Shown: positions 1 to 64,000 of the stretch, in pieces
Layout of the letters: every line of letters starts with the position of its first letter
Numbering within the stretch: the stretch's first letter is position 1
Source of the DNA: Streptomyces sp. NBC_01294
Lineage (GTDB): Bacteria > Actinomycetota > Actinomycetes > Streptomycetales > Streptomycetaceae
Length of the DNA stretch: 64,000 nucleotides
Direction: 5' to 3'
Assembly (NCBI RefSeq): GCF_035917235.1
Contig: NZ_CP108423.1
Location: 4,555,501-4,619,500, forward strand
Notes under the pieces: generated by a model
Databases searched by the model: none
Told to the model about the DNA's origin: nothing
What the model saw: only the letters and a program-made list of their open reading frames with translations
Translations under genes and position numbers: made by a program

Positions 1-187
1 GACCCGCCCGCCGGAGCCAGCCGTGTGCACAGAAGTTGCTTCCTTTAAAAGGTGATCAGGCAGTCAGGGGCCGTTCGTCGTAAAGCCACTGGATGGTACG
101 AGGTCGTGCGGGTGGGTGCCGTGCCGTCTCACGTGACGGCACGGCCCGGCAGATCCTTCGAGCGGCCCGTGGCCGTGGCGTCCGGGC

Positions 188-1114
188 TCAGAGGAGGGCC
201 ACCGGGGCCACCGGGGTGCCGGTGGCGCCGACGAAGGGTTCCGGCATGGCGGAGAGGAGGAAGGCGTAACGGTTTTCTTCTGCACAGGCTGTGGACAACT
301 TTTCGAGGTTCCAGTTCTGGCCCTGGTGCATGCCCATCTCGACGAGGTCGAGGGCGTGGACCGGCAGCCAGAGGTTGTCGATCTCCGGCGGGAAGATCTC
401 GAAGGTGAGGGTGTCGTTCGCGACGGCCGCCACGTCGCGGGCGTGGAACCACTCCGGGGTGCGGACCGAGAGGCCGGGGGACGGGAAGCCGTAGCCGTGC
501 TTGTCGCCCGCCAGGTAGACCTGGATCTGGCCGGTGCGGACCAGGACGATGTCGCCGGGGCGGACCGTGACCCCGCCGAACTCCTCCGCCTCCGCGAGGT
601 CTTCCGGGGTCACCGCGTGGCTCCCCTCCAGCCGGTCCAGGCCCTTCGCGCGGGCGACGTCGAGCAGGACGCCGCGCGAGACGATGGGGCCGGCCTTGTC
701 GATGCCGCTGAACTCGGCGCGGCCGTGCGCGGTGATGGTGCCGGCCGGGCGGCCGTTGTAGATCTTCCCCGAGTGTGAGACGTGGGTGAGGGCGTCCCAG
801 TGGGTGCCCGCCTGGAGTCCCATGCTCACGGCGTCGTCGCTGCAGGCCACGGTGCCCGGGCCGAAGATCTCCTGGTTGATCTGCACCATCGTGTGCAGCG
901 GGTTGATCCGGCCGGGGATCATGCCGACCTGGACGCCGTCCTCCTTGAGCGGGAGGGCCAGCGGGATGCGGCGGCCGGTGCGGATCTCCGCGGCGGCGCC
1001 CCGGACGACCTCGTCCGTGATCAGGTTCAGGGTGCCGATCTCGTCGTCGGCCCCCCAGCGTCCCCAGTTGTTGACGCGCTTGGCGATGTCGTGGAACTCG
1101 GCGGGCAGGGTCAT
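188..1114 (-). CDS. Cyclase-family (kynurenine formamidase-like) metal hydrolase
   Basis: The 308-residue product belongs to the cyclase family (PF04199), metal-dependent hydrolases related to kynurenine formamidase and isatin hydrolase. The family metal-binding signature is visible as GTHWDALTH near residues 104-112. Length is normal for the family. The gene is divergent from the SDR gene at 1230, and one copy of the repeated 17-bp palindrome lies between them, so it probably belongs to the same catabolic regulon. The substrate cannot be told from sequence; ring opening or lactone/amide hydrolysis in a degradation pathway is an inference. The 187 bases upstream of the stop to the window edge hold no gene I can support. 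Confidence 0.85.
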   Translation of the reverse strand: MTLPAEFHDIAKRVNNWGRWGADDEIGTLNLITDEVVRGAAAEIRTGRRIPLALPLKEDGVQVGMIPGRINPLHTMVQINQEIFGPGTVACSDDAVSMGLQAGTHWDALTHVSHSGKIYNGRPAGTITAHGRAEFSGIDKAGPIVSRGVLLDVARAKGLDRLEGSHAVTPEDLAEAEEFGGVTVRPGDIVLVRTGQIQVYLAGDKHGYGFPSPGLSVRTPEWFHARDVAAVANDTLTFEIFPPEIDNLWLPVHALDLVEMGMHQGQNWNLEKLSTACAEENRYAFLLSAMPEPFVGATGTPVAPVALL

Positions 1115-1191
1115 GGGCGTCGACAGCTCCTTGCGTCTTGCGTGGATGCGGCAACGAGGGCTTGTGCAGGTGCGTCTGACTACCCATAGAA

Positions 1192-1208
1192 TCTAACGGT
1201 CCGTCAGA
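1192..1208. promoter_or_regulatory. 17-bp palindromic operator, copy 1
   Basis: The sequence TCTAACGGTCCGTCAGA is an inverted repeat with 8-bp arms around a central T and one mismatch. It sits 21 bases before the GTG of the SDR gene, between two divergent genes. The same palindrome recurs near 5160, 9522, 9546, 12513, 50130, 50257 and 60612, always just upstream of catabolic genes. This spacing and symmetry fit a TetR-family repressor site. Confidence 0.7.
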
Positions 1209-1229
1209 AATCGCGGGAAGGGGCCGGAC

Positions 1230-2150
1230 GTGGGGAACTTCTTGGCAGGCAAGGTCGTCGCCGTCACCGGCGCCGGCCGGGGCATCGGGCGGGCCGTGGC
1301 ACTCGCCGCGGCCGCCGAGGGCGCCAAGGTCGTCGTCAACGACTACGGGGTGGGGATCGAGGGCGGCGAGCCGACCAGCGCAATCGCCGACGGCGTGGTG
1401 AAGGAGATCCAGGCCGCGGGCGGCGAGGCCGTCGCCGTCGCCGACGACATCTCCACCATGGCGGGCGGCCAGCGCATCGTCGACACCGCCCTCGCCCGGT
1501 ACGGGCGCATCGACGGCGTCGTGTGCGTGGCCGGCATCCTGCGCGAACGGATGCTCTTCAACATGAGCGAGGAGGAGTGGGACCCCGTCGTCGCCACCCA
1601 CCTCAAGGGCACCTTCACCGTCTTCCGCGCCGCCTCCGCCGTCATGCGCAGGCAGGGCTCGGGCACCCTGATCGGCTTCACCAGCGGCAACCACCAGGGC
1701 TCGGTCGCCCAGGCCAACTACAGCGCGGCCAAGGGCGGGATCATCTCCCTCGTACGGTCCGCCGCGCTCGGCCTGGCCAAGTACGGGGTCACGGCCAACG
1801 CCGTCGCACCCGTCGCCCGCACCCGCATGTCCGCGAACGTGCCCATGGAGCTCAAGGAGATCGGCGAGCCCGAGGACGTGGCGGCGCTCGTCACCTACCT
1901 GCTCAGCGACAAGGCCGTGGCCGTCGCCGGCGAGAAGATCACCGGGCAGGTCTACACGATCGCCGGACCGAAGATCGCCGTCTGGGCGCAGCCGCGCGAG
2001 CTGCGCGCCGGATACGCCGAGGGCTCCTGGACGCCGGAGAAGATCGCCGACTTCCTGCCCGGGACGGTGGGCACCGACCCGATGCCGATGCTGGCGCAGC
2101 TGGAGGCCATGGCCAAGGCGGCGGCCGCCAAGGACCGCCCCAACGCATAG
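1230..2150 (+). CDS. Short-chain dehydrogenase/reductase (SDR)
   Basis: The 306-residue protein is a classical SDR with an N-terminal cofactor motif TGAGRGIG and a YSAAK catalytic Tyr-Lys pair, preceded by a Ser in GFTSGN. It is longer than the usual 250 residues because of a C-terminal tail of about 50 residues, as in SDRs resembling the dehydrogenase domain of peroxisomal multifunctional enzyme 2. A beta-hydroxyacyl-CoA or hydroxysteroid-type substrate is therefore plausible but unproven. The start is GTG. It leads a plus-strand operon with an acyl-CoA dehydrogenase and an alcohol dehydrogenase, behind palindromic operator copy 1. Confidence 0.88.
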   Translation: MGNFLAGKVVAVTGAGRGIGRAVALAAAAEGAKVVVNDYGVGIEGGEPTSAIADGVVKEIQAAGGEAVAVADDISTMAGGQRIVDTALARYGRIDGVVCVAGILRERMLFNMSEEEWDPVVATHLKGTFTVFRAASAVMRRQGSGTLIGFTSGNHQGSVAQANYSAAKGGIISLVRSAALGLAKYGVTANAVAPVARTRMSANVPMELKEIGEPEDVAALVTYLLSDKAVAVAGEKITGQVYTIAGPKIAVWAQPRELRAGYAEGSWTPEKIADFLPGTVGTDPMPMLAQLEAMAKAAAAKDRPNA

Positions 2151-2167
2151 GACGCAGGGAGAGCGGC

Positions 2168-3367
2168 GTGGATTTCGGCTTCGGGGCCGAGGACGGGGAG
2201 CTGCGCGGGCACGCCCGGGCGTGGCTGGCGGAGCACCTCGTGGGCCCGTACGCGCACGTCCTCGGCCTGGGCGGACCGGGCAGCGAACACGAAGGGGTCG
2301 AGACCCGGCGGGCCTGGGAGCGCGAGCTGGGCCGCGGCGGCTGGATCGGGCAGGGCTGGGAGGCCCCGGCCGGGGCGTACGGGCAGCGCAGGCTCTCGCT
2401 GACCGGGCAGGTGGTGTGGGCCGAGGAGTACGCGGCGCTGCGCGCGCCCGGCCGGGTCGGCCACATCGGGGAGAACCTCCTCGCGCCCACGCTGATCGCG
2501 TACGGCAGCCGGGACCAGCAGGACCGCTTCCTGCCCGGCATCGCGCGGGGCGAGGAGCTGTGGTGTCAGGGCTACAGCGAGCCGGGCGCCGGCTCCGACC
2601 TCGCGGGGATCCGTACGGCGGCGGTCCGGGACCCGGCCGACGGACTCTTCCGGGTCACCGGGCAGAAGATCTGGACCTCCCTGGCCCGCGACGCCGACTG
2701 GTGCTTCGTCCTGGCGCGCACCGGGCCCGGATCGCGGCGCCACCGGGGCCTGTCCTTCCTCCTCGTGCGGATGGACCAGCCGGGCCGGATCGAGGTCCGG
2801 CCGATCCGGCAGATGTCGGGGACCTCGGAGTTCAACGAGGTGTTCTTCGACGGGGCGGTGGCGGCGGAGGTCGTCGGCGGGGAGGGCGACGGCTGGGCCG
2901 TGGCCATGGGCCTGCTCGCCCTGGAACGGGGCGTCTCGACGCTGGTGCAGCAGATCGGCTTCGCGGCCGAACTGGAGCGGGTGATACGCCTGTACGCGGC
3001 TTCGGGTACGGCCGATCCGGTGGTCCGGGACCGCCTCGTACGGCAGTGGGCGGAGCTGCGCACCATGCGGTGGAACGCGCTGCGCACGCTCGGCAGCACG
3101 GACGACGCGGGCGCGCCGAGCGTGGCCAAGCTGCTGTGGGGCGGCTGGCACCGGCGGCTCGGGGAGCTGGCGGTGGAGGTCCGCGGCGCGGCGGCGGCCG
3201 CCGGGCCGGCGGCCTGGGCGGCGGGGCTCCCGTACGAACTCGGACTCGACGAGGACCAGCGCCTGTTCCTGTTCACCCGCGCCGACACCATCTACGGCGG
3301 CTCGGACGAGATCCAGCGGAACATCATCGCCGAGCGCGTGCTCGGCCTGCCTAAGGAGTCCACGTGA
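2168..3367 (+). CDS. Acyl-CoA dehydrogenase
   Basis: The 399-residue product has the acyl-CoA dehydrogenase layout: an all-alpha N-terminus, a beta domain with the WCQGYSEPGAGSDLA flavin/substrate segment, and a C-terminal helical domain ending in the typical IYGGSDEIQRNIIAERVLGLP tail split around the Gly-Gly-Ser. It should catalyse FAD-dependent alpha,beta-dehydrogenation of an acyl-CoA. The GTG start follows a GGGAGAG ribosome binding site 17 bases after the SDR stop. The stop overlaps the next GTG. Substrate is unknown; the FadE-like sequence with a shortened active-site region resembles heteromeric ACADs for steroid side chains, but I cannot prove pairing. Confidence 0.9.
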   Translation: MDFGFGAEDGELRGHARAWLAEHLVGPYAHVLGLGGPGSEHEGVETRRAWERELGRGGWIGQGWEAPAGAYGQRRLSLTGQVVWAEEYAALRAPGRVGHIGENLLAPTLIAYGSRDQQDRFLPGIARGEELWCQGYSEPGAGSDLAGIRTAAVRDPADGLFRVTGQKIWTSLARDADWCFVLARTGPGSRRHRGLSFLLVRMDQPGRIEVRPIRQMSGTSEFNEVFFDGAVAAEVVGGEGDGWAVAMGLLALERGVSTLVQQIGFAAELERVIRLYAASGTADPVVRDRLVRQWAELRTMRWNALRTLGSTDDAGAPSVAKLLWGGWHRRLGELAVEVRGAAAAAGPAAWAAGLPYELGLDEDQRLFLFTRADTIYGGSDEIQRNIIAERVLGLPKEST

Positions 3368-4431
3368 GAGGCGTCGTGTTCGACGGCAAGCAGGCCCAGG
3401 TGGTCGACGACCTGGAGATCCGGGACCCCGGTCCGGGGGAGGTGCTGGTCGCGATCGGGGCGGCCGGGCTGTGTCACAGCGACCTGTCGGTGATCGACGG
3501 GACGATCCCCTTCCCGCCGCCGGTGGTGCTGGGGCACGAGGGCGCGGGCATTGTGGAGGCCGTGGGCGCGGGTGTCACGCACGTGGCGCCGGGCGATCAC
3601 GTGGCGCTGTCCACCCTCGCCAACTGCGGGGCGTGCGCCGACTGCGACCGGGGCCGGCCGACGATGTGCCGCAAGGCGATCGGGATGCCCGGACAGCCCT
3701 TCTCGCGGGGCGGGAAGCCGCTGTTCCAGTTCGCCTCCAACTCCGCCTTCGCGGAGCGCACGCTCGTCAAGGCCGTGCAGGCGGTGAAGATACCGGCCGA
3801 CATCCCGCTGACGTCGGCGGCGCTGATCGGCTGCGGGGTCCTGACCGGGGTGGGCGCGGTGCTGAACCGGGCCCGCGTCGACAACGGCGAGACGGTGGTC
3901 GTCATCGGCACCGGCGGCATCGGGCTCAACGTCCTTCAGGGGGCCCGGATCGCGGGGGCCACGACGATCGTCGCGGTGGACGCGAACCCGGCGAAGGAAG
4001 CGGTGGCCCGGCAGTTCGGGGCCACGCACTTCATCGACGCGTCCGCCGTGGCCGACTCGTCGGCGGCGGTCCGCGAGATCCTGCCGACCGGCGCCGACCA
4101 CGCCTTCGAGTGCGTCGGCAACGTCAAGCTGATCCGGCAGGCCGTCGACCTCCTCGACCGGCACGGCCAGGCGATCCTGCTCGGCGTGCCCGGCTTCACG
4201 GAGGAGGCGTCCTTCCTCGTCTCGTCCATGTACCTGGACAAGACGATCATGGGCTGCCGGTACGGGTCCTCGCGCCCGCAGCGTGACATCGCGCTGTACG
4301 CCGAGCTCTACCGGCAGGGCAGGCTGCTGCTGGACGAGCTGGTGACGGAGGTCTACCCGGTCGAGGACTTCGCCAAGGCCGCCGACGACGCCCACCACGG
4401 GCGGGTGGCGCGCGGGGTGCTCACCTTCTGA
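3364..4431 (+). CDS. Zinc-dependent alcohol dehydrogenase (MDR family)
   Basis: The 355-residue product is a medium-chain Zn alcohol dehydrogenase. Visible are GLCHSD (catalytic Zn Cys), GHEGAGIV, the four-Cys structural zinc loop [16 protein letters not shown], and the Rossmann motif GTGGIGLN. It oxidises an alcohol with NAD(P). The GTG start overlaps the upstream acyl-CoA dehydrogenase stop by GTGA, so the two are translationally coupled. It is the last gene of the three-gene operon and is followed by a strong hairpin. Confidence 0.9.
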
Positions 4432-4442
4432 CGGGCGCACCT

Positions 4443-4483
4443 CGAACGCCGGCGGGGCTGAAGTTCAGCCCCGCCGGCGTTCG
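4443..4483. terminator. Bidirectional hairpin terminator (Streptomyces GC-rich inverted repeat)
   Basis: A perfect 20-bp stem (4443-4462 with 4464-4483) with a single-base loop lies between the convergent alcohol dehydrogenase and flavin reductase genes. Its arm contains AACGCCGGCGGGGCTGAA, a repeat also found four times at 7072-7180. No U-tract follows, which is usual for Streptomyces terminators. Confidence 0.75.
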
Positions 4484-4502
4484 GTGTGTGTGCAGGCGTC
4501 GG

Positions 4503-5135
4503 TCAGTCGCTGAAGCGGCCGAAGCGGCCCTTGTGGAAGAGCAGCGGCTCGCCCTCGCCGGCCGCGCCCATGGCCACGACCCGTCCCACGACGATGAGGT
4601 GGTCCCCGCCGGTGTGGACGGCCTGGATCCGGCAGTCGATCCAGGCGGGCACGGCGTCGAGCTGCGGGGATCCGGTGACGGGGGCGGGCGTGTGGCTCAC
4701 CCCGGCGAACTTGTCCGCGCCGCTGACGGCGAAGGACCGGCACAGTGGGCCCTGTTCGGCTCCGAGGATGTTGACGCAGAACACCCCGGCGCGGGCGATC
4801 CGCGGCCAGGTGGTCGACGTACGGGCCACCATGAAGGTGACCAGGGGCGGGTCGAGGGACAGCGAGGCGAAGGACTGGCAGGCGAAGCCCGCGGGCCCGA
4901 TCTCGTCCTCACCCGGAGGTGCGGTGATCACGGTGACCCCGCTGGCGAAGTTCCCCAGTACGGCCCGGAACTCGGCGGGAGAGACCGGCGCGCGCTCGTC
5001 CTCGCCGACGGCCCGGAGGTCGGGACGCGGCAGGGCGTCGACGGGCTCGGGTTCCCGCTCTGCCGAAGCGGAGGTGGGGGAGCCGACTGACCTGAGGTAT
5101 CGGACGACGGTGGCCGCCATCCCTGCGTGTCCCAT
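4503..5135 (-). CDS. Flavin reductase family protein (HpaC/HsaB-like)
   Basis: About 210 residues with a flavin reductase (FMN-binding split-barrel) domain starting near residue 65: a GNFASGVTVIT segment, then ACQSFASLSLDPPLVTF, then NILGAEQ. Such proteins supply reduced flavin to two-component monooxygenases, as HsaB does in steroid degradation. No partner oxygenase is in this window, so the role is open. An upstream in-frame extension exists, but it would run through the palindromic operator at 5152-5168 and a tandem repeat, so I place the start at the ATG at 5135; no good ribosome site is visible there. A second ATG is at 5120. Confidence 0.8.
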   Translation of the reverse strand: MGHAGMAATVVRYLRSVGSPTSASAEREPEPVDALPRPDLRAVGEDERAPVSPAEFRAVLGNFASGVTVITAPPGEDEIGPAGFACQSFASLSLDPPLVTFMVARTSTTWPRIARAGVFCVNILGAEQGPLCRSFAVSGADKFAGVSHTPAPVTGSPQLDAVPAWIDCRIQAVHTGGDHLIVVGRVVAMGAAGEGEPLLFHKGRFGRFSD

Positions 5136-5151
5136 CACACCGACGATTGAA

Positions 5152-5168
5152 CCTGACGGTTCGTCAGA
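5152..5168. promoter_or_regulatory. 17-bp palindromic operator, copy 2
   Basis: CCTGACGGTTCGTCAGA is a member of the repeated palindrome family. It lies 16 bases upstream of the chosen flavin reductase start, where it would overlap the promoter or leader. Confidence 0.7.
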
Positions 5169-5217
5169 TAGGAAGGGACGGGCGGCACGGGCTTCGGCGC
5201 GGGCTGCGGTGCGGTCT

Positions 5218-5262
5218 GTGGTGCGGGCCATGGTGCGGGCCATGGTGCGGGCCATGGTGCGC
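5218..5262. repeat. 12-bp tandem repeat
   Basis: About three and a half copies of TGCGGGCCATGG in tandem lie upstream of the flavin reductase gene. Read on the minus strand it would encode Met-Ala-Arg-Thr repeats in the false N-terminal extension of that gene. It is a simple-sequence array with no evident function. Confidence 0.7.
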
Positions 5263-5390
5263 CCCCGCCCCTTTACTCCACACGGGTGAACCGTCCCGGA
5301 TCCGCCTGGCCGTGCGCCCGGGCCGGGGTGGAGGCTCGGCATGGTGGCAGCGACCTCGTACCGCCGCCGTACTCCCGGGAGGACCCACCC

Positions 5391-6185
5391 ATGCTCGGCA
5401 CCGACTTCCGTACCGGATCACCCAACTGGCTCGACCTCGGCAGCCCCGACACCGGGGCGGCCGCCGCGTTCTACGGATCCGTCTTCGGCTGGGACTTCGT
5501 CTCCGCCGGGCCCGAGGCGGGCGGGTACGGTTTCTTCCAGCTGGGCGGGAAGACCGTCGCCGCGCTCGGACCGCTCACCGAGGAGGGGGCCGCGTCGGCC
5601 TGGATGGTCCACTTCATGAGCCCCGACATCCAGGCCACCGCCGAAGGCGTGCGGGCCGGCGGCGGCACGGTCCGGATGGAGCCCATGGACGTCATGGGCG
5701 AGGGCTGGCTGGCGCAGTTCACCGACCCGCAGGGCGCCGAGTTCGCCTGCTGGCAGCCCGGGAAGACCGCCGGTGTGCAGGTGGCGTCCGCCGAGAACGC
5801 GCTGGTGTGGACGGAGCTCCACGTACCCGACCCCCTGGCGGCCATCGCCTTCTACTCCGCGCTGTTCGGGTGGCGGCACGCCGAGATGGAGGCGCCCGGG
5901 ATGACGTACCGGGTGCTGAGCACCGCCGAGGGCGACCAGCAGGACACCTCCTTCGGAGGGGTCGCCGAACAGGGTGAGGGCGCGGGCGGCGGGTCGAGCA
6001 TGGTGCCGCGCTGGGTGCCGTACTTCCACGTGACGGACGTGGACGCCACCATCTCCGCGGTCGAGGCGAGCGGCGGCGCGGTCATGATGCCGGCGGCGGA
6101 CGTGCCGGACGTCGGCCGGATCGCGTGGGCCTCGGACCCGGCCGGCGCGGTGTTCGCGCTGCTCAAGCCCGACCCGCGGATGTGA
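5391..6185 (+). CDS. VOC family protein, two glyoxalase-like domains
   Basis: The 264-residue product has two vicinal oxygen chelate domains in tandem (about 8-125 and 135-262), each with the FYgsvFGW and late PxGAxFALW/L type signatures. Metal ligands are not certain, and proteins of this type in Streptomyces are mostly uncharacterised relatives of hydroxylases or bleomycin-resistance/glyoxalase proteins. The ATG at 5391 follows GGGAGGA 9 bases upstream. A homologous protein lies at 53097, on the other side of the biosynthetic cluster. Confidence 0.85.
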   Translation: MLGTDFRTGSPNWLDLGSPDTGAAAAFYGSVFGWDFVSAGPEAGGYGFFQLGGKTVAALGPLTEEGAASAWMVHFMSPDIQATAEGVRAGGGTVRMEPMDVMGEGWLAQFTDPQGAEFACWQPGKTAGVQVASAENALVWTELHVPDPLAAIAFYSALFGWRHAEMEAPGMTYRVLSTAEGDQQDTSFGGVAEQGEGAGGGSSMVPRWVPYFHVTDVDATISAVEASGGAVMMPAADVPDVGRIAWASDPAGAVFALLKPDPRM

Positions 6186-6200
6186 GCGGGCGGGGCGCGG

Positions 6201-7004
6201 TCAGCGGCCCAGGTACTTGGGCGTGCGGCGCTCCACGAAGCTCGCCACGCCCTCGTTCGCGTCGGCCGTGCCCATGTTGATCTCCTGAGCGGTGGCCTCG
6301 GCGGCCAGCGCGGCCGCCCGGTCGCCGTCCAGGGAGGCGTTGACGAGCTGCTTCGTCATGGCGAGGGCCCGGGTGGGGCCCTGGGCGAGCCGCTCGGCCC
6401 ACGCGCGGGCGGTCGCCTCCAGCTCCTCGGCCGGGACCACCTTGTTGACCAGGCCGAGGCGCTCGGCCTCGGCCGCAGGGACGGCGTCGCCGAAGAACAT
6501 CAGCTCCTTGGCCTTCTGCGGGCCGACGAGGCGGGGGAGCAGGTACGCGCCGCCGCCGTCGGGGACCAGGCCGCGGCGGACGAACACCTCGATGAAGCGG
6601 GCCGGTTCGGCGGCGATCACGAGGTCGCAGGCGAGGGCGAGGTGTGCGCCGATGCCGGCGGCCGTGCCGTTGACGGCGGCGAGGACCGGCTTCTCGCAGT
6701 CGAGGACCGCGGTGATCAGGCGCTGCGCGCCGAGGCGGATCATGCGGGCCACGTCCCCGGCGACGCGGTCGCCCGCGGCGGCGGGTGCGCCGCGGAGGTC
6801 TGCGCCCGCGCAGAAGCCCTTGCCGGTGGCGGTGACGACGACGGCGCGGATCGCCGGGTCGGCGGAGGCTTCGGCGAGCAGGGTGATGACGCGTTCGCGC
6901 TGGGCCCAGGCGACGGCGTTCATCGCCTCCGGGCGGTTGAGGGTGATCCAGGCGACGCCGTTGTCGATGCGGTGGAGGACTTCGTCCTCGGGGGCGCGGG
7001 TCAT
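6201..7004 (-). CDS. Enoyl-CoA hydratase/isomerase family protein
   Basis: 267 residues of crotonase fold. The oxyanion-hole segments are GFCAGADL (near 64-71) and NGTAAGIGAHLALACD (near 113-128), followed by a VPDGGG active-site loop in place of the canonical Glu-rich one. It likely hydrates or isomerises an enoyl-CoA in the local catabolic pathway. The gene is monocistronic and convergent with the VOC gene. Confidence 0.88.
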   Translation of the reverse strand: MTRAPEDEVLHRIDNGVAWITLNRPEAMNAVAWAQRERVITLLAEASADPAIRAVVVTATGKGFCAGADLRGAPAAAGDRVAGDVARMIRLGAQRLITAVLDCEKPVLAAVNGTAAGIGAHLALACDLVIAAEPARFIEVFVRRGLVPDGGGAYLLPRLVGPQKAKELMFFGDAVPAAEAERLGLVNKVVPAEELEATARAWAERLAQGPTRALAMTKQLVNASLDGDRAAALAAEATAQEINMGTADANEGVASFVERRTPKYLGR

Positions 7005-7071
7005 GGATGAACTCCTGTTCGGGGGATCGGGTGCGGCGCCGTTGCCGGGGGCGCTGCCCCCGGACCCCCGC

Positions 7072-7180
7072 GCCTCAAACGCCGGCGAGGCTGAAAGGCC
7101 GCCTCAAACGCCGGCGGGGCTGAAAGACCGCCTCAAACGCCGGCGGGGCTGGAAACATCCAGCCCCGCCGGCGTTTGAGG
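7072..7180. terminator. Cluster of GC-rich repeats ending in a perfect hairpin
   Basis: Three direct copies of CCTCAAACGCCGGCGGGGCT (starts near 7072, 7102 and 7131; the first has one change) are followed by an inverted copy at 7159-7180. Copies 7131-7152 and 7159-7180 form a perfect 22-bp stem with a 6-base loop. It separates the CoA ligase gene from the enoyl-CoA hydratase gene, both on the minus strand, so it would terminate the upstream transcript. The same element is at 4443. Confidence 0.75.
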
Positions 7181-7234
7181 CGCGGGGTCCGGGGCGGAGC
7201 CCCGGGAAGCGGCGGGGACTGCGACCACCGGGGG

Positions 7235-9469
7235 TCAGCGGCAGATGGCCAGGGCGTCCAAGGCCACCGCCCCCTGGCCGCGGGGGAGGACCATCAGGGG
7301 GTTGATGTCCAGCTCGGAGAGCTCGTCGCCGAGTTCCAGGGCCATGCGCTGGATCCGCAGGATGACCTCCACCAGGGCGTCCACGTCGGCCGGCGGTGCC
7401 CCCCGTACACCCTCCAGGAGGGCATGGCCGCGCAGTTCCGTGAGCATCGCGCGGGCCTGGTCCTCGCCGAACGGCGGCACGCGGACCGCCGCGTCGTGCA
7501 GGACCTCGACGAGGACGCCGCCCAGCCCGACGGTGACGGTGGGGCCGAACAGGTCGTCCTGGGTGACGCCGACGACCATCTCCACGCCGCGTTCGACCAT
7601 CTGGCAGACCAGGATGCCGTCCAGCGGGACGTTCTCGTAGCGGGCTATGTCGGTGAGCTCCCGGTACGCGTCGCGGATCTGGCTCGCCGAGGTCAGGCCG
7701 ATCTTGACCAGACCCAGCTCCGTCTTGTGGCCCAGCTGCGGGCCCGAGGCCTTCATGACCACCGGGTAGCCGACCAGGCCGGCCGCCCGGACCGCGGCCG
7801 CCGCGCTCGTCACCAGCTGCTCGCGGGGGACCCGTATCCCGTACGCGCGCAGGAGCTGCTTCGCCGCGTGTTCGCTGAGCTGCTGGCCGGGCCGCATGAG
7901 GGCCTGCGCCTTGCGGTACGAGGGCGAGGGCGTGCGCGGTGCGTCCGCGAAGGGGGAGCGGTACCCGGCGGTGAAGCGGTGGTGGCCGAGGTAGGCGCGG
8001 ACGGCGGTGATGCAGTTGCCGAAGGTGCGGAAGGTGGCGACGCGGGAGGAGCCCAGCAGCACCCGCCGGTACGCGTCCTCCGTGCCGACCGGGGAGCCCC
8101 AGATCACGCAGATGAGCTTGTCCGTGGCCTCCGCCGCGTCCACCAGGTCCTGGGCGAGCTTGTCGCTCATCGGGGGGAAGGGGCCGGTGATCGGGCAGAT
8201 CAGGACCCCGACCGACGGGTCGGCGAGGATCGCGTCGATGATCTTGCGGCCGCGCCAGTCGCCGACCGGGTGGCCGCCGTTGTCGACGGGGTTGGCGACG
8301 TTCAGGTACTCGGGGATCCACTGGTGGAGTTCGTCCTGCTTGGCCTGCGCGAGGGTGGGCAGGGTCAGGCCCGCCTCCGTGGCCAGGTCGGAGAAGTGGG
8401 CGCCGGTGCCGCCGGAGATGGAGTAGACGACGACCCCGTCGGCCTGGGGCCTGCGGGCCCGGGCGAGCAGGGCCGCGGTGTCCTGGAGTTCGTCGAGCCC
8501 GTCGACGCGGATCACCCCGAACTGGCGCATGGCGGCGTCCACGACGGTGTCGGCGCCGGTCAGCTTCCCGGTGTGGGAGGCGGCCATGCGGGCGCCGGTC
8601 TCGGTGCGGCCGACCTTGACGGCGACGACCGGGACGCCGTTGCGCGCGGCCCGGTCGGCGGCGAGCAGGAAGGACCGGCCGTCCTTGAGACCCTCCACGT
8701 AGCAGGCGATGGCCCCGACCTCGGGCTGCTCGGCGAAGTAGGAGATGAAGTCGGAGGTTTCGAGGTCGGCCTCGTTGCCGGTGGGGGCCCAGTGGGAGAG
8801 GCGGATGCCGAGCTCCTGGAGGGTGTAGACCGGGCGGCCCTGGTGGCCGGACTGGGTGATCAGGGCGATCGCCGGGCCGTCGAGGTCGTCGCGGAACTCC
8901 TCGAAGGCGTTGAGGTTGGTGTTCGGGCCGAGCAGGCGCAGGCCCGAGCGCTGGACGGCGGCGCCGAGCCGGGCCTGGGCGGCGGCGCCCGCGTCGCCGG
9001 TCTCGGCGAAGCCGGAGGCGAAGGCGACGGCGAACTTCACCTTGGTCTCGGCCAGTTCCTCGATGACGGGGAGCGGATCGGCGACGAGGAGGACGGCGAG
9101 GTCCACCTGTTCGGGCAGGTCGGCCACGGAGGCGTGGCAGGGCAGTCCGAAGACGGTGGGGCGGGAAGGGTGCACGGGGTGGATCCGGGCGCCGACGCGT
9201 TCCGCCCAGGCGATGAGCTGGCGGGTGATGCCGGTGTTCGGTCTGCCCTCGGCGTCGGAGGCGCCGACGACGGCGACGGACTCGGGCCGGAAGAACCGGT
9301 CCAGGTCGGGTACGTCGGCGTGCAGCGGCCGGCCGCTGACGTCCATGGCGACCGCGTCGTCGGCGGAGGGCGCCGCCGACGAGTGGACGGCCGTCCTGGG
9401 GGACTCCCCGCAGGCCTCGACACGTGCGCGGAAGTCGGTGGTGAGGGTGCCGTGAGTAGATCCAAGCAT
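7235..9469 (-). CDS. Acetate--CoA ligase (ADP-forming) family protein, acyl-CoA synthetase
   Basis: A 744-residue fused alpha-beta NDP-forming acyl-CoA synthetase. In order: a short N-terminal tail, a CoA-binding domain from about residue 50 (RFFRPESVAVVGASD), a succinyl-CoA-ligase-like domain with the phospho-His motif ITQSGHQG, and a C-terminal ATP-grasp domain (GYPVVMKASGPQLGHKTELG; ending SELDINPLMV). It should activate an organic acid to its CoA thioester with ATP giving ADP. I chose the ATG at 9469 because two palindromic operators lie 45-85 bases upstream; a longer in-frame reading runs through them. Its place beside hydratase and dehydrogenase genes fits acyl-CoA catabolism. Confidence 0.88.
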   Translation of the reverse strand: MLGSTHGTLTTDFRARVEACGESPRTAVHSSAAPSADDAVAMDVSGRPLHADVPDLDRFFRPESVAVVGASDAEGRPNTGITRQLIAWAERVGARIHPVHPSRPTVFGLPCHASVADLPEQVDLAVLLVADPLPVIEELAETKVKFAVAFASGFAETGDAGAAAQARLGAAVQRSGLRLLGPNTNLNAFEEFRDDLDGPAIALITQSGHQGRPVYTLQELGIRLSHWAPTGNEADLETSDFISYFAEQPEVGAIACYVEGLKDGRSFLLAADRAARNGVPVVAVKVGRTETGARMAASHTGKLTGADTVVDAAMRQFGVIRVDGLDELQDTAALLARARRPQADGVVVYSISGGTGAHFSDLATEAGLTLPTLAQAKQDELHQWIPEYLNVANPVDNGGHPVGDWRGRKIIDAILADPSVGVLICPITGPFPPMSDKLAQDLVDAAEATDKLICVIWGSPVGTEDAYRRVLLGSSRVATFRTFGNCITAVRAYLGHHRFTAGYRSPFADAPRTPSPSYRKAQALMRPGQQLSEHAAKQLLRAYGIRVPREQLVTSAAAAVRAAGLVGYPVVMKASGPQLGHKTELGLVKIGLTSASQIRDAYRELTDIARYENVPLDGILVCQMVERGVEMVVGVTQDDLFGPTVTVGLGGVLVEVLHDAAVRVPPFGEDQARAMLTELRGHALLEGVRGAPPADVDALVEVILRIQRMALELGDELSELDINPLMVLPRGQGAVALDALAICR

Positions 9470-9513
9470 CGTTCCGCCCGCTCCTGCTCGATGAACCTCG
9501 ATGGAACTCAATA

Positions 9514-9554
9514 ACTGACGTGTAGTCAGATTACTGAACTGACGTGCCGTCAGG
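9514..9554. promoter_or_regulatory. Tandem pair of 17-bp palindromic operators, copies 3 and 4
   Basis: ACTGACGTGTAGTCAGA (9514-9530) and ACTGACGTGCCGTCAGG (9538-9554) are two copies of the repeated palindrome, 24 bases apart centre to centre. They precede the CoA ligase gene. This is the only place in the window with two sites, suggesting tighter or cooperative control. Confidence 0.72.
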
Positions 9555-9747
9555 AACAGGGCTGCGCAGGAAAGCTGGTGGAGGTGATGTGGTGAACGGT
9601 GACAGATTCCCGCGGAGCGGGTCCAGAGTGCACTTCCGGCCGAGATCACCCGCCCGCGGTCCGGGTCGGCGCACTTCCGCCCGCGGCCCTGGATGTTTCC
9701 CCGCGGCGGTGTGATCATCTACCGCATGACTGCTGCCCGAAAGGCCC

Positions 9748-10257
9748 ATGCCGCGTAGGCGACCGAGTGCGTTGCGCGCACAACTGGCCCTGCCGCACAC
9801 GATGTACACGGGTGCCGGCCACTGCCGGGGCTACCGGCCCCCCAGGCCGTGGCCCACCCGGATCGACCGGCTCTCCTCCCGGACGGTCACCGCGATCCAC
9901 CGCGAGGAGTGCCGGCGCCCGTACGACGAAGGGCTCTGGCCCGGGGCGACGGCGACGGCCCTCGCGACCTGTCGCTACTTCCTCACCCTTCCGGGCCGCT
10001 GGCTGTACCTGCGGCGGGACTACTGCGGCTGCGAGCAGTGCGACCTCCGCCACGACATCGCTGTGGCCCGGGATCTCCTCGAACTGGTCGTACACAGGCT
10101 GCCGCCCTGGCCGCGCCGGGAACTGGAGACCCTGCTGGCCGGCCTGGACGAGGAGCTGTGGCGCCGGACCGTGCCCGACCCGTTCGCCCACCGGCAGCCG
10201 CACCGCAGGGGAGCCTGGTGGCACCAGCGCCTCTACGACCTGGACCACCTGCTGTGA
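9748..10257 (+). CDS. Hypothetical protein with CxCxxC motif
   Basis: About 169 residues, no family recognised. Visible are a CGCEQC cluster near residue 92, another single Cys in CRYF, and a Trp/Arg-rich C-terminus with EELWRR and GAWWHQRLYDLDHLL. The coding bias is Streptomyces-like, and no competing gene occupies the region. The start is uncertain. It is convergent with the flavoprotein gene downstream. Confidence 0.55.
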   Translation: MPRRRPSALRAQLALPHTMYTGAGHCRGYRPPRPWPTRIDRLSSRTVTAIHREECRRPYDEGLWPGATATALATCRYFLTLPGRWLYLRRDYCGCEQCDLRHDIAVARDLLELVVHRLPPWPRRELETLLAGLDEELWRRTVPDPFAHRQPHRRGAWWHQRLYDLDHLL

Positions 10258-10319
10258 CGCGCCGACGGGCGCCGACGGGCGCCGGCAGCGCCCCTCCGCG
10301 GGACGACGCGGGCGGCGGC

Positions 10320-11471
10320 TCAGCTGCCGGCCGTCTGCCGGGCCACCGCCTTGGCGATCTTCTCCGCGTCCCGGGCCATCTCCCGGAACATCCCGCTGAT
10401 GGGGTTGCTGAAGCCGGTGAAGTACAGCCCGCGGGCCTGCCCGGGGGTGCGGGCGCCGTGCGTACGGGGCCGGCCGCGCTCGTCCAGTACCCCGAGGTGG
10501 CCGACCAGCCCCTCCAGGGCGCGGCGGTACCCGGTGGCCGCGACCACCGCGTCCGGGGTGATCCGTGAGCCGTCCGCGAGCACCACCTCGGCGCCGTCGA
10601 AGGAGTCGACGGCGGCCACCGGCTCCACCTTGCCGCTGCGCACCGCGTCGATTAGGCCGACGTCCTGGACCGGGATCGAGCCCTGCTTCACCCTGCTGTA
10701 CAGGCCGGTGGTGGGGCGCGGAAGCCCGTACGCCGACAGGTCCGGGACCGAGGCCTTGGCGACGAGCGCGCCCAGCCGGTCCACGAGCCGCACGGGCAGC
10801 CGGCGGACCAGGATCCCGGTGCGCTGGGCCGGCCAGCCGGCGGTGGAGCGGCGCACGATGTGCGGGGCGGTGCGCACGGCGAGCCGCACCCGGGCCGCCC
10901 CGCCCTCGGCGAGGTCGACGGCTATCTCGGCGCCGGTGTTGCCGACGCCGACGACGAGGACGTCCTGGCCGGCGTACGGCCCGGGGTTGCGGTAGTCGGC
11001 GGCGTGCAGCAGCGGGCCGCCGTACGTGTCCCGGCCCGGCCAGTCGGGGAGAGCGGGCGTGTGGTTGAACCCGGTGGCGACAACGACGGCCGCGGCCGAC
11101 AGCACCCGCCCGCCGGTGGCGTGCAGGGTCCAGCCGTCCTCCCCCTCGGGGGCGGGCTCGATCCGGGTCACCTCGACGCCGGTCACCAGCTCCAGCTCGT
11201 GGAACTCGGCGTACTTCTCCAGGTAGCGCACGACGTCGTCGCGGGAGACCCAGCGTCCGAAGCGGCGCGGCACGGCCAGGCCCGGGAGGGCGGAGAGCCG
11301 GCGCGTGGTGTGCAGGTGGAGCCGGTCGTAGTGCCGCCGCCAGGACGCGCCGACCTCGTCGGACTTCTCGACGACCACCGCGCGGACCCCGCGGGCGCGC
11401 AATGCCGCGGCCACGGCGAGGCCTCCGGGGCCGGCTCCGATGACGTACACGGGGCGGGGCTGGGTGGTCAT
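10320..11471 (-). CDS. FAD/NAD(P)-dependent flavoprotein monooxygenase
   Basis: 383 residues from the ATG at 11471. The FAD motif GAGPGGLAVAAAL is near residue 11, the monooxygenase-like segment GASWRRHYDRLHLHT follows, a VVATGFNHTPALPDWPG motif is near 130, and the NADP-binding motif VGVGNTGAEIA near 165. This is the flavin-containing monooxygenase/YUCCA type rather than a ferredoxin reductase. It probably hydroxylates a small substrate or makes an ester; substrate unknown. An alternative ATG is at 11498. Neither start has a strong ribosome site. Confidence 0.82.
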   Translation of the reverse strand: MTTQPRPVYVIGAGPGGLAVAAALRARGVRAVVVEKSDEVGASWRRHYDRLHLHTTRRLSALPGLAVPRRFGRWVSRDDVVRYLEKYAEFHELELVTGVEVTRIEPAPEGEDGWTLHATGGRVLSAAAVVVATGFNHTPALPDWPGRDTYGGPLLHAADYRNPGPYAGQDVLVVGVGNTGAEIAVDLAEGGAARVRLAVRTAPHIVRRSTAGWPAQRTGILVRRLPVRLVDRLGALVAKASVPDLSAYGLPRPTTGLYSRVKQGSIPVQDVGLIDAVRSGKVEPVAAVDSFDGAEVVLADGSRITPDAVVAATGYRRALEGLVGHLGVLDERGRPRTHGARTPGQARGLYFTGFSNPISGMFREMARDAEKIAKAVARQTAGS

Positions 11472-11658
11472 GTCGGGTGCTGTGGGGTCTCCGGGCATGA
11501 GGGGTGATCGTATCGCCACGCTGCGTTGATGGGTCTCGGACGAGGAGGGAATCGATTGCGGATCGGTCACGGGCGGGGGCGGGCCCGGCGCGGCTCGGCG
11601 CCGCGGTGCGCCGAACGCTGACAAAGTGGGTCATCTCGCCCCACGAGAGGAGTGCGCG

Positions 11659-12465
11659 ATGTGGCAGCCCGACGGGTGGGACGTACGCGTCCGCCTCGGC
11701 GTCCTCACCCCCCACGCCGATGTCGGACCCGAGTCGGAACTGCGCGCGATGGCCCCGGCGGACGTGGGTCTGCATGCCGCCCGGGTACCGTTCGGCGGGA
11801 TCGGTCGGGGCGGCGCGATGGACCCCACCATTCCGCTCGCCCCGGTGCGGGCCTTCGCCGAGCCGCCGTTCGTGGACGAGGCCGCCGAGCTGCTGGCCGC
11901 CGCCCCGGTGGCGGCGATCGCCTACGCCTTCACCAGCTCGGCGTACGTGATCGGGGCGCGCGGCGAGGCGTACATGCTGGAACGGCTGCGGGAGCGGGCC
12001 CACGGCCTGCCGGTGGTCGCCACCTGCGCCGCCACGGTCGAGGCGCTGCGCGTCCTCGGGATCGCGCGGATCGGTCTCGTCGATCCGCCGTGGTTCGACG
12101 CGACGCTGAACGACCTGGGCCGGGGCTACTACGAGGAGGCCGGGTTCGAAGTCCCGTACGCGGCCCCGTGCGACCTCCCCAGTGGGCAGGTGCTCATCCG
12201 GCCGGACGCGCTCCACGACCGGGTGGCCGCACAGGTTCCGGACGAGGTCGAGGCGGTCGTCATCGGCGGCAACGGCTTCCGCGCCGTCGGCGTGATCGGG
12301 GCCCTGGAGGCCACTTTGGGGCGTCCCGTCCTCACCGCCAACCAGGTCCTGTTGTGGGCTGCCCTGCGCGCGGCCGGCTCCGGAACCGGCTTTGGCACCG
12401 GCTCCGGCACCACCTCCGGCACCGGCGGCATCGACGGCTACGGGCGGCTCTTCGCGCACCCGTAG
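11659..12465 (+). CDS. Maleate isomerase/arylmalonate decarboxylase-like protein lacking the catalytic cysteines
   Basis: 268 residues resembling the Asp/Glu racemase superfamily branch of maleate cis-trans isomerases and arylmalonate decarboxylases: LGVLTPHADVGPESELRAM at the N-terminus, then helices and a late GGNGFRAVG turn. Family members use Cys in a Cys-Thr-Ser turn and a second Cys in the C-terminal half. Here the first site reads FTSS (about 91-94) and the second GGNG (about 203-206), so both expected Cys appear to be missing. The ATG follows GAGAGGAG. It may be a non-racemase relative with a different reaction. The tail is Gly/Thr/Ser-rich. Confidence 0.72.
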   Translation: MWQPDGWDVRVRLGVLTPHADVGPESELRAMAPADVGLHAARVPFGGIGRGGAMDPTIPLAPVRAFAEPPFVDEAAELLAAAPVAAIAYAFTSSAYVIGARGEAYMLERLRERAHGLPVVATCAATVEALRVLGIARIGLVDPPWFDATLNDLGRGYYEEAGFEVPYAAPCDLPSGQVLIRPDALHDRVAAQVPDEVEAVVIGGNGFRAVGVIGALEATLGRPVLTANQVLLWAALRAAGSGTGFGTGSGTTSGTGGIDGYGRLFAHP

Positions 12466-12504
12466 CCGGCCCGAGGCCTTGCGTGATCGCCCCGCATCCG
12501 CTGA

Positions 12505-12521
12505 ACTGACGTTCCGTCAGA
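12505..12521. promoter_or_regulatory. 17-bp palindromic operator, copy 5
   Basis: ACTGACGTTCCGTCAGA has the repeated inverted-repeat pattern and lies 36 bases upstream of the DoxX-family start. It places the DoxX and DUF35 genes in the same regulon. Confidence 0.72.
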
Positions 12522-12557
12522 TCGTGCGTGTCGATCGCGAGAGGGTGGGGGCTGCCG

Positions 12558-13010
12558 ATGCAGACCATCTGGCTCAGTGGGGCCGAATGGCTCGCCGTGC
12601 TCCGGATAGGCCTCGGCCTGTGGTGGCTGGAGAGCTGGCGGCACAAGGACAAGAAGGGCTGGTTCGAACGCGGCACCGGCATCGCGTGGGCCGCCGACGT
12701 CGCGAACAAGCACCGCTGGAGCTTCGTCAAGGGCGGCTTCCACCAGGTCGTCGCACCGCGCCCCAAGGTGATGGCGTACGTCGTCGTCTACGCGGAACTG
12801 GCCCTCGGGCTGGGCCTGGTGCTCGGCTTCCTGACCCCGATCGCCCTGGTCGGCGGGCTGCTGCTGAACCTGCTCTACCTGGTGCTGATGATCCACGACT
12901 GGGCCGAGCAGGGCCAGAACGCGATGATGGCGCTGATCTCCCTCGTCGCGCTCCTCGCCATGTCCTGGCAGACCTGGTCCCTCGACGCGGCGATCGGACT
13001 CTTCCTTTGA
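12558..13010 (+). CDS. DoxX-family integral membrane protein
   Basis: 150 residues with four predicted membrane segments (about 8-24, 73-95, 97-113 and 122-145) and a conserved-looking WWLESWRHKDKKGWF segment after the first helix, as in DoxX/SURF4-like membrane proteins. Function in this pathway is unknown; such proteins accompany CoA-thioester catabolic genes in actinobacteria. The ATG at 12558 is preferred over a GTG at 12528, which lies almost at the operator. It overlaps the next gene by TTGA. Confidence 0.78.
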   Translation: MQTIWLSGAEWLAVLRIGLGLWWLESWRHKDKKGWFERGTGIAWAADVANKHRWSFVKGGFHQVVAPRPKVMAYVVVYAELALGLGLVLGFLTPIALVGGLLLNLLYLVLMIHDWAEQGQNAMMALISLVALLAMSWQTWSLDAAIGLFL

Positions 13011-13486
13011 GCGGCGGCGCGGTGCGCTACGACCTGCCCGAGGCGGACGACTTCACCCGCGCCTACTGGGACGCGGCGGCGGCCGGCCGGCTCCTGCTGC
13101 GGCGCTGCGGGGACTGCGGGCGGGCGCACCACTACCCGCGAGAGTTCTGCCCGTTCTGCTGGGCCGGGGAGGAGCGGGTGACGTGGGAGACCGCGAGCGG
13201 CCGCGCGACCCTCTACACCTGGTCGGTGATCCACCGCAACGACCTGCCGCCCTTCGGCACACGCGTCCCGTACACCGCGGCGGTGGTCGATCTGGCGGAG
13301 GGCCCGCGGATGATGACCGAGGTGGTGGCCTGCGAGGCGGCGGACCTGCGCATCGGCATGCCGCTGACGGTCACCTTCCGCGAGGCGGCGGAAGGGATCT
13401 GGAACCCGGTCTTCGCCCCGGCGCCGGCTACGGGATCGGATACGGGATCGGATACGGGGCCGGGCACGGGGTCCGGCGCAGGCTGA
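13007..13486 (+). CDS. DUF35 OB-fold/Zn-ribbon acyl-CoA-associated protein
   Basis: About 159 residues. A rubredoxin-like zinc ribbon is seen as CGDC then CPFC (about residues 33-51), followed by an OB-fold (ATLYTWSVIHR, YTAAVVDL). DUF35 proteins such as the one in ChsH2 partner with SCP-x/Ltp thiolase-like aldolases in sterol side-chain breakdown. No thiolase is adjacent; the nearest is at 48914 beyond the biosynthetic cluster. The TTG at 13007 overlaps the DoxX stop; a GTG at 13022 is an alternative. The tail is a Gly-Ser-Asp-Thr repeat. Confidence 0.78.
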   Translation: MSGGAVRYDLPEADDFTRAYWDAAAAGRLLLRRCGDCGRAHHYPREFCPFCWAGEERVTWETASGRATLYTWSVIHRNDLPPFGTRVPYTAAVVDLAEGPRMMTEVVACEAADLRIGMPLTVTFREAAEGIWNPVFAPAPATGSDTGSDTGPGTGSGAG

Positions 13487-13507
13487 CCGCTGCCTCTCCC
13501 GGGGAAC

Positions 13508-14239
13508 CTACGGCCACAGCAGCTCGCGCACCCAGCCCGCGCCCTCGGCGGGCCGCCGGTAGCGCAGGCGGGTGTGGCGGCGGGCGGCGTCACCCTGGAA
13601 GAACTCCACCTCCGCCGGGGCCAGGACGTACCGGGTCCAGGTCGGCGCCGGGGCGTCCGGCTCGGCACCGGCCCGCTCCCAGGCCTGCTCCGACGCGCGG
13701 AGCAGGTCCTCGGCCGACTCCAGCACCTCGCTCTGCCGCCCGGTGAGCGCGGCGGCGAGCGCCCCGCGCGAGCGCACCGCGAGGTCGGCCCGGCTTTCCT
13801 CGGGCCCGCAGGCGGTGACCCGGCCCCGGATCCGGACCTGCCGGCCCACGGTCGGCCAGTAGAACCCCAGCGCCGCCTCCGGCCGCAGGGCCAGCTGCTC
13901 GCCCTTGGCACTGGTGGCGTGCGAGGCGAAGTGCCAGCCCCGCGCGTCGGCGTCGTGCAGCATCAGCGTCCGTACGTCGGGCCGCCCCTCGCCGTCCACC
14001 GTCGCCAGGCTCATGGTGTGCGGCTCCGGTTGCCCCGCCCGTGCGGCGTGCACGAACCACTCCCGGAACAGCGTCAGCGGCTCGCCGGGCGCGGACCCGG
14101 CGTCGAACCCGGGGAGCGGAGAGTCCCACACGCGCAGGGAGTGCAGGGTGGCGTGGAAGTCGTCAGGGCCGGTCTCGCCGGTCTCGCCGCCGGTCTCGCC
14201 GCCGGTCTCGCCGCCGATCTTGCTGATCTCGCTGGTCAT
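13508..14239 (-). CDS. pdxH: Pyridoxamine 5'-phosphate oxidase (PdxH)
   Basis: 243 residues with the PNP/PMP oxidase fold: EPHTMSLATVDGEGRPDVRTLMLHDAD, FASHATSAKGEQL, FYWPTVGRQVRIRG, and the C-terminal dimerisation region ending RLRYRR and a Trp-rich tail. It oxidises pyridoxamine or pyridoxine 5'-phosphate to PLP with FMN. An N-terminal Gly-Gly-Glu-Thr repeat (residues 9-23) is encoded by a short GC-rich tandem repeat and probably lies outside the fold. Assignment to a true PdxH rather than a PdxH-like paralogue is likely, not certain. Confidence 0.8.
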   Translation of the reverse strand: MTSEISKIGGETGGETGGETGETGPDDFHATLHSLRVWDSPLPGFDAGSAPGEPLTLFREWFVHAARAGQPEPHTMSLATVDGEGRPDVRTLMLHDADARGWHFASHATSAKGEQLALRPEAALGFYWPTVGRQVRIRGRVTACGPEESRADLAVRSRGALAAALTGRQSEVLESAEDLLRASEQAWERAGAEPDAPAPTWTRYVLAPAEVEFFQGDAARRHTRLRYRRPAEGAGWVRELLWP

Positions 14240-14248
14240 GCTCCCAGG

Positions 14249-15196
14249 CTAGGGCGTGCCGTTCGGCTGCGTGGTCCCCGCCAGGGCGTCCCAGGCGAGC
14301 AGGCCCGCCCCGAGGCAGCCCGCGCGGTCGCCCAGTTCGGCCGGAACGAGGGACGGCAGGGGTACGCGGTGCGAGAGGCGGGCGGCCAACTCCCGGCGCA
14401 GCGGGGCGAACAGGAGCTCGCCCGACTCGGCCAGACCGCCGCCGAGCACCAGGGCGCGCGGGTCGATGAGCTGCACCCCGATCGTCAGGCCGTCGGCGAG
14501 CGCGGCGACCGCCTCGTCCCAGACGGCCAGGGCCCGCGGATCGCCGCGGCGCACGGCGTCGGCGGCGTCGGCGGCGCTCGCCCCGGGGTCGCCGGACGCC
14601 TCCGCCCAGGCACGCGCCACCGCGGACGCGGACGAGACCGTCTCCAGGCAGCCGCGCTGGCCGCAGTTGCAGGGGCGGCCGTCCCGCCGCACGATGACGT
14701 GGCCCAGTTCCCCGGCCCCGCCGTGGGCGCCCGCCTCGAACCCGCCGTCGATCCCTATGGCGGCGGATATCCCGGTGCCGAGGGCGATGAACAGGAAGCG
14801 GTCCAGCCCGCGGCCGGCGCCGAGCCGGGCCTCGGCGAGGCCGCCGGTGCGCATGTCGTGGCCGACGGCGACCGGGACCCCGTCCAGGCGTTCGGCGACC
14901 AGGTCGCGCAGCGGTACGTCGCTCCACCCGATGTTCGCCGCGTACACGGCGGTGCCGGTGGCCTCGTCGACGAAGCCGGGCACGGCCAAGCCCGCGGCCA
15001 GGGCGCCGCGGCCGTAGGTGCGTTCGCCGTACTCCCGCAGGTGCGCGGTGAAGTCGACGAGGGCCGCGACGGTCGCCTCGGGTCCCTCGGAGACGGGAGT
15101 CGGCCGGCGTTCCTGCCGGAGCAGGGTGTGGTCCTCTGCCATGAGGGCGGCCTTCATGGACGTACCGCCGACGTCGAGGGCGATGACGTGCTTCAT
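14249..15196 (-). CDS. ROK-family sugar kinase
   Basis: 315 residues. The ATP phosphate motif LDVGGTSMKAAL is at the N-terminus, the catalytic Asp lies in the GHDMRTGGLAEARLG region, and the ROK zinc motif CNCGQRGCLE is near residue 175. It phosphorylates glucose or an amino sugar. It is the last of a minus-strand operon with a HAD phosphatase, a YdcF-like fusion protein and an NAD-dependent epimerase, so a nucleotide-sugar or sugar-salvage role is likely. It overlaps the HAD gene by 4 bases. Confidence 0.88.
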   Translation of the reverse strand: MKHVIALDVGGTSMKAALMAEDHTLLRQERRPTPVSEGPEATVAALVDFTAHLREYGERTYGRGALAAGLAVPGFVDEATGTAVYAANIGWSDVPLRDLVAERLDGVPVAVGHDMRTGGLAEARLGAGRGLDRFLFIALGTGISAAIGIDGGFEAGAHGGAGELGHVIVRRDGRPCNCGQRGCLETVSSASAVARAWAEASGDPGASAADAADAVRRGDPRALAVWDEAVAALADGLTIGVQLIDPRALVLGGGLAESGELLFAPLRRELAARLSHRVPLPSLVPAELGDRAGCLGAGLLAWDALAGTTQPNGTP

Positions 15197-15918
15197 GCCG
15201 CGGGGCCCTTCCCGGTGGGCTCGGAGATCCTCAGTCCCAGTGCTGGTCCCGATCCCGGGCCTGGTCCCGGTCCTGGTCCCCGTTCCCGTCCCGGTGCGCC
15301 CGGCCCGTGCAGGACCTCGACCGTACGCAGGTCCGCCACGCGTGCGGTCAGCCGCACCGCGGGGTCGGCGACCGCGCCGCCGACGCCCACACAGCGCATG
15401 CCGGCCGCGGCGGCCGCCGCGGCGCCGCTCGGGGCGTCCTCGACGACCACGCAGCGGGCCGGGTCCACGCCCAGCAGCGCGGCGCCCCGGAGGTAGCCCT
15501 CGGGGTCGGGCTTGCCCCGGGTGATGTCCTCGGCGGCCACCAGGTGGACCGGGCGCGGCACGCCCGCCGCGTCCAGCCGGCCCAGCGCCACGGCCCGCGT
15601 GCCGGAGGTGACGATGGCCCAGCGGTCGGCGGGCAGGGCCGCGACGAGCTCGGGGGCGCCGGGCACCGGTTCGAGCCCGGCGAAGTCGCGTTCCTCGCGC
15701 TCGGTGATGCGGGCGGTCTCCGCCTCGGCGTCGAGGTGCGGAACGACCAGCCGTACGAGGTCGATGTCGCGGCGGCCGTGCGAGAGGGCGACGACCGCGT
15801 CGGTGTCCAGGCCGTGCCCGGCGGCCCACTCGCGCAGGATCCGTTCGATCAGGCCCATCGACCGCACCAGTACGCCGTCGAGGTCGAACAGCACGGCGTC
15901 GCAGGGGATCTCGGTCAC
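15193..15918 (-). CDS. HAD-superfamily phosphatase (beta-phosphoglucomutase-like)
   Basis: 241 residues of subfamily IA HAD: motif I FDLDGVLVRS near residue 8, motif II in IVTSGT, motif III Lys in GKPDPEGYL, and motif IV VVEDAPSGAAAA. It resembles sugar-phosphate phosphatases and beta-phosphoglucomutases. The GTG at 15918 has a GGAGG site six bases upstream; the in-frame ATG at 15939 has none. The C-terminus ends in a Pro-Gly repeat. Coupling to the ROK kinase by a 4-base overlap suggests they act on the same sugar phosphate. Confidence 0.85.
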   Translation of the reverse strand: MTEIPCDAVLFDLDGVLVRSMGLIERILREWAAGHGLDTDAVVALSHGRRDIDLVRLVVPHLDAEAETARITEREERDFAGLEPVPGAPELVAALPADRWAIVTSGTRAVALGRLDAAGVPRPVHLVAAEDITRGKPDPEGYLRGAALLGVDPARCVVVEDAPSGAAAAAAAGMRCVGVGGAVADPAVRLTARVADLRTVEVLHGPGAPGRERGPGPGPGPGSGPALGLRISEPTGKGPAA

Positions 15919-16024
15919 GGAGCCTCCGGTTGCGGTCATGGTGCGGGGCGGTGGCCGGTCGCTCGGCCACTCGGTCGGCCGGTCGGTCGGCCGGTCGGCC
16001 GGCCAGGCGGTCGCCCGGGGTGGG

Positions 16025-17041
16025 TCAGGCCCCGGCCGGTGCGTAGCGTTCGGCACCATCCTCCACCGTGACGCGCAGCGGGGCGAGGAGGCGGTCAGGC
16101 CCGAACAGCAGGGCCGCGGCCACGGACTTGGCGAGCGCGACCTCGTCGTGTCCGCGCAACTGCGCCTGCTGCGCGGGTGGCAGGGACGGGTGGACCACCG
16201 CCCGGACGGCGGCGGCGGGCAGCACCAGGTCCAGCAGGTAGCGGATCCGGTCCGCGTGGTAGTCGGAGGTGACGACGGTGACCCGGCCGGTGCCGGGCCG
16301 GCGGGCGAGCTCCCGCAGGAACAGGACGTCGTCGGAGCTGTGGCGGGTCTCCAGACAGTCGGCGAACTCGCCCGGGCCCATGCCCTGGGACCGCAGCCAG
16401 CGTGCGCAGTGCCGCCAGTGCGGCACGTCGGTGGTGTTGAACTGGGCGCCGAAGCCCCCGGTCAGCACGAGCCGGGCGCCGGGGGTGGAGCGTACGAGGT
16501 CCAGGGCCGTGCGGGAGCGGTCCCGGGCCATCACGCTGAGTTCGCCGTGTTCGTCGTTGGGCGCGGCCAGTACGGCGACCAGCCCGCCCGCACCGGCCGG
16601 TCCGGCACCGGCCGGTACGGCCCCGTTCGCGGCGCGGCCGCCGCCCGCGGCCGGACCGCCGTCCGGGCCGGGCGGCGCCGCCGCCGCCGCGAGACGGTCG
16701 AGGTAGGCCCGCAGGCCCGCACCGCGCGCCGCACCGCGGAACGCGGCCAGCGCGGGCCAGTCGCCCTCCATCCGTACCCGGCCGGACATGACCAGGCCGG
16801 TGCCGAGCGTGGTGCCCGACGCCGCGTCGCGCAGTGCGTCGTAGGGGACTTCCAGGCGCACGTCGGCCGCCGGCACGTCGCCGTGCCAGCGGCCGACCGC
16901 GTCCGAGGTACCGAGGACCAGGCCGGAGCAGGTGCGCCCGCCGTCCGGGCCCTCCGCCACGATCTGGACGCTCAGTGCCCGGTCGGATCGGCCGGGCGCC
17001 GTCTTCGGCAGGTGGTCGAGGGCGGCGGTGAAGAGGTCCAT
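16025..17041 (-). CDS. SCP2-like/YdcF (DUF218) fusion protein
   Basis: 338 residues in two parts. The first 110 resemble an SCP2-type lipid/sterol-carrier fold (RVRMEGDWPALAAF). After a 40-residue Gly-Ala-Pro linker, a YdcF/SanA-like DUF218 domain follows: TGGFGAQFNTTDVPHW, a CLETRHSSDDV segment and VTSDYHADRIRYLL. DUF218 proteins are linked to envelope metabolism; the actual reaction is unknown. No signal peptide or membrane helix is visible, unlike most YdcF/SanA proteins. It sits between the HAD phosphatase and epimerase genes. Confidence 0.65.
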   Translation of the reverse strand: MDLFTAALDHLPKTAPGRSDRALSVQIVAEGPDGGRTCSGLVLGTSDAVGRWHGDVPAADVRLEVPYDALRDAASGTTLGTGLVMSGRVRMEGDWPALAAFRGAARGAGLRAYLDRLAAAAAPPGPDGGPAAGGGRAANGAVPAGAGPAGAGGLVAVLAAPNDEHGELSVMARDRSRTALDLVRSTPGARLVLTGGFGAQFNTTDVPHWRHCARWLRSQGMGPGEFADCLETRHSSDDVLFLRELARRPGTGRVTVVTSDYHADRIRYLLDLVLPAAAVRAVVHPSLPPAQQAQLRGHDEVALAKSVAAALLFGPDRLLAPLRVTVEDGAERYAPAGA

Positions 17042-17068
17042 GGCACCTTCGGATCGGCGGATGGGTGG

Positions 17069-17127
17069 GGATCGGTGGGATCGGTGGGATCGGTGGGATG
17101 GGTGGGATGGGTGGGATCAGTGGGAAC
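17069..17127. repeat. GGGATCGGTG-type tandem repeat
   Basis: Six or so imperfect 10-base units (GGGATCGGTG and GGGATGGGTG) lie between the epimerase gene and the YdcF-like fusion gene. It is simple-sequence DNA in a 120-base gap; read on the minus strand it would give Ile-Pro-Pro repeats, but I see no gene. Confidence 0.7.
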
Positions 17128-17163
17128 GGCGGTACCGGCAGTACCGGCGGTACCGGGGTGTGA

Positions 17164-17988
17164 TCAGGCCTCGGTGGCGAAACGACGGTAGTGCAGCACC
17201 GTCTGCTCCAGGTCCGAGGAGCGGAACTCGGGCCGCCAGCCCAGCTTCTCCCACCCGTCGCCCTTGGCGACCAGGTCGGTCTTGGTCTCGCCCTTGCGCA
17301 TCGGGAGGTACTCGATGCCGGCCTTGGACCCGGTGACCTCCAGGACCATCTGCGCCACCTCGTTGACCGTGAAGGCGACGCCGGTGCCACCGTCGAACAC
17401 CTCGCAGTCGCCGAACTGCAGCGCGTCGGCGAGCATCCGGCCCAGGTCGGCCGAGTAGACGAGGTCGACGGTCTGGGTGCCGTCGCCCCACACCGGGATG
17501 GCCTCGCCGCGCCACGCCTTCAGGGCGAAGGTGGGCAGGATCTTCTGGACGCCGTAGTGCTTCTGGCCGGGGCCGAAGGCGTTGAACGCCCGGACGTGGC
17601 TGACCGGCACCTGGAAGTTCTCGTGCCAGGCGTACGACAGGTTCTGCGCGCACTGCTTGGTCGTCTGGTACACGTTCTTCCACACCTGGGGCATGGTGAT
17701 CCCGACGAACCGGGCCTCGTTCTTGCGGCAGGCCTCCAGCACCCGGTAGGTGCCCTTGACGTTGACGTCGATGGCCGTCTCCACCATGTCGAACAGCTCG
17801 TCGGTGCCGAGCACGCCCGCGAGGTGGATGACCCCGTCCACGTCCTTGAGCGCGGTCTCCAGCTTGTCCTCGAGGATGTCGATGCCGGAGGCCCGGTCGA
17901 TGGCTAAGGCCTCGTGCCCGTTCTCCCGCAGGTACTCGACCGCGTAACGGCCGATGAATCCATCTCCACCAGTAACGGCAATACGCAT
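17164..17988 (-). CDS. NAD-dependent epimerase/dehydratase (extended SDR)
   Basis: 274 residues. The Rossmann motif TGGDGFIG is at the N-terminus, HLAGVLGTDELF follows near residue 58, and the catalytic YxxxK is YQTTKQ (near 109-114). It is an extended SDR of the UDP-sugar 4-epimerase/dehydratase type. It is the first gene of the minus-strand sugar operon. It is divergent from the MFS gene at 18198, sharing a 209-base intergenic region. The substrate is probably a nucleotide sugar. Confidence 0.88.
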   Translation of the reverse strand: MRIAVTGGDGFIGRYAVEYLRENGHEALAIDRASGIDILEDKLETALKDVDGVIHLAGVLGTDELFDMVETAIDVNVKGTYRVLEACRKNEARFVGITMPQVWKNVYQTTKQCAQNLSYAWHENFQVPVSHVRAFNAFGPGQKHYGVQKILPTFALKAWRGEAIPVWGDGTQTVDLVYSADLGRMLADALQFGDCEVFDGGTGVAFTVNEVAQMVLEVTGSKAGIEYLPMRKGETKTDLVAKGDGWEKLGWRPEFRSSDLEQTVLHYRRFATEA

Positions 17989-18197
17989 GAGGTTACTCCC
18001 CGTTCATGATTGCAGAGGCAATGATGAGCTGTACCTGATGTGAACGTAGGAGATTTCTCCGGTCTGCCGCCAGACCCCCTGGATGAATATCTGTGTGAGC
18101 CGCGCCACTTCTCATGGGCGGTTCCGGCTGTGATATTTGTGAGCGCGCTCCACGGTGCATCGAAGCGGAATCCATACATGGCAGAAGAGGTGGTTCG

Positions 18198-19361
18198 GTG
18201 AAGAAAATGAATGCAGTGATTCGGCCGGAGAAGGCGAGTTTGAGACACGCTCCGGGATTTGGTGCCGCGCTGGCCGCGTTCTTCCTCATCGGGATCTCGC
18301 AGTCCAGTACAGGGCCCTTGTTGCCGCTCTTCGAGGACCGCTTCGGGGCAGGGGCGGGCGGCGCCTCCCTGCTCATCACGTCCTACTTCGCCGGGGCCCT
18401 GGCCGCCATGGTGCTCACGTCGGCTGTCCGCCTGCCGGAAAGCAGGATCATTCTGCCGAGCGTGCTCGTATATGCGCTCGGCAGCGCCGGAATCTTTTTC
18501 TCGTCGGAATTATGGATCGCGGCCGCTTCCTGCCTCCTCTCGGGATGTGGTGCGGGCGCCCTCATCCTGGCCGTGAACAGCATATTTGCACGACAGGACG
18601 ACGGCGTTTCACTTGTGAACCTGGTGAACGGATTGTTCGCGGCCGGCACCATCGCCGGACCCCTGGTGGCGAGCGTCTCGATCCCGCAGGGACGCCCCTA
18701 CGGTTTCCTCGTCGCGGCCGCGGGCGCGCTGCTGTGCCTGCGCGTCGGAAAGGTGGCCGCGTTCCGTGCCCCGACCGTGGAGGAGGACACGCCGGGCGCC
18801 GCCGCCCAGCCCCGGTCCGCCCAGCCCCGGTCCGTGCGGACCTTCGCGGGGTTCTTCCTTCTCTACGGGCTCTACGGGGGGATCGAGACCGGGATCGCCA
18901 GCTGGGCGGCGAAACACATCGTGGACACCGGCTTCTCGGAGCCGGCCTCGGCCCGGGTCCTCGCCGCGTTCTGGGCGGGCACCACCCTGACCAAGTTCCT
19001 GATGTTCCCGCTGGCGTCCCGGGTGTCGGCGTCCGTCGTGGTGCCCCTCGGACTGCTGGGCACGGCCGGCGGGCTGCTGCTCGCGACCGTTCCGGGGGCG
19101 ACCGTGATCGGCTACGCGGTGGCCGGGCTGGCGCTCGGGCCGGTGTTCCCCACGGGCCTGGCGTGGATCGCGGAGGCGGGCGGGGGCCGGCGTGTCACCG
19201 GAATCGCCGCATCGTCCTCGATGGTCGGCAGCATCGTCTTCCCGGCGGCCATCGGATGGCTGGTCGCGGTCCAAGGGCCGGGGCCGGTCCCGCTGGCGGT
19301 CGCCGGCATCTCGCTCGCCGCGGCGCTCGCCGCACGCTGGACGGCGGTGTCGTCGAGGTGA
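18198..19361 (+). CDS. MFS transporter
   Basis: 387 residues with about twelve membrane helices, beginning GFGAALAAFFLIGISQ. The central cytoplasmic loop has a PRSAQPRS duplication. It is probably a small-molecule or sugar exporter paired with the divergent sugar operon. GTG at 18198 follows AGAGGT at a good distance; ATG at 18207 is an alternative. The first 500 bases and the upstream gap carry more A/T and rarer codons (ATA, AAA, TTG) than neighbouring genes, suggesting different ancestry. Confidence 0.85.
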   Translation: MKKMNAVIRPEKASLRHAPGFGAALAAFFLIGISQSSTGPLLPLFEDRFGAGAGGASLLITSYFAGALAAMVLTSAVRLPESRIILPSVLVYALGSAGIFFSSELWIAAASCLLSGCGAGALILAVNSIFARQDDGVSLVNLVNGLFAAGTIAGPLVASVSIPQGRPYGFLVAAAGALLCLRVGKVAAFRAPTVEEDTPGAAAQPRSAQPRSVRTFAGFFLLYGLYGGIETGIASWAAKHIVDTGFSEPASARVLAAFWAGTTLTKFLMFPLASRVSASVVVPLGLLGTAGGLLLATVPGATVIGYAVAGLALGPVFPTGLAWIAEAGGGRRVTGIAASSSMVGSIVFPAAIGWLVAVQGPGPVPLAVAGISLAAALAARWTAVSSR

Positions 19362-20071
19362 GGGACGGGCGGGGCCCGGTCGGGGGGTGGGTCAGGGTTC
19401 TCTGCGCGGTCCGGCGGCCGGACACTGCGTGCGGCTCGCCGGTGGTCGCTGTCCGCAGTCGGTCCGGTGGGTTCGGCCTGCGGCCGCGGGGGTTCCCCTG
19501 CGCTGGACGGTGGTCGGCATTCGGGTTCTCCAAAGCGGTTCGGATCGCCGTCGGTCCGGACGGGTCGTCGTGACCGACCCGTCCAGAGTGGCCGACAACA
19601 CCCCGTCACATCAACCCCGTTCTGAGGGATCCTCGAAGGCCTGTCGAGACCTGATCCGGCCCATCCCGCGCACCTCCGAAAAACCTCCAGTGCACCACCG
19701 CGTGGCCGGACACTGTGCGGCGCACACGTGGCCGCCCAGGTGACCGGAACGGGCGGAGGTTGGTTTCCCGACATTCCCCCGGGGCGCTCCGCATTGAATC
19801 GGCCAACTGGGGCGATTATTTGCCAGATTGGAGTCGGCCGGCACCTGGCGTTCCCTCAGTACGTTTGTGCAGTATCGGTTCCGGCCGACCGCCGCCGGTG
19901 GCCGACATTGCACCCTTGCCACCTGACGTGGTCCTCAAGATCGTTGCTAGAGTCCGAAATTGACCACCTTGCTCAAGGCGGTGCGCCCGGCTTGATCTAG
20001 GGTATGCAGTTGTCCGCCCTCCCTGATGATCTCAGGCGATCGCGGACGTGCAACGGGAAAGGTAGTACTCC
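19362..20071 (+). other. 710-base region without a supported gene; upstream region of the phosphonate cluster
   Basis: No reading frame here has convincing protein-like composition; the frames that stay open are opposite-strand shadows. Near the right end the DNA is less GC-rich and holds the near palindrome CCTTGCTCAAGG (19967-19978), TTGACC at 19960 and TAGGGT at 19998. This probably carries the promoter for the nucleotidyltransferase-PqqD-SARP operon. I could not find clean heptamer repeats for SARP binding. Confidence 0.5.
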
Positions 20072-20854
20072 ATGACGTATGACGTATCCGGGGTAATCGC
20101 CGAGCTCAGTAGCCGATCGCTCCTTCCACCCCATTACGACACCGTGTTCGCGAGCGGATCCCTCATCCGGGGCTGGGGCAACCCCACCAGCGACCTGGAT
20201 GTCCACGTGGTCACCCGGGACCCGTGGACCAGCGGGATCGACGAGACCAACCACGTCGCGCTGGAGCCGAACACCCTCCAGTACGAGCAGATCTTCGTCG
20301 ACGGCCGCCGCTGGGACATCGAGTACTGGACCGCCGGCCAGGTCGAGCAGGTCCTCTCGAAGATCACGAACGAGCAGTTCGGCGACGACCAGGGCACCTG
20401 GCGCACCCTCAGCTACCACGAGATCGCGCTGCTGGAACGCTTCCCCTACGCGGCCGCCGCGGACTCCGGCGGCTGGCTGGAATCCATCCGCACCCGGCTC
20501 GCGGACTCCGCCCACCGGTCCGTCCTGATCGTGAACTCCCTCAAGCAGGCCGACGGTTACACCGAGGACACGGCCGGTCAGATCGCCCGCGGCGACCTGT
20601 ACAGCGCGGTCATCGCCTCGCGCAACGCCTTCAACCACGCGGTGGACGCGCTGACCGCGAGCCAGGGCCAGTTCGGCAGCCTGTGGCCGAAGTGGCGAGC
20701 CCGCCGGATGCAGATCGTCGACCCCGCACTGCTCTCCTTCGAGGAGTACTGGGCCATCGAGACGATGCGCTCCTTCGACCCCGACAACCCGCAGAAGTGG
20801 ATCGAGCAGACCGTCGGCGTCTGCCAGCGCATCTCGATGGAGGTGTCGGTCTGA
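20072..20854 (+). CDS. Nucleotidyltransferase-fold protein (Pol beta superfamily) of unknown role
   Basis: 260 residues. The minimal nucleotidyltransferase signature is seen as GSLIRGWGNPTSDLDVHVV (near 29-47): Gly-Ser, then paired acidic residues Asp-x-Asp, with a possible third acidic residue in RRWDIEYW. The rest is helical and resembles no family I can name. It could adenylylate a substrate or be a regulator. It is the first gene of the plus operon and overlaps the PqqD-like gene by ATGA, so the two are probably made together. In the fosfazinomycin literature I recall no assigned role. Confidence 0.7.
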   Translation: MTYDVSGVIAELSSRSLLPPHYDTVFASGSLIRGWGNPTSDLDVHVVTRDPWTSGIDETNHVALEPNTLQYEQIFVDGRRWDIEYWTAGQVEQVLSKITNEQFGDDQGTWRTLSYHEIALLERFPYAAAADSGGWLESIRTRLADSAHRSVLIVNSLKQADGYTEDTAGQIARGDLYSAVIASRNAFNHAVDALTASQGQFGSLWPKWRARRMQIVDPALLSFEEYWAIETMRSFDPDNPQKWIEQTVGVCQRISMEVSV

Positions 20855-21174
20855 TGGCGCCCGAGGACAACGCGGCCCCCGTCGTGGTCGGTCCGGCATC
20901 CGTCGCCTCCCTCCCCCTGAACGTCAAGATCCGCAACCACCGCGGCACGACGGTCGTCGGCGGGTACCGGCATTTCTTCGAGCTGACCGACTCCGCCGCC
21001 CACATCTGGCGCCAGATCGACGGAATCCGGACAGTGGACGATATTGCGACGCTCATCGCCCTGGAATACGACATCGATCGTGAAAGCGTCGTGGAGGACA
21101 TCATCGAGCTCTTCTCCGAACTCGCCGCACATGATGTCGTGAAGATCTCCGAGAGTAGTTCTCGGCTCCAGTGA
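20854..21174 (+). CDS. PqqD-like protein, candidate RiPP recognition element
   Basis: 106 residues. From residue 20 it reads as a PqqD fold: a beta-hairpin (NVKIRNHRGTTVVGG, then HFFELTDSAAHIW), then helices with the motif IDGIRTVDDIATLIALEYD and a final helix-strand EDIIELFSELAAHDVVKI. PqqD-like domains bind leader peptides of ribosomal peptides (RREs). The ATG overlaps the upstream stop. A precursor-like peptide gene (45624-45692) and an asparagine synthetase homologue lie at the other end of the same cluster, as a lasso-type set would. Peptide binding is inferred from fold. Confidence 0.75.
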   Translation: MAPEDNAAPVVVGPASVASLPLNVKIRNHRGTTVVGGYRHFFELTDSAAHIWRQIDGIRTVDDIATLIALEYDIDRESVVEDIIELFSELAAHDVVKISESSSRLQ

Positions 21175-21237
21175 CGCACGGGAACGAGCGGGGGCTCTGA
21201 TTTCACGTGTGTCCGGTTCGACAACCGGGGGAAATGC

Positions 21238-23202
21238 ATGCTGGACGATCTCCAGTTCGGCGTTTTCGGTCCGCTGACCATATGGCGGAACGGACGTGCC
21301 GTCGAAATACCACAGGCCAAACACAGGGTCCTGGTGGCCGCTCTGCTCCTGCGCGCCAACCGCGCGGTGACATCCGAAGAACTCATGCAGCAGCTGTGGG
21401 GCAACGACCCGCCGCCGACCGCACGCAAGACGCTCCAGGGCTACATCGCGCGGCTGCGCAAGGTGCTCGGCGCGGAGGTCGTCGTCAGCCGTGCCTCCGG
21501 CTACGCCATCGTCACCGACGGTGACCGGCTCGACCTCGACCGCTTCAACCACGCGTTACGGCAGGCCGAAACCGTCGACGATCCGGCCGAGCGCGCCCGC
21601 CTGTTCCGCTCGGCGATGGACGAGGCCGGCGGCACCCCGCTCGTCGACGTTCCCTCCGAGTACCTCCGGCAGGGCGACGGAGCCGCCCTGGTGGAGCGCT
21701 GGCTCAACGCCACGGAGAACTGGGCCGACGCCGAGATGGCGGTCGGGCGGCACGCCGAGGTCCTGCCCCGGCTGCGGGCGCTGGTGTCCGAGCACCCCTT
21801 CCGCGAGAGTGCCTGGAGCCGCCTGATGAAGGCGCTCTACCAGGCCGGGAGGCAGGCGGAGGCGCTCGGCACCTACCAGGAGGCGCGCCGCGTCCTCGCC
21901 GACGAGCTCGGCGTGGACCCGGGCCAGGAACTGCGCGCGGCACACCGGCAGATCCTCGCCGGACCCGCCGCGGACGAGGGGGGATGGGAGCCGGAGCCCT
22001 CGGCCCTGCCGGTCCGCCGCCCCGTCACTCCCTTCACCCTCCCGCCGCGCCTCGCCGAGTTCGCCCGCCCGGACATCGAGTCCCGGCTGATCCGGCGGCT
22101 GCTGTACACACCGCCGGAGGGGGCGGCGGTCCGGGACTGCGATCCGCCGCGCACCCTCGCGCTGTACGGGGAAGCGGGCGTCGGCAAGACCACCATGGCC
22201 GTCCGGGTGGCGCACGCCGTCAGTTCCGCCTTCCCCGACGGGCAGCTGTTCGTGGAGCTCCAGGGCGAGCACGGACCGCGGCCGGCGCACGACGTCCTCG
22301 GCGAGCTGGTGCGCGCCCTGGGGGTCAGCCCCGCGGCCGTGCCGTCCGGGACCGGTGAACTCACCGCGCTCTACCGGGGCCTGCTCTCCCAGCGCCGGGC
22401 CCTGATCGTCCTCGACGGCGCCCGCGACGAGGCCCAGGTGGAGCCCCTGCTGCCCGCGTCCCCGACCTGCGCCGCCCTGGTCACCAGTCTGGAGATGCTG
22501 TCCACGCTCGGCGGCATCAGCCACACCCGGCTGGGCCTGCTCTCCGCCGAGGAGGCCCGGGACATCCTGGGCCGGATCATCGGCGCGGACCGGCTCGCGG
22601 CCGAACCGCAGGCCGCCGCCGACCTGGTGGAGTACTGCGGCCGGCTCCCGCTGGCCATCCGCATCGTCGGGGCCCGGCTGCTGGAGCGCCCGCACTGGCA
22701 GGTCCGCCACCTCGCCGCACGGATGTCCTCGACCCGGCGCAGGCTGGACGAGCTCCAGGTGGGCAACCTCAGCGTCCGGGCCAGTCTCGCGGTCGGCCAG
22801 GCCGCGCTCGGCGACGCCGAGCGCCGTGCCTTCCGCCTGCTGAGCCTGCTGGAGATGGACTCGTTCCCCGTGCACGTCGCGGCGGCCGCCCTCGGCCTGC
22901 CGCAGGACAGCACGGAGGAGCTGCTGGAGCGGCTGACCGCGCAGCACCTGCTGGAGGCCGACTTCATCGAGGCCAGCGGCGTGCGGTTCGCCTACCACCC
23001 CCTGGTACGGCTCTACGCCCGCGAGCTCACCTTCGACGTGGACTCGGCGCAGGCCCGGCACGCGGCGGTGCAGAGCGCTCTCGCGGCCTGGTATGCGGCC
23101 CCGCCGCGGCCGGCCACCGCACGGCACACCACCGGTCCCGGGGCCGGCGGGATAGCACACGGCGAGCCCGCCGCGCCCACGGTGCTCACCTTCACCGGCT
23201 GA
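21238..23202 (+). CDS. SARP-family transcriptional activator with NB-ARC domain
   Basis: 654 residues. An OmpR-like winged helix (about 1-95: QFGVFGPLTIWRNG, QLWGNDPPPTARKTLQGYIARLRKVLG) is followed by a bacterial transcriptional activation domain (about 97-245, ending DELGVDPGQELRAAHRQIL) and a P-loop NB-ARC domain (GEAGVGKTT near 312) with a C-terminal helical half. This is the medium-large SARP type that activates Streptomyces biosynthetic operons. It sits inside the plus operon, 73 bases before fzmR, so it probably controls both convergent fzm operons. The C-terminal 35 residues are low complexity. Confidence 0.9.
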   Translation: MLDDLQFGVFGPLTIWRNGRAVEIPQAKHRVLVAALLLRANRAVTSEELMQQLWGNDPPPTARKTLQGYIARLRKVLGAEVVVSRASGYAIVTDGDRLDLDRFNHALRQAETVDDPAERARLFRSAMDEAGGTPLVDVPSEYLRQGDGAALVERWLNATENWADAEMAVGRHAEVLPRLRALVSEHPFRESAWSRLMKALYQAGRQAEALGTYQEARRVLADELGVDPGQELRAAHRQILAGPAADEGGWEPEPSALPVRRPVTPFTLPPRLAEFARPDIESRLIRRLLYTPPEGAAVRDCDPPRTLALYGEAGVGKTTMAVRVAHAVSSAFPDGQLFVELQGEHGPRPAHDVLGELVRALGVSPAAVPSGTGELTALYRGLLSQRRALIVLDGARDEAQVEPLLPASPTCAALVTSLEMLSTLGGISHTRLGLLSAEEARDILGRIIGADRLAAEPQAAADLVEYCGRLPLAIRIVGARLLERPHWQVRHLAARMSSTRRRLDELQVGNLSVRASLAVGQAALGDAERRAFRLLSLLEMDSFPVHVAAAALGLPQDSTEELLERLTAQHLLEADFIEASGVRFAYHPLVRLYARELTFDVDSAQARHAAVQSALAAWYAAPPRPATARHTTGPGAGGIAHGEPAAPTVLTFTG

Positions 23203-23275
23203 GCGCCGCGCCGCGATCCGGTCGTAAGGCCCCCCACACGGTGCGTCCCGGCGCCCGACCGAGAACCAAGGAGAA

Positions 23276-24589
23276 GTGTCGTTGATCGAACGCTATTCAT
23301 GTCCGGAGATGGCCGAACTCTGGACGGACGAACGCAAGTACGCGACCTGGGCCAGGGTCGAGGTCCTGGCGAGCACCGCCCAGGCGGAGCTCGGCGTGGT
23401 GGACCGGACCGCGCTGGAGGACATCCGCAACGCCCCGGTCCCGTCCGTGTCCCGGGTGCGCGAGCTCGAACTCACCCGTGACCACGAGATCCTCGCCTTC
23501 CTCGCCGCCTACACCGAGACCATGCCCGCGGCCTCCGCGCGCTGGGTGCACCACGGGATGACGAGCTACGACGTGGTGGACACCGCCCTCGGGTTCACCC
23601 TGGCCCGCTCGTGTGACCTCGTACTGAACGCCGCCCGAACGTTCCTGGAACTGCTCACGGCGCGCGCGCTCGAACACTGGGACACCGTGTGCGTCGCCCG
23701 CACCCACGGCGTCCACGCCGAGCCCACCACATTCGGCCAGAAACTGGCCGTGCACGCCTTCGCCATGCACCGCGGGGTCGAACGCCTCACCGCGGCCCGC
23801 GCCGCGGTCGCGGTCGGCACCCTCTCCGGGCCCGTCGGCACCTACGCGCACATCTCCCCGTACGTGGAGGAGTTCGTCTGCGGGGAACTGGGCCTGGGCA
23901 TCGAGGACATGCCCACCCAGGTCGTCGCCCGCGACCGGCACGCCGAGCTGCTCTCGGCGCTGGCGGTGACGGGCGCGGTGGTCGAGCAGTTCGCCCTGGA
24001 GATGCGGATGCTCCAGCGCACCGAGGTGGGCGAGGTGGACGAGCCGCGGACCAGCGCCTACCAGGGTTCCAGCGCGATGCCCCACAAGCGCAACCCGACG
24101 ACGAGCGAGCGGCTGTGCGGCCTCGCCCGGATCCTGCGGTCGAACGCGGGCGCCGGCTACGAGAACGTCGCCCTGTGGCACGAGCGGGACCTCGCGCACT
24201 CCTCCGTCGAGCGCATCGTCCTGCCCGACAGCCTGACCGTCGCCCACTACCAGCTGGTGTCGGCCGCGGGTCTGCTCTCGGGGCTGCGGGTCTTCCCGGA
24301 GCGGATGGCCCGCAACATCGACGCCACCCGCGGCCTCGTCTACAGCTCGGAGGTCTTCGTGGACCTCGTCGCCCGGGGCCGGGACCAGGAGGAGGCCTAC
24401 CGGCTGGTGCAGGCCGCCGCCACCGAGGCCTGGGAGACCGGATCGACCCTCGCCGCAGGGCTCGCGGCCCGCGGCGTCGAGGTGTCCGCGGACCAGCTGG
24501 ACCCCCGGCGGTTCCTCGGCAACCGCGACCATCTGAAGGCCCGGCTGAGCCGGCTGAGCAAGGAGTTGCAGAGCCATGTGGAAGTGTGA
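23276..24589 (+). CDS. fzmR: Adenylosuccinate lyase homologue, N-acetylhydrazinosuccinate lyase (FzmR)
   Basis: 437 residues of the fumarase/aspartase superfamily, closest to adenylosuccinate lyase: RYSCPEMAELWTDERKYATWARVE at the start, HHGMTSYDVVDT, ARTHGVHAEPTTFG, and the signature SSAMPHKRNP near residues 263-272. From published work recalled for fosfazinomycin, FzmR eliminates acetylhydrazine from N-acetylhydrazinosuccinate, releasing fumarate. The GTG start follows AAGGAGA. It overlaps fzmQ by 14 bases. It could be mistaken for purB, but lies inside a hydrazine-forming gene set. Confidence 0.9.
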   Translation: MSLIERYSCPEMAELWTDERKYATWARVEVLASTAQAELGVVDRTALEDIRNAPVPSVSRVRELELTRDHEILAFLAAYTETMPAASARWVHHGMTSYDVVDTALGFTLARSCDLVLNAARTFLELLTARALEHWDTVCVARTHGVHAEPTTFGQKLAVHAFAMHRGVERLTAARAAVAVGTLSGPVGTYAHISPYVEEFVCGELGLGIEDMPTQVVARDRHAELLSALAVTGAVVEQFALEMRMLQRTEVGEVDEPRTSAYQGSSAMPHKRNPTTSERLCGLARILRSNAGAGYENVALWHERDLAHSSVERIVLPDSLTVAHYQLVSAAGLLSGLRVFPERMARNIDATRGLVYSSEVFVDLVARGRDQEEAYRLVQAAATEAWETGSTLAAGLAARGVEVSADQLDPRRFLGNRDHLKARLSRLSKELQSHVEV

Positions 24590-24980
24590 ACCCGTCGTCG
24601 GCGCCGGCCTGGACGTGGCGGAGGTCGCCGCCCTCTACCGGGCGTCCACCCTGGCCGAACGCCGCCCGGTGGACGACGCGGAACGGTTCGCCCGGATGCT
24701 CGCCGGAGCCAACCTGGTGATCGCCGCCCGCCTGGACGGACGGCTGATCGGCATCGCCCGGTCGATCACCGACGGGGCGTACGTCACCTACCTCAGCGAC
24801 ATCGCGGTCGACGCCGAGTTCCAGCGCCGGGGCGTGGGACGCGACCTGATCCGGGCCACCCGCGAGGCCGCGCCGCGGGCCAAGCTCGTGCTCCTCTCCG
24901 CCCCCGCCGCGGTCGACTACTACCCCCACATCGGCTTCACCCGTCACGAGTCCGCCTGGACGCGCGATGCGCTCGGGTGA
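24576..24980 (+). CDS. fzmQ: GNAT acetyltransferase, hydrazinosuccinate N-acetyltransferase (FzmQ)
   Basis: 134 residues of GNAT fold, with motif A as SDIAVDAEFQRRGVGRDLI near 78-96 and a C-terminal SAPAAVDYYPHIGF. FzmQ is reported to acetylate hydrazinosuccinate before FzmR splits it. Overlap with fzmR supports their sequential action. The gene lies 27 bases before fzmP. Confidence 0.88.
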   Translation: MWKCEPVVGAGLDVAEVAALYRASTLAERRPVDDAERFARMLAGANLVIAARLDGRLIGIARSITDGAYVTYLSDIAVDAEFQRRGVGRDLIRATREAAPRAKLVLLSAPAAVDYYPHIGFTRHESAWTRDALG

Positions 24981-25007
24981 GCCGGCCCTCCGGAAGAGGT
25001 GACCGCG

Positions 25008-26717
25008 ATGCTTCTCAAGACGCCCGGATTCGACACCCAGGTCAAGGCGGCCGCCGAACGCGCCCGCGGCTGCGGGCTGGTCGCCGACGCCGTACGGATA
25101 GCGGCGACGCTCGACGGGATGATCCCCGAACAGGTCGGCCGGGCCGCCCTCGGCCTGGGCGAGCGCATGTACCTGGAACTCGCCGAGGCCCACGCGGCCG
25201 GCCTGGACACCGCCACCGACACCGCCGAGGGCGAGCTGCTGCTGCTCACCGAGACCGGTCGGCTGCGCGTCGTGCCCGCGGGCGAGCGCCCCGGCCCGGA
25301 GGCCGGCGCCGCCGCACTGGGCACGCTCAAGTGGCAGGCGCGTCCGGAGTCGCTGGGCCGCCTGTGGGACCTGGCCGAGGAGGTCCAGCGGCTCCAGTTC
25401 GAGGAGATCCACCGCTGGATGGCCACACTGGAGCCGGCGCAGGTGCACGCGCGGCTCGACGCCATCTCCCACGCCCTCGTCCACATGGCCCCGGTCATGC
25501 TCTACGTGGGCGAGCACTGTTACAGCAACCTGGGCCGGTTCAGCAATCTGCCCGGGCGCTCCCTGGCCCCCGGCGCCGAGGGCTCCGTCCTCACGGCCCT
25601 GCGCGACACCCCGGTGCCACGCTGGAAGGCCGAGGACGCCACCTTCGTCGCCTGCGTGCACGCGCTCATCTCCTCGGGCTCGCCGGTCCGGGCGGAGGAG
25701 TTCAACGGCATCCAGCTCGCTCCCGACGTGCTCAGGGAGTTCCTCCGGGAGCGCATATCGGCGTACGGCGAGCCGCTCCCCGACACCCGCGGGTTACCCG
25801 CCGGCGCCGCGCTCGACGTGCTGTCCGGCGCCTGTGCCCGCGCCCGGGCGGCCCTGGTCGCCGACGGCGCGGTCTTCTACCGGGAGATCAACGGCGCGTC
25901 CCTGCACAAGCGGGAGCGGCGCATGGCCGAGCCGGTCACCTGGGCGGAACTGCCCCCCGAGCTCACCGCGCTGCTCGCCGAGGCCGCCGGGCAGCCGTTC
26001 CCGTACGCCGCCGGCCCCGAGGAGCTGGGCTCCTACACGCGCGGCCTCGTCGAGCGGGTGACGGCCGGGCCGGTTACCGCCGGCTTCACCACGGCGTACG
26101 AAGGGTTCCTGCACCGGTTCTTCGAAACGGTCGCCGAGGCCCTGGACTGCGACGTGGTGATGGGGCGCGGCCCCAAGGACGTCCTCGTCCTGCACAGCGC
26201 CCTGCCCGCGGAGCGCCGGGCGGCCCTGGCCACCCGGGACTTCTACTGCTGCGTGGCGGCGGGCCGGTCCTTCCGCGAGAGGTTCGGCGAGAACCGGGCG
26301 GCCCTGGCCACCGCCCTGTCCGCGTACAGCGCCCGCATGCGCTACAACACCTGGCACTACCTGCCGCACAGCATGTCGTGGACGAACGAGGAGCAGGGCC
26401 GCGACGACTGGTTCTTCGCACCGGGGATGCCCGACATCACCAACTGGTCCGACCAGCACCACACCGGCCACGTCGCCTTCGGGGTGCGCCACGCGCTGCG
26501 CGTGCCGCTGGGCATCGTGCTGGAGGGCCGCTACCGGCCCGGCCTGTACGACCTTCGGCTGATGCGCACCGACGGCGACCCGTTCGAGCTGGCCCACCTG
26601 CGCACGGCCACCGCGATCGGGCAGGTGCAGGCGACGGTCCACCAGGCCGCCGCGGACCTGAACCTGACGGTCGGCGACTTCGACAACGCCTGGTACCGGG
26701 ACTTCCATGCCTCCTGA
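25008..26717 (+). CDS. fzmP: FzmP: protein of unknown family, candidate N-N bond-forming enzyme
   Basis: 569 residues with no fold I recognise; mostly helical. A His-rich C-terminal third stands out: RYNTWHYLPHSMSW, then FFAPGMPDITNWSDQHHTGHVAFGVRH, later HLRTATAIG. These could bind metal or heme. In the fosfazinomycin and kinamycin clusters the counterpart is an unassigned protein, and the step that joins nitrite nitrogen to the Asp amine is not covered by the other members, so FzmP is the best candidate by elimination. The ATG at 25008 follows AGAGGTG; a GTG at 24999 is possible. It overlaps fzmO by 11 bases. The letter P is inferred from gene order. Confidence 0.7.
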   Translation: MLLKTPGFDTQVKAAAERARGCGLVADAVRIAATLDGMIPEQVGRAALGLGERMYLELAEAHAAGLDTATDTAEGELLLLTETGRLRVVPAGERPGPEAGAAALGTLKWQARPESLGRLWDLAEEVQRLQFEEIHRWMATLEPAQVHARLDAISHALVHMAPVMLYVGEHCYSNLGRFSNLPGRSLAPGAEGSVLTALRDTPVPRWKAEDATFVACVHALISSGSPVRAEEFNGIQLAPDVLREFLRERISAYGEPLPDTRGLPAGAALDVLSGACARARAALVADGAVFYREINGASLHKRERRMAEPVTWAELPPELTALLAEAAGQPFPYAAGPEELGSYTRGLVERVTAGPVTAGFTTAYEGFLHRFFETVAEALDCDVVMGRGPKDVLVLHSALPAERRAALATRDFYCCVAAGRSFRERFGENRAALATALSAYSARMRYNTWHYLPHSMSWTNEEQGRDDWFFAPGMPDITNWSDQHHTGHVAFGVRHALRVPLGIVLEGRYRPGLYDLRLMRTDGDPFELAHLRTATAIGQVQATVHQAAADLNLTVGDFDNAWYRDFHAS

Positions 26718-28206
26718 GACCGATGTCCGCGACCCCGGCGCGCGCACCGCGCGCGACGCCCCGTTCGCCGACATCCGCACGCTCCGCGCCCGCTACCGCG
26801 ACGGCAGCCTGCTCCCCTCCGAGTTCGTCGCCGCCACGTTCCGGCTGCTGGACCGGTGGGAGCCGGACATCGGCGCCTTCCTCACGGTCGCCCGCGAGCG
26901 GGCGACCGCCGAGGCCCGGGCCGCGGACCGGCTGCTGCACCGGGAGGGCCCGGGTGCCTGGCGCGGCAGACCTCTGCTCGGCATGCCCGTGACGGTCAAG
27001 GACCTGACGGCCACCGAGGGCATCCGCACCACCCGCGGCTCGCTGCTGAACGCCCACACCGTGCCCGACCGGGACGCGCCCGCCGTGGCCCGGCTGCGCG
27101 CGGCCGGCGCCATCGTCGTGGGCAAGACCAACACCTCCGAGGGCGGCTGGTCCGCGGCCGGGAAGAACCGGCTCCAGGGCCCCACCCGCAACCCCTGGGA
27201 CCTGAGCCGCAGCTCCGGCGGCTCCAGCGCGGGCGCCGCCGCCTCCGTGGCCGTCGGCATCGGGGTGGGGGCCACGGGAACCGACGGCGCCGGCTCCATC
27301 CGGGTGCCCGCCGCGTTCTGCGGCGTGGTCGGGTTCAAGCCGTCGCTCGGCCGCGTCCCGTACGTGCCGCAGAGCGCCGAGGAGCTCTCCCACCTGGGGC
27401 CGCTCACCCGGACCGTCGGGGACGCCGCCGAACTGCTCGCGGTGATGGCCGGCTTCGACGCGGACGACCCGCTCTCCTTCGGGCTGTCCGGGGAGGTCGG
27501 CGCCGACACGGACGCGGCGGCCGGCCGGCTGCCACGGCTGCGCATCGGCTGGATCCGCTCCCTGGGCGGGCCCGGTCCGGACCCCGCGATCGTCGCCGTC
27601 GCCCGGCAGGCCGTCGAGGAGCTCGCCGCCCGGGGCCACCACGTCGAGGAGATCGACCCGCCCTTCGAGGACCCGTACCCGGCCCTGGTGACGATCCTGG
27701 CCGGCTGGGAGGCGGCGGCGCTCCCGTACGACGAGCCGGGCAGTACCGGACTGCTCGACCAGGACCGGCTGGAGGTCGTGCGCCACGGGCGCGGGCTGAG
27801 CGCCGCGGCCCTGGCCCGGGCCTACGAGTGCCGGGCGCTCCTGCGGGCCCGCAGCCTGGCCCTGATGTCGCGCTACGACCTGCTGGCCATGCCGACCGTC
27901 GGCATCGGGCCGTTCGCCGCGGAACGGCACGCACCGCCCCCGGGGCCCGGCGCGCGGCCCGGGGGACCGCCCGACTGGCTGGCCTGGGCGCCCGAGGCCT
28001 ACACCTTCAACCTGACCGGCCAGCCCGCCGTCTCGGTGCCGGCCGGCCTCACCCCGGCCGGCCTCCCGGTCGGTCTCCAGCTCGTGGGCCCCCTGCACCA
28101 GGACACGCGTGTCCTCGCGGCCGCCCGCCAGCTGGAGCAGAGCGCCCCCTGGCACCACTGGTACCCGCGACTCGCCGCACGACGGCCGGAAGAGGAAACG
28201 ACATGA
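26707..28206 (+). CDS. fzmO: Amidase signature-family hydrolase (FzmO)
   Basis: 499 residues of the amidase signature family. The triad Lys98 (VTVKDLTA), cis-Ser173 (SRSSGGSSAG) and nucleophile Ser197 (GTDGAGSIR) is intact. In the carrier pathway it is a good candidate to remove the acetyl group from 1-N-acetyl-2-glutamylhydrazine, giving glutamylhydrazine; this is from memory of the fosfazinomycin/kinamycin work and not seen in sequence. It overlaps fzmN by 4 bases. The letter is taken from order. Confidence 0.82.
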   Translation: MPPETDVRDPGARTARDAPFADIRTLRARYRDGSLLPSEFVAATFRLLDRWEPDIGAFLTVARERATAEARAADRLLHREGPGAWRGRPLLGMPVTVKDLTATEGIRTTRGSLLNAHTVPDRDAPAVARLRAAGAIVVGKTNTSEGGWSAAGKNRLQGPTRNPWDLSRSSGGSSAGAAASVAVGIGVGATGTDGAGSIRVPAAFCGVVGFKPSLGRVPYVPQSAEELSHLGPLTRTVGDAAELLAVMAGFDADDPLSFGLSGEVGADTDAAAGRLPRLRIGWIRSLGGPGPDPAIVAVARQAVEELAARGHHVEEIDPPFEDPYPALVTILAGWEAAALPYDEPGSTGLLDQDRLEVVRHGRGLSAAALARAYECRALLRARSLALMSRYDLLAMPTVGIGPFAAERHAPPPGPGARPGGPPDWLAWAPEAYTFNLTGQPAVSVPAGLTPAGLPVGLQLVGPLHQDTRVLAAARQLEQSAPWHHWYPRLAARRPEEETT

Positions 28207-29744
28207 CCAAGGCCCGCACCACGCCCCGCGTCCCCGAGCGGCCGTACGGGCGCTTCGACACCGGGAGCGTCGGCTTCGTGCAGCGGCACGGCCTGTGGGA
28301 CGAGGCCCGGCAGGCCGCCGCGGAGGAACTCGAAGAGACGCTGGAGACGCTGGAGTTCGTCCGCGTCGGCTACGGCGACCCGCACGGGCTGATGCGCTCC
28401 AAGACGCTCACGGTGGAGTCCTTCCGCACGGTGCTGCGCAACGGCATCGACATGAGCCCGGGCCCGTTCGTCTTCGACACCGGCCACGCGGTGGGCGTCG
28501 ACTTCTTCGCCGACGGCGGCGGCATCGGCCTCACCGAGCTCACCGGCGCCGGCGACTTCCTGATCGTGCCCGATCCGCTCACCTTCCGGGTGCTGCCCCA
28601 CACCGAGGCCGCCACCGGCTGGGTCATCGCGGACGAGTACCTGCGCGACGGCAGCCCGCACCCGCTGTCCAGCCGGGCCGTGCTGCGCCGCGCCTGCGAG
28701 CGCGCCGCCGAGCGCGGACTGGAGTACGTCGTCGGACTGGAGGTCGAGTGGTACCTGACCCGGCTGACCGGGTCGGTGACCGGCGCCTCGGTCGGCGGGT
28801 TCGGGATCCAGGGCGAGCCGCCCGCGGTCGAACCGGCCAACAGCGGCTACCAGTTCAACCTTGACACCTTCACCGACGGGCTGATGCCGGTGATCACCCC
28901 GCTGGCCCGGGCGCTGCGCGAACTGGGTCTGCCGCTGCGCACCGTCGAGCACGAATCCGGGCCGGGCCAGCTGGAGTTCACCTTCAGCCCGATGAACGGC
29001 CTCGACGCCGCCGACGCCATGCTGCTGTTCCGTACGGTGGCCAAGCAGATCTGCGGCCGCCTCGGGTACCACGCCTCCTTCATGGCCCTGCCCGGCCTGG
29101 ACCGCTTCGACCCCAGCGGCTGGCACCTGCACCAGTCGCTGTTCGACACCGCCGCCGGGACCAACGCCTTCGTACCGCGGGACGGGCGCGGGCCGCTGTC
29201 CCCCCTCGGCCTCTCCTACGTCGCGGGGCTGCTCGCACACGCCGCGGAGACGACCCTGCTCGCCGTCCCCACCGTCAACGGCTACCGGCGCCTCCAGGGT
29301 CAGTTCGCCCTCTCCCCCGACCGCATCGTGTGGAGCGCGGAGAACCGGGGGGCGCTCGTGCGCCTGCTGGGCGGCCCGGGCGAGGAATCCACCCACCTGG
29401 AGAACCGCATCGGCGAACCCTGCGCCAACCCGTACCTCTACCTCGCGGCCCAGCTCGCCGCCGGCCTCGACGGCATCGAACGCGGACTGCAACCGGGCGG
29501 CCTGGCGCAGGACCCGCACGCCGACTCGGCCGCCGCGCTGCCCCGGGACCTGGCGGAGGCCGTCGCGGCCGCGCAGGACAGCGCCCTGACCCGCACCCTG
29601 CTCGGCAAGCACCTCCACGACTGCCTCGTACGGCTCAAGCGCACCGAGCTGTCCCGCTTCGAGCAGTGGCGGGCCACCGCCCCGCCCACCACCCCGGGGG
29701 ACGTCACCGATTGGGAGCACCGTGAGTACTTCGGTGCCTACTGA
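28203..29744 (+). CDS. fzmN: Glutamine synthetase-like hydrazine ligase (FzmN)
   Basis: 513 residues of glutamine synthetase fold: an N-terminal beta-grasp segment (EFVRVGYGDPHGLMRSKTL), then the catalytic barrel with YVVGLEVEWYL, SGPGQLEFTFSP, SGWHLHQSL (metal His) and ENRGALVRLLG, close to GlnA III/gamma-glutamylpolyamine synthetases. It activates Glu gamma-carboxylate with ATP and ligates (acetyl)hydrazine in place of ammonia. This makes a glutamyl carrier of the N-N unit, as reported for FzmN and KinL. Length and motifs are complete. It overlaps fzmM by 23 bases. Confidence 0.9.
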   Translation: MTKARTTPRVPERPYGRFDTGSVGFVQRHGLWDEARQAAAEELEETLETLEFVRVGYGDPHGLMRSKTLTVESFRTVLRNGIDMSPGPFVFDTGHAVGVDFFADGGGIGLTELTGAGDFLIVPDPLTFRVLPHTEAATGWVIADEYLRDGSPHPLSSRAVLRRACERAAERGLEYVVGLEVEWYLTRLTGSVTGASVGGFGIQGEPPAVEPANSGYQFNLDTFTDGLMPVITPLARALRELGLPLRTVEHESGPGQLEFTFSPMNGLDAADAMLLFRTVAKQICGRLGYHASFMALPGLDRFDPSGWHLHQSLFDTAAGTNAFVPRDGRGPLSPLGLSYVAGLLAHAAETTLLAVPTVNGYRRLQGQFALSPDRIVWSAENRGALVRLLGGPGEESTHLENRIGEPCANPYLYLAAQLAAGLDGIERGLQPGGLAQDPHADSAAALPRDLAEAVAAAQDSALTRTLLGKHLHDCLVRLKRTELSRFEQWRATAPPTTPGDVTDWEHREYFGAY

Positions 29745-31782
29745 CGCACGGCGCCGCGACGGGGGAGAGCGGTCCGAGGTGTGGTCCGAGGTCTGCGTCA
29801 TAGGCTCCGGGCCGCGCGGCCTGTCCCTGCTCGAACGGCTCACCGCCTCGGCCGGCCGGCTGCGGGCCCGCGGCGCCCGCCTGCGCGTGCACCTGGTCGA
29901 TCCGCGACCGGGCAGCGGACACGTGTGGCGCTCCGACCAGTCGGAGCAGCTGCTGATGAACACGGTCACCTCGCAGGTCACCCTGTTCACCGACGACAGC
30001 GTGCGGATGGAAGGTCCCGTCGTGCCCGGCCCCAGCCTCCACGCCTGGGCCGCAGACCCGCACGCCCGCGCCCAGTCCGGCCTGCCCGCTGGAGAAGCGG
30101 GCCCGGGCGCCGACGGCTATCCCACCCGGGCCCTGTTCGGCCGCTACCTGGAATGGGTGCTGCGCAGCCTCGTACGGCGCGGCACGGCGGAGATCGTCAC
30201 CCACGCCGCGCGCGCCGTCCGCCTCGACGACGAGCCCGACGGCCGCCAGCGGGTGCGCCTGGAGAACGGGACCGTCCTGGGCGGGCTGGACGCGGTGGTC
30301 CTGGCCCAGGGCCACCTGCCGGTCTCCCCGACCCCCGGCGAGGCGGCGCTGACGTCCTTCGCCCGGAACCGGGGTCTGCTGCACCTCCCGCCCGGGAACC
30401 CGGCCGACGCCGTCCTCGACGGGATCGAACCGGGGGAGAACGTCCTGCTGCGCGGTCTCGGCCTGAACTTCTGCGACTACGCGGCCCTGCTGACCGTCGG
30501 CCGCGGCGGCGCCTTCGAACCCAAGGGCGCCGGCCTGGTCTACCACCGGTCGGGCCGCGAACCCGTCCTGTACGCCGGATCACGGCGCGGAGTCCCGTAC
30601 CAGGCCCGCGGCGAGAACGAGAAGGGCGCCCACGGACGGCACACCCCGCTGCTGCTCACCCCGCGGACCATCGCCCGGCTGCGCGGCGGGCCGGGCACCC
30701 CCAGGCCCTCCTTCCGGCGGGACATCTGGCCCCTCGTCGCCCAGGAGGTCGAGACGGTCTACTACACGACCCTCCTGCGCCGGCAGGGCCGGCCCGCGGC
30801 CGCCGACGCGTTCCTGCGGGCCGCGTCCGCGGGACCCTGGACCGACGGGGCCCGCGACGGGCTGCTCGACGCGCTGGGCGTCGAGCCCGGCCGGCGCTGG
30901 GACTGGGAGGCGCTCGCCCACCCCTGCGGCGGCCGGTCCTTCACCGACCTCGGGGACTTCAACTCCTGGCTCCTGGACCACCTGCGCCGCGACGTCGCCG
31001 AAGCGCACGAGGGGAACGTGAGCAACCCGTACAAGGCGGCCCTCGACGTCCTGCGCGACCTGCGCAACGAGGTGCGGCTCCTGGTGGACCACGGGGGCAT
31101 CTCCGGCGCGGACTACCGCGACGAACTCCTGGGCCGCTACACCCCGCTCAACGCCTACACCTCCATCGGCCCGCCCGCGCGGCGGATCGCGGAGACCATC
31201 GCGCTGATCGAGGCCGGCGTGCTCACCGTGCTCGGACCGGGGGCGCGCTTCGGCGCGGACGAGGCGTCCGGCCGCTTCAGCGCCGGATCCCCGCGCGTGG
31301 GTGGGGATCCGGTCACCGCCCGGGTCCTGGTCGAGGCCAGATTGCCCGAACCGGACCTGGCGCGCACCGAGGATCCGCTGCTTGGGTATCTACGGGACAC
31401 CGGACAGTGCACGGAGTACGTGATCGACGATGAACACAGGCCACTGCGCACCGGGGGAGTCGCGGTGACCGAGCGCCCCTACCGGCTGCTCGACGCGTCG
31501 GGCGCGGCGCACCCGCGCCGCTTCGCCTACGGCGTGCCCACCGAGGGCGTCCACTGGGTGACGGCGGCCGGGGCCCGGCCCGGAGTCGACTCCGTGATCC
31601 TCGGCGACTCCGACGCGATGGCCCGCAGCATCCTGGCGCTGGCCGCGTTACCGGGCGAACCGGCGGGGGCGCGCGCCGTAGGGCAGACGCCCGCCGCGGC
31701 GCAGACGCCCGCCGGCCCGCCCGATCCGCAACCGCAACCGGACCCGGACCCCTGCCTGGAATCCCTGACGAGGAGCATGTGA
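29722..31782 (+). CDS. fzmM: FAD-dependent aspartate N-oxygenase (FzmM; nitrosuccinate-forming)
   Basis: 686 residues, an FAD/NAD(P)-binding protein of the CreE type. The dinucleotide motif CVIGSGPRGLSLLERL is near 19-34, then HVWRSDQSEQLLMNTV, GLGLNFCDYAALLT near 250, and a C-terminal catalytic half. FzmM oxidises L-Asp to N-hydroxy-Asp and further towards nitrosuccinate, feeding FzmL. The GTG at 29722 lies within fzmN, and TGATG overlaps the next gene, so translation is coupled. The last 40 residues are a Pro/Ala/Gln-rich tail. Confidence 0.9.
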   Translation: MSTSVPTDARRRDGGERSEVWSEVCVIGSGPRGLSLLERLTASAGRLRARGARLRVHLVDPRPGSGHVWRSDQSEQLLMNTVTSQVTLFTDDSVRMEGPVVPGPSLHAWAADPHARAQSGLPAGEAGPGADGYPTRALFGRYLEWVLRSLVRRGTAEIVTHAARAVRLDDEPDGRQRVRLENGTVLGGLDAVVLAQGHLPVSPTPGEAALTSFARNRGLLHLPPGNPADAVLDGIEPGENVLLRGLGLNFCDYAALLTVGRGGAFEPKGAGLVYHRSGREPVLYAGSRRGVPYQARGENEKGAHGRHTPLLLTPRTIARLRGGPGTPRPSFRRDIWPLVAQEVETVYYTTLLRRQGRPAAADAFLRAASAGPWTDGARDGLLDALGVEPGRRWDWEALAHPCGGRSFTDLGDFNSWLLDHLRRDVAEAHEGNVSNPYKAALDVLRDLRNEVRLLVDHGGISGADYRDELLGRYTPLNAYTSIGPPARRIAETIALIEAGVLTVLGPGARFGADEASGRFSAGSPRVGGDPVTARVLVEARLPEPDLARTEDPLLGYLRDTGQCTEYVIDDEHRPLRTGGVAVTERPYRLLDASGAAHPRRFAYGVPTEGVHWVTAAGARPGVDSVILGDSDAMARSILALAALPGEPAGARAVGQTPAAAQTPAGPPDPQPQPDPDPCLESLTRSM

Positions 31783-33251
31783 TGGGCAGCGTGACGAGGA
31801 AGACGGATCCCGCCGGACTGGACACCGGCCTGCTCGCGCCGGTCAGGGCGGGCGCCGACACCGAGGCGGGACTGACCGACGAGGCCTGGGTGCAGGCGAT
31901 GCTGGACGCCGAGGCCGCCCTGGCACGGGCCCAGGCCCGGCTGGGCACCGTACCGCCGCAGGCCGCCGCGACCATCACCGGGTGCGCCCGCGCCGCGGAG
32001 ATCGACCTGCCCGGGCTGGCCCTGCGCACCCGCGGCGCGGCCAACCCGGTGGTCGCCCTCGTGGAGGAGTTCACCGAGGTGGTCGCTGCGGTCGACCCCG
32101 AGGCGGCGCACTACGTCCACCGGGGCTCGACCAGCCAGGACGTCTTCGACACCGCGGCGATGCTGATCGCCGCGCGCACGCTGCGGCTGGTACTGGCCCA
32201 ACTGGACCGCACCGCCGCCGCGCTGGCCCGGCACGCCGAAGCGCACCGGGACACCCTGGCCGCCGCCCGCACCCTCGGCCAGCACGCGGTGCCCACCACC
32301 TTCGGGCTCCGCGCGGCCGGCTGGCTGGTCGCCGTGCTGGACGTGCGCAGCAGGACGGCGGCCCTCCTCGACGGCGGCCTGCCCGTCCAGCTGGGCGGCG
32401 CCGCCGGCACCCTGGCCGGGTACGTCGAGTACGCGCACCTGGCGCACACCGCCGCCGGTACGGCGGCCTCCGGCGGCCCCTGGGACGCCGGCCGGTACAC
32501 CGGCGACCTGGTCGCCCTCTTCGCGGCCGAGACGGGGCTGGCCGAACCCGTGCTGCCGTGGCACACCACCCGGACACCGGTCGCCGACATCGGGGCCGTC
32601 CTCGCCCTGGCCTCCGTCACCCTCGGGAAGTTCGCGGCCGACGTGCAGAACCTGTCCCGCACCGAGGTCGCCGAGGTCGCCGAGCCCGCCGAGGCGGGGC
32701 GCGGGATCTCCTCCGCCATGCCGCAGAAACGCAACCCGGTGCTCGCCGCCATGATCCGCTCGGCGGCCCTGCAAGTGCCCTCCCTGGTCCTGACGCTGAC
32801 GCACTGCGCGGTCGCCGAGGACGAGCGGCCCGCCGGCGCCTGGCACGGGGAGTGGCAGCCGCTGCGCGAGGCCCTGCGCCTGGTGGGCGGAGCGGCCGGC
32901 ACCGCGGCGGAACTCGCCGAGGGGCTGGTGGTGCACCCGGAGCGGATGCGGGCCAACCTCGCCCTCACCGGCGGCTCCATCGTCGCCGAGCGGCTCGCCG
33001 CCGTCCTCACGCCCGTACTGGGCAAGGCGGGCGCGAAGCGGCTGGTCGCCCGGGTGTCCGTCGGCGGCGCGGACGCCGGCTCCCTCGTGGACGGACTGCT
33101 GGCGGCGGCCCCGGAACTGGCCGCCGAGTTCACACCGGAACGGCTGGCCGATCTGCTCGCGCCGGCCGGGTACACGGGGGCGGCCTCCGCTCTGATCGAC
33201 CGGGCGCTCGCCCACCACCGCGCCACCCTGCCCGCCGGGCCGCGCGACTGA
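31782..33251 (+). CDS. fzmL: Nitrosuccinate lyase, fumarase/PcaB superfamily (FzmL)
   Basis: 489 residues resembling 3-carboxymuconate cycloisomerase/CreD. STSQDVFDTA, LGQHAVPTTFG and the signature SSAMPQKRNP (near 310-319) are present. FzmL releases nitrous acid and fumarate from the FzmM product. I chose the ATG overlapping the fzmM stop because AGGAGC lies five bases upstream; a GTG three bases earlier is too close to it. It is the second superfamily lyase of the operon beside FzmR; together they recycle two aspartate carbon skeletons to fumarate. Confidence 0.9.
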   Translation: MGSVTRKTDPAGLDTGLLAPVRAGADTEAGLTDEAWVQAMLDAEAALARAQARLGTVPPQAAATITGCARAAEIDLPGLALRTRGAANPVVALVEEFTEVVAAVDPEAAHYVHRGSTSQDVFDTAAMLIAARTLRLVLAQLDRTAAALARHAEAHRDTLAAARTLGQHAVPTTFGLRAAGWLVAVLDVRSRTAALLDGGLPVQLGGAAGTLAGYVEYAHLAHTAAGTAASGGPWDAGRYTGDLVALFAAETGLAEPVLPWHTTRTPVADIGAVLALASVTLGKFAADVQNLSRTEVAEVAEPAEAGRGISSAMPQKRNPVLAAMIRSAALQVPSLVLTLTHCAVAEDERPAGAWHGEWQPLREALRLVGGAAGTAAELAEGLVVHPERMRANLALTGGSIVAERLAAVLTPVLGKAGAKRLVARVSVGGADAGSLVDGLLAAAPELAAEFTPERLADLLAPAGYTGAASALIDRALAHHRATLPAGPRD

Positions 33252-33302
33252 CTTCCGTACGGCATTGGCCCGTTGCGGAGATGAGAAGGGAAGACGAACC
33301 AC

Positions 33303-33977
33303 ATGATCATTGCGATGGACGGACCCGACGGGGCGGGCAAGAGCACACAGGTCAAGCGGTTGGAGAGCTGGGCGCTCGGCCAGGGACTGTCGTTCCGGGT
33401 GGTGGGAAAGTGGCAGGTCTTCGAGGAGGCCCGGGTGCCGCAGGCCCGCTTCCTGCGCGGCTCCTCCCTGGACGAACTCCGGGTCTGCATCGCGGAGATG
33501 CCCAATCCTGCGCGGATGCTCTTCCTCGGCTGGCTCAACACGCTCGCCGCGGAGCGCGCCGCCGCGGCGCAGGAGGACGTGGTCATCCTCGACGGCTACT
33601 GGATCAAGCACGCCGCCACCGAGCTGCTCGCGGGCTGTCCCAAGAACCTCGTCGACGCCATCGTCGAGGCCATGGCGCCGGTGGACATGGTGGTCTTCTT
33701 CGACGTCACGCCCGAGGAGGCGCTGCGCCGCAAGAAGGGCGACATCACCCCGTACGAGTGCGGCCGGGACCCCGAGTGCCGTCCGGAGAGCTTCCTGACC
33801 CATCAGGCGGCGGTCCGGGAGGTCATGCTGGAGTGGGCGGACCGCCGGGGCTGGGACGTCGTACGGGCGAACACCGCCGAGGCGGCCGCCCAGCAGATGC
33901 GCAAGCTCCTGGCGCCGAGGCTGGGGGTGGAGGTCAATCCCCGTCCGGTCGCCGCGGACGCCGCGACCGACCGCTGA
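33303..33977 (+). CDS. fzmK: Thymidylate kinase-like P-loop kinase (FzmK)
   Basis: 224 residues. The Walker A motif DGPDGAGKST is at residues 6-15, LDGYW takes the place of the usual DR(Y/F) motif, and a lid-like RRKKGD segment lies near 143. It is of the TMP kinase superfamily, but the DRY substrate motif is altered, so TMP is unlikely to be the substrate. In a phosphonate cluster, it might phosphorylate the product as self-resistance or a biosynthetic intermediate. No role is assigned to my knowledge. It is coupled to fzmJ by TGATG. The letter is from order. Confidence 0.75.
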   Translation: MIIAMDGPDGAGKSTQVKRLESWALGQGLSFRVVGKWQVFEEARVPQARFLRGSSLDELRVCIAEMPNPARMLFLGWLNTLAAERAAAAQEDVVILDGYWIKHAATELLAGCPKNLVDAIVEAMAPVDMVVFFDVTPEEALRRKKGDITPYECGRDPECRPESFLTHQAAVREVMLEWADRRGWDVVRANTAEAAAQQMRKLLAPRLGVEVNPRPVAADAATDR

Positions 33978-35188
33978 TGACGGAGACCGAACGCCGGCTC
34001 AGGCGCGGGCTGGCCACCGCCCTGTTCGTCCGCTATCTGGGGGCCGGCGGCTGGGCCCCGCTCCAGGTGCTGTTCTTCGTACGCTCCGTCGGCCTCTCGC
34101 CGGGGAACGTGATCATCGGGCTGACCGCGGCGGGCCTCGCCGGGCTGGTGGCCGGTCCGGTGGTCGGCAGGCTCGCGGACCGCTTCGGGCCCCGCGAGGT
34201 GGGCATCGCCGGGCTGCTCGCGCAGGCGGGGGCGGCGGCCGCGCTGCTGGCCGTCGACGGAATGGCCGGATTCCTGGTGGTGATCACGCTGATCTCCCTC
34301 GGGCGCGGCGCCTTCCCGGCCATCAGCGGGGCGCTGATCGCGTACGTCGGGGGCGAGGACCGGGTCGCGTACCGGGCCCGGATCTACTCCCTGCAGAACC
34401 TCGCGATGGTCACCGGCTCGCTGCTCGGCGGCCTCGCCCTCCAGGCCGACACCCGCACCGCGTACGTGATCGCGATCCTGGCCGACGTGCTGTCCTACCT
34501 GGTGGCCGCCCTGCTCGTGGCCCGGCTGCCGCACCTGCCGCCGGTCCCCCGGGAGCGGGGCGGCGGACACGGCCACGCCCTGGCCGACCGGCCGTTCCTC
34601 GCGGTCAGCATGCTCGCCGGCGTCATGGTGATGTTCGACGTCTTCATGACGGTGCTGATGCCGGTGTGGATCGCCGAGTACACGAACGCCCCGCGCTGGA
34701 CGGTCTCGCTGGTCTTCGCCGTCAGCTGCACCCTGGTGGTCCTGTTGCAGACCAGGGTGGCCAAGGGGATCGAGACGCCGCGCCACGGGGCGCTGGCCAT
34801 GCGGCGCAGCGGCCCGGTGATCGCGGCGGCCATGCTGATCGTCTTCGCGGCGGCCCAGGTGTCCGGGCCCGTGGCGGTGGGGCTGATCGTGCTGGGCACG
34901 GTCGCCCTGACCTTCGGCGAGATGCTGTTCACGGCGGGGGAGTACGCGCTGTCCTTCGGGCTGGCGCCCGAGCACGCCCAGGGCGAGTACCAGGGGGTCT
35001 TCGCCGTGGGCGTGGGCATCGGCGGCGCGGTCGCACCGGCCGTCCTGAACGCGCTCTGCCTGGTGGCGGGGCCGCCGGGCTGGATCGCGCTGGCGGCCCT
35101 GATGGTGGCGGCCGGGGCGGCGGTCCCGCCGGTGGCGCGGATCGCAGAGCGGGGCCGCACGCCGAGCGAGGTGAAACCGGCGGCCTGA
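33977..35188 (+). CDS. fzmJ: MFS transporter, probable fosfazinomycin exporter (FzmJ)
   Basis: 403 residues with eleven to twelve membrane segments. The MFS signature between helices 2 and 3 is GRLADRFGPREVGIAG. It is the last gene of the plus operon and overlaps fzmK by one base. Export of the finished phosphonate peptide and self-protection is the natural role. The letter is from order. Confidence 0.85.
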   Translation: MTETERRLRRGLATALFVRYLGAGGWAPLQVLFFVRSVGLSPGNVIIGLTAAGLAGLVAGPVVGRLADRFGPREVGIAGLLAQAGAAAALLAVDGMAGFLVVITLISLGRGAFPAISGALIAYVGGEDRVAYRARIYSLQNLAMVTGSLLGGLALQADTRTAYVIAILADVLSYLVAALLVARLPHLPPVPRERGGGHGHALADRPFLAVSMLAGVMVMFDVFMTVLMPVWIAEYTNAPRWTVSLVFAVSCTLVVLLQTRVAKGIETPRHGALAMRRSGPVIAAAMLIVFAAAQVSGPVAVGLIVLGTVALTFGEMLFTAGEYALSFGLAPEHAQGEYQGVFAVGVGIGGAVAPAVLNALCLVAGPPGWIALAALMVAAGAAVPPVARIAERGRTPSEVKPAA

Positions 35189-35241
35189 CCGGCGGCCTGA
35201 CCGGCGGCCTGGCGGTGGCCTGACCAGCGGCCTGGCGGTGG
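35178..35241. repeat. GGCGGCCTGACC tandem repeat
   Basis: Five imperfect units of about 12 bases (ggcggcctgacc, with ggcggtggcctgacc variants) start in the fzmJ stop and run into the intergenic space. It looks like replication slippage at the end of the operon and has no coding value. Confidence 0.65.
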
Positions 35242-35245
35242 CCGT

Positions 35246-35276
35246 ACGTCCCGGGAGTACGCCGCCCCCGGGACGT
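35246..35276. terminator. Bidirectional hairpin between the two convergent fzm operons
   Basis: ACGTCCCGGG (35246-35255) pairs perfectly with CCCGGGACGT (35267-35276) around an 11-base loop. It lies between the stops of fzmJ (plus) and fzmI (minus) and should end both transcripts. Confidence 0.7.
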
Positions 35277-35288
35277 CCGGCCGCCCGG

Positions 35289-36461
35289 TCAGCCCCGGGC
35301 CGCGACCAGCTGCGCGACCCGGGTCTCGATGCCCGGGTCGAACGAGGCGAACTCGGCCCGGCGGGCCGCCTCCGCCTCGCGGACCGCGTCGAGGACCTTC
35401 CCCTCCCACGGGGCGTCCAGGACCAGCCCCCACAGCGGCTCCAGCCGCGCACCGCGGGTCACCTTGGCCTCGAAGGCGTCACAGCTGAGGTCCAGGGAGC
35501 GGTAGCCGTGGGCCGCGGCGTACTCCACCGCCTTGTAGTACGTCAGGTTGAAGTAGAGCTTCGCCTCGCGCCCGATCGAGTCGTCCAGCCCGTGCGAGCG
35601 CGCGTACATCGTGCCGCCCCAGAAGAAGAACTGGGTGAAGCCCACCATCCGTTCGCCCTGGTAGGCCGCCAGGATCCGGCAGTCCTCGTCGAACAGGCCC
35701 GCCTGGAGGGCGAACCGTTCGGACTCCCCCTCGTCCGTCACCGGGTGCCCGTACCGCCGCAGCACCTGCGCGGACAGCGGCCCCATCTCCTGGTGGCACT
35801 CGGACAGCCTGCGCACCTCGGTGCGGCAGCCGGCCTCGTCGTAGCGCCGCATCTCCAGCCGGCGTGACTTGAACTGGCGCGCCGTGAACCGCTTGCGGTA
35901 GCCCTCCAGCCCGTCCGGGTCGATGTCGAGGACGGCACCCGCGTCCATCATCACCAGCTGGTCCGCCGGGCCGAGCAGGGGCAGCAGCCGCTCCACGGAC
36001 GCGTCGGTGAGGTAGAGCGCGGCCGCCAGGCCGCCCGACCCGGACGCCAGCGCCCGCAGCCGCTCCAGCAGCGCCCGCAGCGCGGACCCGGCCAGGGGCT
36101 CGGGCGTGTCCGGGGCGACCAGGACCTCGCTGGTGTAGCCGAGCCGGGTGCCGGCCAGCAGCAGCGGGCGCTCGGGGGAAGCGGGCTCGGCGGCGCCCGG
36201 GAAGAGCACGGAGGGATCGTAGAAGTGCGGGACGGTCCCCGTGAACCGGTGGGTGGGGAGCGCCGCCACCGGTCGGCCGCCGGCCGAGGCGACCAGGTGC
36301 CGGTGGTCGCAGTCGGCCAGCTCCTCGCCGTACTTCAGCCACAGATGGCTGGAGTACAGCGCGGCGTCACCCGCCAGCGCGTCCCACTCCGCGGCCCCGG
36401 TGTCGCGTATCGAGACCAGCTCGGTGAGGTCGACGGTTCCGCCGTCCGTGCTCGCCGTCAC
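35289..36461 (-). CDS. fzmI: tRNA-dependent aminoacyltransferase, Val-adding (FzmI)
   Basis: About 390 residues of the FemAB/Leu-Phe-tRNA-transferase type GNAT fold. The typical C-terminal block is present: QFFFWGGTMYARSHGLDD, then EYAAAHGYRSLDLSCDAFEAK. FzmI is reported to install the N-terminal Val of fosfazinomycin A with Val-tRNA. The GTG at 36461 with AAAGGA upstream is preferred; a longer reading starts at 36503. It is the last gene of the minus operon. A peptide gene encoding Val-Arg at its C-terminus heads this operon, which makes the exact acceptor of FzmI worth re-examining. Confidence 0.86.
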   Translation of the reverse strand: MTASTDGGTVDLTELVSIRDTGAAEWDALAGDAALYSSHLWLKYGEELADCDHRHLVASAGGRPVAALPTHRFTGTVPHFYDPSVLFPGAAEPASPERPLLLAGTRLGYTSEVLVAPDTPEPLAGSALRALLERLRALASGSGGLAAALYLTDASVERLLPLLGPADQLVMMDAGAVLDIDPDGLEGYRKRFTARQFKSRRLEMRRYDEAGCRTEVRRLSECHQEMGPLSAQVLRRYGHPVTDEGESERFALQAGLFDEDCRILAAYQGERMVGFTQFFFWGGTMYARSHGLDDSIGREAKLYFNLTYYKAVEYAAAHGYRSLDLSCDAFEAKVTRGARLEPLWGLVLDAPWEGKVLDAVREAEAARRAEFASFDPGIETRVAQLVAARG

Positions 36462-36515
36462 AGGGGGTCCTTTCAGGTCGGGGCCGGTGTCGGAACGCCC
36501 CACGGTAGGCGGCGT

Positions 36516-37592
36516 TCAGGTCCGGGCGGGCTCGATGATGCGAAAGTCGGCCATTCCGCGGTCCGCCCGCAGATAGGCCAGCCGGGCGGCGCTCGCACCG
36601 CGCCGCGCGAAGGCCCCGGTCACCTCGGCGGCCAGCGCCGCCGGGTCGGCCTGCGGGTCGGTGTCGAGGTGGTCCGACACCACCGTCTGCACGAGGTCCG
36701 AGTCGGCGTCGAGGGCCATCCGGTCCGTGAGCGTGATGGTGAGGCCGTAGCCGTCGGCCGCGCCGCGGGCGCGCAGCTCCTCCGCCGACAGCAGCGCGCC
36801 GTCCGACTCCAGCAGGAGGGCCGTCAGGAACGCCGACCCGCCCTCGGCGAGGTGCGCGGGCAGGCCGTCCAGGACGCGGCGGCCCACCGAGAACCCGTCG
36901 GCGCCGCCCTCGTGCGGGGCCTCCCGCCCGGGAGGCGACACGCTGGGCAGGAAGGGCACGTTGGCGATGACGCGGTCGTACGGTCCCGCGCCCGCGCCCA
37001 GCGACGCGTACAGATCGCCGGTCCGTACCTCGGTCCGCCCGGCGAGGCCGTTGAGCCGCGCGTTCAGCCGGGCGGTGGCCGACACCTCCGGGAGCAGCTC
37101 CACCAGGGTTGCCGAGGCGCCGCGCTGGGCGGCCAGCAGCCCCTGGAACCCCGGCCCGGAACAGAGGTCCAGGACCCGGTCGCCCGGCCGGTAGGTGCCC
37201 CGTCTGGCCAGGGCGACTGAGTCGGCGCCGAAGTAGTGGCGCACCGGGAAGGGGCTCGGCGGCTCGGCCAGCAGCCACAGCCCCTGCGACCGGAACAGGG
37301 CGACGTCGGCCAGCTGGGCCCGGCCGCCCTGCTCCTGTGCCAGCGCGCAGGCCACCAGCTCGGGGACCGCGGCGGCGACCGCCGCGGGCAGCGCGTCGAG
37401 GTCCGCGGGCTCGCCGAGCAGCAGGAACCCGGCCGTCGTGCGCAGCAGGCCGCCCAGGCCTTCGACGCCGGCCGCCCACCGGCGGCGGTCCGGGACGTCG
37501 TCGTCGAACCCGGCCAGGAACTCGGCCAGTCCGAGCCGTTCGAGCGCCCGGGTCAGATCGGTGACCGGGTCCGTCGTGAGCGGGTCCGTCAT
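36516..37592 (-). CDS. fzmH: SAM-dependent N-methyltransferase (FzmH)
   Basis: 358 residues. The N-terminal 130 residues are a helical substrate domain. The Rossmann methyltransferase domain has motif I VLDLCSGPGFQG near 142-153 and an ANVPFLP motif (NPPY-like, for N-methylation) near 207-213. FzmH is reported to convert arginine hydrazide into the N-methyl hydrazide. It overlaps fzmG by ATGA. Confidence 0.87.
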   Translation of the reverse strand: MTDPLTTDPVTDLTRALERLGLAEFLAGFDDDVPDRRRWAAGVEGLGGLLRTTAGFLLLGEPADLDALPAAVAAAVPELVACALAQEQGGRAQLADVALFRSQGLWLLAEPPSPFPVRHYFGADSVALARRGTYRPGDRVLDLCSGPGFQGLLAAQRGASATLVELLPEVSATARLNARLNGLAGRTEVRTGDLYASLGAGAGPYDRVIANVPFLPSVSPPGREAPHEGGADGFSVGRRVLDGLPAHLAEGGSAFLTALLLESDGALLSAEELRARGAADGYGLTITLTDRMALDADSDLVQTVVSDHLDTDPQADPAALAAEVTGAFARRGASAARLAYLRADRGMADFRIIEPART

Positions 37593-38470
37593 GAGCGGGG
37601 CAGTCCGATCCAGGTGCGCAGCATCAGCCGCCCGCCGTCGGCGGACTCCCCGTCGTCCTCGAAGGCGGTCCTGCCGTGCACGATCGACCGGTTGTCGATG
37701 AAGATCATCTCGCCTGGTTCCAGGCGTCCGTGGGTCTGCATCTCCCGCTTGTCCAGCAGCGCGTCGAGCAGGTCCAGCGCCTCGGTCTGCGCGGGCGTCA
37801 ACGGCGGCACGTGCGGGTGCCGGTGGCCGATCTCGATGTAGTCCCGCAGGTAGTACATCCGCTCCCGGCCGTCCTCGTACTCGAAGACCGGGCGCTGCGT
37901 CGTCAGCGGCACACCGGGGGTGTCGTCCCGGGTGTCGAAGTGCACCGGCAGCCGCAGCGTATCCAGCTCCCGCGGATGGTCCGCCAGCGCCTCCAGCAGG
38001 TCGCTGACGTGCACGGTCACCAGCGCGCCGCCGCTGCGCGCCTGGCGGAGGCAGAAGAGCGTGAAGATGTCCGGAAGACGGCCCGGCCGGTGCGCGGCGT
38101 CGGTGTGCAGGCTGCCGCCCTGACGGCTGTCGGAGTAGCGGCCGGTCGGACCCTCGCCGAGCCGCACACCGCGGTCCCGTACGTCGCGCAGCAGCGCCCC
38201 GTGTCCGTCCTGCGGCAGCAGGTCGCCGGCCATACGCGAGACGGCCACGGTGAAGTCGCGGGCCTGCCGCTCGCTCAGGTGGTCCAGCCCGGTCAGGACG
38301 AAATAGCCGGGCAGCGCGTCCAGATGGCGCCGCATCAGGCCGTGGAGGGTGGCGTACAGCTCCGGGTACCAGTCCTGCCGGGGGTCGGGATCCGGGGCGG
38401 CGGAGGCGGCGGTGGCCAGGTCCGGGTCGACGGGTACGCGGACGGTCGAGAACGGATCGTTGGTGTTCAT
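37589..38470 (-). CDS. fzmG: Fe(II)/2-oxoglutarate dioxygenase (FzmG)
   Basis: 293 residues of the TauD/clavaminate synthase-like family. Iron ligands His122 and Asp124 (LHTD) and His265 (SIVHGRT) are in place, with an Arg at 281 or 285 for 2-oxoglutarate. FzmG is reported to act twice: oxidising phosphonoacetaldehyde to phosphonoacetate, and hydroxylating methyl phosphonoacetate. The ATG start is one base from the fzmF stop. Confidence 0.9.
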   Translation of the reverse strand: MNTNDPFSTVRVPVDPDLATAASAAPDPDPRQDWYPELYATLHGLMRRHLDALPGYFVLTGLDHLSERQARDFTVAVSRMAGDLLPQDGHGALLRDVRDRGVRLGEGPTGRYSDSRQGGSLHTDAAHRPGRLPDIFTLFCLRQARSGGALVTVHVSDLLEALADHPRELDTLRLPVHFDTRDDTPGVPLTTQRPVFEYEDGRERMYYLRDYIEIGHRHPHVPPLTPAQTEALDLLDALLDKREMQTHGRLEPGEMIFIDNRSIVHGRTAFEDDGESADGGRLMLRTWIGLPRS

Positions 38471-38471
38471 G

Positions 38472-39740
38472 TCAGACTCCCAGTGCGTGGCTTCCGAGCC
38501 GGTCGGGCACCAGGCCCGACTCCCTCAGACACGCGGCTATTTCTTCCGAGCAGTGAGTAACCCCCGTTATCCGACTGCCTTCCACGGCCCGCAGCACCGC
38601 GCCGGCCACCCGCCCGCGGCCGCCGCCCGTGGCGAGGACCTGCGTGACGATGTTGTCCAGGACCACGGGACGCGTCACGTCGAGCGCGCAGTTGTACGTC
38701 ACGCCCGCCTCGGGCGCCAGGTCGAGGCGCTCCACGCGGCCGGGGCCCCCGAGGAAGAGGCGGGCCTCCAGGCAGTGCACGCTCCGGTCCGCCGTGATCC
38801 GGCCGGGTGCCAGCAACGCGCCCCCGGCCAGCTCCACCTGCAGGGCGATCAGGTCCGTCCCGGTCTGCGCCTCGCACATCCGGTAGGCGAGCGGCAGCCG
38901 GCCGTTGACCTCCAGGAAGTAGTGCCCGGCCGGCCCCACGATGAACTCCACCGTGGCGACGTTGCGCAGCCCCATGCCGGTGACCAGCCGTGCCGAGTCC
39001 GCCCGCATGCGCTCCAGCAGCCCGGGCGCGACCCGTTCCACGGGCGAGGCCTCCAGCAGCTTCATGCTGCCCTCGACCAGCAGGCTCTCCCGCTCGCCGA
39101 GCGCGGCGACGGTACCCGCCGCGTCCACGGCGACGGTCACCCCGACCACCTGGCCCCGCTCGACGTACCGCTCCGCGTACCACCGGGCACCCCGGTCCCG
39201 GGCCACCAGCGCGAGCGCCTCCTGCGCCTGCGCCTCGGTGCGCAGGATGCGCACCCCCAGCCCCCCGCAGCCGTTCACGGGCTTGAGGATGACGGGCAGC
39301 CCGATCTCCTTGACCAGCGCGGTGATGTCCTCGTACCCGGTGGCGTGCGGGAGCACCGGCAGCCCGAGCCGCCCGGCCGCGGCGACGGCGTGCTCCTTGT
39401 CGCGGGCGGCGCTGAGCACCTGCGCGGACGGGCCGATGAAGTCGATGCCGACGGCGGCGAGCCGCTCGGGCAGCTCGGGGTCCTCGGCCAGGGCCCCGTA
39501 GCCGGGGTGGACGGCGGCGGCCCCGCACCGCACGGCCGCCGCGACGATCCGGCCGACGTGGTCGTACGTCTCGGCGAGGCCCTCGCCGTCGAGGTACTCG
39601 CAGCCGTCCGCGTCCACGGTGTGCAGCTGCTGAGGATCGGACATGGCGGCGACCGTGATCGGGGACCATCCGAGCGATCGGAAGGTCTCGACGGCCCGGG
39701 CCGCGACCGCACCGCGGTTGGCGATCAGAACTCTTCTCAT
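38472..39740 (-). CDS. fzmF: Biotin carboxylase-like ATP-grasp ligase (FzmF)
   Basis: 422 residues with the biotin carboxylase fold: RRVLIANRGAVAARAV at the start, AAAVHPGYGALAEDP, ATP-grasp GLPVILKPVNGCGGLGVRI, and VEFIVGPAGHYFLEVNGRLP for Mg-ATP binding. There is no biotin carrier and no carboxyltransferase nearby, so it is more likely a stand-alone ligase. It would activate a carboxylate and could form the amide between methyl hydroxyphosphonoacetate and the methyl-hydrazide nitrogen; that is inference. The letter is taken from order. Confidence 0.83.
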   Translation of the reverse strand: MRRVLIANRGAVAARAVETFRSLGWSPITVAAMSDPQQLHTVDADGCEYLDGEGLAETYDHVGRIVAAAVRCGAAAVHPGYGALAEDPELPERLAAVGIDFIGPSAQVLSAARDKEHAVAAAGRLGLPVLPHATGYEDITALVKEIGLPVILKPVNGCGGLGVRILRTEAQAQEALALVARDRGARWYAERYVERGQVVGVTVAVDAAGTVAALGERESLLVEGSMKLLEASPVERVAPGLLERMRADSARLVTGMGLRNVATVEFIVGPAGHYFLEVNGRLPLAYRMCEAQTGTDLIALQVELAGGALLAPGRITADRSVHCLEARLFLGGPGRVERLDLAPEAGVTYNCALDVTRPVVLDNIVTQVLATGGGRGRVAGAVLRAVEGSRITGVTHCSEEIAACLRESGLVPDRLGSHALGV

Positions 39741-39764
39741 GGCCTTCTCTCAGTTTCCGGGGAG

Positions 39765-39810
39765 TGCGGCTACGGGTGAGCGGCTACGGGTGAGCGGCTA
39801 CGGGGTGAGC
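39765..39810. repeat. GGCTACGGGTGAGC tandem repeat between fzmE and fzmF
   Basis: Three copies of the 14-base unit fill the 92-base gap between fzmE and fzmF. The gap is unusual in an otherwise tightly overlapping operon. No hairpin is evident, and the repeat probably arose by slippage. Confidence 0.6.
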
Positions 39811-39832
39811 GGCGACCCGCCCCCGGACACCC

Positions 39833-40582
39833 CTAGGCGAGCGCCCGGTAGTGGGTGACCAGGCGCCGCCGGTCGTCGAGGACGTGGAAGGCCAGCGCGG
39901 GGGCCAGCTCGTAGTCCACGGGGTCGCGCCCCTCCAGGGGGAGCGGCACGGTGGACGCGACACCGGGGCCCACCAGCAGCGGCAGCCCCGCGAACGTGGT
40001 GGCCGCCGCGACGTGGGCGTGCCCGCACAACAGCGCCACCACCTGCGGGTGGCCGGCCAGGACGGCCGCCAGCCGCTCCTCGCGGAACTGCCGGACCCGG
40101 TCCACGTACGGGGTGTGCAGCTCGACCGGCGGGTGGTGGAAGCAGACGAAGACCGGCAGCCCGGACTCCGGGCCCGCCTCGCCGGCCAGCGTCTCCTCCA
40201 GCCAGTCGAGCGTACGGTCGCTCAGCTCGCCCGCGTCGCTGCCCGGAATCGTCGAGTCGCACAGCACGAAGATCCCCCGGGGCAGCCGCACGACCCGGTT
40301 CAGCTCGTCGTCCTCGGGCTTCTCGTCGAGCAGCCCGGCCCGGAACGGGCCCCGCCGGTCGTGGTTGCCCGGCAGCACCAGGACGGGCCACGGCAGGTCG
40401 AGCAGCGCGCGCGCCTGGTCGTACTCCTCCGCGGTCGCGTGGTCGGCGATGTCGCCGCTGACCAGAACCGCGTCCAGGGGACCGGGGATGTCCCGGAGAT
40501 AGTTCAGCACCCGCTCGGCGCGCAGGGTCGCCCGCGCCCCCAAGTCGAGGTGGAGGTCGCTGACATGAGCGATGACGGTCAC
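39833..40582 (-). CDS. fzmE: Calcineurin-like metallophosphoesterase (FzmE)
   Basis: 249 residues with all metallophosphoesterase motifs: HVSDLHLDLG, VSGDIAD, LPGNHDRRG, FHHPP and CGHAHV. It resembles cAMP phosphodiesterase CpdA. It may hydrolyse a phosphorylated or nucleotidylated intermediate or resistance product. A match with the FzmK kinase or the nucleotidyltransferase is possible, but nothing shows which. The GTG overlaps the fzmD stop (GTGA). The letter is from order. Confidence 0.85.
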   Translation of the reverse strand: MTVIAHVSDLHLDLGARATLRAERVLNYLRDIPGPLDAVLVSGDIADHATAEEYDQARALLDLPWPVLVLPGNHDRRGPFRAGLLDEKPEDDELNRVVRLPRGIFVLCDSTIPGSDAGELSDRTLDWLEETLAGEAGPESGLPVFVCFHHPPVELHTPYVDRVRQFREERLAAVLAGHPQVVALLCGHAHVAAATTFAGLPLLVGPGVASTVPLPLEGRDPVDYELAPALAFHVLDDRRRLVTHYRALA

Positions 40583-41691
40583 TTCAGACCCTTCGACGTG
40601 TCGGCCGCCGCGGCCTGGAACCGAGCCCTGACCCCGGCGTTGGTGTGCGCCGAGGTTACCCGCGGGGGTGTCGGCCCGCCGCGGCCGATGTGCAGCGCCA
40701 CCAGGTGCGGGCCGGGCAGGCCCGCGATCTCCGCCAGGTGGGCGTCGGCCTCCTTCGCGGTACGGCACACCTGCCCCGTGCGGTACCCGGCCGCCAGCGC
40801 CAGCTCGTCCCAGCGCATCGCGGTGTCCCGGGTGCGCTGCCCGCCGGTGGAGTCGTAGACCCCGTTGTCGAGGACCAGGTGCGTCAGGTTCGCGGGGCAG
40901 CGCTCGCCCACCAGGGCCAGGCCGCCCAGGTGCATCAGGGCCGCGCCGTCCCCGTCCACCACGACGACCCGCTGGTCGGGGCGGTTCAGCGCGGTGCCCA
41001 GGCCCAGGCCGATGGCATGGCCCATGGAGCCCTGCATGTAGAAGGTGTGCGGGGTGTCGCGCACGCCGAAGAGCTCGCGGCTGATCATGCCGGTGGTGCT
41101 GTAGACCAGCGCGCCGTCCAGATGCCCGGCGACCGCCTCCACGGCCTCCTGCCGGGTCATCGGCGACGCGTCGGCCACGGCGGCGGACACGGCGCAGGTG
41201 TCCACCGTCGCGGCCGGGACCAGCACCACGAACGAGCGGCGTGCGGCGCGCTCCCGCGCGGCCCGGTCCAGCAGCGCGGACAGGCTCGCCTCGGTGGGCT
41301 CCAGGATGCCGTGCGCGACACCCACGGCCTGCAGCACGCCGAGGGTCGCCGCGCCCATGGCGGCGTGGTGCGGCTCGTCGTCCGCCGCGTCGGGCCAGCC
41401 GCGCAGGCTCACGAAGAGCAGCAGCGGGATCTCGTAGGCCATCACGAGCGAGGTCAGCGGGTCCAGCAGGTTGCCCAGTCCCGAGTTCTGGGCCAGCACC
41501 GCGGCCTTGGTGCCGCCGAGTTCGGCGCCCGCCGCCATCGACAGCGCGATGCCCTCGTTGGGCGCGGGAACGTAGCTGCCGCGCTGTTCGAGCAGCGCGA
41601 ACGGCCCCTTCAGGAACGAGCAGGGGACCCCGCTGAAGAACCCGAACCCGCGCCGGTCCAGCTCCGCGCAGAAGAACTCGGCGCTGATCAC
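40579..41691 (-). CDS. fzmD: Phosphonopyruvate decarboxylase (FzmD)
   Basis: 370 residues, a single-chain TPP enzyme. The N-terminal pyrimidine domain has FSGVPCSFLKG and GIALSMAAGAELGG; the C-terminal PP domain has QGSMGHAIGLGLG and VDGDGAALMHLGGLA with NGVYDSTGGQ. It decarboxylates phosphonopyruvate to phosphonoacetaldehyde, pulling the unfavourable mutase step. It overlaps fzmC by GTGA. Length matches Ppd. Confidence 0.92.
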   Translation of the reverse strand: MISAEFFCAELDRRGFGFFSGVPCSFLKGPFALLEQRGSYVPAPNEGIALSMAAGAELGGTKAAVLAQNSGLGNLLDPLTSLVMAYEIPLLLFVSLRGWPDAADDEPHHAAMGAATLGVLQAVGVAHGILEPTEASLSALLDRAARERAARRSFVVLVPAATVDTCAVSAAVADASPMTRQEAVEAVAGHLDGALVYSTTGMISRELFGVRDTPHTFYMQGSMGHAIGLGLGTALNRPDQRVVVVDGDGAALMHLGGLALVGERCPANLTHLVLDNGVYDSTGGQRTRDTAMRWDELALAAGYRTGQVCRTAKEADAHLAEIAGLPGPHLVALHIGRGGPTPPRVTSAHTNAGVRARFQAAAADTSKGLK

Positions 41692-42542
41692 GCGCTCCAC
41701 CCCTCCCACTTCGAGACGCCTGTCAGCCCGAACAGCTCCTTCATCGGCGCGATCCCGTCCTCGACCCCGCCCGTACCGCCCTGGAGGTGGATCTCGCCCA
41801 GGACGTCGCGCATCGCCGTGACCGATGCGCGCAGCGCGTGGTTGGCGTAGATCACCATCGACACGCCCGCCTCCTGCGCCTCGGTGAGGTCCCAGTGCGG
41901 GTAGGTCGTGGGCACCACCACCACGGGCGTGCGGGCCCGCCAGGCGTGCAGGAACTCCAGGATCTCGGTCGGCGTCGGCTTCTTGGAGTGGATCAGGATC
42001 GCGTCCGCGCCGGCGTCCGCGTACAGGTGGGCGCGGTGCAGCGCCTCGTCCATGCCCCGGCCCGCGATGAGGGCCTCCGTACGGGCGACGATGGTGAAGT
42101 CCTCGCTGCGCCGGGCGCGCGCGCCGGCCTCGATGCGTCCGGCGAAGTCCTGCGCGTCCTCCAGGTTCTGGCCGGCGAGGAAACTGTTGCGCTTGGGGAA
42201 GACCTTGTCCTCGAAGCAGACGCCCGCGATGCCCGCCGCCTCGAACTGCTGGACCGTGCGGACCACGTTGATCTTGCCGCCGAACCCGGTGTCGCAGTCG
42301 GCCAGCAGGGGCAGCGCGGTGGCCTCGTTGACGTGCGAGGACGCCACCAGCAGCTCGGCCATGGTCAGCAGGCCCAGATCCGGCAGGGCCCGGGACGCCG
42401 ACAGCTCGAAGCTCGACGCCCACAGCCCGTCGAAGCCGGCCTCCTCCACCAGCAGGGCGGTGAGCGCGTCCCGCGAACCGACGATCCGGGCTATCTCCTT
42501 GCGCTCCAGTAACTCGCGCAGTCGCGCCGCCTTCGGCATCAT
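41688..42542 (-). CDS. fzmC: Phosphoenolpyruvate mutase (FzmC)
   Basis: 284 residues. The diagnostic PEP mutase motif EDKVFPKRNS lies at residues 111-120, and DCDTGFGG binds Mg near 82-89. It rearranges PEP to phosphonopyruvate, forming the C-P bond; this is the defining enzyme of phosphonate clusters. The ATG at 42542 overlaps the fzmB stop as ATGA; a second ATG follows directly. Isocitrate lyase/2-methylisocitrate lyase relatives lack this motif. Confidence 0.94.
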   Translation of the reverse strand: MMPKAARLRELLERKEIARIVGSRDALTALLVEEAGFDGLWASSFELSASRALPDLGLLTMAELLVASSHVNEATALPLLADCDTGFGGKINVVRTVQQFEAAGIAGVCFEDKVFPKRNSFLAGQNLEDAQDFAGRIEAGARARRSEDFTIVARTEALIAGRGMDEALHRAHLYADAGADAILIHSKKPTPTEILEFLHAWRARTPVVVVPTTYPHWDLTEAQEAGVSMVIYANHALRASVTAMRDVLGEIHLQGGTGGVEDGIAPMKELFGLTGVSKWEGWSA

Positions 42543-43237
42543 TCCCCAGCCCTCTGCGCGAACCGTCCGTGACGGGTGCCCGCCACGTCCTGTCCGGGCG
42601 TGTCGAAGACGCAGTGCCAGTGGAAGGAACCCGGCTTCTCGTGCTCGGCGTCGGTGGCGCTGAGCAGCCGGAACCCCTCGTGCAGGCGGACCAGGTCGGC
42701 GGCGTCGACGTACATGTGCGGGTGGACCTTGTCGTCCGGCGCGCCGGGCTGGCAGAAGGTGTTGGGGCTGACCTCGTCGCCGCGCCCGTACTCGCCGTTG
42801 CGCTTGGAGAGCATCGTGGACTGGTAGACGCCGCCCGGGCGGAGCACCCGGCGGACCTCGGCGAGCACCCGCGCCAGGCCGGCCTCGTCGTTGTGGTAGA
42901 CCACGTTGAAGGCCAGGACGAGGTCGAAGCTCGCGTCCGGGTAGGGCAGTTCGGTGAAGTCGGCCACCTCGAAGGCGATGTTCACGCCGCGTTTGGCGCT
43001 CTCGTCGAGACCGACGCGGACGGCTTCGGGACTGCGGTCGGTCGCGGAGCTGACCAGACCCTGCTCCGCGTAGAACAGGGCGTGCCGGCCGACCCCGCAG
43101 CCGAGATCCAGTACGTCCTTGGCGCCGAGGGCCTGCAGGCGGGCGGCCTCGTCCACGACCCACGGGTGAGGCCGCGACCAGTCCGCTCGTCCGCCGTCGG
43201 TACGCCAGACCTCGTCCCAGTAGAGATGGGCTGTCAT
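42539..43237 (-). CDS. fzmB: SAM-dependent O-methyltransferase (FzmB)
   Basis: 232 residues of class I methyltransferase: motif I VLDLGCGVGRHALF near 48-61, DASFDLVLAFNVVYH near 110-124, and a RRVLRPGGVYQST strand. FzmB is reported to methylate phosphonoacetate at the carboxylate to give methyl 2-phosphonoacetate for FzmG. The start has a GAGGTC site. A gap of 95 bases separates it from fzmA. Confidence 0.87.
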   Translation of the reverse strand: MTAHLYWDEVWRTDGGRADWSRPHPWVVDEAARLQALGAKDVLDLGCGVGRHALFYAEQGLVSSATDRSPEAVRVGLDESAKRGVNIAFEVADFTELPYPDASFDLVLAFNVVYHNDEAGLARVLAEVRRVLRPGGVYQSTMLSKRNGEYGRGDEVSPNTFCQPGAPDDKVHPHMYVDAADLVRLHEGFRLLSATDAEHEKPGSFHWHCVFDTPGQDVAGTRHGRFAQRAGE

Positions 43238-43332
43238 CGGGTTGACCTCACTCGTACTCGTGGTTACTTCCGCACATCCACGTCCACATCCGGATGCCGG
43301 TGCCAAAGGGGGCCGAGCCGCGGGACCGCGGC

Positions 43333-45531
43333 TCAGTTCGCGGCCGTCACCGCGCCGGGGACCACTTCCAGCAGACCGGCTTCGAGCGACTCGTCCAGCA
43401 GCGGCCGCATGTCCTCCAGGCCGCAGCCGACCGAGGCGACCGCCGAGTCCAGCGGGCGCACCCCGTCGAAGGCGCGCAGCAGCCGCAGCCAGTCGCCGTG
43501 GGTGATCTGGTCGATGGTGAAGCGCAGGGCGCCGTCGATCACGACGTACGAGGTCTTCGCGTCCGGGGAGTCGTCCAGGACGAGGACCCCGTCGGCGAGC
43601 CGCAGCACGGTCGCCTCCTCGATCCGGGTCTGCGGGAACAGCTCGCGGATCTCGGGACCTTCGAAGTCGCTCACCCGCACCTCGTACGGGGCGGGGCCGG
43701 GAGCCGGACGGCTGCCGGGCGGGTCGACCGTCATCAGGTCGAGCAGGCCCAGGTTGACGACGCGCAGCAGCAGCTCCACGTGGCCCGAGCTCTGGTCCTG
43801 CTCCAGCCGGCGCAGCGTCCGGCGGACGTTGGCCCCGTCGAGGTACTGGGCGGCGCGCGGCGAGGACAGTGCCTCCTCGACCAGCTCGTCTCCGCCACCT
43901 GCCAGCATGCGGGTGAAGGTCCGGTGGGTGTGCCGGACGCCCTCGCCCTCGTAGAAGGCCAGCTTGGGACGGCTGATCACCTCGGGCGGCAGGATGTCGC
44001 TGACGGCCTCGCGGATGACCTGCTTGTTCCAGAACAGCCGCTTGCGGTAGGCGCGGGGCACGCTCGCCAGCAGCTCGATGATGCGGTGGTCCAGGAAGGG
44101 CACCCGCGCCTCGACCCCGTTCCCGGAGGCGGTGCGGTCCTCGACCCAGAAGTTGTACTGCTGCATGTCGCGGAACTTCCACGCCAGGTAGGAGCCGTAC
44201 GGGTCGTCGACCGCCCCCGGTGCGTACGCGTCCACCGCGGCGTCGCCGAGCAGTGGCAGGTCGGTCTCCTCCCACCAGGCGGACACGGGGGAGCGGGTGC
44301 CGAGCGCCTTGCGGCGGGCCAGCGTGCGCAGGTTGCCGTCGAAGTCCTCCCAGTCGCCGCCGCCCGAGAGGGCGACGCTGTAGCCGCCGCTGAACTCGTC
44401 GGCGCCGGAACCCAGCAGCATCGCCTTGAGCCCGGGCCGCTCGGCGCGCGCGAAGCGGTACATCTCGCTCTTGTAGAACTGCTCCGGTCCGCACTGCGGC
44501 GTCTCCATCAGCCACAGCAGGCGCCGCCACTCGTCCGGCGAGGGCACCCGGTCGGCTCCGAAGGCCACTTGGTGGTGCGGCAGCCCGAGCAGGCCCGCGG
44601 TCTCCTGGGCGTACTGGGCGTCCTTGTTGACCACCGTGCTGCCGGTCAGGGCGGAGAAGGTGTGCAGTTCCGTGTGGGCGGACAGGGCGGTGATCGCCGC
44701 CGAGTCCAGGCCGCCGCTGAGGAAGACACCGATCTCGGCGTCGGCGATCAGGCACTCGCGGACCGACGAGGCGAGCAGGTCGCCCATGCTCTGCACGAAG
44801 AAGCTCTCGGGGAGGTCGCCCGCCTCGGCCGGCGCCGGCAGCTCCCAGTAGCGGTGCACGCGGGTCGCGCCGTCGCGCAGGCCGATGCTCATGACGGTGC
44901 CCGACGGGACGTGGTCCACGTCCTTGAACCAGGTCACGGGCTCGTCGTCGACCATCACGGGGGCGGCGCTGAGACCCTGGTCGGCGAGGGCGCGCGCCCA
45001 GTCCACCTCGCGCGGGCAGTCGGGGTGCGCGAAGAGCGCCTTGATCTCCGAACCGAACAGCACGGTGTCGCCGCGGCGGTGGACGAACAGGGGCTTGATG
45101 CCGAGCCGGTCCCGGGCCAGCAGCAGCCGCTGCTCGCGCAGGTCGATGACGGCGATGCCGAACATGCCCCGGACGTCGTCCAGGAAGTCGATGCCCTTCT
45201 CCAGGTAGAGGTGGAGGAGCACCTCGCAGTCGGACTCGCTGCGGAACTTCGCCCGGCCCTCGAACGTGCGGCGCAGTTCGCGGTGGTTGTAGATCTCGCC
45301 GTTGCAGGCGAGGATCACATTGCCGTCTTCGCTGATGAACGGCTGCCGGCCGCCCTCAGGGTCGATCAGTGCGAGCCGGGTGAAGGACATGCAGGCCTGC
45401 GCCGTGTGGTGGAACTGCATGTCGTCGGGGCCGCGGGGACGCAGCGCACGGGCCATGTCTCGCAGGATCTGGTCGGCCGACCCCGCGAGGCCGCTTCCGT
45501 CGGTGTGAGCGAATCCGGCAATTCCGCACAT
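43333..45531 (-). CDS. fzmA: Asparagine synthetase B homologue with PqqD-like C-terminal extension (FzmA)
   Basis: 732 residues. The class II glutaminase domain is complete (Cys2 in MCGIAG, NGEIYNH at 77-83). The synthetase domain has the PP-loop SGGLDS at 272-277 and GSGADEFSGGY. About 120 residues extend beyond a normal AsnB; residues 642-732 read like a PqqD or winged-helix fold (RAFDGVRPLDSAV, ESLEAGLLEVV). Inference: the glutaminase site could cleave gamma-glutamylhydrazide, made by FzmN/FzmO as a glutamine mimic, and the freed hydrazine could attack an adenylated Arg carboxylate. It lies directly after the 22-codon peptide gene. Lasso cyclases belong to the same superfamily. Confidence 0.85.
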   Translation of the reverse strand: MCGIAGFAHTDGSGLAGSADQILRDMARALRPRGPDDMQFHHTAQACMSFTRLALIDPEGGRQPFISEDGNVILACNGEIYNHRELRRTFEGRAKFRSESDCEVLLHLYLEKGIDFLDDVRGMFGIAVIDLREQRLLLARDRLGIKPLFVHRRGDTVLFGSEIKALFAHPDCPREVDWARALADQGLSAAPVMVDDEPVTWFKDVDHVPSGTVMSIGLRDGATRVHRYWELPAPAEAGDLPESFFVQSMGDLLASSVRECLIADAEIGVFLSGGLDSAAITALSAHTELHTFSALTGSTVVNKDAQYAQETAGLLGLPHHQVAFGADRVPSPDEWRRLLWLMETPQCGPEQFYKSEMYRFARAERPGLKAMLLGSGADEFSGGYSVALSGGGDWEDFDGNLRTLARRKALGTRSPVSAWWEETDLPLLGDAAVDAYAPGAVDDPYGSYLAWKFRDMQQYNFWVEDRTASGNGVEARVPFLDHRIIELLASVPRAYRKRLFWNKQVIREAVSDILPPEVISRPKLAFYEGEGVRHTHRTFTRMLAGGGDELVEEALSSPRAAQYLDGANVRRTLRRLEQDQSSGHVELLLRVVNLGLLDLMTVDPPGSRPAPGPAPYEVRVSDFEGPEIRELFPQTRIEEATVLRLADGVLVLDDSPDAKTSYVVIDGALRFTIDQITHGDWLRLLRAFDGVRPLDSAVASVGCGLEDMRPLLDESLEAGLLEVVPGAVTAAN

Positions 45532-45580
45532 GTGGCTTCCGATTCCCCTGTGTCGTCTGCGTCTGTGTCCTGGAGCGGAA

Positions 45581-45614
45581 CATGCCACGCCCCCGGTCAA
45601 GGAGGCGTGGCATG
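45581..45614 (-). terminator. Hairpin between peptide gene and fzmA (candidate attenuator)
   Basis: A perfect 11-bp stem (45581-45591 with 45604-45614; arm CATGCCACGCC) with a 12-base loop starts ten bases after the peptide stop and ends 50 bases before fzmA. No long U-tract follows, so it is more likely a leaky terminator or an RNA-stabilising 3' end that lets the peptide mRNA exceed the rest of the operon, as in many RiPP operons. Confidence 0.7.
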
Positions 45615-45623
45615 TCGTCACCG

Positions 45624-45692
45624 CTATCGCACGGAAGCGACGATGGTGCCCTGGTCGACCTTCTTGGCCTCCGGCTTGGTGTAAACCTTCAT
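45624..45692 (-). CDS. 22-residue peptide ending in Val-Arg, candidate precursor/scaffold peptide
   Basis: A 22-codon gene at the head of the minus fzm operon. The peptide begins MKVYTKPEAKK and ends TIVASVR. The start is fixed by a full GGGAGGTGA ribosome site five bases upstream; the longer in-frame reading is Pro/Arg-rich non-coding sequence. Tyr4-x-x-Pro7 resembles the YxxP element of lasso leader peptides bound by PqqD-like proteins. The final two residues equal the Val-Arg of fosfazinomycin A. It is directly upstream of the asparagine synthetase homologue. The role as scaffold is an inference, and I recall no published function. Confidence 0.78.
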   Translation of the reverse strand: MKVYTKPEAKKVDQGTIVASVR

Positions 45693-45697
45693 GACTT

Positions 45698-45706
45698 TCA
45701 CCTCCC
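45698..45706 (-). promoter_or_regulatory. Strong Shine-Dalgarno of the 22-codon peptide gene
   Basis: GGGAGGTGA on the minus strand, five bases before the ATG at 45692, is among the best ribosome sites in the window. It decides the short start, because it lies inside the longer reading frame. Confidence 0.85.
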
Positions 45707-45875
45707 TCGATGCCCTGCGGTCTTTGCTGTTGAAGAGCATCCATCCCCCCGGTGTGGTGCCGGTGGCGCACAGGTGGCGCGCGGGTGCGGTGGCCGGACC
45801 GGGGGCGGGCGACTGCCGCGGCCCCGCAGGCCAGGGCATGCGAGGCGGGCCTCACGCGTGTGAGGGGATCGTCGT

Positions 45876-46020
45876 ATGACGGATTGGTCGCAGCTCAGCC
45901 ATGCGTACGGCTCCGCGGAAGACGTACCCGCGCTGCTGGACCGGCTCGCATCGGAACCGGGCCCCGGACTCTGGAGCGATCTGTGGTCGGCGCTGTGCCA
46001 CCAGTCCGCGCACGGCACGC
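45876..46020 (+). pseudogene. 5' remnant of a HEAT-repeat-like hypothetical gene
   Basis: The first 45 codons (MTDWSQLSHAYG, then LWSDLWSALCHQS) read as the N-terminus of a common Streptomyces hypothetical protein with HEAT-like repeats. After that the frame goes into low-quality Pro/Arg/Ser sequence and ends at 46178. No continuation of the family is seen in the other frames. It probably marks truncation at the cluster border. The assignment rests on memory of the family. Confidence 0.5.
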
Positions 46021-46174
46021 CAGCGAAGAGCACTTCTCGGTGGCCGCCCGCATCGCGGCCAAGCGGTCAGGGACGAGCCAGACCTCGCTCCCCCACCCCC
46101 GGCCGAGGAGTAGCGTCGTTTTCACACCGGGTGAGGGCCCTGTCCTTGCCCCAGACCGATTGGTTTCTCCGTCC

Positions 46175-46471
46175 ATGACGACTCACCCCGTCTCGCCCAC
46201 GGCCCCGCCCGCACCTCCGCCCATGCGCACGCTCGGGGAGGTCCGGGCAGCCCTCGCTGCGGGTCTCGGGTTTCCCGGAGATCTGGCGGGCATGGAGGCC
46301 GAGCTCGCCGCGACCCTGGAGCGCGTCGACTACACCGACCTGAGCGAAGTGTCCGAGATCATCGCCGCCTATCGGGGGCACGTACTGACGCGCTGCGACC
46401 CGGGGTTCGAGGACGCACTCGCCGAAGGGATCGCGCTCGTGCACTCCCTGAAGGAGGAGAAGACCCGTTGA
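46175..46471 (+). CDS. Small hypothetical protein
   Basis: 98 residues. A Pro-rich N-terminus is followed by a helical body (LGEVRAALAAGLGFPGDLAGMEAEL, then EVSEIIAAYRGHVLTRCD), with no recognised domain. It is coupled to the next gene by TTGA overlap, and an AAGGAGGAGA site near its end serves that gene. Confidence 0.6.
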   Translation: MTTHPVSPTAPPAPPPMRTLGEVRAALAAGLGFPGDLAGMEAELAATLERVDYTDLSEVSEIIAAYRGHVLTRCDPGFEDALAEGIALVHSLKEEKTR

Positions 46472-46770
46472 GCGATCAGGGGGACCCGGTCGTCGTGGAG
46501 ATCACCCACACCGCTGCCGCGCGTGTCACCGAACTGGGGGACGAGGTCTCGACCGCGGTGAAGGAGCTGCAGGTGGAGCTCTCGGGGACACCGCGCCTGG
46601 GGCGCCTGGTGCAGGTCAGGCCAGGTGGCGTCCAGGTGTGGACCACTCGGGTGGAGCAGCGCGGCACCATGCCCGCGCTGTCGGTGACGTACGTGTTCGT
46701 GCCCGAGCCGCGGCCATCGGCCGCCGCGATCGTCTCGGTTGTTCCGGACGACACCAGCGCCGACGACTAG
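46468..46770 (+). CDS. Small hypothetical protein, beta-rich
   Basis: 100 residues, TTG start seven bases after AAGGAGGAGA. It resembles small actinobacterial proteins of the trypsin-co-occurring (Trypco) kind, with alternating strands such as GRLVQVRPGGVQVWTT. The assignment is weak. It probably works together with its upstream neighbour. Confidence 0.6.
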   Translation: MSDQGDPVVVEITHTAAARVTELGDEVSTAVKELQVELSGTPRLGRLVQVRPGGVQVWTTRVEQRGTMPALSVTYVFVPEPRPSAAAIVSVVPDDTSADD

Positions 46771-46785
46771 CGTCCGCGGTATGAC

Positions 46786-46820
46786 GAAGGCCCCCGCCGA
46801 TCGAAGCGGCGGGGGCCTTC
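46786..46820. terminator. Hairpin terminator
   Basis: A perfect 14-bp stem (46786-46799 with 46807-46820, arm GAAGGCCCCCGCCG) with a 7-base loop follows the small gene pair and lies before the convergent Nudix gene. Confidence 0.8.
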
Positions 46821-46895
46821 TGCCGGCCAGGGTATGCGAGTCGGGCTTGCGTGCCTGGCCGGGCTGCAAGGGAACCTCTCCGAGGAACCATGGCG

Positions 46896-47363
46896 TCAGC
46901 GGACGACAGGGCCGCGACCAGCTCTCCAATCGTTGATGCGCTTACGGATGCTGGGCACCATCGGAAGCTCGTCGGTGGCCTCGGGGGTGAACCACGCAAC
47001 TTCGAATGACTCGTCGGACGTCCGGAGGCTGCCCCCCGTGGGGCGGGCAAGAAGGCAGATCGAGAATTCCTGCCGGACCTCTCCATCGTCGTAGGCAAAG
47101 ACGTGTCCGGGGTTCGTGTACGTACCGACGATCCCCGTAATCTCAACCACGATGCCGGTCTCCTCAAGAGTCTCCCGGGCCGCGCAGTCGCCGATGCTCT
47201 CCCCGAGCTCCATCCTGCCGCCCGGCAGGGCCCACATCCTGTTGTCTGTGCGTCGCTGCAGCAACACCCGGCCGCCGTCATCGACGACAACCGTGGAAGC
47301 CGCAGGCACCAGGCTGTTCGCCATGGGGGCATTGGGGTCGTCCTCATAGTCACGCCTGGGCAT
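46896..47363 (-). CDS. Nudix hydrolase
   Basis: 155 residues. The Nudix box is complete: GGRMELGES, then AARETLEETGI (near 51-73). It hydrolyses a nucleoside diphosphate-linked substrate. The ATG at 47363 gives the usual length. It overlaps the XRE regulator gene by 14 bases, so the regulator and hydrolase form a two-gene operon. Confidence 0.88.
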   Translation of the reverse strand: MPRRDYEDDPNAPMANSLVPAASTVVVDDGGRVLLQRRTDNRMWALPGGRMELGESIGDCAARETLEETGIVVEITGIVGTYTNPGHVFAYDDGEVRQEFSICLLARPTGGSLRTSDESFEVAWFTPEATDELPMVPSIRKRINDWRAGRGPVVR

Positions 47364-48111
47364 CCTGCCTCGCCCCCCGAATGTCGCGTCCACGACTCCA
47401 CAGCTCTTCGACATGAGCGGTGAAACGGTCGAACATCCCGTCCGTCTGCCTGCGTCGTAGGTGCATCATCGGTGAATCGTGGCCGACCCTGCGGGCCAGG
47501 ATCGGGGTAACGATCATCTCGTCGTCGAACCGGAAGACGGAAAGGTTCACGTGCCCGGTCTCGAACCGGCCTTCGATGCCACTGACGTCGCGCAGCTTCT
47601 CCAGCTCGTTCAGCGTCACGGCGATGCGAGTGGAAAGTGTCAGCGGTACGCCTTCCTCAGCCTCGCGCGCTGCCGTGACCACGCTGTTCGGGTCGCCGAT
47701 CAGGAACCGCACTCGGCATCCACCCTGGGCCTTGCGACGCAGCGCACCTGCCAGGTTCGCCTGCTCCAGCCACAGGAAGTAGTTGGTGTACCCGGCGAAT
47801 ACCAGCTCGCGCTGCGCCTTCGTCACGAGGGACTTCCACAGGCTTGCCGGGGCGGCCGAGCGGTAGGGGAAGACCTGGACTATTTCTCTGTCCGGACCGA
47901 TGGTGAGGGCCGACCGGACGGCATTGGGCCACAAAGCTGCCTCCTCCTCGCCTAGTGCCTCGCAGGCAGCCCATCGGTGGCGGGCATGAGGAATGCGGTT
48001 CGGCTCAGTGATCCATCGACCAACCGTCTTCGCATCGACCCCGCAAGCTTCCGCGAGCTGCACTTCGGTCATCTTGGCATTCGCCATCGCTCGGCGCAGC
48101 GTGTGATTCAC
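47350..48111 (-). CDS. XRE-family regulator with DUF5919 domain
   Basis: 253 residues. An N-terminal helix-turn-helix (MTEVQLAEACGVDAKTVGRWI) is followed by a DUF5919-type phospholipase D-like fold (ELVFAGYTNYFLWLEQ, then CRVRFLIGDPNS). The GTG at 48111 has GGAGG six bases upstream. This type often lies beside Nudix genes in Streptomyces. It is divergent from two small genes. Confidence 0.82.
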   Translation of the reverse strand: MNHTLRRAMANAKMTEVQLAEACGVDAKTVGRWITEPNRIPHARHRWAACEALGEEEAALWPNAVRSALTIGPDREIVQVFPYRSAAPASLWKSLVTKAQRELVFAGYTNYFLWLEQANLAGALRRKAQGGCRVRFLIGDPNSVVTAAREAEEGVPLTLSTRIAVTLNELEKLRDVSGIEGRFETGHVNLSVFRFDDEMIVTPILARRVGHDSPMMHLRRRQTDGMFDRFTAHVEELWSRGRDIRGARQDAQA

Positions 48112-48324
48112 AGTTCGCCTCCACGGCCCGTCAGGGACGGAACGAACCGTAACGGCAAAGTGTCCCAAACGTCCCGAGAACGCGGTAGCAACGCCCTGAC
48201 GAGGGACGGAACATCGGTGCTGGCCCACGACACTGCCCGGTGTCTCGGCCGCGAAAGGGAGAGCCGCCATGAAGGACGAACCACGTTGCCGGCGAAGCGG
48301 TCTCGCGAGCGAGGAGTGATCCGC

Positions 48325-48480
48325 ATGCCACAGAGCCGCAGTGTGTCCATCGTCGACACGGAAGACGTCCCCTCGGTGAGGGTGACGGCCAGAGGCGAGC
48401 CCAGCGCAGATCTGCTGGACCGGGCGCTGGCCGGCTGGGAGCGCTTCCTCGGCACCTTGCAGGAGGCGTCCGATGAGTGA
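48325..48480 (+). CDS. Small hypothetical protein (51 aa)
   Basis: 51 residues from an ATG with GAGGAG eight bases upstream. No family recognised. It overlaps the next gene by eight bases. The pair faces away from the XRE regulator gene, which may control it. Confidence 0.55.
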   Translation: MPQSRSVSIVDTEDVPSVRVTARGEPSADLLDRALAGWERFLGTLQEASDE

Positions 48481-48682
48481 GCAGTACGAATACGTGCCGC
48501 ACCGACTCCTGCGCCGCCGCGTCCGCGACATCGCCTCCGGCGTCGAGGGTCAGCTGATGGCCGTGATCAACGAGAACGTCTCGGACGCCGGCATCGAGCA
48601 CTGGATGGAGCTGGCGTACATCCGTGGCGCGTCCGGCCGTGAATTCACCACTTCGGCCACCAACGTCGAGGCCGCAGACTGA
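48473..48682 (+). CDS. Small hypothetical protein (69 aa)
   Basis: 69 residues, start within the end of the upstream gene. The N-terminus is Arg-rich (RLLRRRVRD). The C-terminus carries AYIRGASGREFTTSATN. No family recognised, but coding bias and coupling support it as real. Confidence 0.6.
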   Translation: MSEQYEYVPHRLLRRRVRDIASGVEGQLMAVINENVSDAGIEHWMELAYIRGASGREFTTSATNVEAAD

Positions 48683-48913
48683 GCGCCCCGCTCCCCGAAG
48701 GATCGACCTTCCATCCCGCGCATCGGCCCTGATCAGCCCCTGCCGACCGTCGCCCGCCAGCGTGGAGGAGTGCGTAGTGATCGGTGGCGGTCTATGTCCA
48801 GCCCCAGACGGCCGTCGGACGCTGAGACGTGAGAAGCACGTAGCGATTGGACGCGCCCCCCGACCCGCCCGGGGGTCGCGGGCCGCCCCGCCCCCCGCCC
48901 CGTACGGCCCCCC

Positions 48914-50107
48914 TCACCCCCGGCCCAGCAGGACCGTGCCCGAGGAGCAGAACCAGCCGCCTGTGCCCGAGGTCAGGGCCACCTCGGGGAGGTGGCCGCC
49001 GTGCTTCGTCACCTGGCCCGGGCCCGCCTCGCCGCGGAGTTGGCGGACGGCCTCGACCAGGAGGAACAGGCCGCGCATGCCGGGGTGGCAGGCCGAGAGG
49101 CCGCCGCCGTCCGTGTTGACCGGGAGTTCCCCGTCGCGCAGGAGGCGGCCCTTCTCCACGAAGGCCCCGCCCTCGCCCTTCGCGCAGAAGCCGAGGTCCT
49201 CCAGGGTCACCAGGGTCATGTACGTGAAGGCGTCGTAGATCTCCGCGAGGTCCACGTCCGCCGGGGTGAGGCCGGCCCGCTCGAAGGCGATGCGGCCCGA
49301 GACCGCCGCCGGGGACACCGTGAAGTCCTCCCACTCCGACATCGTGGTGTGGGAGACGGACGTGCCGGAGCCCAGGACCCACACCGGGGCCTTCGCGGTG
49401 TCCGGTACGTAGTCCTCGGCCGCCAGCAGCACCGCGCAGCCTCCGTCCGAGCGGATGCAGCAGTGCAGCTTCGTGAAGGGGTCCGCGATCATCTCGCCCG
49501 ACAGGACGTCGTCCACCGTGATCGGGTCGCGGAACATCGCGTCCGGGTTGGTGGCCGCGTTCGCCCGGGCCTGGACGGCCACCGCGGCGAGCTGCTCCAG
49601 CGTCGTCCCGTACTCGTGCATGTGGCGGCGGGCGGCCATGGCGTACTTGGAGATCAGCGTGTGGCCGTACGGGACCTCGAACTGCAGCGGTCCCCGCGCC
49701 CCGAACGACAGGTTGGAGGTCCGCCGCCGGGCCTTGATGTCCGCGCGGGCCGTGGATCCGTAGACCAGCAGGACGGCGTTGGCGTGCCCGGCCGCGATCG
49801 CGTCCGCCGCGTGGGCGGTCATGACCTCCCAGGTCGAGCCGCCCACCGAGGTGGAGTCGACCCAGGTGGGGCGCAGGCCCAGGTACTCGGCCACCTCGAC
49901 CGGGGCGAGCGTGCCGAGGCCGGCCGAGGCGAAGCCGTCGATGACGGAGCGGTCCAGGCCGGAGTCGGCCAGGGCGCGGCGGGCGGCCTGCGCGTGCAGG
50001 GCGTAGGGGGTGGGGCCGTCCACCCGGCCGCAGTCGGAGAGGGCGACGCCGACCACCGCGACCCTCCGGCGGGCGCGGGGCGCGGGTCCAGGTGTGAGTC
50101 CAGGCAT
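48914..50107 (-). CDS. Thiolase-like (SCP-x/Ltp-type) acetyl-CoA acetyltransferase or aldolase
   Basis: About 397 residues. RRVAVVGVALSDCGRVDG at the start, a SVGGSTWEVMTAHAADAI region where thiolases carry the nucleophilic Cys (Ser or Thr here), and CHPGMRG and SSGTVLLGRG near the end. Loss of the nucleophile is typical of Ltp-like retro-aldolases that act with DUF35 partners in sterol side-chain cleavage. No DUF35 gene is adjacent; one lies at 13007. The ATG at 50107 avoids the operator at 50122-50138, although an upstream ATG at 50122 exists. Confidence 0.82.
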   Translation of the reverse strand: MPGLTPGPAPRARRRVAVVGVALSDCGRVDGPTPYALHAQAARRALADSGLDRSVIDGFASAGLGTLAPVEVAEYLGLRPTWVDSTSVGGSTWEVMTAHAADAIAAGHANAVLLVYGSTARADIKARRRTSNLSFGARGPLQFEVPYGHTLISKYAMAARRHMHEYGTTLEQLAAVAVQARANAATNPDAMFRDPITVDDVLSGEMIADPFTKLHCCIRSDGGCAVLLAAEDYVPDTAKAPVWVLGSGTSVSHTTMSEWEDFTVSPAAVSGRIAFERAGLTPADVDLAEIYDAFTYMTLVTLEDLGFCAKGEGGAFVEKGRLLRDGELPVNTDGGGLSACHPGMRGLFLLVEAVRQLRGEAGPGQVTKHGGHLPEVALTSGTGGWFCSSGTVLLGRG

Positions 50108-50121
50108 GGGGGGACGGTACA

Positions 50122-50138
50122 TCTGACGTAGTGTCAGA
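50122..50138. promoter_or_regulatory. 17-bp palindromic operator, copy 6
   Basis: TCTGACGTAGTGTCAGA is an inverted repeat of the shared family. Flanking bases extend the symmetry (CA at the left, TG at the right). It lies just before the thiolase gene. Confidence 0.75.
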
Positions 50139-50248
50139 TGCTAGCCCGCAGCGTTCCGCGCGGGTGCCGTTCAACCCCGGCCTCACCACCGGCGGCGGCC
50201 GGAACCCGCCCTCGCCACCCCCTGTGCATCTGCTGCCGCCGGGCCTAA

Positions 50249-50265
50249 CATGACGGCCCGTCAGA
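50249..50265. promoter_or_regulatory. 17-bp palindromic operator, copy 7
   Basis: CATGACGGCCCGTCAGA lies 24 bases before the acyl-CoA dehydrogenase gene, on the other side of the divergent promoter region from copy 6. Confidence 0.72.
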
Positions 50266-50289
50266 TACGGCACGGGGAGGAGCCCGACG

Positions 50290-51609
50290 ATGGATGCCGC
50301 CTTCACCGCGGAGCAGGACGAGATACGGCGTACCCTGCGCGAGATCCTGGGCAAACGCTGCGGCCCCGACGAGGTCAAGGCCGCCGTCCGCACCGCCGCC
50401 GGCCACGACCGCGAGCTGTGGCAGCAGCTCGCCCGGCAGCTCGGCCTGCCGGGCATCGCCGTCGCCGAGGAGTACGGCGGCGTCGGCTGCGCCCCCGCCG
50501 ACCTGGCCCTGGCCTGCGAGGAGACCGGCCGGGTGCTGCTCCCGTCGCCGCTGCTGGCGACCGCCGCGCTCTGCGTACCCCTGATCACGGCCCTCGGCAC
50601 CGGGACCCAGCGCTCCGCGCTGCTCCCGCCGCTGGCCGCCGGCGGGCTGACCGCCGCCCTCGCCGTTTCCGGGCCGGCGCTGGCCACCGCACTCGCGCTG
50701 ACCGGCGAGGACACCGCCGGGCACTGGTCCGGCGGCGGCCGCGCGGGCGGGGTGCAGGCCCGCGCCGACGCGTCCGGCGGCGGCTGGCGGCTGTACGGGG
50801 AGGTCGCGCAGGTGCTCGACGGGCACAGCGCCGCGCTGCTGCTGGTCGCCGCGCACACGGGCGGCTTCGCCCGCAGCCGCACGCTGCTGTTCCTCGTACG
50901 GGAGGACGCGCCCGGGCTCGTGCGCACCCGGCAGGCCGTGCTCGACGAGACCCGCCCGCAGGCCAGGATCGAACTTCGCGATGTGCCCGCCGAGTTGCTG
51001 GGTGACGAAGGGGCCGACGTCCTCGGGGCCCTCGCCGCCACCGGGCGCACCGCCTCCGCCGTGCTCGCCGCCGAGGCGGTCGGCGCGGCCGGCCAGGCGC
51101 TCGCCCGCACCGTGGAGTACGTACGCCAGCGCGAGCAGTTCGGGCGGGCGATCGGCTCCTTCCAGGCGGTCAAGCACCGGCTCGCCGACCTGTACGTACA
51201 GGTGCAGGCGGCCCGCTCGGCGGCCTACTACGCCGCCTGGGACCCGGACCAGGGCGGCCTCGCCCTCGCCCAGGCGCTGGAGGCCCTGCGGCTGACCGCG
51301 GGGGAGGCGATCCAGCTGCACGGAGGCATCGGCTTCACCTGGGAGCACGACGCGCACCTCTACTTCAAGCGGGCGGCGGCCGACGAGCTGCTGTTCGGCC
51401 CGGTCCACCGGCTGCGCGCGCACGCCGCGGACCGCGCGGGCCTGTTCGCCGCCCCGGCCGTGGTCCCGGCCGGGTCCTCCGGTCCGGTTCCGGTGCCCGC
51501 TCCGGCGCACGGCGCGGCCCACGGCGCAGCCCAGGACGCGGACCCCGCCGGTGGACCGCGCACCACCCCGCCCGCATCCCCGCCCGCACCAGAGAAGGTG
51601 GCCGTCTGA
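50290..51609 (+). CDS. Acyl-CoA dehydrogenase
   Basis: 439 residues. The ACAD fold is seen in GLPGIAVAEEYGGVGC, REQFGRAIGSFQAVKH (flavin-binding Arg/Phe segment, near 281-296) and GGIGFTWEHDAHLYFKRA. The middle beta domain is degenerate, like the FAD-less half of heteromeric FadE pairs such as FadE26/27, so it may need a partner. A Pro/Ala-rich 60-residue C-terminal tail is unusual. It overlaps the next gene. Confidence 0.85.
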   Translation: MDAAFTAEQDEIRRTLREILGKRCGPDEVKAAVRTAAGHDRELWQQLARQLGLPGIAVAEEYGGVGCAPADLALACEETGRVLLPSPLLATAALCVPLITALGTGTQRSALLPPLAAGGLTAALAVSGPALATALALTGEDTAGHWSGGGRAGGVQARADASGGGWRLYGEVAQVLDGHSAALLLVAAHTGGFARSRTLLFLVREDAPGLVRTRQAVLDETRPQARIELRDVPAELLGDEGADVLGALAATGRTASAVLAAEAVGAAGQALARTVEYVRQREQFGRAIGSFQAVKHRLADLYVQVQAARSAAYYAAWDPDQGGLALAQALEALRLTAGEAIQLHGGIGFTWEHDAHLYFKRAAADELLFGPVHRLRAHAADRAGLFAAPAVVPAGSSGPVPVPAPAHGAAHGAAQDADPAGGPRTTPPASPPAPEKVAV

Positions 51610-52094
51610 TGGCTGTGGCTCCCCGTGTCGGCGTCAAGCTGATGCAGAAGGTCTCCTCGACCATGCTCTTCGCCAAGATCGCACCGCACTTCATCCCCGC
51701 CATGGACAAGGCGGTGCACAAGCTCACCCGCGGCAAGGTCATGCTCAGCGCCCAGATGCTGCCGGGCGTGATCCTCACCGCCAAGGGCGCCAAGTCCGGC
51801 GAACCCCGCACCACCCCGCTCGCCTGCATGCCCGAGGACGGCGGGACGAGCTGGATCCTGATCGGCTCCAACTTCGGCCGCCCCGGGCACCCGGCATGGA
51901 CCGGGAACCTGCTCAAGCACCCGGACGCGGACGTGAGTTGGCAAGGCCGGGACATCGCCGTACGGGCCCGGCTGCTGGCGGGGGAGGAACGCGCGGCGGC
52001 GTGGCAGGCGGTGCTGAGGTTCTGGCCGCCGTACGCGACGTACCAGGCGCGCATCGAGCGCGAGATCCGGCTGTTCCGCCTGGAGCGTCGCTGA
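51609..52094 (+). CDS. Deazaflavin (F420)-dependent nitroreductase-family protein
   Basis: 161 residues of the Ddn family (PF04075): LTAKGAKSGEPRTTPLACMPEDG and WILIGSNFGRPGHPAWTGNLLKHPDADV are characteristic. It likely binds F420. It overlaps the acyl-CoA dehydrogenase stop by one base and so belongs to the regulon. Confidence 0.88.
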   Translation: MAVAPRVGVKLMQKVSSTMLFAKIAPHFIPAMDKAVHKLTRGKVMLSAQMLPGVILTAKGAKSGEPRTTPLACMPEDGGTSWILIGSNFGRPGHPAWTGNLLKHPDADVSWQGRDIAVRARLLAGEERAAAWQAVLRFWPPYATYQARIEREIRLFRLERR

Positions 52095-52150
52095 TCTCAG
52101 GCGGGCGGCGCGGCATGTGGCGTGCGCCCCGGCACGAGGCCGGCCGGGGC

Positions 52151-52174
52151 GGCGGACCCTGGACAGGGTCCGCC
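52151..52174. terminator. Hairpin between convergent Ddn-like and TetR genes
   Basis: GGCGGACCCT pairs with AGGGTCCGCC around a 4-base loop, right after the TetR gene stop on the minus strand and downstream of the Ddn-like gene. Confidence 0.75.
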
Positions 52175-52175
52175 G

Positions 52176-52823
52176 TTACTTCGTCGGCTTCTTGCCCGTG
52201 ATGCCGAGGTGGACGAGCAGCGCCAGGTTCGGCCGGAGTTCGGCCTGCTTGACGCCCCAGGTCTGGAAGCCCTTCTGGTGCGAGGCGACCGCGGCCAGCA
52301 TCGCGACCAGTGAACCGGCCATCGCCGCAGGGCTGACGTCCTTGTCGACCTTGCCCTTGGCCTGGAGCTCCTTCATCGATTCGGTGAGGGAGTTGGTGAC
52401 CGAGTTCAGGATCTTCATGCGGATCTTGTAGAAGCGCTTGTCGCCCTCGGCCGCGCCGAGGTCGACGACCCGCAGGATCGCGTCGTTGCGACGCCAGAAC
52501 TCCAGGAAGCCCTCGACGAGTTCCTCGGCGGCCGCCCAACCGGACTTGCCGACCCAGGTCCGGCCCTCGACGAGCGACGTCAACTGCGCGCCCTCGGTGG
52601 CCATGTGTTCGGCGATCTCCAGGACGGCGCCCTCGACGTCCGGGAAGTACTGGTAGAAGGTCGCGGGGGAGGTGCCGGCCTTGCGGGCGACGTCGATCAC
52701 CTTGACGTCGCGGTACGGCGAGGAGCTGAGCATCTCGCTGAGGCAGTCGAGCAGCTTCTGCCGCGTCGCCTGGCCGCGCCGGCCGGCGACACGCCCGTCG
52801 ACGGTGCGTACTTGTCCTGTCAT
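52176..52823 (-). CDS. TetR-family regulator, likely ligand-responsive repressor of the catabolic regulon
   Basis: 215 residues. The HTH is seen in VIDVARKAGTSPATFYQYFPDVEG (split by a short turn). The C-terminal ligand domain is helical, with DLGAAEGDKRFYKIRMKIL. A KstR/FadR-like role as repressor with an acyl-CoA ligand is plausible. It is the only TetR gene in the window and lies next to regulon genes carrying the 17-bp palindromes, so it is the first candidate to bind them. Confidence 0.85.
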   Translation of the reverse strand: MTGQVRTVDGRVAGRRGQATRQKLLDCLSEMLSSSPYRDVKVIDVARKAGTSPATFYQYFPDVEGAVLEIAEHMATEGAQLTSLVEGRTWVGKSGWAAAEELVEGFLEFWRRNDAILRVVDLGAAEGDKRFYKIRMKILNSVTNSLTESMKELQAKGKVDKDVSPAAMAGSLVAMLAAVASHQKGFQTWGVKQAELRPNLALLVHLGITGKKPTK

Positions 52824-53096
52824 GCCGTCAGCTTACCGAGGGGTGATCGGCGCGCTATTCGGCCGCCTGCAAATGGGGTTACCGGGTCCCTGGCCTGGGC
52901 CGGAGGTGTTCCCGGACGGCTACGGGGGCGGATTTCCGGCCGGTGCGGGGCGGGCCGGGGCGGGGGAGTGTCGCCCCGTTCCGCGAGGTTTCCCCCGAAT
53001 AGTCTTATCAACAGGCTGTGGACAAGTTTTCGGGCGGACCATGGCTTCGAGAGGTGGGAGGGTACATACCCCCGCACAACGGAAGGAACCGGGCCC

Positions 53097-53891
53097 ATGG
53101 CCGCATTCGCGGAAGGCGCACCCTGTTGGGTGGACGCCTCGCTTCCGGACGTCGAGGCGGGCAAGCGCTTCTACGGCGAGCTCTTCGGGTGGACCTTCGC
53201 GACCAGCGCGGGTGCCGAGTACGGCCACTACACGCAGGCCTACAGCCGCGGCCGCAACGTCGCCGCCCTCGCGCCCAAACCGGACGGCCGGATGCCCACC
53301 GTCTGGGGGATCTACCTCTACACCACCGACGCCTACGCCTGCGCCCGGCGCATCCGCGCCGCCGGCGGCCAGATGGTGATGGACCCGATGCCGGTCGGCC
53401 CGTACGGGACCGCCGCGATGGCCGCCGACCCCGGCGGGGCCGTCTTCGGCCTCTGGCAGCCGGGCACCCACCACGGGTTCGATGCCCAGCAGGAGCCGTA
53501 CACGTACTGCTGGAGCGAGGTGTACACGCGCGCCCGCGACGCCGTCGACATCTTCTACGCGAAGGTCTTCGGCTACGTCCCGCAGGACCAGGACGACGCC
53601 GGCGTCGAGTACCGCATCTGGTCCCCGCCCGGCAGCGCGCCCGGCCCGGAGACGGCCGTCATGGGCCGCAGCCTGATCACCGACGCCTTCCCGGCGATCA
53701 TGCCGGCGCACTTCCTCGCCTACTTCGCCGTCCCGGACTGCGACCAGTCCGTCGCCCTGGTGCAGCGGCTCGGCGGGCGGGTCACCGCCGACCCCTTCGA
53801 CACCCCCTACGGACGGATCGCGGTCGTCGCCGACAACCAGGGGGCGGTCTTCGGGCTGCTCTCCGAGCCCAGGACGAAGCCGGACGCGTAG
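53097..53891 (+). CDS. VOC family protein, two glyoxalase-like domains
   Basis: 264 residues with two VOC domains (about 8-122 and 135-258): RFYGELFGWTF and later FYAKVFGYVP, each ending in GAVFGLW or GAVFGLL. It is the same length and architecture as the protein at 5391. The ATG follows AAGGAA. A single DnaA-box-like sequence lies at 53017 in its leader. Confidence 0.85.
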   Translation: MAAFAEGAPCWVDASLPDVEAGKRFYGELFGWTFATSAGAEYGHYTQAYSRGRNVAALAPKPDGRMPTVWGIYLYTTDAYACARRIRAAGGQMVMDPMPVGPYGTAAMAADPGGAVFGLWQPGTHHGFDAQQEPYTYCWSEVYTRARDAVDIFYAKVFGYVPQDQDDAGVEYRIWSPPGSAPGPETAVMGRSLITDAFPAIMPAHFLAYFAVPDCDQSVALVQRLGGRVTADPFDTPYGRIAVVADNQGAVFGLLSEPRTKPDA

Positions 53892-53914
53892 GACCTGCGG
53901 TCCGGCCCCGCGGC

Positions 53915-54085
53915 CCCACGCCCGAGCCGTCCCCGACCCGTCCCCGAATCCACGCCCGACCCGTCCCCGAACCCAGGCCCGGCCCGTCCCCGAACCCCGC
54001 GCCCGACCCGTCCCCGAACCCAGGCCCGGCCCGTCCCCGAACCCCGCGCCCGGCCCGTCCGCGACCCGTCCCCGACCCGGCCGCC
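53915..54085. repeat. CCCGTCCCCGAACC tandem repeats
   Basis: About ten imperfect units (cccgtccccgaaccc, alternating with aggcccggc and cgcgcccgac) form a 170-base array between the VOC gene and the kinase gene. The only reading frames are Pro/Arg-rich. It is non-coding simple sequence. The rest of the 370-base gap shows nothing more than a possible kinase promoter. Confidence 0.75.
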
Positions 54086-54262
54086 GGAGAGATCACACCG
54101 GGCTGCTCGCCGTGCCGGGGCCGGACCCGGCCCGGGCCTGACAGAATCGGGGTTGCGCGACCCGGGCGGCGCCCGGAGTGAGACGCTGCACGGGGCCCAG
54201 GGCCCCGTGCCGGTGGAAGCGGGTCCGGCGAGGGCCCGTACGGGGAGGTGTGGAGGCGAGTG

Positions 54263-56674
54263 GTGGAGCAGCTGACGCAGCACGACCCGAGACGGATCGG
54301 CCCCTTCGAGGTGCTGGGACGGCTCGGCGCCGGCGGCATGGGGCTGGTCTATCTCGCGCGGTCCGCGTCCGGACGGCGGGTCGCGATCAAGACGGTGCGG
54401 ACCGAGCTCGCCGAGGACCAGCTGTTCCGGGTGCGCTTCACCCGCGAGGTGGAGGCGGCCCGCGCCGTGTCCGGCTTCTACACCGCGGCCGTGGTCGACG
54501 CCGACCCGCGCGCCGCCGTGCCGTGGCTGGCCACCGCCTACGTCCCGGCGCCCTCCCTCGAGGAGATCGTCAACGAGTGCGGGCCCATGCCCGCCCAGGC
54601 CGTACGGTGGCTCGCGGCCGGCATCGCCGAGGCCCTGCAGTCCATCCACGGAGCCGGCCTCGTCCACCGCGACCTGAAGCCGTCCAACGTGCTCGTCGTC
54701 GAGGACGGCCCGCGCGTGATCGACTTCGGCATCGCGAGCGGGGTCTCCAACACCCGCCTGACCATGACGAACGTCGCCGTCGGCACCCCCGCCTACATGT
54801 CGCCCGAGCAGGCCAAGGACTCGCGCAGCGTCAAGGGCGCCAGCGACGTCTTCTCGCTCGGCTCCACGCTCGTCTTCGCCGCCACCGGGCACCCGCCGTA
54901 CCACGGGGCGAACCCGGTGGAGACGGTCTTCATGCTGCTGCGCGAGGGGCCCAACCTGGAGGGGCTCCCCGAGGAACTGCGGCCGCTGATCGAGTCCTGC
55001 ATGCAGATGGACGCCACGCTGCGGCCGACCCCGGCCGACCTGCAGGCGCAGCTCGCCCCGCACCTGTTCGAGGGCGGTGACGAGAGCGGGACCGCGTCCG
55101 CGTGGCTGCCCGGACGGGCCGTCGCGATGATCGAGGCCCGGCGCGCGGGGAACCGTACGCCCGCCGCGCCCGTGGTGCCCGCGCCCGGCCCCGGCCATGG
55201 CGCCGGCCACGGCGCCGCGTCCGCGTCCCGGGGGCCGGCCTCCGAGCAGGCCACGCACCGCCGCCCGCGCGGGGCCGACGCCTGGGTGGACCCGCGCACC
55301 GGCCAGGCCGTCCCGCAGCGCCCGCACCACCCGCCGATGAACCCGGTGCCCTCGGGCGAGCCCGTGCGCCTCGGCGGCTCGCCCGTGCCGATCGGTCCCG
55401 GGCCGCGCGCGACCGCCGCGGCCCCGGCCGCGCACGCCTCCGCCGCCGACTCGGCGACCGGCTGGGTCCGCCCGCCGGGCGGCTCGGCGGTCACCCCCTC
55501 CGCAGCGCCGGCCGTGCCGAGCCCCGCCCCGGCCCCGGACAGCGGCCGCTGGCGCCCGTGGCGGTTCCGCATGTCGAACGAGGTCTGGGGCACCCCGACC
55601 GTCGCCGGCAACCTGCTCTACGTGACCTCCTTCGAGGTCCACGCGCTGGACGTGGCGAGCGGCCGCCGGCAGTTCAAGACCCGCGACGTCGCCTGGTCCA
55701 TGGCGGTCGCCGACGGCCGGATCCACGCCTCGGACGGCCCCTCGCTCTACGCGCTCGACGCCTCCGACGGCTCCGAGCGCTGGCGGCTGTCCACCGACGC
55801 CTGGGTGTACGCGCTGCGCGCCGAGCGGGGCACGGTCGTCACCGCCGCGCGCGGGGGCGGCGTACAGGCCTGGGAGGCGTCCAGCGGCCAGAAGCTGTGG
55901 GAGCTGACCGGCGCGCAGACCGACTTCGAGACCCCGGAGGCGGCTCCCGTCCTCCACGACGGCACGGTGTACGTGTGGCAGGACGCGCGGCTGCGCGCGC
56001 TCGACGCCCGCAGCGGCCGCGAGTCCTGGTCCTACCCGGTCGGCGACGCGGCCTCCTGCGGGAACGTGCCCGTCCGCGTCACCCCGGCCCCGGACGGCAA
56101 CGTCTACGTCGCGGCCGGCACCCGGGTCCTGTCCGTGGACCGGGCATCGGGCCGGGTCCGCTGGCACTTCGAGGCCCCCGCGGTCTTCCTGGCCCCTCCG
56201 GCCTTCGCGCCGGGCGCGGCCGTCACGGGCGGCGGGGTCTACCTCGTCGACTACCTCGGCACCGTCTACGCCCTCGACGCGGCCACCGGCCAGGACCGCT
56301 GGCGGATCGCGACGGAGGCCCGCCAGTCCCCGGACCCGGTGGTCGTCGCGAACGGCAACGTCCACCTGGGCGCGGGCAGCGCGCTCTACACGCTCGACGC
56401 GGTCACCGGCACCCCGAAGTGGCGCTTCGCGGCGGGCGGCGAGATCACCGGCCTGCCGGCGGTCGCGGACGGCCGGGTGCACTTCGGTTCGGCCGACCAC
56501 TGCCTCTACACGCTCGACGCGGCGGGCGGCCAGCTCCGCTGGAAGCTGGCCACGGGCGGCGAGATCACGGGCGCCCCGGTGGCGGAGGCGGGCGTGGTGT
56601 ACGCGTGCAGCAAGGACCGCTGTGTGTACGCCCTGGACGCGGCCAAGGGCACGGGCACCCGTACGAGCGGTTGA
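54263..56674 (+). CDS. Serine/threonine protein kinase with PQQ-like beta-propeller domain
   Basis: 803 residues. Kinase domain about 10-270: [13 protein letters not shown] (P-loop), AIKTV (Lys), [19 protein letters not shown], and [11 protein letters not shown] Pro/Ala-rich linker of about 150 residues follows, then seven or so PQQ-like repeats (YALDAxxG, e.g. [15 protein letters not shown]). No membrane helix is visible between the two parts, so both may be cytoplasmic, unlike PknB-type receptors. The GTG at 54263 has GGAGG six bases before it. Confidence 0.88.
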
Positions 56675-56742
56675 CCTGCCAGGAGGCGGGGCTCCGGCCC
56701 CGCCTGGTAGCGCACCGCACCGGGAGTGACAGGATGGACCCC

Positions 56743-57240
56743 ATGAGCAACGTCTACTTCGACATCACCATCAACGGCGCCCCCGCCGGCCGCATCGTCT
56801 TCGCCCTCTTCGACGAGGCCGTCCCGAAGACGGCGCGCAACTTCCGTGAACTGGCCACCGGCCAGAACGGCTACGGCTACGCCGGCTCGGGCTTCCACCG
56901 CGTCATCCCCCAGTTCATGCTGCAGGGCGGTGACTTCACCAACCACAACGGCACCGGTGGCAAGAGCATCTACGGCGAGAAGTTCGAGGACGAGAACTTC
57001 CAGCTGAAGCACGACCGCCCGTACCTGCTGTCGATGGCGAACGCCGGCCGCAACACCAACGGCTCGCAGTTCTTCATCACCACCGTCGTCACCTCGTGGC
57101 TCGACGGCAAGCACGTCGTCTTCGGCGAGGTCGTCTCGGGCCAGGAGCTCGTCGACCAGATCGAGGCCCTCGGCTCCCAGTCCGGCGCCCCCAAGGGCAA
57201 GGTCGAGATCGCGGCCTCGGGCGTCGTCGACGCCGCCTGA
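56743..57240 (+). CDS. Cyclophilin-type peptidyl-prolyl cis-trans isomerase
   Basis: 165 residues, all cyclophilin: [18 protein letters not shown] with the catalytic Arg, [10 protein letters not shown], and [12 protein letters not shown]. It is cytoplasmic, with no signal peptide. Length is standard. Confidence 0.94.
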
Positions 57241-57340
57241 TCACCACCCGCCTGCACGGCCGGTCGGCCCCGCCCCCTCCTGGGGCCGGGGCCGCCGCCA
57301 TTTCCGGCGCGGGTTCGGTGGAGCCGAGGGTCTGGCGGGT

Positions 57341-57389
57341 CCGGTGAGTCCGGAGCTACGGGTTTCCGGTGAGTCCGGAGCTACGGGTG
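57341..57389. repeat. Direct repeat of 23 bases
   Basis: The unit ccggtgagtccggagctacg plus GGT occurs twice (57341-57363 and 57367-57389), separated by three bases, at the 3' end of the membrane-protein gene. It is a recent duplication. Confidence 0.7.
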
Positions 57390-57932
57390 GTTCCTGGGCT
57401 GGGTGGGCGGCCAGGGCTCGTCCGCCGGGGTGACCGGGTACGGGTACGGGGCCGGCGCGGGGGCCGGATCCGGGTCCGTGGTGGTGGTCGGCGGGAGGGG
57501 GCGCGTGCGGCGGGTGGGGCGGCCCCGCATCACGGCCGCGCCGAGGAGGATCAGGGCGCCAGCGCCGAAGGCGTTGGCGAGGCCGTCGCCGAGGCCCCGG
57601 CCGTCGCCGCCCACGGAGAGGCTCCCGGCGGCCTGGCCCTGGCGGACCATCCACAGGATGGCGAAGCCGAGGACGATGACCCCGGCCAGGGCCATGAGCA
57701 GCCGCGAGCGGCGCACGACGGCGACCACCGTGAGGACGGCGGCGAAGAGGAAGGGGAGCAGGACCGACCCCAGCAGCGCGGCCTTCTGGTCGGTGATCCC
57801 GGCGGCGGTGAAGAGCTCCTGGATGCGGTAGTCGCGTCCGTGACGGCCGTCGTACCAGGCACGGAAGGGGCTCCAGACGGCGGCCGTCGCTCCGATCAGA
57901 CCCATGAGCGAGCCGAGTACGTTGCGGATCAT
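57381..57932 (-). CDS. Hypothetical membrane protein
   Basis: 183 residues with about four hydrophobic segments (7-23, 51-73, 78-93, 117-134), a short N-terminal tail and a Pro/Thr-rich C-terminus. No family recognised. It is a normal Streptomyces-type small membrane protein. Confidence 0.7.
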   Translation of the reverse strand: MIRNVLGSLMGLIGATAAVWSPFRAWYDGRHGRDYRIQELFTAAGITDQKAALLGSVLLPFLFAAVLTVVAVVRRSRLLMALAGVIVLGFAILWMVRQGQAAGSLSVGGDGRGLGDGLANAFGAGALILLGAAVMRGRPTRRTRPLPPTTTTDPDPAPAPAPYPYPVTPADEPWPPTQPRNHP

Positions 57933-58089
57933 GCCCGGCCCTCCGGGGTAGGGGTCTCGACCCCGACGCTACGCCCGGCCCCCCGGCCCCGCATGCCGGC
58001 CGGCCCCGGACGGGCCGGGCCGTCCGGACCCGCGCGGGGACGCGCCCCCACCGGGCCGAAGGAGGGCCCGGGCCAGGGCGGGGCGCGCC

Positions 58090-58866
58090 TCACCTCACCC
58101 GCGGCTCCGGTGCCCGTCGCCGCGCCGTGAACAGTTCCGCCTGCCGCTCCGGCGCCAGGTTCCCCAACCGGATCAGGGCCGGGGCCTGGGCCAGCGCCTG
58201 CTGGAGCGCGGCCTGCTTCGCCGACCACAGGGCCCGTACGGTGCCCTGTACGGCCTCGGTCGGGAAGCCGGCCAGGGTCTGCGCCGCACGCAGGGCCGCC
58301 GGGAGCAGTTCCGCGGGCTCGGTCAGTTCGGAGACGAGTCCGATCTCGTGGGCCCGCCGCGCGGAGAGCCGTTCGGCCGTGCCCATGAGGGACATCCGGG
58401 CGGCCTCGCCGAAGGGCATGCGCTGCGCCATGTAGACGGCCTCGTAGGCGCTGACCATCCCGTACGTCGTGTGCGGGTCGAAGAAGGTCGCGGACGAGGA
58501 CGCGATGAGGAACTCCGACTCGCCCAGCAGGTAGAAGGCCCCGCCGCAGGCCATGCCGTTGACGGCGGCGACGACCGGCTTCCACAGGTCGCCCGCCTTG
58601 GGGCCGATCGCGATCAGCGGGTCGTCGGTCGAGTACGGGGACGCGGGCTGCGCCACCTCCGCGTCCCGGTCGATGCCGGTGCAGAAGGCGGCCGTCCCGG
58701 CGCCCGTCAGCACCACGGCCCGCACGTCCTCGGCGAACCGGAACTCCCGCCACACCGCGCTCAGTTCGGCGGCCGTGTCCAGGTCGATGGCGTTGTGCCT
58801 GCGCTCGCGGTCCAGGGTGACGACCGCGACCCCGGTCGTCTTGTCCCGCTCCACCCGTACGGTCAC
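58090..58866 (-). CDS. Enoyl-CoA hydratase/isomerase family protein
   Basis: 258 residues of crotonase fold with oxyanion segments AFCTGIDRDAEV and AAVNGMACGGAFYLLGE. The GTG overlaps the DUF35 stop (GTGA). With the neighbouring DUF35-thiolase pair and CoA synthetase it forms the second catabolic operon. Confidence 0.87.
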   Translation of the reverse strand: MTVRVERDKTTGVAVVTLDRERRHNAIDLDTAAELSAVWREFRFAEDVRAVVLTGAGTAAFCTGIDRDAEVAQPASPYSTDDPLIAIGPKAGDLWKPVVAAVNGMACGGAFYLLGESEFLIASSSATFFDPHTTYGMVSAYEAVYMAQRMPFGEAARMSLMGTAERLSARRAHEIGLVSELTEPAELLPAALRAAQTLAGFPTEAVQGTVRALWSAKQAALQQALAQAPALIRLGNLAPERQAELFTARRRAPEPRVR

Positions 58867-59390
58867 GGCTTCTCCAGGAGCCAGCGCGGCACGGCCATCC
58901 CGCCCGTCTCGGTGAACACCACCTGGACCCGTGCGCCGATGCGCAGCCGGGCCGGGTCCACCGAGTCGAGCGGGGCGTCGGCGGAGGTCACCAGGTTCCC
59001 GGCGAGCCGGATGTGCGGGGCGTCGGCGAGCTCCACGAGGATCACGTTGTACGGGGCCTGCGCGGCGTACGCGGGCAGCAGCGGGGGGTGCGGCCGGACG
59101 TACGACCAGATGCGGCCGCGGCCGCTCATCAGGCGCCACTCGCTGTCGAAGGACCGGCAGTGCGGGCAGCAGGGGCGGGGCGGGAAGCGGAGTCTGCCGC
59201 AGGCGGCGCAGGCCTGGACGCGCAGTTCGCCGCGGGCGGCGTACTCCCAGAAGGGGGCGCCGTCCTCGTCGGGGACCGGCAGGAGCAGGACGTCCGCGGG
59301 CGGGGCTGCGGGGGCGGGGGCGGCTGCGGGGGCGGGTGCAGAGGCAGGCGTGGCGGATGCGGATGCGGAAGGGGATGCGGCGGTGGTCAT
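58863..59390 (-). CDS. DUF35 OB-fold/Zn-ribbon protein
   Basis: 175 residues. After a 33-residue Ala/Pro/Ser tail come a zinc ribbon (CAACGRLRFPPRPCCPHC) and an OB-fold (RIWSYVRPH, YNVILVEL). It is 8 bases from the thiolase gene. DUF35 proteins and Ltp2-like thiolases form complexes for retro-aldol cleavage. Confidence 0.86.
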   Translation of the reverse strand: MTTAASPSASASATPASAPAPAAAPAPAAPPADVLLLPVPDEDGAPFWEYAARGELRVQACAACGRLRFPPRPCCPHCRSFDSEWRLMSGRGRIWSYVRPHPPLLPAYAAQAPYNVILVELADAPHIRLAGNLVTSADAPLDSVDPARLRIGARVQVVFTETGGMAVPRWLLEKP

Positions 59391-59398
59391 CGGTCGGC

Positions 59399-60550
59399 TC
59401 AGCTCCTCAGCAGGATCGCGGACGTCGGGACACCCTCGCCCGCCGTCACCAGGCAGGTCGCGGCGTCCGGCACCTGGGCGGTGGAGATGCCGCGCAGCTG
59501 CTTGACGCCCTCGTTGATCAGGTTGAAGCCGTGCACGTACGCCTCGGACAGGCCCCCGCCCCCGGTGTTGATGGGGAGCCGGCCGCCCATCTCCAGGGCC
59601 CCGCCTTCGGTGAAGGCGGCGCCCTCGCCGCGTCCGCAGAAGCCGTAGCCCTCCAGCGAGAGCGGGATCAGCGGGGTGAAGGCGTCGTAGATCTGGGCGA
59701 CGTCCACGTCCTGCGGCCCGAAGTCGGCCTGCTTCCAGAGGTGGCGGGCGGCGGTCCAGGCGGGTCCCGACAGCGGGTCGTCGTTCCAGTAGTTGACCAT
59801 GCCGTGGTGCTGGGCGGGCAGGCCCTGGGCGACGGAGTGCACGTAGACGGGTCTCTGGCGGCAGTCCCGGGCGCGCTCGGCGGAGACGATGACGCAGGCC
59901 AGCGCGCCGTCGGTCTCCAGGCAGTTGTCGAAGAGGCAGAGCGGGTCGCTGATCATGCGGGAGGTCATGTACATCTCGCGGGTCAGCGGCCGCTCGTACA
60001 TCATCGCGGCCGGGTTGGCGTTGGCCCGGTTGCGGCAGGCCATGGCCACGTTGAAGAGGTGGTCGCGGGTGGCGCCGTACTCGTGCATGTAGCGGCGGGC
60101 CAGCATGCCGATCTCGTCGGCCGGGCGCAACAGGCCGAAGGGGCGGGTCCACTGGGCGGGCGTGGGCAGCTGGACGGCGGTGTTCTTCCAGGGGCGCGGG
60201 CCCGAGCCGCGCTTGCGGGAACGCCAGGCGACGCCGACGGTGGCCTGGCCGGCGGCGACGGCGGACGCGAGGTGGCCGACGGTGGCGCAGGAACCGCCGC
60301 CGCCGTAGCCGATCTTGGAGAAGAAGGTGATGTCGCCGGCGCCGATGGCCTTGGCGACCTCGACCTCGTCGGTCTCCTCCATGGTGTAGGAGGCGAAGGC
60401 GTCGACCTCGCCAGGGTCGATGCCGGCGTCGGCGAGGGCGGCCAGGATCGCCCGGCAGGCCAGTTCCTTCTCGGACTGGGGCAGTTGTTTCGCGAAGGGC
60501 GTCTGGCCGATGCCGACTATCGCCGTAGCGTCCTTGAGCGTTGCCGCCAT
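59399..60550 (-). CDS. Thiolase-like (Ltp-type) protein
   Basis: 383 residues. ATAIVGIGQTPFAKQ at the start, GGGGSCATVGHLASAVAAG near 80-98 with a Cys in the active-site region, and NTGGGGLSEAYVHGFNL near the end. It resembles the Ltp/SCP-x thiolases. Coupled with a DUF35 gene, it probably acts as an aldolase or thiolase on a beta-hydroxy/keto acyl-CoA. The ATG at 60550 has GGAGGT six bases upstream. Confidence 0.86.
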   Translation of the reverse strand: MAATLKDATAIVGIGQTPFAKQLPQSEKELACRAILAALADAGIDPGEVDAFASYTMEETDEVEVAKAIGAGDITFFSKIGYGGGGSCATVGHLASAVAAGQATVGVAWRSRKRGSGPRPWKNTAVQLPTPAQWTRPFGLLRPADEIGMLARRYMHEYGATRDHLFNVAMACRNRANANPAAMMYERPLTREMYMTSRMISDPLCLFDNCLETDGALACVIVSAERARDCRQRPVYVHSVAQGLPAQHHGMVNYWNDDPLSGPAWTAARHLWKQADFGPQDVDVAQIYDAFTPLIPLSLEGYGFCGRGEGAAFTEGGALEMGGRLPINTGGGGLSEAYVHGFNLINEGVKQLRGISTAQVPDAATCLVTAGEGVPTSAILLRS

Positions 60551-60603
60551 CGCCACCTCCGGGGTGCGTCGCCAGTGCTGACAGCCGCGAAGGCTACAGC
60601 TAA

Positions 60604-60620
60604 TCTGACGAACAGTCAGC
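60604..60620. promoter_or_regulatory. 17-bp palindromic operator, copy 8
   Basis: TCTGACGAACAGTCAGC is a weaker member of the family. It lies in the divergent promoter between the thiolase and the acyl-CoA synthetase genes. Confidence 0.68.
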
Positions 60621-60647
60621 TACTGGTTTCGCGGGAGGGTGACACGC

Positions 60648-62363
60648 ATGGGCGACGACGGGCGCGACGAGACACGCCGGGACGTACGCGAGGACGTGCG
60701 CGGAGACCTGCGATGGGGCAGCATCGCGGGGCTCGTCCGGTCCGCAGCGGCACGGTACGCCGACCGCGAGGCCGTCGTCGACGGTCGCGTCCGGGTCAGT
60801 TACGCGCAGCTCGGCGAGCGCGTCGAGCGCGCCGCGGCCGCCTGCATCGCCGCCGGGGTCGAGCCCGGCGACCGGGTCGCCGTCTGGGCCCCCAACACCC
60901 TGGAGTGGATCGTCTCCGCGCTCGGGGCCGTCTCGGCGGGCGGGGTGCTCGTCCCCCTCAACACCCGTTTCAAGGGCGCGGAGGCGGCGTACGTCCTGGA
61001 GCGCAGCGGCGCCCGGCTGCTCTTCGTCACCGGCACCTTCCTCGGTACCTCCTACGTCGCCTCCCTGCGCCGCGCCGCCGGCGGGGCCGGGTCGTCCGGA
61101 TCGGGGGCGGACGGGACGGTGGTCGACGGAGTTGTGGCCGAAGGGGGGGCCGGGCCGGGCCGCGGGCCCCTGCCCGGGCTGCCGCACCTGGAGCAGGTCG
61201 TCGTCCTCGCCGAGGACGCCCCCGAGTCCTTCCGCACCTGGAAGGACTTCCTGGCGGGCGGGGACTCCGTACCGGCCGCGGCGGTGCGCGAGCGCGCGGA
61301 AACGATTCGCTCCGAGGCGCCCTCCGACATCATCTTCACCTCCGGCACCACCGGCAGCCCCAAGGGCGCCGTCATCACCCACGCCCAGTCCCTGCGCTGC
61401 TACGACGTGTGGAGCGAGCTCGCCGGACTCCGCGAGGGCGACCGCTACCTGATCGTGAACCCCTTCTTCCACACCTTCGGCTACAAGGCCGGGATCATCG
61501 CCTGCCTGATGCGCGGGGCCACGATGGTCCCGCAGTCCGTGTTCAACGTGGACACCGTCCTCGCCAACGTCGCCGCCGAGCGGATCTCGGTCCTCCCCGG
61601 GCCGCCCACCCTCCACCAGTCACTCCTCGACCACCCCCAGCGCGACCACCACGACCTCTCGGCCCTGCGCCTGGTCGTCACGGGCGCGGCCGTGGTCCCG
61701 CTCCGGCTCGTCGAGCGGCTGCGGGGCGAACTGAACATCGCCACCGTCCTCACCGCGTACGGGCTCTCCGAGGCCAGTGGCATCGTCACGATGTGCCGGC
61801 AGGGCGACCCCGCGGAGATCATCTCCGAGACCTCGGGGCGGGCCATCCCGGACACGGAGGTGATGATCGTGGACGCGGACGGGCGCCCGCAGCCGGCCGG
61901 GCGGGCGGGCGAGATCGTGGTCCGCGGCCACCACGTCATGCAGGGCTACTTCGAGGACCCCGGCGAGACCGCGAAGGCGATCACGGCGGAGGGCCTGCTG
62001 CACACCGGCGACGTGGGGTTCCTCGACGAACGGGGGAACCTGCGCATCACCGACCGGATCAAGGACATGTTCATCGTCGGCGGCTTCAACGCCTACCCCG
62101 CCGAGATCGAGCAACTCCTCGGCCTGCACCCGGACATCGCGGACGTGGCGGTGGTCGGCGTCCCGGACCCCCGCCTCGGCGAGGTCGGCAAGGCCTACGC
62201 CGTCCGCCGCCCCGGCTCCACGCTCACCGCCGACGACCTGATCGCCTGGTCCCGCCGGGAGATGGCCAACTACAAGGTGCCGCGCGCGGTGGAGTTCGTC
62301 ACCGAACTCCCGCGCAACGCGAGCGGCAAGATCCTCAAACGCGAACTCCGCGCCCGCTGCTGA
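60648..62363 (+). CDS. AMP-forming fatty acyl-CoA synthetase (FadD3-like)
   Basis: 571 residues of the ANL superfamily: FTSGTTGSPKGAVITH (P-loop, near 231-246), AYGLSEASGI, GEIVVRGHHVMQGYFEDP, and the C-terminal NASGKILKRELR. It resembles FadD3, which activates the steroid C/D-ring acid HIP, but this substrate is a guess. The ATG follows GGGAGGG. Palindromic operator copy 8 sits 28 bases upstream. Confidence 0.9.
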   Translation: MGDDGRDETRRDVREDVRGDLRWGSIAGLVRSAAARYADREAVVDGRVRVSYAQLGERVERAAAACIAAGVEPGDRVAVWAPNTLEWIVSALGAVSAGGVLVPLNTRFKGAEAAYVLERSGARLLFVTGTFLGTSYVASLRRAAGGAGSSGSGADGTVVDGVVAEGGAGPGRGPLPGLPHLEQVVVLAEDAPESFRTWKDFLAGGDSVPAAAVRERAETIRSEAPSDIIFTSGTTGSPKGAVITHAQSLRCYDVWSELAGLREGDRYLIVNPFFHTFGYKAGIIACLMRGATMVPQSVFNVDTVLANVAAERISVLPGPPTLHQSLLDHPQRDHHDLSALRLVVTGAAVVPLRLVERLRGELNIATVLTAYGLSEASGIVTMCRQGDPAEIISETSGRAIPDTEVMIVDADGRPQPAGRAGEIVVRGHHVMQGYFEDPGETAKAITAEGLLHTGDVGFLDERGNLRITDRIKDMFIVGGFNAYPAEIEQLLGLHPDIADVAVVGVPDPRLGEVGKAYAVRRPGSTLTADDLIAWSRREMANYKVPRAVEFVTELPRNASGKILKRELRARC

Positions 62364-62511
62364 ACCCGGACGAGCGAGGGCGGGCCGACCGCCGCATGTG
62401 CCGCCAGACACGGTCCTGGGCCGTCGCCCCCCGGGCGTCGTGCAGCTGCCCGGTCAGGAGTACGGGATCCCCACACCACCGTGCAGGCCGATCACGCATC
62501 CGCGGGTGGGC

Positions 62512-63387
62512 TCAGCGGGCGTACGAGCCGAGGCCGACGAGGCAGTACACGTACTGGTTGAGGACGATGGCGCCGCGCATGTAGCGGTAGGAGAAGGCGT
62601 ACTGGGTCTTGGGGTTGGCGTCGCAGCGGTCCATGTCCGAGGTGCCGGGGATGCTCTCGATCACCCTGTAGTGCGCGTCGGACGCCGAGCAGGGCACCTC
62701 CTCGACGCCGCTGACGCTCTGCGGGGTCGTCGAGTCGGGCAGCTGCCCGTTGAGGCAGGTGCCCCGGTCGAACGGGCTGGGTTCGGCACTGGGCTCCGGG
62801 CTGGGCTCGGCGCTGTAGCCGGTGGGCGCGGCGGCCGGGGCGTCGGTGGGGTCCGGCGCCGACGGAGGGTCCGAGGGCGTGGGCGTGGGTGACCAGGTGG
62901 AGGACCAGGTCGGCGTCGGGGAGGAGGGGGCGGAGGCCTTGTCGTCGTCGCTCCCGTCCCCGCCGCTCAGCACGAAGAAGCCGATGACGAGCACCGCAGC
63001 GACGAGGAGTGCCACGAGGCACCCGCGGCCCCCTGTCCGGGGGGCCGGTGCGGGCTGCGGCTGGGCCGCGGCCCAGCTGGAGGTCGCGAACGCGGCTCCG
63101 ACGGTGGGCGCACCGGCGGCCCCGGCCCCGGCCCCGGCTCCCGCTCCGGCCCCCGCGACGCCCGCCCCGGCCGCGCCTGCGGTTCCCGCCCCCGCCCCCG
63201 CTCCCGCCCCGGACACGTGGATGCGCAGCAGCAGCTCCTGGGTGCCGACGCGGGCGCGGACGAGATCGCCGTCGCGGCAGGACGGGATGCGCAGGCGGGC
63301 CTGGCCGGACGGGAGCTGCACGGGGAGGATCACCCCGTGCGCGGCCTGCTGAGGGGTGATCGTTAAGGGCATTTCCTGCGACGTCAC
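62512..63387 (-). CDS. Membrane-anchored LppU/SCO3897-type protein
   Basis: 291 residues. A cytoplasmic N-terminal segment (VILPVQLPSGQARLRIP), a Gly-Ala-rich linker, one membrane helix (CLVALLVAAVLVIGFFVLSG near 125-144), a Ser/Pro/Thr-rich stalk, and a Cys-containing extracellular domain (four Cys). The GTG at 63387 with GGAG upstream is preferred over the ATG at 63372. Function unknown. Confidence 0.75.
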   Translation of the reverse strand: MTSQEMPLTITPQQAAHGVILPVQLPSGQARLRIPSCRDGDLVRARVGTQELLLRIHVSGAGAGAGAGTAGAAGAGVAGAGAGAGAGAGAAGAPTVGAAFATSSWAAAQPQPAPAPRTGGRGCLVALLVAAVLVIGFFVLSGGDGSDDDKASAPSSPTPTWSSTWSPTPTPSDPPSAPDPTDAPAAAPTGYSAEPSPEPSAEPSPFDRGTCLNGQLPDSTTPQSVSGVEEVPCSASDAHYRVIESIPGTSDMDRCDANPKTQYAFSYRYMRGAIVLNQYVYCLVGLGSYAR

Positions 63388-63517
63388 CGGCTGCTCCGAA
63401 GGGTGAGGGTGGTGCGGACGCTGGCTGACGAACCCTCACGAAGTGTCCCCTGCGCGCCGGTGCTGACGCAGACATTCCGCCAAGCCGCCCGACCCGCTCC
63501 CTCCGGAAACCGCCGTC

Positions 63518-64000
63518 CTAGGAGCGGCGGGCCAGGACCAGCCGCCAGCGCGGAGCGCCCCCGGGCTGCCGCCCGAACTGCTCCAGCGGCACGGTCTCGA
63601 CCGTGAAGCCGGCCGCCCGCAGGTCGGTGCGCACCCCGCTCAGCGGGAAGGTCCGGTAGTACATGACGAACGGCGGCCGCCACACCGCGTTGCGCACCCG
63701 CATCACCGCGTCGAAGCCCGTCACCGCCCACCACACCGGGGAGGTGGGCGGGATCGGGGCGCCGATCGGGAAGGCGAAGACCCCGCCCTCGCGCAGCGCC
63801 GCGTGGACTCCGGAGAAGAGGGCGGGCCGCTCGGAGGGGAGGAAGTGCCCGAAGGCCCCGAAGCTGACCGCCAGGTCGTAGGAGTTCCCGAGGCCGGCCG
63901 GCAGGGCCCGCGCGTCGGCCCGTACGAAGTCCACCGCAGGCGTGCCGTCGAGCGGCGCCTGCGTGCGCTCGGCCTCGGCGAGCATGCCCGCGCTGAGGTC
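63518..64000 (-). CDS. Class I SAM methyltransferase, 5' end outside the window
   Basis: At least 160 residues. The frame stays open to the window edge and shows DLSAGMLAEAERT, which is typical motif-post-I sequence, so motif I lies beyond the end. DLAVSFGAFGHFLP and REGGVFAFPIG are visible. The gene is partial only because of the window edge. No pathway link is visible. Confidence 0.8.
   Translation of the reverse strand, partial: DLSAGMLAEAERTQAPLDGTPAVDFVRADARALPAGLGNSYDLAVSFGAFGHFLPSERPALFSGVHAALREGGVFAFPIGAPIPPTSPVWWAVTGFDAVMRVRNAVWRPPFVMYYRTFPLSGVRTDLRAAGFTVETVPLEQFGRQPGGAPRWRLVLARRS

Follow-up and report, generated by a model that had tools for sequence, protein, structure and literature searches.

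A tiny and easily missed gene in a fosfazinomycin-type cluster probably encodes a scaffold peptide on whose last Arg residue the hydrazide is built. The window, by which we mean the whole 64,000-nucleotide stretch of DNA that was analysed, holds the following features on which this proposal turns.

45624..45692, minus strand: 22-codon gene for the putative scaffold (precursor) peptide, MKVYTKPEAKKVDQGTIVASVR; residues 1-18 leader-like, 19-20 variable, 21-22 Val-Arg
45701..45706, minus strand: ribosome-binding site GGGAGG of the peptide gene
45574..45622, minus strand: hairpin between the peptide gene and the asparagine synthetase gene, -34.9 kcal/mol, z -5.9 against composition shuffles
43333..45531, minus strand: 732-aa homologue of asparagine synthetase, FzmA-type, combining a glutaminase and a synthetase domain
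43354..43722, minus strand: C-terminal domain of the synthetase (residues about 604-726); the order of its secondary structure elements and a profile comparison suggest an RRE/PqqD-like domain
20072..20854, plus strand: nucleotidyltransferase-fold protein with a conserved GS..RGW....SD.D motif; PF01909 match weak, below cutoff
20854..21174, plus strand: discrete RRE of the PqqD family, 106 aa (PF05402, E 2.3e-13)

The peptide gene reads from 45692 to 45624 on the minus strand and ends in a stop codon after 22 codons; the GGGAGG ends 8 nt 5' of its ATG. The first-pass annotation of this DNA had picked out a 22-codon gene with a strong ribosome site here. Its coordinates are correct, and the strand that it omitted is minus, the plus strand of 45624..45692 not encoding the MKVYTKPEAKKVDQGTIVASVR peptide. 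It had also placed the gene directly upstream of an asparagine synthetase-like gene, which is borne out: the next gene on the same strand, after a 92-bp spacer, is the asparagine synthetase (AS; MCGIAGFAH.., ATG at 45531, end at 43333). Nine ATG ORFs in the window have exactly 22 codons, and just one of them contains M..Y.KP. The peptide matches no Pfam or NCBIfam family.

We assessed conservation of the gene around homologues of the AS. A contig scan gave seven loci at 71-88% identity. At genus, order and class level, 24 of 392, 11 of 391 and 3 of 394 genomes searched had the AS at E<=1e-100, with overlap between these sets. With L009 and L066 dropped as the same records as L007 and L003, the set comprises 37 distinct AS genes including that of the window, to which the other 36 are 41-88% identical. 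A 22-codon M-x-x-Y-x-K-P gene was found for 36 of the 37, and for 34 it lies on the same strand no more than 400 bp upstream. Two copies of the peptide gene are found 5 kb from the AS in L017/L041 and one copy 6 kb from it in L070/L091; L071/L092 has no 22-codon peptide gene in the 20 kb around the AS. The three plasmid records with an AS at E<=1e-100 (S. europaeiscabiei, Streptomyces sp. NBC_00853 and S. scopuliridis) all have the gene, 157-174 bp upstream of the AS, and their gene tables, which are incomplete, do not list it. Such clusters also occur on large linear Streptomyces plasmids (L108-L110), with many transposase genes near L109 and L110. All 39 peptides, 36 from genomes and 3 from plasmids, are exactly 22 residues long.

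The peptide also co-occurs with the AS across genomes. A profile built from 26 of the peptides gave matches at E<1e-7 in 15 of 199 Streptomyces genomes (the first part of the 392, to judge from their handles), exactly the 15 that hold the AS; two further matches, at E 0.05 and 0.09, fall in long open frames. The sensitivity of the profile is not independent, because it includes peptides of the searched genomes, but the absence of matches elsewhere is. Among 15 genomes chosen as AS holders the peptide was found in 14, with one genome also giving a chance-like match at E 0.03. The exception, G826 (L071/L092), lies on a long branch of the AS tree and has the AS and an AurF-type gene, but neither the peptide nor a match to the nucleotidyltransferase in its genome. 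At the nucleotide level, majority identity across nine fosfazinomycin-type loci is 0.90-0.97 in bins of the ORF, 0.80 at the ribosome site, 0.75 just past the ORF and 0.52-0.67 in the remaining bins on either side. The pN/pS of the peptide gene in these nine loci is 0.31; the value of 0.99 for 25 more distant peptides is saturated and uninformative. Conservation, exact length and co-occurrence with the AS rule out a chance ORF, and the 22-codon gene at 45692-45624 is confirmed as real.

Positions M1, Y4, K6 and P7 are invariant, so that every one of the 39 peptides carries a Y-x-K-P motif, and a further leader pattern consists of K10, V12 and then usually GT[V/I][L/V] at positions 15-18. Variation is greatest at positions 19 and 20 (9 and 11 residue types), and position 22 is limited to R (15 peptides), A (10), V (9), T (3) and K (2). 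The motif bound by discrete lasso RREs is [Y/W]xxPx[L/V/I/F/A] (PMC13381572). YxKPx is followed by A (28 peptides), T (7), V (3) or S (1), and the 31 with A or V fit the full motif. The first-pass annotation had likened the N-terminus to the Tyr-x-x-Pro of lasso leaders: the YxxP-type motif is present, but the peptide is not a lasso precursor.

In the window the genes for the RRE and the nucleotidyltransferase adjoin, and relatives share a PqqD-family protein (RRE) of ~95 residues and a nucleotidyltransferase-fold protein. All eight fosfazinomycin-type genomes searched have the RRE, with the nucleotidyltransferase adjoining. Across the 36 clusters examined with their flanks (the window, L001-L007, L034 with L096/L097, L035-L056 and L091-L095, with L065 left out), the RRE is present in 34 (missing in L053 and L092) and the nucleotidyltransferase in 35 (missing in L092). 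Two marks of RiPP/RRE systems are found here: an encoded precursor conserved with its enzyme, and an RRE in the cluster together with an RRE-type leader motif. Comparison of sequences establishes the peptide, its conservation, its tie to the AS, RRE and nucleotidyltransferase, and its restricted last residue.

The rest of the window cluster comprises the following genes.

42542..43237, minus strand: methyltransferase, probably FzmB (Pfam on the L002 homologue)
41688..42542, minus strand: PEP mutase (PepM), PF13714
40579..41706, minus strand: phosphonopyruvate decarboxylase, TIGR03297
39833..40768, minus strand: metallophosphoesterase, PF00149; ORF as listed, start uncertain
38472..39740, minus strand: biotin-carboxylase-like ATP-grasp protein
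37589..38470, minus strand: TauD-type dioxygenase, presumably FzmG
36516..37592, minus strand: methyltransferase, probably FzmH (retained in the PepM-free cluster L034)
35289..36503, minus strand: FemAB-like protein (PF04339, E 1.1e-6), probably the Val-tRNA-dependent FzmI
23276..29722, plus strand: hydrazine cassette, in the gene order described in PMC6133997
23276-24589, plus strand: FzmR-type lyase
24576-24980, plus strand: FzmQ-type acetyltransferase
24999-26717, plus strand: FzmP-type gene, no Pfam family
26707-28206, plus strand: FzmO-type amidase
28203-29722, plus strand: FzmN-type glutamine synthetase
29722..33251, plus strand: CreE/FzmM-type flavoprotein and CreD/FzmL-type lyase (nitrite supply)

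By gene content this is a fosfazinomycin cluster: the PepM part, the FzmN-R cassette and fzmA make up the set described for fosfazinomycin in PMC6133997. Its relative L003 is from Streptomyces sp. NRRL S-244; PMC12692060 describes the cluster of that strain as fosfazinomycin A-like and gives 97.36% identity between its SARP and one in BGC0000937 (strain WM6372).

We define a hydrazide-type clade of ten AS proteins (the window, L001-L007, L065 and L010/L034). PepM was seen in eight of the ten. The FzmN-R cassette was followed in six members; all five types are present in the window, L001, L002, L006 and L007, and L034 has the FzmN, O, Q and R types without FzmP. Among the stretches examined, FzmM- and FzmL-type genes were found only in the window and L001; the stretches of L002/L105, L006/L104 and L007/L102 showed none of these nitrite-forming genes. 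L034 (with L097, G252) has FzmI- and FzmH-type genes and a peptide ending in VVR. It gave no PepM match in its 20 kb or the surrounding 40 kb, and no FzmP, FzmM or separate FzmL homologue in 60 kb, so its hydrazide label rests on the FzmN/O/Q/R-, FzmH- and FzmI-type genes. The L034/L097 product is possibly a phosphonate-free hydrazide.

The last residue is Arg in all ten peptides of the hydrazide-type clade, each ending in VR and all belonging to one clade, and in 5 of 26 outside it (L019, L020, L021, L067 and L069). The first-pass annotation had proposed an alignment of related clusters as a test of its reading, and a peptide ending in Arg is indeed kept in the window and in all seven other PepM-containing relatives examined, as well as in L065 and the PepM-free L034. 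On the AS tree, Arg versus any other residue at this position takes 3 changes, compared with 11.9 in shuffles. We dropped this clade-tracking as special evidence, because positions 16-22 all follow the AS tree.

In the proposed pathway the AS would be the enzyme that modifies the peptide. FzmA liberates hydrazine from glutamylhydrazide, and in an assay mix of Arg, ATP, Mg2+, phosphatase and glutamylhydrazide neither condensation with Arg nor adenylation of Arg was observed (PMC6133997). If the acceptor is Arg22 of a scaffold, this failure on free Arg is to be expected. The AlphaFold2 model of FzmA (mean pLDDT 90) has a C-terminal domain in the order strand-strand-strand-helix-strand-helix-helix-strand. 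An end-to-end alignment was obtained between a profile of this domain and 21 discrete RREs (hhalign probability 72.6%, P 4e-6), against 0.0-0.2% when three further segments of FzmA were compared with the RREs and when all four segments were compared with the nucleotidyltransferase. This suggests that FzmA carries a built-in RRE at its C-terminus. The solved structure closest to the AS, by sequence and by fold, is TsnB9 (PDB 7ylz). In an alignment with E. coli AsnB, QCGPEQ of FzmA faces the AsnB stretch DVTTIR, which we take to hold the aspartate-binding residues.

We consider it likely, on this comparative evidence, that the 22-mer is a ribosomal scaffold on whose C-terminal Arg FzmA builds the hydrazide, the modified Arg then being released. 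The PqqD-type RRE, and perhaps the RRE-like domain of FzmA as well, would bind the leader, which is the first two thirds of the 22-mer. FzmA would adenylate the C-terminal carboxylate of Arg22, and its glutaminase domain would free hydrazine from gamma-glutamylhydrazide for transfer to Arg22, giving peptide-Arg-NHNH2. A peptidase cut between Val21 and Arg22 would yield Arg-hydrazide, the reported substrate of FzmH (PMC6133997); the phosphonate would then be joined to the Arg-hydrazide, and FzmI would add Val last. The first-pass annotation had likewise put the hydrazide on the C-terminal Arg of a scaffold. The conserved Arg end, the discrete RRE, the YxxP-type motif and the failure of FzmA with free Arg all fit, and a ribosomal scaffold of this kind is well supported by comparison, if unproven; the reaction on the peptide, leader binding, the cut and the order of steps are inferred.

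Fosfazinomycin A carries Val-Arg, and the FzmI step is Val-tRNA-dependent. The first-pass annotation had seen in the C-terminal Val-Arg the dipeptide part of fosfazinomycin A, a point on which the evidence is weak. In the wider family, 19 of 36 peptides have Val at position 21: all ten of the hydrazide-type clade and 9 of the 26 others. We rejected Val-Arg as weak proof of the origin of the dipeptide. Moreover, S. eurythermus (L007, L101, L102) has a fosfazinomycin-type cluster whose contig lacks FzmI- and FzmH-type genes: no FzmI homologue was found in the genome at E<=1e-5, and the 34-kb contig of the cluster, searched in full, gave no match to the 36516 methyltransferase (FzmH-type). That the peptide of this species nonetheless ends in NVR implies that Arg is the residue that matters; most simply, Val would be re-added by FzmI where its gene exists.

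The proteolytic release proposed by the first-pass annotation fares less well in the window, where none of the genes given to Pfam was recognised as a protease that could cut between Val21 and Arg22, and release would there need a housekeeping peptidase. Elsewhere, L041 has a gene for a 761-residue M20/M28-type peptidase directly after its two peptide genes and L049 a 71% identical one; with the L041 peptidase as query, no other locus gave a match. In L041:3938-8247 and L049:1923-5791 this peptidase gene stands together with orotidine decarboxylase-family and BtpA-family genes.

Clusters outside the hydrazide-type clade (L035-L056, L091-L095 and L108-L110) combine the peptide, AS, RRE and nucleotidyltransferase with an AurF-type diiron oxygenase, except for L092, which lacks the peptide, RRE and nucleotidyltransferase. 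The AurF-type gene is present in 27 of 27 such clusters and on all three plasmids (L108-L110), and was not found in any of nine clusters inside the clade (for L001-L007, 22 kb only). Weak cassette-like matches occur in two outside clusters, L043 (FzmM-like, 29%; amidase, 36%) and L053 (FzmM-like, 37%). Several of L036-L039, L047, L048 and L053 hold nucleotide-type genes (NDK-like, thymidylate-kinase-like and HAD phosphatase), a hint of nucleotide-containing products in these clusters.

Because the outside clusters share the peptide, AS, RRE and nucleotidyltransferase, the basic reaction of the AS need not be hydrazide formation. The peptide could be a true scaffold to which the AS attaches another group, such as ammonia to give a C-terminal amide, with hydrazine entering later and the nucleotidyltransferase acting on the scaffold-bound nitrogen. 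The use of glutamine or ammonia by PesC (PMC13060819) and the near-constant nucleotidyltransferase of the clusters (35 of 36) speak for this possibility, but FzmA accepts glutamylhydrazide and Arg-hydrazide is the reported FzmH substrate (PMC6133997), and we think it unlikely. It is very improbable that the peptide is instead an allosteric partner or activator of the AS, such that FzmA must bind it to act on free Arg; this would likewise explain why FzmA alone failed with free Arg, but leaves the restricted last residue, the RRE and the tandem copies without explanation.

An ORF just upstream of the AS with a hairpin between them could also be a regulatory leader of the AS operon, working by attenuation or translational coupling. 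Of the 34 loci folded, 33 show a hairpin downstream of the peptide stop codon (z below -1.5; shuffles preserved base composition only, and L017, L070 and L071 fall outside the 34); in the exception, L026, the sequence folded was the spacer between tandem peptide copies. However, the 39 peptides keep their amino-acid sequence and length even though their last residues differ, and the peptide gene occurs both in tandem (L026/L051 and L041) and displaced 5-6 kb from the AS (L041 and L091), which makes an attenuator unlikely; we give a regulatory leader very little credence. In L026 there are three tandem copies ahead of the AS gene (L051:8597-8890). Least credible of all is the possibility that the gene merely sits in the cluster and encodes an ordinary RiPP precursor, for instance that of a lasso peptide: a YxxP leader motif, an RRE and an AS-family enzyme are common to lasso systems, but there is no room for a lasso core in 22 residues, the AS scores far below the lasso-cyclase cutoffs (NF033535, 178.2 of 525 bits; NF033561, 69.7 of 300) and no B2-type peptidase was recognised among the window cluster genes given to Pfam.

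Returning to the hydrazide-bearing scaffold, a broader and rather doubtful extension would make all these clusters one large actinobacterial family. In it a single module, made up of the 22-residue scaffold, the discrete RRE, the nucleotidyltransferase and an AS whose tail is RRE-like, would start from the C-terminal residue that the gene encodes (Arg, Ala, Val, Thr or Lys) and yield a small antibiotic that is an amide, a hydrazide or N-P-bonded. Even the P-N bond of fosfazinomycin would then be prepared on the peptide, with the nucleotidyltransferase acting on an amide or hydrazide nitrogen still bound to the scaffold.

Formation of Arg-hydrazide is the missing step of the fosfazinomycin pathway in PMC6133997. 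Full-text literature searches, with subscription journals mostly outside their coverage, yielded no paper that we recognised, by title and opening of the abstract, as describing a peptide in this pathway, and the available parts of PMC6133997, PMC11705231, PMC12154649, PMC12692060, PMC13302981 and PMC6429109 mention none. A scaffold peptide would place a ribosomal step in a pathway not described as ribosomal in the literature searched, and would amount to a carrier-peptide logic with the building block written into the gene. Genome mining across actinomycetes could also use the conserved pattern to find this family of precursor genes, which are short and easily missed.

The proposed system can be compared with several known ones. 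Carrier-peptide biosynthesis is established for the pearlins 3-thiaglutamate, 3-thiahomoleucine and ammosamide, which are made with PEARLs (PMC9303977, PMC12715798). As in the present proposal, the C-terminus of a ribosomal carrier is where a small product derived from an amino acid is made, a protease then releases it, and an RRE protein can be encoded. Pearlins differ in that a PEARL appends the amino acid from an aminoacyl-tRNA and the carrier is regenerated, whereas in the proposed system the residue is gene-encoded and an AS-family enzyme would modify its carboxylate. No PEARL (peptide aminoacyl-tRNA ligase) domain was found among the window genes given to Pfam, and by that criterion we rejected a pearlin. 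The FemAB-like gene is the only tRNA-dependent candidate in the window and is absent in S. eurythermus; FemAB-like FzmI is not known to act on the peptide.

AS-like enzymes that modify the C-termini of ribosomal peptides include PesC (nitrilobacillins), TsrC and ScdTA, and about 300 further candidates near RiPP elements were left uncharacterised (PMC13060819). Like these, FzmA would work on the C-terminal carboxylate of a ribosomal peptide. They form amides or nitriles on a peptide that is itself the product, whereas for FzmA hydrazine is the expected nucleophile, the peptide would be mostly discarded and the AS has an RRE-like tail. The trichostatin hydroxyamidotransferase TsnB9 resembles FzmA as an AS homologue that moves an N-X group, hydroxylamine on a glutamyl carrier, from a glutamate side chain to another carboxylate; it differs in that its acceptor is not a ribosomal peptide and no peptide partner is described in the available part of the source (PMC6133997).

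Lasso systems share with the window cluster a YxxP leader motif, a discrete RRE and an AS-family enzyme, but the 22-residue peptide has no core behind its leader to supply a ring-forming acidic residue, the AS is no lasso cyclase by score and no B2 protease was recognised among the window genes given to Pfam, and we rejected a lasso peptide. Microcin C uses a ThiF-like enzyme, and we know of no nucleotide product of a window-type system. Microcin C-type peptide-nucleotides, named in PMC6429109, share with the window system a short ribosomal peptide modified at its C-terminus, and a nucleotidyltransferase-fold gene lies nearby in the window system. Judged from its genes, the window cluster would work like a carrier-peptide pathway equipped with RiPP machinery, being neither a lasso system nor, by the PEARL criterion, a pearlin.
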